Assembly: GCA_946480655.1 (NCBI GenBank)
Contig: CAMLKN010000007.1
Coordinates: forward strand, 1-21,569
From: an uncultured Devosia sp.
GTDB taxonomy: Bacteria > Pseudomonadota > Alphaproteobacteria > Rhizobiales > Devosiaceae
Direction of reading: 5' to 3'
DNA: 21,569 nucleotides
Shown here: positions 1-21,569 of the stretch, in pieces
Layout: each line of letters begins with the position of its first letter
How positions within the stretch are numbered: position 1 is the stretch's first letter
The notes under the pieces: generated by a model
Seen by the model: the letters and a program-made list of their open reading frames with translations, nothing else
Database searches by the model: none
Told to the model about the DNA's origin: nothing
Program-made: the position numbers and the translations under genes

Positions 1-102
1 TGGCTCTTCGCCAATGGCTATGCCGGTCGCGTGGGACTGGAATACCGGCCGCTGCATGGCACGACGGCGGGGGTGGAAAGCGTGCGGCGGCGCCTGGAGT
101 AG
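1..102 (+). CDS. Hydroxypyruvate isomerase-like protein, C-terminal end only
   Basis: The first 33 codons read in frame to a TAG stop and contain NGYAGRVGLEYRPLHGT followed by a short tail. This resembles the end of the hydroxypyruvate isomerase (Hyi) family, where a G-Y-x-G-x-[IV]-G-x-E-Y-x-P segment carries the last metal-binding or substrate-contacting Glu near the C-terminus. Hyi is a TIM-barrel sugar isomerase that converts hydroxypyruvate and tartronate semialdehyde. The gene begins outside the window, so only the tail can be judged. It is convergent with the transporter gene that ends 61 bp further on, and a sugar-acid or glycolate-type catabolic gene would fit beside a carboxylate transporter. 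It could be another AP-endonuclease-2-type sugar isomerase. Confidence 0.6.
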   Translation, partial: WLFANGYAGRVGLEYRPLHGTTAGVESVRRRLE

Positions 103-163
103 CGCCGCCGCAAAGGGCTCCATGCGAAGCGAGGGAGACTTCCGCTCACGAAGCCCGATAGGA

Positions 164-1669
164 TCAGTCCTCCTCGACGAACACTTCCGCCCGCTTCTTG
201 CGAATGCTGGGCAGCACCGCCACGATCACCGCCGCCAGCGCCATGGCCAACAGCGTCGCCGAGATCGGCCGCTCGATGAAGATCATCGGGTCGCCGCGCG
301 AGATGATCATGGCGCGCCGCAAATGCTCTTCCAACAGCGGCCCCAGCACGAAGCCCAGCAAGAGCGGCGCCGGTTCGCAGCCGAAGCGGATGAGCAGGTA
401 TCCCACGATGCCGAAGAAGGCGATGGCATAGATGTCGTAGATGTTCTGGTTGATCGAGAACGTGCCGATACAGGCGAACAGCACAATCGCCGGGAACAGC
501 ACGCGATAGGGGATGGAGAGCATCTTCACCCAGAGCCCGATCAGCGGCAGGTTGAGGATGACCAGCAGCAGGTTGCCGACCCACATCGAGGCGATGATGC
601 CCCAGAACAGCGCCGGCTGTTCGTTTATGACATTGGGGCCCGGCGTGATGCCCTGAAGGATGAAGGCCCCGATCATCAATGCCATCACCGGATGGGCGGG
701 AATGCCAAGCGTCATCAGCGGAATGAATGATGTCTGCGCCGCCGCATTGTTGGCAGATTCCGGCCCGGCCACGCCCTCGATGGCGCCCTTGCCGAATTCC
801 TGCGGATTCTTCGACAGCCGCTTTTCCGCCGAATAGGAGGCGAAGGCCGAGAGGATGTGACCGCCACCGGGCAGGATTCCCAGCACCGAGCCCAAGCCCG
901 TGCCACGCAGCACCGGCATTATGATGCGCTTGAAGTCGTCGCGCGTCAGCCAGAGGTTCTTGACCTCCTTCACACCCACTTCGCGCTCATGCTCGTTTTC
1001 GAGATTCTTGAGGATTTCCGCGACACCGAACACCCCCACCGCCACGGCCACAAAATTGAGCCCACCGAAGAGCTCGCGCAGGCCGAAGGTGAAGCGCGGC
1101 GTGCCGGTATAGATGTCCTGCCCCACCATGCCGAGCAGCAGCCCCAGCACGATCATCGCCAGGGCCTTGAGGATCGAGCCATGCGCCAGCGCGATGGAGA
1201 CGAGCAGGCCCAGGACGATCAGCGAGAAATATTCCGGCGCGCCAAAGTTGAGAGCCGCCCGCGCCAGCGGCGGGGCAAAGGCAGCGAGGAGGAAGGTCGC
1301 CACCGAACCGGCAAAGAAGGAGCCGATTGCCGCCGCCGCCAGCGCCGGGCCCGCACGACCCTTGCGGGCCATCTGGTAGCCGTCGATCGCCGTCACGGCT
1401 GCCGAGCTCTCGCCCGGCAGGTTGATGAGGATGGCAGTGGTCGAACCGCCATACTGGGCGCCGTAATAGATGCCCGCGAGCATGATCAGCGCGGTTTCCG
1501 CATTGAGCGAAAAGGTGATGGGCAAGAGCATGGCGATGGTGGCCGTCGGCCCGATGCCGGGCAGCACGCCCACCAGCGTGCCCAGCAGCACGCCGATGAA
1601 ACAGTAGAGAATGTTGACCGGGTCGAAGGCGACCGAAAAGCCCAGGGCGAGAGAGGAAAAGAGGTCCAT
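164..1669 (-). CDS. tctA: Tripartite tricarboxylate transporter, large permease TctA
   Basis: This 501-residue, very hydrophobic protein is the usual length for TctA. The N-terminal signature [20 protein letters not shown] is at about residues 38-57, preceded by the first membrane helix. A second Pro/Gly-rich stretch ([20 protein letters not shown], about 257-276) is the internal repeat of that motif, as in the family. About ten to twelve membrane segments are visible. TctA is the main channel subunit of a secondary transporter that takes up a carboxylate delivered by the periplasmic TctC. It is the last gene of the tctC-tctB-tctA run. The ATG lies just after a strong GGAGG ribosome site, 11 bp past the tctB stop, so the two are cotranscribed. 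The substrate cannot be told from sequence. Confidence 0.95.
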
Positions 1670-1680
1670 TCATCAGCCTC

Positions 1681-2142
1681 CTAGAAACGCAGCCAGGGGC
1701 CGACCAGCGGCACCAGCATGCCCAGGCCGACGACGAAGATGAGGTAGCAGAGCAGAGTGAGCCCCACCGAGATGACCAGCGCCGACAGCAAATTGTTGCG
1801 GCGCGAGGAGAGCGCCGTGGCGAAGGCGGAGATCAGTACCACCGGGATGAAACCAAGGCCCCTGATGGTGGCGGCAAAGAACACGATCGTGCCCAGCACC
1901 AGCGCAATTCCGCGCCATGGCCAGGGCGCCGGTGCGTCTTCATCCGGCTTGCCGATGCCCTTGGCGACCACCGCAATGCCCAGGGCGATCAGCACGCCCC
2001 CCAGCACGATCGGCATGAAGCCGGGGCCCATGCGGAATGGCGTGCCGAATTCGTATCGCATCGCCTCCAGCGCAAAATAGGCGCCGAAGGCGACGAAGAT
2101 CGCCCCTGATGCCAGATCGTTCTTCGATGCGTTGAGTGCCAT
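1681..2142 (-). CDS. tctB: Tripartite tricarboxylate transporter, small permease TctB
   Basis: The protein has 153 residues with about four membrane helices. It has the usual TctB opening: a short polar N-terminus, a helix ending in ALEAMRYEFGTP, then RMGPGFMPIVLGGVLIALG. The F-R-M-G-P-G-F-M-P segment is the family signature. The reading frame is open upstream to 2262, but I place the start at 2142. That ATG follows a GGGGGAG ribosome site at good spacing, and the 40 extra residues upstream come from the intergenic repeat and are low-complexity. TctB is the small membrane partner of TctA. It is separated from the upstream tctC by about 220 bp that carry a large palindromic repeat. Confidence 0.92.
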   Translation of the reverse strand: MALNASKNDLASGAIFVAFGAYFALEAMRYEFGTPFRMGPGFMPIVLGGVLIALGIAVVAKGIGKPDEDAPAPWPWRGIALVLGTIVFFAATIRGLGFIPVVLISAFATALSSRRNNLLSALVISVGLTLLCYLIFVVGLGMLVPLVGPWLRF

Positions 2143-2193
2143 GACTCTCCCCCAATCCTGTAGTGTCACAGATCTTGTCCAACCCACAGAGGC

Positions 2194-2297
2194 GGCACCT
2201 CCCCCTTGACGAGGGAGGATGGGAGGGGGTGCGGGAGCCACGGCAGCCGCGTCCTTTGGCACCCCTCCCCAACCCTCCCCGTCAAGGGGAGGGTGCG
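2194..2297. repeat. Large intergenic palindromic repeat (REP-like, two G/C-rich hairpins)
   Basis: Two arms about 45 bp long, rich in runs of C and G, are near reverse complements of one another. Each arm also folds alone. At 2198-2218 CCTCCC pairs with GGGAGG. At 2273-2293 CCCTCCCC pairs perfectly with GGGGAGGG across the loop GTCAA. The core words CTTGACG and GTCAAGG occur in mirror positions. The style matches short palindromic intergenic repeats that I recall being scattered in Hyphomicrobiales genomes. It lies between tctC and tctB within one transcript, where it could lower expression of the permeases relative to the binding protein. There is no T-run, so it is not a classical terminator. 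Confidence 0.75.
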
Positions 2298-2362
2298 CAT
2301 CGCATGCTTGGATGGTCTGGACAGTTGAGCGCCGCAGCCTTCGCCGCGGCGCTCGCCTGTTC

Positions 2363-3343
2363 TTACTGCGCGGACACGCCCGCGGCAGCGATCACCTCAG
2401 CCCAGAGGCCGATCTGACCTTCGAGCTTTTCGGCCAGTGCGGCCGGGGTCGCCTGGTCGGCCGGCACCGGATAGGTCCCGAGCTCGGCAAAGCTGTTGCC
2501 CACGGTCTCATCGGCCAGGGCAGCCTGCAGCGAGGCCGTCAGGCGCTCGATAATGGCCGGATCGGTGCCGGCCGGGGCGTAAAGACCGTGCCAGATGGAG
2601 AGGTTGAAGTTTTCGAGACCACCTTCGGCCAGCGTCGGCAGGTCGGGCAGCACGGCAATGCGTTCCGGCGTGGTGACGGCATAGGCCTTGATCTCGCCGG
2701 CCTGGATCTGGTTGGTCGTATTGGTGGTCTGGTCGCACATCATGTCGATCTGGCCGCCGAGCAGGTCGGTCATGGCCGGACCAGTACCCTGATAGGGCAC
2801 TTCGGTCATCTTGACGTCCAGCGCATCCATGATCAGCAGGCCGCAGAGCTGGCTGGCGGCACCGATGCCGGCATTGGCATAGGTGACATTCTCGCCGTTC
2901 TCCTTCACATAGGCGATGAGGTCTTCCAGCGTCGCCGGTTCGAAATCCTTGCGCGCCACCACCGTCATCGGCACCTCGGTGACGAGGCCGATCGGGGCAA
3001 AGTCTTCCATCGGGCTATAGGGCAGGCTGGCATAGAGGGCCGGCGCGGTCGACATGCCGATATGGTGCAGCAAGAGCGTGTAGCCGTCATTGGGCGCCGC
3101 CGCCACCTGGCCCGCGCCCAGCGTACCGCCGGCGCCACCCACATTCTGCACCACGACCTGCTGGCCCAGATCCTCGCTCATGGCGGCGGCCACCAGGCGC
3201 GTCACCGTGTCGGTCGGGCCGCCGGCCGAGAACGGGACCACGATGGTCACCGGCTGGGTCGGGTAGTCCTGCGCCATGGCGACGGAGCCGAGTGCCGAAG
3301 TGGCGACGAGGCCGAGAGCGAGCGTCTTGAAGATGGTCTTCAT
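2363..3343 (-). CDS. tctC: Tripartite tricarboxylate transporter substrate-binding protein TctC (Bug family)
   Basis: The 326-residue periplasmic binding protein starts with a Sec signal peptide: positive MKTIFK, a hydrophobic core, and an AMA cleavage site at about residue 24. The mature start is typical of Bug proteins: YPTQPVTIVVPFSAGGPTD, with the G-G-x-x-D of the carboxylate-binding loop. Further on are the GGAGGTLGAG-type loop and the YVKENGENVTYANAG region seen across the family. The frame is open further upstream, but the ATG at 3343 has a GGAGGA ribosome site and gives a clean signal peptide. It is the first gene of the transporter operon and lies under a sigma-54 type promoter. Bug proteins bind diverse carboxylates, so the ligand is unknown. 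Confidence 0.95.
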   Translation of the reverse strand: MKTIFKTLALGLVATSALGSVAMAQDYPTQPVTIVVPFSAGGPTDTVTRLVAAAMSEDLGQQVVVQNVGGAGGTLGAGQVAAAPNDGYTLLLHHIGMSTAPALYASLPYSPMEDFAPIGLVTEVPMTVVARKDFEPATLEDLIAYVKENGENVTYANAGIGAASQLCGLLIMDALDVKMTEVPYQGTGPAMTDLLGGQIDMMCDQTTNTTNQIQAGEIKAYAVTTPERIAVLPDLPTLAEGGLENFNLSIWHGLYAPAGTDPAIIERLTASLQAALADETVGNSFAELGTYPVPADQATPAALAEKLEGQIGLWAEVIAAAGVSAQ

Positions 3344-3397
3344 GGTGGTTGTATCCTCCCAAGTTTCAGATTGTCCCCGATGTCCTCCCCGGGGGAT

Positions 3398-3412
3398 CCC
3401 GGCTTGTCCGGG
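3398..3412 (-). other. Short hairpin at the predicted 5' end of the tctC mRNA
   Basis: CCCGG and CCGGG pair around a 5-nt loop. With the transcription start expected near 3416 from the -24/-12 promoter, this stem would sit at roughly +5 to +19 of the leader. It may protect the messenger 5' end. The pairing is visible but the role is inference. Confidence 0.4.
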
Positions 3413-3426
3413 CTCGCTCCCAACAA

Positions 3427-3442
3427 TGCAAACCCCGTGCCA
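3427..3442 (-). promoter_or_regulatory. Sigma-54 (-24/-12) promoter for tctCBA
   Basis: On the minus strand the sequence reads TTGGCACGGGGTTTGCAT, matching the RpoN consensus TGGCACG-N4-TTGCA at every defined position. The invariant GG (3441-3440) and GC (3429-3428) are exactly 10 bases apart. Transcription should start near 3416, about 73 bases before the tctC ATG. A sigma-54 promoter needs an AAA+ activator, and one is encoded next door (5413-6759). Confidence 0.9.
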
Positions 3443-3493
3443 AGCCAAAATTGCAAGGCAGATATGCAATCGCGGCCGATCGTGTTAACTCAG

Positions 3494-3511
3494 TTGGCAA
3501 GAACTTGCCAA
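3494..3511. promoter_or_regulatory. Activator site 1: perfect inverted repeat upstream of tctC
   Basis: TTGGCAAGAACTTGCCAA has two 8-bp arms that are exact reverse complements around an AA centre. It is centred about 86 bp upstream of the predicted tctC transcription start, a normal place for an enhancer site of a sigma-54 activator. The neighbouring DctD-like regulator is the obvious candidate to bind it, which is inference. Confidence 0.8.
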
Positions 3512-3526
3512 AACCGGCACGGTTGA

Positions 3527-3544
3527 TCGGCAAAATCTTGCCAA
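3527..3544. promoter_or_regulatory. Activator site 2: second copy of the inverted repeat
   Basis: TCGGCAAAATCTTGCCAA matches site 1 at 15 of 18 positions and keeps the dyad (6 of 8 arm pairs). The two sites start exactly 33 bp apart, about three helical turns, so two activator dimers would lie on the same DNA face. Site 2 ends 12 bp before the sensor kinase ATG and could also autoregulate the kinase-regulator operon. Confidence 0.75.
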
Positions 3545-3556
3545 ATCGAGAGGAAG

Positions 3557-5416
3557 ATGGCGACAAACGGCACCCGTTGGCTGGGTCTCGTCGCCCCCCG
3601 GCATATCTGGGCCAGCGGGGCGGTGCTGGCGCTCGTCCTGATGGTCTTCTGGATCGCTTTCGAGCTGACGCTGAGCGCGGCGGTCCGCGACGCCGAGACC
3701 CAGGCCCAGCGGCGCCTGGCCCTCTTCGACCGCACGCTTGAAGCCATTATCGAGCGCTATCACTACCTGCCCGTCGCCATTTCCCAGGCGCCTGAAACAC
3801 GGGCCGCCCTCGAAAACCCCGGCGATCCGGGCGCCATCGAGGCCGCCAACGGGTTTCTCAGCCGACTCAATGAGACCGCGGGCGCCAGCGAGATCTTCCT
3901 CATGGAAGATGCCGGCAGCGTCGTTGCGGCCAGCAATTGGTGGACCCTGACCAGCCTTGTGGGGACCAATTATTCCTTCCGGCCCTATTTCGCCGATGCG
4001 ATGGCACGCGGCCGGGCCGAATATTACGCCTTCGGCATTTCCACCAGTGTGCCGGGCCTGTTCCTGTCGCAGCGCGTCGAGGGGCCGGACGGGCCGCTGG
4101 GCGTCGCTGTCACCAAGATCAACCTGGGCGAAATCGAAGCGGCCTGGTGGCGCTCGGGGGAACTGATCGGCATCGTCGATGTCAACGACGTCGTCATTCT
4201 CTCCACGCGCCCCGACTGGCGATACCGTCCGCTCCAGACCATCCCGCTGACCCAGGTCGCCGCCATTTCCGGCCAGCAGCGCTATGGCGAGAACGGCATC
4301 GACAATACCGGCATCATCACCGATCGCTGGTTCTCGCGCGGTGCTGAATTCGCCCTCCTCGCTGGCGCCGATCCGGAAACTAGCGGCTATTTCGTGCTGC
4401 GCGAACTGCGCCTGCCCAAGCATGGCTGGCGGCTCCTCTCCTTCTCGCCGCTCGCTCCGCTCTATGGCGGCGCGCTGACCATGGCCACCGCCGCAGCCCT
4501 GGCCTGCGCCGCCCTTGTGCTGATCGTCGTGCTCTTCGAGCAACGCCGGCGGCTCGTTGCACAGCGGTTGGCCGACCACAACCAGCTCGAGCAGCGCGTG
4601 GCCGAACGCACCGAAGATCTCCACGCCATGAACGAACAGTTGCGCGCCGAGATTGCCGAACGTGTGCGCGCCGAAAGGGCCGAGGAAGACGCCCAGCAGG
4701 GTCTCATCCAGGCCGCCAAGCTCGCCAGTCTAGGCCAGGCCCTTGCGGGCGTTGCGCACGAAGTCAGCCAGCCTGTCGCCGCCCTCGCGACCCACATGGC
4801 CAGTGCCCGCCTTATCGAACAGCGCCGCGGCGGCACCGAGATGGGGCCGATCCTGACTGCCATGGACAAGGTCGTGGAGCGCCTGGCCAATCTCACCGGC
4901 CATTTGAAGACTTTCGCGCGCAAGGAGAAGCACGGCGTCATGCAGGCCGATATCGGAGCGGTCATCGCCAATGCCCTCGACCTCACGGACCACCGGCTGA
5001 GGCAAGTGGGCATCGATATCGAATACCGCCGTCCCCGCCCACCCATCGGCGTCAGGGCCAATCCGGTTCACCTCGAACAGGTGCTGATCAATCTCATCGC
5101 CAATGCCGCCGATGCAATGGAGGAGACGCCGATGCGCGTGCTCTCCATCGGCGTTTCAAGTGAAGGCGGCACGGCCCGCATCGCCATTTCCGACACCGGC
5201 ATTGGCATTGCCGAGGCCAATATGGCGACCCTGTTCGATCCCTTCTTCACCACCAAGCCCGCCGGCAAAGGCCTCGGGCTTGGCCTCGCCATTTCCTATG
5301 GCCTCGTCCGCGACGCGGGCGGCACCATCACCGCCCGCTCAAAGCCCGGCCAGGGCAGCACATTCACGATCACCTTGCCGGCAATCGCCGCCGCGAACGC
5401 GAAAGTCTCCGCATGA
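3557..5416 (+). CDS. DctB-like C4-dicarboxylate/carboxylate sensor histidine kinase
   Basis: The 619-residue membrane kinase has the DctB layout. A helix lies at about 17-39, then a periplasmic double-PAS (dCache) sensor at about 40-300, a second helix at about 303-328, a charged coiled coil at about 335-385, HisKA, and HATPase. The sensor contains SNWW, GTNYSFRPYF and VAVTKIN, the same landmarks as DctB, where an Arg and a Lys at these places hold the carboxylate (here R142 and K187, by similarity). The phospho-acceptor is H401 in AGVAHEVSQPVAAL. The ATP site has N512/N516, DTGIG at 546-550 and KGLGLGLAIS. The ribosome site GAGAGGA lies just before the ATG. The stop overlaps the next ATG by 4 bp (ATGA), indicating coupling with the response regulator. 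It probably senses the substrate of the divergent transporter. Confidence 0.9.
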   Translation: MATNGTRWLGLVAPRHIWASGAVLALVLMVFWIAFELTLSAAVRDAETQAQRRLALFDRTLEAIIERYHYLPVAISQAPETRAALENPGDPGAIEAANGFLSRLNETAGASEIFLMEDAGSVVAASNWWTLTSLVGTNYSFRPYFADAMARGRAEYYAFGISTSVPGLFLSQRVEGPDGPLGVAVTKINLGEIEAAWWRSGELIGIVDVNDVVILSTRPDWRYRPLQTIPLTQVAAISGQQRYGENGIDNTGIITDRWFSRGAEFALLAGADPETSGYFVLRELRLPKHGWRLLSFSPLAPLYGGALTMATAAALACAALVLIVVLFEQRRRLVAQRLADHNQLEQRVAERTEDLHAMNEQLRAEIAERVRAERAEEDAQQGLIQAAKLASLGQALAGVAHEVSQPVAALATHMASARLIEQRRGGTEMGPILTAMDKVVERLANLTGHLKTFARKEKHGVMQADIGAVIANALDLTDHRLRQVGIDIEYRRPRPPIGVRANPVHLEQVLINLIANAADAMEETPMRVLSIGVSSEGGTARIAISDTGIGIAEANMATLFDPFFTTKPAGKGLGLGLAISYGLVRDAGGTITARSKPGQGSTFTITLPAIAAANAKVSA

Positions 5417-6759
5417 CTAGCCCCTCCGTTCTCATCGTCGATGACGAAGACATGGTGCGTACCGCGCTCGAGCAATGGCTGCGCCTTTCGGGCTTCGAAA
5501 CCGCCACCGCCGCCAATGCCCAGGAGGCGCTCACCGCCATTGATGACCGCCACCCCCATATCGTCTTGACCGACGTGCGCATGCCGGGCCTCTCCGGCAT
5601 GGACCTTCTGCGCACCATTGCCGAACGAGGCTTGCCCACCGAGGTCATCCTCATTACCGGCCATGGCGATGTTCCCATGGCGGTGGAAGCCATGCGGGCC
5701 GGCGCCTTCGACTTCCTGCAAAAGCCCTATGTCCCCGACCAGCTCGTCCATTCCATTTCCCGTGCCGCCGAGCAGGCCCGGCTGAAACGCGAACTGGCCG
5801 ATCTCCGCCGCAAGCTCGATGGCGGCGCCAATGAGCTCTCCACCCGCCTCGTCGGTGCCTCCCGCGTCATGGAGGACTTGCGCCGCTCCGTGCTCGAACT
5901 GGCAGCCATTCCGGCCGACATCATCCTTCTGGGCGAGACCGGCACCGGCAAGGAAGTGGTCGCGCGCTGCCTTCACGATTTTTCGCCCCGGGCCAAGGGT
6001 CCCTTCGTGGCGGTCAACTGCGCCGCCATTCCCGCCGAACTCATTGAAAGCGAGCTTTTCGGCCACGAAGCCGGCTCCTTCACCGGCGCATCGGGCCAGC
6101 GGGTGGGTAAATTCGAATTCGCCAATGGCGGCACGCTGCTGCTCGACGAGATCGAATCCATGCCCATGCTGGCCCAGGCCAAGGTGCTGCGCGTGATCCA
6201 GGAGCGCGTGGTCGAGCGCCTCGGCTCCAACAAGCAGGTGCCGCTCGACCTCAGGATCGTCGCCGCATCCAAGGTCGATCTCGCCGCCGAAAGCCAGGCC
6301 GGCCGCTTCCGTGCCGATCTCTACTATCGTCTCAACATGGCCACCCTCGACCTGCCGCCCCTGCGCGACCGGGGCGATGATTGCGTCATCCTCTTCCACC
6401 ACTTCCTGGGGGAAGCCTCCCGGCGCTTTGGCCGTCCGGCCCCGGCCCTGCACCCGGCCGATCTCAGCGCCCTGCTCTCCCACACCTGGCCGGGCAATGT
6501 GCGCGAACTCAAGGCCGCCGCTGATCGCTTCGCCCTAGGGCTGGGCGCTACCGGCCGCTCCATCGGCGACATTCTCGGCCAGCGCCTGCCCTCGCCATCG
6601 GGTGAGAGCCTCGCCGAACGCCTCGCCGCCTATGAACGACACCTGATCGAGACCGAACTCGACCGAAACAATGATTCCATCGCCGCCACCGCCGAAGCCC
6701 TGCAAGTGCCCCGGCGGACCCTGAGCGAGAAGATGACCCGTCTCGGCGTCCGGCGTTAA
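5413..6759 (+). CDS. DctD-like sigma-54-dependent response regulator (NtrC family)
   Basis: The 448-residue three-domain activator has a receiver at 1-120 with acidic D11-D13, phospho-site D54 (VLTDVRMPG) and K104. The AAA+ domain at about 140-380 has Walker A GETGTGK (174-180), Walker B LLLDE (242-246) and the arginine region RFRADLYYRL. A Fis-type helix-turn-helix at about 405-447 ends the protein (NNDSIAATAEALQVPRRTLS). The sigma-54 contact loop reads GSFTGA (221-226) instead of the usual GAFTGA, a mild change next to the essential F and T. The gene is cotranscribed with the DctB-like kinase. Its likely targets are the paired inverted repeats at 3494-3544 and the -24/-12 promoter of tctC. 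It belongs to the DctD branch, but the target here is a TctCBA transporter and not DctA. Confidence 0.93.
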   Translation: MTSPSVLIVDDEDMVRTALEQWLRLSGFETATAANAQEALTAIDDRHPHIVLTDVRMPGLSGMDLLRTIAERGLPTEVILITGHGDVPMAVEAMRAGAFDFLQKPYVPDQLVHSISRAAEQARLKRELADLRRKLDGGANELSTRLVGASRVMEDLRRSVLELAAIPADIILLGETGTGKEVVARCLHDFSPRAKGPFVAVNCAAIPAELIESELFGHEAGSFTGASGQRVGKFEFANGGTLLLDEIESMPMLAQAKVLRVIQERVVERLGSNKQVPLDLRIVAASKVDLAAESQAGRFRADLYYRLNMATLDLPPLRDRGDDCVILFHHFLGEASRRFGRPAPALHPADLSALLSHTWPGNVRELKAAADRFALGLGATGRSIGDILGQRLPSPSGESLAERLAAYERHLIETELDRNNDSIAATAEALQVPRRTLSEKMTRLGVRR

Positions 6760-6823
6760 CTGGCTTGGTTCCGCCACTGCAGCCTGCTAGCAATCCATCC
6801 CCGACAAAGCCCGAAGACCACGC

Positions 6824-7648
6824 ATGATCCCGATTATCGACACCCACCTGCACCTCGTCCTTCCAGACCGGTTTTCCTATCCCTGGATCTCCGAAGGCCA
6901 CCCCCTCAACCGCCCTTGGACCATCGAGAGCTATCTCGCGGAAGCCCGACCCCTGGGCATCGAGGGTGCGATCCACATGGAAGTCGATGTGGCAGAGGCC
7001 GACATCGAGGACGAGACGCGCTATGTGCTGCATCTCGATGGCATTGTCGGCGCGGTAGCGGCCTGCCGGCCTGAGCACGCGGATTTTCCGGCGCAACTGG
7101 AGCGCCTGGTGTCGATGTCCGGGGTGCGCGGCTTGCGCCGCATCCTGCACGAGTCGCCTGACGACCTCAGCCAGACCGCCCTTTTCACCGACAATCTCCG
7201 GCGCCTCGCGCAGTATGGACTCAGCTTCGACCTTGTCGTCCGCCACGACAAGCTGCCCGTGGGCGAAGCCCTCGTTCGCCGCTGTCCGGACGTGACCTTC
7301 ATCCTCGACCATTGCGGCGCGCAATATATCGACCTCAACCAGCCTGGCGACTGGCGGGACAATATCCGTTCCCTGTCGCGGCTGCCCAATCTCAATGCCA
7401 AGGTCTCGGGCCTGATGGCCTATGCCGGCCCAAGCTGGTCCATCAACCAGCTCCGCCCCTTTGTCGAACACATTATCGAATGCTTCGGCTGGGACCGCGT
7501 CGTCTGGGGCTCCGACCATCCCGTGGTCACCCTGGGCGGCTCGCTCACCGACTGGGTCAACGCCACCCGCGAGATCATCAAGGGCGCCAGCGCGGACGAA
7601 CAGGCCCGATTGCTCCACGCCAATGCGCGCCGGATCTACCGGCTCTGA
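6824..7648 (+). CDS. Amidohydrolase family 2 protein, lactonase-like (COG3618 type)
   Basis: The 274-residue TIM-barrel hydrolase starts MIPIIDTHLHL, giving the metal-binding H-x-H (H8, H10). Other likely active-site residues are H109 in RRILHE, H163 in FILDHCGAQ and D231 in VVWGSDHPV. The C-terminal LLHANARRIYRL is the usual family ending. Relatives include L-fuconolactonase, sugar-acid lactonases and 2-pyrone-4,6-dicarboxylate lactonase. Which reaction it performs cannot be decided from sequence. It lies 64 bp after the response regulator on the same strand, beside a carboxylate transporter and a hydroxypyruvate-isomerase tail. A role in opening a lactone of a sugar acid or aromatic breakdown product, whose carboxylate the transporter handles, is plausible. 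The ribosome site is weak. Confidence 0.85.
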   Translation: MIPIIDTHLHLVLPDRFSYPWISEGHPLNRPWTIESYLAEARPLGIEGAIHMEVDVAEADIEDETRYVLHLDGIVGAVAACRPEHADFPAQLERLVSMSGVRGLRRILHESPDDLSQTALFTDNLRRLAQYGLSFDLVVRHDKLPVGEALVRRCPDVTFILDHCGAQYIDLNQPGDWRDNIRSLSRLPNLNAKVSGLMAYAGPSWSINQLRPFVEHIIECFGWDRVVWGSDHPVVTLGGSLTDWVNATREIIKGASADEQARLLHANARRIYRL

Positions 7649-7687
7649 TGCCGACCTGAAGCAGGGGAGTCGTACGCCCACTGCCGC

Positions 7688-7727
7688 GCCTGTCGATTGT
7701 CGACGGGCATTCGGCGCTGTGGGCGCC
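7688..7727. terminator. Two adjacent hairpins between convergent genes, possible bidirectional terminator
   Basis: At 7688-7708 GCCTGTCGA pairs with TCGACGGGC over a TTG loop (9 pairs, one of them G-U). At 7713-7727 GGCGC pairs with GCGCC over five bases. They lie between the amidohydrolase stop and the ligD stop, where both transcripts must end. Neither side has a T-run, so this is not a standard intrinsic terminator. Confidence 0.4.
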
Positions 7728-10264
7728 TACGCAGCAGGACGTGTCTCCGGCAGCGCCTGCTTCTGGCGGAAGTAGTTTGGCCAGGCCTTGTCCTGTGCCC
7801 TCTCAATGGCGGCGGCGAGGGAGAACCCATTCGCCGCCCTCAGTCGGGGGACCTCATCCCATTCCACGGGAACCGCCACAGGCGCCCCTTGCCTTGAACG
7901 GACAGACCACGGGCAGATTGCGGTCGAGCCACGCTCATTGCGCAGATAGTCGATGAAGAGTCGCCCCTCGCGCCGCGCCTTGGAAAGGCTGGCAGTGAAC
8001 CGCTCCGGCTCAGCTTCGGCCATGGATTGCGCGAAAGCCTTGCAGAAGGCCTTCACCTCGGGCCACTCGGCCTCCGGCCTCAGCGGCACCACCACATGCA
8101 TGCCCTTGCCGCCCGACACCATGGGAAAGCTGGTGAGCTTGAGGGCCTTGAGCCGGTCCCGGATGTCCAGGGCGGCCGAGCCGATCTTCGAAAAGTCGAG
8201 GCTTTCGTCGGGGTCGATGTCGAAGACGAGCCGGTCGGGGCGCTCGACCGTGTCGAAATGCGACCCCCAGATATGCCATTCGAGCACGTTCATCTGCGTG
8301 CCGGCCACGAGGCCCGCCAGATCCTCAACGTAGAAATAGTCCTTCCTGTCCCCATCCTTCTCGGCAAGGGTCCTCGAACGCAACTGTTCGGGAAATCCCC
8401 CCGTGTCGTGCTTCTGGAAGAAGCAATGCTTGGTCCGGCCCTGCGGGCAGCGTACCAGGCTCAGTGGTCGGTCCCTGATATGGGGCAGCATGGCCTCAGC
8501 GACGGCGTCATAATACTCGACCAGTCTGGCCTTGGTGATGCCTTGGCCGGGATAGACCACCCGCTCCGGCGAGGTCAGCCGGACGCCGAGCTTGGCCGCG
8601 ATGGACGCGCCGTCACTTCCTTTCTGCGGAGCCTTTTCCAATCGCACCTCCCTGGCGGGTTTGTCGTCGCGAAGGCCGATGAAGCTGGGATGGCGCAGGA
8701 CTCCGTCGGGCGTGAATTCAGTAAAGCCAATCTCGGCAACGAGGTCCGGCTTGACCCAGTACGCATCCCGGGCGCGCTCGTCGGGGACGGCATCGAATGG
8801 GCTGGTCTTGCGAGCCAGTCTCTTGAGTTTCTGGTCAATCTCCACCAAGAGATCCTGATTGAAGCCCGTCCCGACCCGACCACGATAGACAAGCTTGCCG
8901 CCCTCCCAACTGCCCAACAGGAGCGAGGCAAAGCCGCGACGCTTACTGGACGGAGACCAGCCGCCGATCACGAATTCCTGCCGCTTGGAGCATTTTATTT
9001 TGAGCCAATCCCTGCTGCGCTCGCCGCGATAGGGCGCGTCGGCGCGTTTTGCGATGACCCCCTCGTGGCCGTCGCGGCAGAGGGCGTCGAGAACCGCCTG
9101 GCCATGCTGGCGGACATGGGAAGAATACTGGATCGGCTCCTCGCGGCCCGGACCCGCAAGCAGCTTTTCGAGCCTCGCCTTGCGCTCGATGAGCGGGAGG
9201 CCGGTCAGGTCCTCCCCATGGGACTGCAGCAGATCGAAGGCGAAAAACTCCAGCCGACCGCCGTCGGACAGAACCGATTTGAGGGTCGAGAAATCGGTCC
9301 GACCCTTTTCGTCGAAGGCACAGATCTCGCCGTCGATGAGCGCGGATTTGAGCTTGAGTTTCTGGAACGGCTTGACCAGGGCACCGAACTGCTCCGTCCA
9401 GTCGAGGCCATTCCTGGTATAGAGCCGGACGCTCTCGCCGTTGACCGCCGCGAGACACCGATAGCCGTCATATTTCATTTCGAACAACCAGCCCTCGCCC
9501 GTGGGCACGCTGTCGACCAGCGTCGCCAGTTGCACGGGCCGGAAGCCCGGCACCTTGCCGCCGGCAGCCGAGGCAAGAATGCGCGTCTGCTGGTCGGCCT
9601 TCTCTGCCTCGTCCGGATCGGAATGCCAGACCGCTTCGGCAGGCGTCTGCCCTTTGGCCGGTTTGGCACCATTGGCAATCTGCCTGAAGTCCCGTCCGCT
9701 TTCGACGGACCTGGTGAACCGCGTGGTCAAGGTATCCTTGTCTCGCGCATAGCTGTCGCGATGCTTGATCAGCAGCCAGTTTTCGCGGTCGGGGGCCGCA
9801 CGGCGTTTCGTGTCGCGGCCCTTCATGTGGACCAGCACATATTCGCCCTTCATGCGCTCGCCGAAGAGGCGAAACTTGAGATCGCCGCCTTCGAGCCCCT
9901 CATGCGGATCGCCGATGGGCTCCCAGGTCCCACGGTCCCAGAGCATGACAGTCCCACCGCCATATTCGCCCTCGGGGATCGTGCCTTCAAAGCCACCATA
10001 TTCGAGCGGATGGTCCTCGACGCGGACCGCCAGCCGCTTGTCCGCAGGATTGTTGGATGGCCCCTTGGTCACGGCCCAGCTTTTGAGGACGCCGTCCAGC
10101 TCCAGCCGGAAATCGTAGTGCAGGCGGGTCGCATCATGCTTCTGCACGACGAAACTGCCACGTCCCCCGCCCGCCTTCGGCGCCGCGCCCGCAGGCTCCT
10201 GGGTGCGCGCAAAATTGCGCTTGGCCTTATAGTCCTTGAGCAGGTCCGACGCCTTTGCCGGCAT
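7727..10264 (-). CDS. ligD: ATP-dependent DNA ligase LigD (phosphoesterase-ligase-polymerase)
   Basis: The 845-residue end-joining enzyme has all three LigD domains in the Pseudomonas-type order. The 3'-phosphoesterase domain (about 35-175) shows HDATRLHYDFRLE with H43, H49, D51 and R53, then EDHPLEYGGFEG with H85 and Y89, the known metal and phosphate ligands. The ligase domain (about 240-545) has the adenylation motif EMKYDGYR with the lysine at K264, then DGEICAFD, GHEGVIAKR and WLKIK. The polymerase/primase domain (about 565-835) has FDIDPD (D682, D684), SGGKGMHV (H723) and IDYLRN (D772). All catalytic residues look intact. It works with Ku to process and seal double-strand breaks. The ATG lies 2 bp past the ku stop, so the two form one operon. 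Confidence 0.97.
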   Translation of the reverse strand: MPAKASDLLKDYKAKRNFARTQEPAGAAPKAGGGRGSFVVQKHDATRLHYDFRLELDGVLKSWAVTKGPSNNPADKRLAVRVEDHPLEYGGFEGTIPEGEYGGGTVMLWDRGTWEPIGDPHEGLEGGDLKFRLFGERMKGEYVLVHMKGRDTKRRAAPDRENWLLIKHRDSYARDKDTLTTRFTRSVESGRDFRQIANGAKPAKGQTPAEAVWHSDPDEAEKADQQTRILASAAGGKVPGFRPVQLATLVDSVPTGEGWLFEMKYDGYRCLAAVNGESVRLYTRNGLDWTEQFGALVKPFQKLKLKSALIDGEICAFDEKGRTDFSTLKSVLSDGGRLEFFAFDLLQSHGEDLTGLPLIERKARLEKLLAGPGREEPIQYSSHVRQHGQAVLDALCRDGHEGVIAKRADAPYRGERSRDWLKIKCSKRQEFVIGGWSPSSKRRGFASLLLGSWEGGKLVYRGRVGTGFNQDLLVEIDQKLKRLARKTSPFDAVPDERARDAYWVKPDLVAEIGFTEFTPDGVLRHPSFIGLRDDKPAREVRLEKAPQKGSDGASIAAKLGVRLTSPERVVYPGQGITKARLVEYYDAVAEAMLPHIRDRPLSLVRCPQGRTKHCFFQKHDTGGFPEQLRSRTLAEKDGDRKDYFYVEDLAGLVAGTQMNVLEWHIWGSHFDTVERPDRLVFDIDPDESLDFSKIGSAALDIRDRLKALKLTSFPMVSGGKGMHVVVPLRPEAEWPEVKAFCKAFAQSMAEAEPERFTASLSKARREGRLFIDYLRNERGSTAICPWSVRSRQGAPVAVPVEWDEVPRLRAANGFSLAAAIERAQDKAWPNYFRQKQALPETRPAA

Positions 10265-10266
10265 GA

Positions 10267-11169
10267 CTAGCTCGCTTTCTTGCGGGGCGCACTGCCAGTG
10301 GGCTTCCGAGCCTTCGGCTGGCTAGGGGTGGGTTTCCCGGCCGGCTTACGGCGCGCGGTAGACCGGCTCTTCGCGCCGCCTTCCAGGCTCTCCTTGAGGG
10401 CGGCCATGAGGTCAACCACATTGGCCCCGCTCGGACGTTTGGGTTCATCATCTTCGTCGGCGGTGATCTTTCGGCCCTTGTTTTTCATCTTGCGCTTGAT
10501 GAGGTCGTGGAGCGCCGCCTGATAGTGATCCTTGAAGGCGGTAGCATCGAACTTGGCGGACTTCTTCTCGATCAGGGCCGTGGCCACTTCGAGCAGGTCC
10601 GGTTCGGCCTTCTTGTTCGAGATCTGCGAGAAGAAGGGGTCGGCCTTGCGGATTTCGTCCTCGTAGTGAAGCGTTTCCAGCATCAGGCCGGTTCCGCTCG
10701 GCTTGATGGCCGCCAGGTATTCCTTGCCGCGCATGGCCAGTTGCCCAAGGCCCACTTTCTGCGTCTCGCGCAGGGCATCGCGGATCACCCGGAAGGCATC
10801 CTCGGCCAACTCGTCCGTGGGCACAACGAAGTAGGCCTTATCATAGTAGATCGGGTCGATCTCACAGGCGCCGACGAACTGCGTCAGCTCAAGCGTCTTG
10901 CGTGTTTCAAGCTTGACCGCATCGATCTCCTCGTCGGTCAAAAGGACGTAGTCGCCCTTTTCATATTCAAAGCCTTTGATGATCTCGTCCTTGTCGACCG
11001 GACCGACCCCTGCGACGACCTTTTCATAGTGGATCGGCTTGCCGGTCGGCTCATGGATCTGCCGGAAACTGGGCTTGGCGCTGGTCCGCGCTGCACTGAA
11101 GAGTTCAACCGGGATGGACACCAGGGAGAGGCGCAACTGGCCTTTCCAGATCGGACGGGTGGCGGGCAT
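10267..11169 (-). CDS. ku: Non-homologous end joining protein Ku
   Basis: The 300-residue bacterial Ku starts MPATRPIWKGQLRLSLVSIPVELF, the standard opening. It has YEKVVAGVGPVDKDEIIKGFEYEKGDYVLLTDEEI in the bridge region and ends in a lysine/arginine-rich tail (about 265-300), as in Ku proteins that contact LigD and DNA. The frame is open another 34 codons upstream, but the ATG at 11169 has a GAGGAG ribosome site and begins exactly at the conserved sequence. Ku forms a dimeric ring on broken DNA ends and recruits LigD, encoded immediately downstream. An EcfG-type promoter sits about 30-50 bp upstream of the start, suggesting induction in stationary phase and stress. Confidence 0.97.
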   Translation of the reverse strand: MPATRPIWKGQLRLSLVSIPVELFSAARTSAKPSFRQIHEPTGKPIHYEKVVAGVGPVDKDEIIKGFEYEKGDYVLLTDEEIDAVKLETRKTLELTQFVGACEIDPIYYDKAYFVVPTDELAEDAFRVIRDALRETQKVGLGQLAMRGKEYLAAIKPSGTGLMLETLHYEDEIRKADPFFSQISNKKAEPDLLEVATALIEKKSAKFDATAFKDHYQAALHDLIKRKMKNKGRKITADEDDEPKRPSGANVVDLMAALKESLEGGAKSRSTARRKPAGKPTPSQPKARKPTGSAPRKKAS

Positions 11170-11197
11170 GGGCGGCTCCTCGCGTGATTCGCGACTC

Positions 11198-11222
11198 AAC
11201 GCAGCGTTGCACTGCCCGTTCC
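11198..11222 (-). promoter_or_regulatory. General-stress (EcfG/RpoE2-type sigma) promoter for ku-ligD
   Basis: On the minus strand GGAAC (11222-11218) is followed after exactly 16 bases by CGTT (11201-11198). This is the full consensus of promoters used by the alphaproteobacterial general-stress sigma factor EcfG. Transcription would start near 11190, about 20 bases ahead of the ku ATG. The general-stress link agrees with what I recall of some Sinorhizobium ku genes being in the RpoE2 regulon. Confidence 0.75.
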
Positions 11223-11242
11223 GTCCAATCACGCAAAGCGCG

Positions 11243-11267
11243 GGAACGTTCTTTCCCACCAGGCATT
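11243..11267 (+). promoter_or_regulatory. Possible EcfG-type promoter for topoisomerase IB
   Basis: GGAAC (11243-11247) is followed after 16 bases by CATT, one mismatch from CGTT. The predicted start near 11275 lies about 20 bases before the topoisomerase ATG, mirroring the ku promoter on the other strand. The match is weaker than its divergent partner. Confidence 0.4.
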
Positions 11268-11293
11268 GCAAAGCCGTTCATGAGGCAAATTCG

Positions 11294-12340
11294 ATGCAAC
11301 TGGCCAGGATCGTTCTCGACAGGATGCGCGCTGACGAAATCGGCCCGGCGCCGAAGCTCGTCTTTTCCTGCGACCTGGACACGGGGTGGCGGCGCGTCCG
11401 GCACGGCACGGGGTTCGCCTATCGCGCCGAGGACGGCAGCCGGCCCGACAAGGACGAAATCGCCCGGATCAGGGCCCTGGCCATTCCCCCCGCATGGACC
11501 GACGTCTGGATCTGCCGCGATGCCTGCGGGCATATCCAGGCAACCGGCCGCGACGAACGGGGGCGCAAGCAGTATCGCTACCACGCCGAGTGGACCGAAC
11601 ACCGCAGTACCACCAAGTTCGATACGCTCATCGACTTCGCCAAAGCCCTGCCCGGCCTTCGCGCCCAGGTTGAGCAGGATCTGCGCCGACGCTCGCTCGG
11701 CTATGAGCGCGTGGTCGCCTCCGTCGTCTGGCTTCTCGACAACAGTCTCATTCGCATCGGCAATCCCACCTATGCCGAGCAGAACAAGAGCTTTGGTCTC
11801 ACCACCTTGCGGCGCCGCCATGTCGACATCGCCGGCCCCCGTCTGACATTCCGGTTCAAGGGTAAATCCGGCAAGCTGTGGCGCCTGCAACTGGCCGACC
11901 GGCGCATCGCCAATATCCTCAAGTCCCTGCAGGACCTGCCGGGCCAGCACCTGTTCAAATACGAGAATGATGGCGCTGTCTGCGCGATCTCGTCCCGGGA
12001 TGTGAACGACTACCTGGCCGCCTTTGCCGGCCCTGGCTTCACCGCCAAGCATTTCCGCACCTGGGCGGGGACCGTTCGCGCCTTCGGCCTCTTCGTGGAC
12101 ACGGAGGTGCCCGACACGAAAGCTGCCCGCACTCGCACCATGAATGCAGTGATCGACCAGGTGGCCGCACGGCTCGGCAATACGCGGACAGTGTGCCGGC
12201 AGGCCTATGTGCATCCGGCGATCCCGGAATGCTGGCAAGCGGGCACTCTGCGCCGGTCGGGTCGATTGAAGCCGGTGGACGGCCTCGACGCGGACGAGGT
12301 GGAAACCGTGGCCTTCCTCAAGCGCCTGAAATCGACCTGA
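11294..12340 (+). CDS. DNA topoisomerase IB (poxvirus-like bacterial type)
   Basis: The 348-residue enzyme relaxes supercoils by nicking one strand through a 3'-phosphotyrosine. Visible landmarks are KDEIARIRALAIPPAW (about 53-68), GRDERGRKQYRYHAEW (about 85-100), LIRIGNPTYAEQNKSFGLTTL with R154, FKGKSGK (about 188-194) containing the general-acid lysine, AKHFRTW with R255, and the catalytic tyrosine Y305 in VCRQAYVHPAI. All core residues known from the vaccinia and Deinococcus enzymes seem present. I chose the ATG at 11294 because GAGG lies about 8 bases upstream and the protein begins at the conserved domain. It is divergent from ku-ligD with 124 bp between the starts. Confidence 0.93.
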   Translation: MQLARIVLDRMRADEIGPAPKLVFSCDLDTGWRRVRHGTGFAYRAEDGSRPDKDEIARIRALAIPPAWTDVWICRDACGHIQATGRDERGRKQYRYHAEWTEHRSTTKFDTLIDFAKALPGLRAQVEQDLRRRSLGYERVVASVVWLLDNSLIRIGNPTYAEQNKSFGLTTLRRRHVDIAGPRLTFRFKGKSGKLWRLQLADRRIANILKSLQDLPGQHLFKYENDGAVCAISSRDVNDYLAAFAGPGFTAKHFRTWAGTVRAFGLFVDTEVPDTKAARTRTMNAVIDQVAARLGNTRTVCRQAYVHPAIPECWQAGTLRRSGRLKPVDGLDADEVETVAFLKRLKST

Positions 12341-12361
12341 CGTCGCGGCTGACACATCGGT

Positions 12362-12375
12362 TTGATCTCGAACAA
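12362..12375. promoter_or_regulatory. FNR/FixK box upstream of hemN
   Basis: TTGATCTCGAACAA matches TTGAT-N4-ATCAA at 9 of 10 defined positions. Its centre (12368.5) puts a class II start near 12410, 26 bases before the hemN GTG. The FixK-like regulator at 14080-14745 is the likely binder. Confidence 0.7.
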
Positions 12376-12435
12376 ATAGCCCCGCGCAGCGGCTGGTATA
12401 TCGGCACCGACAGCTTCAGCAGCGAGTTTGGATCG

Positions 12436-13791
12436 GTGACCACATCAGCCCGCGACCTTGTCGAACGCTATTCCGTTCCGGTGCCGCGCTATACCAGCTA
12501 TCCCACGGCACCCCATTTCCATACCGGCATCGGACCGCAGACCTACGCGCATTGGCTGGGCAGTCTGGCCCCCGACGCGACCATCTCGCTCTACCTCCAT
12601 ATCCCTTACTGCGACCGCCTTTGCTGGTTCTGCGGCTGCCATACCAAGCACACGCTGCGCTACGAGCCGGTCGCAGACTATCTTGAGGCGCTCTACGCGG
12701 AAATCGACTGGGTGAGTGACAAGCTGGCCGGGCGCGGGCGCGTCACCGCCATCCATCTCGGGGGCGGCTCGCCGACCCTGGTCTCCGCCGAAGACCTGCT
12801 GACGCTCAAGGCCAAGCTCTCGCGAGCCTTCAATCTGACCGAGGGCGTGGAAATCAGCATCGAGATCGACCCCAACGATCTCGATGAGGGGCGCTACGAC
12901 GCCATGGCCGCCTTCGGCCTTACCCGTGCCAGCCTCGGGGTGCAGGATTTCGATCCTCGGGTGCAGAAGGCGATCAATCGGCTGCAAAGTTTCGAGCAGA
13001 CCCGCGCCGTGGTCGATGCCATGCGCGCGCGCGGCGTCGCATCGGTCAATCTCGACCTCCTCTACGGCCTTCCCTTCCAGACCGAGGCGGGCCTTGCCCG
13101 GACGATTTCGGCGGCCCTCGAGTTGAGGCCCGATCGCGTTGCTCTCTTCGGCTACGCCCATGTCCCCTGGATGAAGCCGCATCAGAAGATGATCCCGGAA
13201 GACGCCCTGCCCGATCGTCACGCCCGCTTTGCCCAGGCCATGCTGGCTGGCGACAAGCTCTTGGACGCCGGCTTTGACCCCATCGGTTTCGATCATTTCG
13301 CCCTGCCCGATGACACGCTGGCCAAGGCGGCGCGGCAGGGCCGGTTGCGGCGCAACTTTCAGGGCTATACCGACGACGCCGCCGATGCCTTGATAGGGTT
13401 GGGCGCGTCGGCTATTGGCCAATTGCCGCAGGGCTATGTGCAGAATATTACTGCCACCGGCGAGTATGCCAAGGCCGTACGGGCAGGATCGGGCGCTACT
13501 GCCAAGGGTTTTGCGCTGACACCGACGGACAAGCTGCGCGCGCGCGCCATTGCCACGCTCCTCTGCACATTCCGGCTCGAAGAGCGCGACCTGGCCGGCT
13601 TCGGCGCAGCCGCAACGGCCCTGATGCACGAAGCAGCGGCGACAGCGCTGACCGACCCGGATGGGCTGACGGAAATGCGGGATGGGGCCTTTGTCGTGAC
13701 CGAGCGAGGCCGCCCCTTCGTGCGCACCATAGCGGCCCGCTTCGACACCTATCTAGGTTCGGGAACCGCTCGTCACTCGGCAGCCGTTTGA
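12436..13791 (+). CDS. hemN: Oxygen-independent coproporphyrinogen III oxidase (radical SAM)
   Basis: This 451-residue radical SAM enzyme oxidatively decarboxylates coproporphyrinogen III to protoporphyrinogen IX without oxygen. HemN is normally about 455 residues. The protein opens with RYSVPVPRYTSYPTAPHF, the HemN signature. The iron-sulfur motif is YCDRLCWFCGC (C59, C63, C66, plus the extra C68 typical of HemN). The glycine-rich SAM segment is HLGGGSPTL, and SIEIDPNDL and DLLYGLPFQT follow. The frame is open upstream into the topoisomerase gene, but GTG 12436 gives the conserved N-terminus and lies just beyond an FNR/FixK box. Its ribosome site is weak. It supplies heme for the cbb3 oxidase and sensors when oxygen is low, matching the rest of this cluster. 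Confidence 0.96.
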   Translation: MTTSARDLVERYSVPVPRYTSYPTAPHFHTGIGPQTYAHWLGSLAPDATISLYLHIPYCDRLCWFCGCHTKHTLRYEPVADYLEALYAEIDWVSDKLAGRGRVTAIHLGGGSPTLVSAEDLLTLKAKLSRAFNLTEGVEISIEIDPNDLDEGRYDAMAAFGLTRASLGVQDFDPRVQKAINRLQSFEQTRAVVDAMRARGVASVNLDLLYGLPFQTEAGLARTISAALELRPDRVALFGYAHVPWMKPHQKMIPEDALPDRHARFAQAMLAGDKLLDAGFDPIGFDHFALPDDTLAKAARQGRLRRNFQGYTDDAADALIGLGASAIGQLPQGYVQNITATGEYAKAVRAGSGATAKGFALTPTDKLRARAIATLLCTFRLEERDLAGFGAAATALMHEAAATALTDPDGLTEMRDGAFVVTERGRPFVRTIAARFDTYLGSGTARHSAAV

Positions 13792-13836
13792 AAACCCAAG
13801 CCGACCGTCCGGGCGCGCTTCCCGTTGTCGGTGGGC

Positions 13837-14073
13837 CTAGTCGACATCGTGCACGTCCACGCGCGTGGCCTCGCTCACCAGAAGGATATTCAGAAGCACC
13901 CGAGCTGAAGAAGCAGGCAGCCCGACCTCAAGCTGGCACGCATCCTTGAGCCCCGACTGCTTGTCCGGCCGGATCGTAATGTCGCCGGCACCCTGTTCAA
14001 GCAACAGGTGGCGTGCCGTCGCAGCTGCCTCAGCTTGGGCAAAATGCGCAATGGCGATACGAGTACGCGACAT
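13837..14073 (-). CDS. Small protein of unknown function, in operon with fixK
   Basis: I do not recognise this 78-residue protein. Its ATG lies 6 bp after the fixK stop, so it is very probably cotranscribed. There is no signal peptide, membrane segment or cysteine pair; it has one cysteine. By eye it alternates as strand (TRIAIAHF), helix (AEAAATARHLLLEQG), strand (DITIRPD), strand (CQLEVGLP), helix (SARVLLNILLVSE), strand (TRVDVHDV). That is the order of a ferredoxin-like or ACT-like small fold. In Sinorhizobium and Caulobacter a small feedback inhibitor, FixT, is encoded near fixK; this gene occupies a similar place but shows no receiver features. It faces hemN, which ends 45 bp away. Whether it is translated is supported by position and frame only. 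Confidence 0.65.
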   Translation of the reverse strand: MSRTRIAIAHFAQAEAAATARHLLLEQGAGDITIRPDKQSGLKDACQLEVGLPASSARVLLNILLVSEATRVDVHDVD

Positions 14074-14079
14074 GTTGGC

Positions 14080-14745
14080 CTAGTGCACCACTGTCTCGCA
14101 TTCGGCCAGGGCCTGCAGTCGCTCAAGGTCACGAATGACGAAATTGCCGCGATCAGGCAGATCCACAATGCGCCTAACCTTGAGCTTGGTGAGATTGCGG
14201 CTGACCGTCTCAATGGTCAGGCCCAGATGGTCGGCAATATCGGCCCTGCACATGGGCAGGCTCACCCGCTTGTCATTGCCCAGCTTGCCTGTGCGGCTCG
14301 CCAGCGACAGCAGGAAGCCGGCAATCCGCTCCATGGCCGACTTGCGGCACAACAGCACCGAAAGATCGTGCATGCTCGCCACTTCGCCGGCTGCCATGGC
14401 CAGAAGCTTCTCGCCCAGTTCCGGTCGGCTGCGCATCGCTTGGCCCAGGTCGCCCCGCGCCGTCACCTGCACCCGTGCCGGGGTCAGCGCGTCGCAATCG
14501 AACCGGTAAGCCTCGCCATGCCCGAAGCCGATCACGTCACCCGGATAGGCAAAGGCGACGACCTGGCGGCGGCCGTCCTGGAACACCTTGGTGGCGCGGA
14601 ACACGCCCGTCACCACTTCGTAGAGCGCGTCGGCGCTATCCCCCTCGTGAAACAGCACCGTGGTGGCACCGACAACCCGGCCCGGACCTTCCGGCACGCG
14701 CTCGGTATGGCCTGCATCGGGGGCAGTATGGGGAAACACGTACAT
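14080..14745 (-). CDS. fixK: FixK-like Crp/Fnr family transcription regulator
   Basis: The 221-residue regulator has a cyclic-nucleotide-like beta-roll at about 25-115, a dimer helix at about 118-150 and a winged helix at about 165-215. The recognition helix TIETVSRNL has the E-x-x-S-R pattern that reads TTGA-N6-TCAA sites. There is no N-terminal cysteine cluster, so it is FixK-like and not an oxygen-sensing FNR. C166 lies just ahead of the helix-turn-helix. The frame reaches an ATG at 14787, but I prefer 14745. That ATG has a GGAG ribosome site, and the upstream K-box would put transcription initiation close to 14787. Expression is probably set by the adjacent OmpR-type regulator, and its targets likely include hemN and the hemerythrin gene. 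Confidence 0.9.
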   Translation of the reverse strand: MYVFPHTAPDAGHTERVPEGPGRVVGATTVLFHEGDSADALYEVVTGVFRATKVFQDGRRQVVAFAYPGDVIGFGHGEAYRFDCDALTPARVQVTARGDLGQAMRSRPELGEKLLAMAAGEVASMHDLSVLLCRKSAMERIAGFLLSLASRTGKLGNDKRVSLPMCRADIADHLGLTIETVSRNLTKLKVRRIVDLPDRGNFVIRDLERLQALAECETVVH

Positions 14746-14814
14746 GGCAAGGGCTCCGCTCTGGTGTGACCGAACGGAATTGACCATGGGGACGTAATCG
14801 GCCTATCCGACTAT

Positions 14815-14830
14815 TGTAACCGATTGTAAC
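14815..14830. promoter_or_regulatory. K-box-like direct repeat between fixK and the OmpR-type regulator gene
   Basis: On the fixK strand it reads GTTACAATCGGTTACA, that is GTTACA-N4-GTTACA. The repeat extends to a 10-bp unit occurring twice at 14813-14832 with 9 of 10 identical. Direct repeats of this period are what OmpR/PhoB regulators bind. I recall the same words described as the FxkR 'K-box' before fixK in Rhizobium etli. It lies 70 bp before the chosen fixK start and 22 bp before the regulator gene start. Confidence 0.8.
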
Positions 14831-14851
14831 GGCGCAGCCCGGGCCACAAGC

Positions 14852-15562
14852 GTGACGCAGAGCCACCACATCCTTGTCGTCGACGACGACGCCCAGATCC
14901 GCCGCATGTTGCGCCGGTGCTTGGAAGACGAGGGCTATCGCGTCAGCGAATCGGCCGATGGCGAGAACATCGAATCCACGTTGCGAGCCGGCCTCGACCT
15001 CGTCACGCTGGATCTCAATCTGGGGCGGGCCGACGGGCTGGCCATTGCGCGCCGGATTCGCCAGGTGTCGGCGGTTCCCATCATCATGATCACCGGCAAG
15101 GGCGACATGATCGACCGCATTGTCGGGCTCGAGATCGGCGCCGACGACTATATCGCCAAGCCCTTCCACCTGCGCGAGGTCCTCGCCCGCATCCGCTCGG
15201 TACTGCGCCGCAGCGGCGGGAGCGCGGCCACCCCAACCCAGAGCTCGGAGACTATCCGCTTCGACGGCTTCGTCCTCGATCCGGCCCGGCGCAGTCTTGT
15301 CGGTCCCGACAGTCAGGCTATCGACCTCACGACCGGCGAATTCGACCTGCTGCTGCTGTTCTGTCGTCACGCCCATGCCGTGCTCGACCGCGACCGGATC
15401 ATGGACCTGCTCAAGGGCCAGGACTGGGCCCCCAATGACCGCAGCATCGACAATCAGGTGGCGCGCCTGCGCAAGCTGATCGAAACCGATACCCGCCGCC
15501 CCGAGCTGATCAAGACCATACGCGGTGCGGGCTACAGCTTCACCCCACGCAAGCTCGATTGA
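14852..15562 (+). CDS. OmpR/PhoB-family response regulator, FxkR-like
   Basis: The 236-residue regulator has a receiver domain at 1-120 with the acidic pocket D11-D13, phospho-site D54 (LVTLDLNLG) and K103 (IAKPF). A winged-helix DNA-binding domain at about 132-232 has DLTTGEFDLLLLF, RSIDNQVARLRKLIE and IKTIRGAGYSF. The start is GTG with a poor ribosome site. It is divergent from fixK, with the K-box direct repeat between them, and convergent with the FixL-like kinase, ending 3 bp from that gene's stop. In Rhizobium strains lacking FixJ, an OmpR-type protein named FxkR links hybrid FixL to fixK. The arrangement here has the same parts, so I assign that role by context and not by detailed alignment. 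Confidence 0.88.
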   Translation: MTQSHHILVVDDDAQIRRMLRRCLEDEGYRVSESADGENIESTLRAGLDLVTLDLNLGRADGLAIARRIRQVSAVPIIMITGKGDMIDRIVGLEIGADDYIAKPFHLREVLARIRSVLRRSGGSAATPTQSSETIRFDGFVLDPARRSLVGPDSQAIDLTTGEFDLLLLFCRHAHAVLDRDRIMDLLKGQDWAPNDRSIDNQVARLRKLIETDTRRPELIKTIRGAGYSFTPRKLD

Positions 15563-15565
15563 CAC

Positions 15566-17110
15566 CTATCCTCCGAGGGCCTCGGCAATCGCATTGGCCA
15601 GATCCGCCAGGCGGTAGGGTTTGCCCAGCACCTTCAGATGAGCGATGGCATCGGCATCGCGCCGCACCAGTTCGTCCGCATAGCCCGAAGTCAGCAGCAC
15701 CGGTAGTCCCGGCCAGTCCTGAGCGACGCGGTGGGCCAGTTCATATCCAGACATGCCGCCGGGCATGACGAGGTCGGTAAAGACCAGGTGGACTTCTGCG
15801 CCGCTGCCCAGCACAGCCAGCGCCTCATGTGCATCGGCAGCGACCAGGGTTGCGTAGCCGAGTGTTTCGAGCCGATTGACAGTGAGCTTGCGCACTCGCG
15901 GGTCGTCCTCGACCACCAGGATGGCCTTGCCGGCCACGACCGGCCCGGTCGACTCCAGCTCTTCGGCCTGGACATTCGCCGCACCATGGCGGGGCAGGTA
16001 GATATTGACCGTCGTGCCCCGTCCCGGCTCGCTATAGATCGTGGCGTGCCCGCCTGATTGCTTGGCAAATCCGTAGATCATGGAGAGACCGAGCCCCGTG
16101 CCGCGACCCTTCTCCTTGGTGGTGAAAAACGGCTCGAAGGCGCGCTCGCGGACCGAGGCGGGCATGCCCATGCCGGTATCGGCAACCGAAAGACGCACAT
16201 AGTCGCCCGGCGCCAGCGCATCGAGGTCCTCCGACATTGCTCCATCCACCGTCACGTTCCCAGTCTCGATGATCAGCCGTCCGCCCTCGGGCATGGCGTC
16301 GCGCGCATTAACGGCCAGATTGACGATGGCGCTTTCCACCTGCGACGGGTCGATGCGCGTGGACCACAGGCGCGGCGTCAGCGCATTGGAAAGCGCGATG
16401 GTCGACCCCATCGTGCGGTGCAGCATGTCGGTGAGGCCGAGCACGAAATCATTGAGGTTAACCACTTCCGGCTCGAGGTGCGAACGCCGGGCAAACGCCA
16501 GAAGCCGTGCCGTCAGCCTCGCTCCGAGATCGGCCGCCTCCAGCGCCTCGGTCGCCAGTTCCCGCTGGCCAGCAGTGGTCAATCTGGCTTCGAGCATCTC
16601 CAGGTTGCCAATGATGACGGTCAAGAGGTTGTTGAAGTCATGGGCAATGCCGCCGGTCAGCTGTCCCATCGCCTCCATCTTCTGTGCCTGGCGCAGGGCC
16701 TGTTCGGTGGCCTTCTGACCCGACAGATCATGGATGATACCGGTGAAATGCACCCGCCCATCCATCTCGAATTCGCTGACCGCCAGGTGCATGGGGAAGG
16801 TCGAGCCATCGCTGCGCTGGCCGGTGACCTCGCGGCCGATGCCGATGATCTTGCGCGCGCCCGTGCTTCGGTAATTGGCGATATAGCCATCATGAGCCGA
16901 ATGGTAGGGCTCAGGCATGAGGAAATGGACGTTCCGGCCGATGAATGCGTCCTGCGGATAGCCGAACAACCGCGCCGCAGCGGGATTGACGGTCGTGATG
17001 ATGCCGCCACCATCGATGGTGATAATAGCATCCACCGCCGACTCCAGCATGGCCTGCAGCTTGCGGGCCTGGCCGATAAGGGCGGTATGGTCGTCTTGCG
17101 GTTCGGTCAC
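15566..17110 (-). CDS. FixL-like heme-PAS hybrid histidine kinase with C-terminal receiver
   Basis: The 514-residue soluble sensor has PAS (about 15-130), HisKA (about 140-210), HATPase (about 255-375) and a receiver (about 395-512). The PAS carries the FixL heme signature [14 protein letters not shown] followed by [12 protein letters not shown] and [10 protein letters not shown]. The heme-ligating His of Bradyrhizobium FixL (H200) aligns with H73, and its oxygen-contacting Arg (R220) aligns with R93, with the same 20-residue spacing, so it should bind oxygen. The phospho-His is H157 in [11 protein letters not shown], an HDFNN-type box unlike the HELNQPL of classical FixL. DTGMG (311-315) and GRGTGLGLS mark the ATP site. 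Receiver D446 and K497 are present. There is no membrane helix. The start is GTG. It probably signals to the adjacent OmpR-type regulator. Confidence 0.9.
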
Positions 17111-17214
17111 GGTTCAATCGGTTCCGGCTGTCTTTCTGTTGAGACTACCCGCTTTTCCGGATCGGCCAAAGGTACCCGCGCTACAAAATACCTCCCCGGC
17201 AGGCCTGACCATCT

Positions 17215-17228
17215 TTGATCCAGAGCAA
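17215..17228. promoter_or_regulatory. FNR/FixK box upstream of the hemerythrin gene
   Basis: TTGATCCAGAGCAA matches TTGAT-N4-ATCAA at 9 of 10 defined positions. A class II start would fall near 17263, 24 bases before the ATG at 17287. It also lies about 105 bp upstream of the FixL-like kinase start on the other strand. Confidence 0.6.
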
Positions 17229-17286
17229 TCCGTTCGATCCCCGCCCTCGCTATGGTGAGCCGGCACGCGTCAACCAGGCCACGGAT

Positions 17287-17739
17287 ATGTCAAAGGGCCA
17301 GAACTTTGCCCCCCTGCTCGAAAGCCATGAACGTGTCATCGCCGCCTGCGACGCGCTGGAATCGATTGCCGATGCCTTGCCCGATCGGATAGCGCCGGGG
17401 CAGTGCGAGCGCGCCATCCGCGAAACCACCACAGCGGTCAAGCAGATGCATGCCTGCGAAAACGACCTGCTCATGCCGCTCCTCTCGAATGCGCAAAGGC
17501 CGGAGCTGCGCAAGATTGCCGCCGACCTGGAACAAGCGCATCAGGTAGATAGCGAGTCCCTCATCGAGGTCGACGAGGTGCTCACCGCCTTCGCTCTGGG
17601 TCAGCCGATCCTCTCCATCGACGCCACCGGCTATATGCTGCGGGCCTTCTTCGAAGGCCTCAGGCGGCATGTCGGCAGGGAGAGGGACTTGCTGGCGCTC
17701 ATGGAGGATTGGCCCCAGCCGGGCCGCCTGCTTCACTGA
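17287..17739 (+). CDS. Hemerythrin HHE domain protein
   Basis: The 150-residue all-helical protein has iron-ligand residues spaced as in hemerythrin-like domains: H14 (ESHERV), H55 with E58 (MHACEND), H85 (QAHQVDSE), and H128 with E132 (RRHVGRERD). Such di-iron proteins bind oxygen or nitric oxide, or protect iron enzymes. The frame can be read from a TTG at 17215, but that would place the FixK box inside the gene. ATG 17287 fits the predicted promoter and the start of the domain. The ribosome site is weak. The last 7 bp overlap the end of ccoS on the opposite strand. Its position beside the oxygen sensor and the cbb3 assembly genes suggests a low-oxygen or NO role, which is inference. Confidence 0.85.
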   Translation: MSKGQNFAPLLESHERVIAACDALESIADALPDRIAPGQCERAIRETTTAVKQMHACENDLLMPLLSNAQRPELRKIAADLEQAHQVDSESLIEVDEVLTAFALGQPILSIDATGYMLRAFFEGLRRHVGRERDLLALMEDWPQPGRLLH

Positions 17740-17939
17740 GCCCGTTTCGGCCCCATGCCGTCGCCCTCAGTACCATCGCTTGGCCCCTGCGCCGCCGGTC
17801 CCGGATAATCGAGCAACACGCGCTGGCCCGCCCCCTCGATGTCGTCGAACTGGCCGGAGCGGAGCGACCAGTAGAACGCCGCAAGCGCCAGGACGCCCAG
17901 ACCAAGGGCACAGGGAATGAGTATGGCAAGGCCCGACAT
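17733..17939 (-). CDS. ccoS: cbb3-type cytochrome oxidase assembly protein CcoS (FixS)
   Basis: The 68-residue protein has one N-terminal membrane helix (about 4-25) followed by FYWSLRSGQFDDIEGAGQRVLLD, the CcoS signature with the conserved W-[SA]-x-[RK]-x-G-Q-[FY]-D-D. It is needed for cofactor insertion into the cbb3 oxidase. It is the last gene of the ccoGHIS operon, starting 9 bp after ccoI. The tail after residue 45 is Pro/Gly-rich and variable. Confidence 0.95.
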   Translation of the reverse strand: MSGLAILIPCALGLGVLALAAFYWSLRSGQFDDIEGAGQRVLLDYPGPAAQGPSDGTEGDGMGPKRAQ

Positions 17940-17948
17940 GGCGAGGTC

Positions 17949-20138
17949 CTAACGTTCCGAGAGACCGAATTTGAGCCGCATGGCATTGAGCACCACGACC
18001 AGCGAAGACGACGACATGGCCACGGCCGCAATCAGCGGCGAGACCTGACCGGCGATTGCCAGGGGCAGCACCACGACATTGTAGCCCACCGAAAAGATGA
18101 GGTTCTGCCGCACCAGCAAATCAGCCTTTCTCGCAATGGCGATGGCGAAGGGCACATCGGTCAGCCGATTGCGCGTCATGACCAGATCCGCAGCAGCGCG
18201 CCCGATATCGGCGGCACTGCCCGGCGCCATGGAGACATCCGCCGCGCGCATGGCCGGCGCATCGTTGATCCCGTCGCCCACCATCAGCACGAGGCCATTG
18301 CCGCTGCGCAGGGATTCAATAGCCGCCACCTTTTCGGCCGGCTGCAGGCCGCCCCGGAAGGAGGCAAGCCCCACGTCCTGCGCAATTGCCTGCGCTGCGG
18401 CCGGCCGATCACCCGATAGCATGGTTGTCGCGATGCCCAGCCCCGACAGCGCCGACAGCGCAGCCTTGGCTTCGGCCCGCGGGCGATCGGCAAAGCGAAA
18501 CCGGGCCAGCGGCTCCCCGTCGCGGGCGAGCCAGACCTGGGTGCCCGGCTCGGAGCCGTCGTCGACAGCCCCGCAGAAGCCGGCATTGCCCAGGCGCCAG
18601 GTGACGCCCCCATCCAGCGCCTCGACGCCAGCGCCGGCAACCTCGTGGCACTGGACCGGCGCATCCTGGGTATCTGGACAGGCCGCGCGCAGGGCCAGCG
18701 AAAGCGGATGATTGCTGCCGCTCGCCAGCCAGGCGGCGCGACGCAGCAATTCCGGCGTAACCGAGGGGTCGGGCGCAAGCTGCGGTCGCCCCTCGGTGAT
18801 GGTGCCGGTCTTGTCGAAGGCTGCAGCGCGAACCTGGCTCAACTTCTCCAGCGCCGCCCCGTCCCGCACCAGGATGCCGGCACCGAAGAGGCGCCCGGCC
18901 GCCACGACATGCACAATCGGCACGGCCAGCGCCAGGGCGCAGGGACAGGTGATGATCAGCACCGATACGGCATTGAGCAGGGCCGAATGGAGGTCGGCGC
19001 CAGCCAAGAGCCAGCCGCTCAGCGTCGCGGCCGCCGTCACATGCACCACAGGCGCATAGAGGCTGGCCACCCGGTCGGCCAGGCGCCGGTAGCGGGTGCG
19101 GACGTCCTCGGAGGCCTGCATCATCTCGCTCATGCGGCTGAGGAAGGATTCCGAGGCCGGGCGCAGGACTTCGATCCGCACTGAGCCGTCCAGCACGGCC
19201 GCGCCAGCAACGATCGTATCGCCCCTATCCAGCAGGACCGGCTGGGATTCTCCGCTGACCATGGCGAGATCAACCTGCGCACGCTCCGATAGCAGCCGGC
19301 CATCGACCGGCATCCGGTCGCCGGCGCGCAGGAGCAGGATCATGCCCGGTTCGATGTGCGCCAGCCGAACCACACTCGTGCTTCCGTCATCGTGCACACG
19401 CGTCGAGGCCCGAGGCTGCAGGCGCGACAGGCCCTCGACCGCGCTGCGGGCCCTGCCCCGCATCATGTGATCGAGCGTGCGACCCACCAGCAGGAAGAAC
19501 AGCAGCATGGTCGAGGCGTCGAAATAGGCATGCAGCCCGCCTGTCGCCGTCTCGTAGAGGCTGAGGGCCGTGGCGACGATGACGCCAATGGCAATCGGCA
19601 CATCCATATTTGTCCGGCCGACACGCACAGCCGACCATGCCGAGCGGAAGAAGGGCCGGCCGGCATAGGCTACGGCCGGCAGGGCGATCAGCGCCGACAG
19701 CCAGTGAAACATGTCGCGGGTCGCCGCGTCGGCCCCGGCCCAGACCGACACCGAAAACAGCATGATATTGCCCGCAGCAAACCCGGCCACAGCCAGGCTT
19801 CGGACCAGTTCGGACATGACCGGATCACTGCCGGCCAGGTCATCGGGGTCGATCGCGAAGGTCCGATAACCGCTGCGCACAATCGCCGGGGCCAGCGCAG
19901 TCAGGTCGGTCGACGCATCGTGGCGGATCGTCACCTGCCTTCGGGTCAGGTTGACCCGCGCTCCGGTGACCCCGGGCACTCGTGCGAGACCAGATTCGAT
20001 GGATTGGATGCAGCTGGCACAATAGGCGTCAGGGACTGCAAAGCAGATTTCCCGTTCGCCCTCCGGGCTCCGGCGCACCAGGTCCGAGAGCACTTCCGGC
20101 GCATGTTCTTCCGGCAGAAGCGCAGCGTCCAGGCTCAT
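17949..20138 (-). CDS. ccoI: Copper-translocating P-type ATPase CcoI (FixI)
   Basis: This 729-residue P1B-type ATPase supplies copper for cbb3 oxidase assembly. A heavy-metal-associated domain at about 30-100 has the C40-A-S-C43 pair. About eight membrane helices follow. Other landmarks are the phosphatase loop VSGES (295-299), the transport motif CPC (398-400), the phosphorylation site D442-KTGT, SNHP (475-478) and GDGINDAPA (about 617-625). Helix-8 residues NVVVLPLAIAG and MSSSSLVVVLNAMRL are as in FixI/CopA2 enzymes. The start overlaps the ccoH stop by 4 bp (ATGA), so it is translationally coupled in the ccoGHIS operon. The context separates it from detoxifying CopA. Confidence 0.96.
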   Translation of the reverse strand: MSLDAALLPEEHAPEVLSDLVRRSPEGEREICFAVPDAYCASCIQSIESGLARVPGVTGARVNLTRRQVTIRHDASTDLTALAPAIVRSGYRTFAIDPDDLAGSDPVMSELVRSLAVAGFAAGNIMLFSVSVWAGADAATRDMFHWLSALIALPAVAYAGRPFFRSAWSAVRVGRTNMDVPIAIGVIVATALSLYETATGGLHAYFDASTMLLFFLLVGRTLDHMMRGRARSAVEGLSRLQPRASTRVHDDGSTSVVRLAHIEPGMILLLRAGDRMPVDGRLLSERAQVDLAMVSGESQPVLLDRGDTIVAGAAVLDGSVRIEVLRPASESFLSRMSEMMQASEDVRTRYRRLADRVASLYAPVVHVTAAATLSGWLLAGADLHSALLNAVSVLIITCPCALALAVPIVHVVAAGRLFGAGILVRDGAALEKLSQVRAAAFDKTGTITEGRPQLAPDPSVTPELLRRAAWLASGSNHPLSLALRAACPDTQDAPVQCHEVAGAGVEALDGGVTWRLGNAGFCGAVDDGSEPGTQVWLARDGEPLARFRFADRPRAEAKAALSALSGLGIATTMLSGDRPAAAQAIAQDVGLASFRGGLQPAEKVAAIESLRSGNGLVLMVGDGINDAPAMRAADVSMAPGSAADIGRAAADLVMTRNRLTDVPFAIAIARKADLLVRQNLIFSVGYNVVVLPLAIAGQVSPLIAAVAMSSSSLVVVLNAMRLKFGLSER

Positions 20139-20605
20139 GGCACCGTGACCCTGGACTCATACTCGATCGGGCCGAGTTCTGTGCCTGCTGTGGTGATGGT
20201 GATGTCCCACACACCTGCCGCCAATGCGTGCTCGCCTCCATAGGCATCGCCCTGACGCACCAGTACGACCGTTGCATCGTCATGGCCCCCGACCGGCCGA
20301 CGCACAAAAGCGGTGACCGCGTCGAGGTCAATCAGGGCGCCATTGGCATCGAGGGCACGAAACACGATACGACCATCAACATGACGGGTTTCAACCGTCC
20401 AGCCCGCCTGCTTCTGCGCAGCGATGGTGTGCTGCTTTTCATTGAAGCGCTGGCTCTCGACATAGGAATTGGCAACCACCAACCCCGTCCAGGTGCGGGA
20501 AGCCGAGATGGCCATGGTCAGGTTGACCGCGATCACCACGCCAAAGAAAGTGCAGATGATGGCCAGCATGTGCCAGCCGGTAAACGGTTTTGCGGTCGTG
20601 TTCAT
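20135..20605 (-). CDS. ccoH: cbb3 oxidase maturation protein CcoH (FixH)
   Basis: The 156-residue protein has a short cytoplasmic start (KPFTGWHML), one membrane helix (about 11-33) and a periplasmic domain beginning SRTWTGLVVANSYVESQRFNE, the FixH signature. It stabilises early cbb3 oxidase subcomplexes in the membrane. It overlaps ccoG by 4 bp at its start and ccoI by 4 bp at its end. Confidence 0.94.
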   Translation of the reverse strand: MNTTAKPFTGWHMLAIICTFFGVVIAVNLTMAISASRTWTGLVVANSYVESQRFNEKQHTIAAQKQAGWTVETRHVDGRIVFRALDANGALIDLDAVTAFVRRPVGGHDDATVVLVRQGDAYGGEHALAAGVWDITITTAGTELGPIEYESRVTVP

Positions 20606-21569
20606 TCGCCATCCTCCGGCGCCTCGAAGCGCACCTGTTGGGTTGCGACCGCCGTGCCGTCGGACGCGCGCGCGATCATGGTGAAATCGGTCTGTCCGCC
20701 CTCCTGGCCCTGTGGAGCCCGCACATAGACGCGAAGTGGCAGGACCAGGTCGGGCTCGACATTCAAGTCGATCTGGCCTGTCGCCTCATCCGCCAGATTG
20801 GGCGATGTGAAGGTCGCGCCCGGGAGCCCTTCGATGGAAAAGCGCACCTCACGCGGGGCATTGGTCATGTTGAGAATCTTGACGTCATAGCCGTTCTGAA
20901 TGGAGCCGTCTGACAAGAGGACGTAGAGCGGGTTGCGGTCATGCAGCACATTGAGCCCCAACTCGCTGCGCATCGACAGGGCCACCAGCATGGCCACGCC
21001 GATCATCGCCCAGACCCCGAAATAGACCAGTGTGCGGGGCCTGATCACCGAGCGCCAACTGGTATGGCGAACCGCATCGATCCAGCCACCATCCGGGCGC
21101 CTGACACGCGCGGGATCGATGCCTTGGGGCCCCGTCGCCAGCTTCATGTTCGTCTCATAGTCGCTGAGCGTCGTATAGGAAATGAGCCCCTGATCCCGCC
21201 CGAGCCGGGTCATGATGTCGTCGCAAGCGTCGATGCAGAGGGCACAGGTGATGCATTCGAGCTGCTGTCCATCGCGGATGTCGATGCCCATGGGACAGAC
21301 GGCGACGCAGGCATTGCAGTCGACGCAATCGCCCACCGTCTGACCTGCTGCGGCGGCCTTCTTGGCGTGCCGGCTGCGCGGTTCACCCCGCCAGTCATTG
21401 TAGGTGACAGTGAGAGAATGCTCGTCGAGCATGGCCGCCTGGATGCGAGGCCAGGGGCACATATAGGTGCAAACCTGTTCGCGCATCAGCCCGCCGAACG
21501 TGTAGGTCGTGGCTGTCAAGATACCGATGGTTGCATAGGCAACCAGCGGCGCCTGGAACTGCACCAGAT
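20602..21569 (-). CDS. ccoG: cbb3 oxidase accessory iron-sulfur protein CcoG (FixG), C-terminal part
   Basis: The 3' 968 bp of the gene encode about 321 residues and run off the right edge. The sequence begins in the last part of the membrane domain (TYTFGGLMREQVCTYMCPWPRIQ, where the CxxxCP is typical), then two 4Fe-4S motifs, CVDCNACVAVCP and CITCALCIDACD. A further membrane helix (about 21010-20970) and a periplasmic immunoglobulin-like domain ending in VRFEAPEDGE follow. CcoG is a cupric reductase and electron-transfer helper for copper delivery to CcoI. It is the first gene of the ccoGHIS run, and its start and promoter are outside the window. A GTG at 21564 is only an internal valine codon, because the frame remains open to the edge. 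Confidence 0.95.
   Translation of the reverse strand, partial: LVQFQAPLVAYATIGILTATTYTFGGLMREQVCTYMCPWPRIQAAMLDEHSLTVTYNDWRGEPRSRHAKKAAAAGQTVGDCVDCNACVAVCPMGIDIRDGQQLECITCALCIDACDDIMTRLGRDQGLISYTTLSDYETNMKLATGPQGIDPARVRRPDGGWIDAVRHTSWRSVIRPRTLVYFGVWAMIGVAMLVALSMRSELGLNVLHDRNPLYVLLSDGSIQNGYDVKILNMTNAPREVRFSIEGLPGATFTSPNLADEATGQIDLNVEPDLVLPLRVYVRAPQGQEGGQTDFTMIARASDGTAVATQQVRFEAPEDGE

Follow-up and report, generated by a model that had tools for sequence, protein, structure and literature searches.

A DctBD-style sigma-54 circuit very probably controls a tripartite tricarboxylate transporter (TTT) in an uncultured Devosia species, as judged from the sequence of a 21,569-nucleotide stretch of its DNA (the window) and of the corresponding loci in related genomes. 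A switch of this type, best known from a different nutrient pump, seems to be wired to a TTT in Devosia-like bacteria, which would extend sigma-54 enhancer control to the TTT family; in the open-licence full-text literature, outside of which most subscription journals lie, we found no description of sigma-54 control of a TTT that could serve as a precedent. The parts of the circuit, their conservation, their near-fixed geometry and their joint absence from other loci are features of the DNA itself.

Results

A complete TTT gene set lies divergent from a DctB/DctD-like gene pair

The genes for the three TTT subunits are encoded on the minus strand of the window (Table 1), and with TctC, TctB and TctA all above their Pfam cut-offs the transporter gene set is complete. 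Upstream of tctC and pointing away from it lie a kinase and a regulator gene that overlap by 4 bp, so that coordinates, strands and Pfam matches bear out the initial annotation, which had placed a divergent DctB/DctD-type pair next to tctC. The sensor of the kinase aligns with the solved S. meliloti DctB (residues 50-300, 1e-37) and is in this respect DctB-like, with a match to dCache_1 of 30.2 bits, below the Pfam cut-off. Among the best 120 of 517 kinase homologues, the closest are 91-95% identical, those of Devosia 81-85% and one from Pelagibacterium 80%. The regulator consists of a receiver (Response_reg), a Sigma54_activat domain (6.8e-65) and a helix-turn-helix (HTH_8; 21.7 bits, 1.7e-4, just under the Pfam cut-off). 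Its AAA+ domain carries the loop GSFTGA, which completes the domain set of an enhancer-binding protein (bEBP).

An amidohydrolase gene (PF04909) follows at 6824-7648, 64 bp downstream of the regulator gene, and pieces of a homologue are present at the corresponding position of L083, L085 and L100, where the fetched stretches end. Further neighbours recognised by Pfam are a LigD-type ligase and Ku (7727-11271), a radical-SAM protein (12193-13791), a PAS hybrid kinase (15566-17110) and a heavy-metal P-type ATPase with FixH/FixG genes (17949-21567).

Table 1. Features of the tctCBA locus and its intergenic region (window coordinates).
Feature	Position	Strand	Evidence
tctA, transporter large membrane subunit	164..1669	-	Pfam TctA 3.2e-161
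tctB, transporter small membrane subunit; GTG start uncertain	1681..2262	-	Pfam TctB 1.1e-20
tctC, periplasmic solute receptor	2363..3343	-	Pfam TctC 3.4e-60; nearest solved structure BugD 1.5e-103
GGAGGA, likely tctC ribosome-binding site	3354..3359	-	sequence reading; conserved in relatives' alignment
-24/-12 (sigma-54) promoter element of tctCBA	3427..3442	-	0 mismatches
TGCAAGGCAGATATGCA-like conserved block between promoter and proximal dyad	3452..3468		conserved columns, alignment including L083-L141
Proximal dyad, putative enhancer site 1 of the regulator	3494..3511		TTGGCAAGAACTTGCCAA, 0 mismatches
Distal dyad, putative enhancer site 2 of the regulator	3527..3544		TCGGCAAAATCTTGCCAA, 2 mismatches
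DctB-like sensor histidine kinase	3557..5416	+	HATPase_c 1.3e-24; sensor against solved DctB 1e-37
DctD-like response regulator: receiver, AAA+ with GSFTGA, Fis-type HTH	5413..6759	+	Pfam, motif, tree

A perfect -24/-12 element and two upstream dyads occupy the intergenic region

Read on the minus strand from 3442 to 3427, the sequence TGGCACGGGGTTTGCA agrees with TGGCACGN4TTGCW at every position and shows the GG-N10-GC arrangement within TGGCAY and TTGCW that marks a sigma-54 promoter. It is the sole -24/-12 site without mismatch in the window, and the perfect element aimed at tctC that had been proposed from the sequence is thereby confirmed. Allowing up to 2 mismatches gives four sites in the window against 4.07 expected from shuffles; taken alone, just the perfect match is notable, and the main evidence for the promoter is comparative. 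Placed some 12 bp beyond the -12 element in the direction of tctC, the +1 would lie at about 3416. A search of 3300-3620 for a consensus sigma-70 promoter found none, although this counts for little in alphaproteobacteria, whose promoters depart from that consensus.

Upstream of the promoter stand two inverted repeats of 18 bp each, 33 bp or about three helical turns apart, whose centres fall at about -86 and -119 relative to the presumed +1, in agreement with the positions given in the initial annotation. At a limit of 3 mismatches the window yields these two sites and no others, against 0.05 expected, and two such dyads occurred in 0 of 100 shuffles. The binding motif put forward with them, TTGGCAAG-N2-CTTGCCAA, is exact in the window but turned out to be the window's own version of a dyad whose family-wide core is GGCAA-N4-TTGCC. 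Tandem dyads at a fixed distance suggest a regulator that acts via upstream sites.

In an alignment of the intergenic regions the background has largely diverged; what stands out against it is the promoter, the dyads, the ribosome-binding site and one more block. The latter, the TGCAAGGCAGATATGCA-like block, is altered in L125, L127, L129, L130, L132-L134, L138-L141 and L143. A CGTG-TTAAC-like block lies at 3481-3490. Either block could belong to the kinase promoter or be the site of another factor.

Promoter and dyads are conserved together within one GTDB family

The survey covered the 136 genomes of one GTDB family, one per species. An orthologue of the kinase (E<=1e-120) is found in 49 of them, and a tctC relative lies divergently beside it in all 48 cases with upstream sequence, the 49th ending at a contig edge. 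Fifty regions were scanned, made up of the 48 family regions, the window and a frameshifted copy (L143); left out were L088-L096, whose kinases are 35-39% identical and which have no tctC match, L131, which is cut by the contig, and L087, which lies outside the family and was analysed apart. In L143 (genome G360) the matches to tctC, kinase and regulator are split by frameshifts or sequencing errors, and the promoter and dyads are kept.

The scan used TGGCAYRN4TTGCW for the promoter and GGCAAN4TTGCC for the dyad core, with wildcards picked after the family had been seen and on regions that share descent; in these terms the promoter has no mismatch in 45 of the 50 regions and one in 5, the proximal core has none, one or two in 31, 14 and 5, and the distal core in 37, 7 and 6, respectively. 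Matching of the full-length dyad with 5 mismatches misses the pair in 6 of the 48 family regions, all of which are recovered by the core-based scan. The geometry is nearly invariant: the dyads are spaced by 33 bp in 38 regions and by 32 bp in 12, and the centre of the proximal dyad lies 74 bp from the -12 element in 41 regions, 73 or 75 bp in 4, and 87 or 88 bp in 5. The last group, L138-L141 and L143, also has a promoter with one mismatch and a distal core with two, and forms a weaker, shifted subgroup. Dyad conservation in orthologous intergenic regions had been set beforehand as a test of the proposal, which it passed, with the promoter and dyad pair present in 50 of 50.

These numbers bear on the reading of the whole pattern as a chance resemblance. 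The background level of loosely matching -24/-12 sites in the window speaks for it, but the shuffled windows never held two dyads, and the comparison across the family refutes it: the mismatches of promoter and dyad pair sum to 0-3 in every one of the 50 regions, while dinucleotide shuffling, repeated 1,000 times, left 882 sequences that lacked a qualifying promoter and gave no total below 8 among the others. Chance is therefore hardly credible as an explanation.

The position of the dyads directly in front of the kinase gene raises another reading, in which they are mainly autoregulatory operators of the kinase/regulator operon, and sigma-54 together with some other enhancer-binding protein drives tctC. 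In the window, 12 bp separate the distal dyad from the kinase ATG; in relatives, where the starts are taken from alignment, this gap is estimated at 3-47 bp. However, this gap varies, while the distance to the tctC promoter is held at 73-75 bp in 45 of the 50 regions, and tandem dyads with the spacing seen in the family are also found at Neorhizobium dctA and at L087. We consider mainly autoregulatory dyads unlikely; the near-fixed distance to the promoter favours an enhancer role, to which autoregulation may be added.

The promoter and dyads are absent where the kinase/regulator pair is absent

A tctC homologue (E<=1e-90) occurs in 53 of the 136 family genomes, six of them without a kinase match. 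One of the six, G360, has the same system in frameshifted form (L143). The 12-kb stretches fetched for L142 and L144 contain no such kinase/regulator pair, and at L145-L147 tctCBA is accompanied by a different one. None of these five loci contains the promoter (up to 3 mismatches, GG and GC fixed) or the dyad pair; if GG and GC are not fixed, L144 offers a promoter-like site at 2 mismatches, with a best total of 12. The promoter and dyad set is likewise absent from the paralogous loci L149-L151.

Genome-wide, the exact pair GGCAAN4TTGCC-N18/19-GGCAAN4TTGCC is found in 19 of the 136 genomes, once in each, and 18 of the 19 lie at the tctC promoter; a control with the reversed pattern gave no match in the 136 genomes. 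In the other genomes with the kinase/regulator pair, the dyad pair carries mismatches. The strict core GGCAAGWWCTTGCC has 8 sites among 10 genomes with the kinase/regulator pair (four of the ten have none), 7 of them at the tctC promoter, and no site in 5 genomes without the pair. With the exact pair and the strict core nearly confined to this promoter, the regulator looks dedicated and local. The sole exact dyad pair located elsewhere (L148, G325:C8:992276-992321) is close to where a peptidase-like reading frame begins. The sole strict-core site located elsewhere (G329:C1:1784141-1784154) marks a possible second target.

It is conceivable that the dyads are instead bound by some other protein, either a repressor or a further regulator, since their recognition by the DctD-like regulator is a prediction and the conserved block at 3452-3468 may bind another factor. 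Against this, the dyads are present together with the kinase/regulator pair and absent at the five loci missing it, and the strict core hardly occurs away from tctC, which makes a different binder improbable, more so than the autoregulatory reading.

The regulator retains the GAFTGA-loop threonine and belongs to a clade of its own

Every regulator in which the loop can be read, 49 of 49 with the window's included, retains its threonine (L136 ends before the motif), with the variants GAFTGA (22), GAFTSA (13), GSFTGA (8), GAFTGS (5) and GAYTGA (1). According to PMC4641369, GSFTGA is present in response regulators of D. vulgaris with assigned targets. A sigma-54 gene was found in all 20 relatives searched, the match in G375 being in two pieces.

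In a maximum-likelihood tree of a chosen subset of 57 regulators, parts of whose backbone are not resolved, the clade of the window (100/99), class B described below (100/100) and the annotated DctD proteins (100/100) are all separate. The regulator had been called DctD-type in the initial annotation, and this holds insofar as it is DctD-like; it is not a DctD orthologue, and the pair is better described as DctBD-like in working. The recognition helix, like the operator letters, changes by clade (PRRTLSEKM, PRRTLNEKM and PRKTFYDKL, in few cases). A search of genome contigs with the regulator returned mostly generic sigma-54 regulators; among the loci of the 80 matches retained out of 588, only L013 had tct genes.

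The solved structures nearest to TctC are BugD and 6hke (1.6e-75), the latter a structure of MatC, a protein that binds C4-dicarboxylates. The name MatC for 6hke is given in PMC13390454, and BugD was crystallised with aspartate (PMC5812351). By this likeness, signal and cargo would be C4-dicarboxylate or aspartate-like, so that a C4-acid or an amino acid is suggested as the substrate of the TTT.

Class B: GAFPGA regulators beside tctCBA

A second type of locus, class B, is found in Paracoccus (L152, L154), Shinella (L153), Rhizobium (L013), the family members L145-L147 and the paralogue L149. Here, too, a DctB-like kinase and a DctD-like regulator accompany a related TTT and an 18-bp dyad, but in contrast to the window all genes run in one direction with the pair upstream of tctC, the loop threonine is replaced by proline, -24/-12 elements are mostly missing and the regulators form a separate clade. 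All 8 regulators read GAFPGA, and no -24/-12 element within 3 mismatches occurs in any of the 8 gaps. A search with one class B regulator gave 5,529 homologues, and in the best 120, all of them close relatives, the loop reads GAFPGA in 118, GAFLGA in one and GSFPGA in one.

In Rhizobiaceae, a class B regulator match (E<=1e-170) is present in 27 of 121 genomes (23 GAFPGA, 1 GAFLGA, 1 GVFPGA, 1 GAVSGA and 1 unread), bringing the class B set to L013, L145-L147, L149, L152-L154 and L159-L185. In 23 of the 27, tctC lies directly downstream of the regulator; a -24/-12 element within 2 mismatches occurs at only one of these 23 tctC loci, L161, where it has 1 mismatch, whereas 20 of them carry a TGGGTGGAWWTCCACCCA-like dyad (18 bp, up to 4 mismatches). 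The change of threonine to proline in the GAFTGA loop is reported, in PMC4641369 citing earlier work, to inactivate B. japonicum NifA. From loop and promoters, class B regulators have probably lost sigma-54.

Two further observations concern related operons. The Paracoccus and Shinella class B operons contain a second TTT solute-binding gene after tctA (L152 10555-11526, L153 10692-11684, L154 3049-4014), and in Martelella (L156) a related regulator is found next to a TRAP operon that has a perfect -24/-12 element.

The TctA proteins of L145 and L146 share 88% identity with the one encoded in the window, and that of L147 shares 89%, whereas the regulators are 46-48% identical, which indicates that transporter and control have been exchanged, the sensor-regulator module independently of the transporter. 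We lean towards a scenario in which distinct DctD-like clades took control of TTT operons on two or more occasions, one of the window type (class A: loop threonine, -24/-12 promoter, distant tandem dyads) that keeps sigma-54 and class B that lost it. If true, class B must act on another polymerase form from its own dyad, and the related TTTs under either logic in one family would amount to an experiment set up by nature on how control passes between the enhancer type and direct action at the promoter. The class B regulators, probably sigma-54-blind, would then be natural relatives in which to study a change of mode in enhancer-binding proteins.

Discussion

Taken together, the evidence points to a circuit in which the membrane kinase would sense a periplasmic carboxylate through its DctB-like domain and phosphorylate the response regulator. 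The regulator would bind the two 18-bp dyads, reach by looping the sigma-54 RNA polymerase that sits on the -24/-12 element, and open the tctCBA promoter by ATP hydrolysis. As the kinase gene begins just beyond the dyads, their occupation may also damp expression of kinase and regulator. Phosphorylation, binding, activation, autoregulation and signal we infer from the arrangement of the parts. In favour of the circuit, the same architecture recurs at annotated dctA/dctD loci and, in other dyad letters, at L087; the shifted subgroup (L138-L141 and L143) and the single exact core pair in 19 and single strict core in 8 that lie elsewhere count against it. The predicted operator, GGCAA-N4-TTGCC twice, 33 bp apart and 74 bp from the -12 element, can be tested.

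Described tctCBA systems include those controlled by TctD/TctE, an OmpR-type pair acting with sigma-70. The regulators of the TctD/TctE, BctDE and CitAB systems, in which a two-component system or regulator likewise controls a TTT, are OmpR-type or other. The regulator adjoining tctC in the window is instead of the NtrC family by Pfam. The initial annotation had named TctD/TctE as the control of described tctCBA systems; it is one such control and does not stand alone, as BctDE and C. glutamicum CitAB also control TTTs (PMC5812351). The available text of that source contains no mention of a sigma-54 promoter for the three systems and describes Bordetella BctC as itself taking part in signalling (PMC5812351).

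Also related are the DctBD-like pairs of Pseudomonas that govern carboxylate or amino-acid transporters, MifSR for alpha-ketoglutarate and AauSR for acidic amino acids, which differ from the window in transporter family and operator. MifR is described as acting with RpoN (PMC4482717); AauR is described as binding TTCGG-N4-CCGAA, and AauS as resembling DctB (PMC7386598).

In layout the counterpart is rhizobial DctA/DctBD, which shares with the window a transporter gene divergent from a kinase-regulator operon, a -24/-12 promoter, an upstream dyad and a DctB-like sensor; the window differs in having a TTT rather than DctA, a regulator of a separate clade and other dyad letters. In the S. meliloti pSymB record, the symporter gene is divergent from a kinase-dctD pair and has a perfect -24/-12 element, and 97 bp lie between its -12 element and the centre of the dyad TGTGCGGATTTCCGCACA. 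In Neorhizobium, dctA has a site at 95 bp and, 33 bp farther out at 128 bp, a second one that is imperfect and was read by eye. The rhizobial dctA dyads thus lie farther out, at 95-97 bp, than the dyad at 74 bp in the window. At L087, where tctC is 67% and the regulator 62% identical to those of the window, the promoter has one mismatch and the dyads TCGGCGGATTTTCGCCGA and TCGGCGGAAATCCGCCGA are 32 bp apart, the nearer one at 96 bp. As both the dctA loci and L087 match the layout of the window, the architecture is that of dctA, with operator letters changing by clade. The different control logic anticipated in the initial annotation is accordingly a logic already known from dctA/dctBD, and the new part is its coupling to a TTT.
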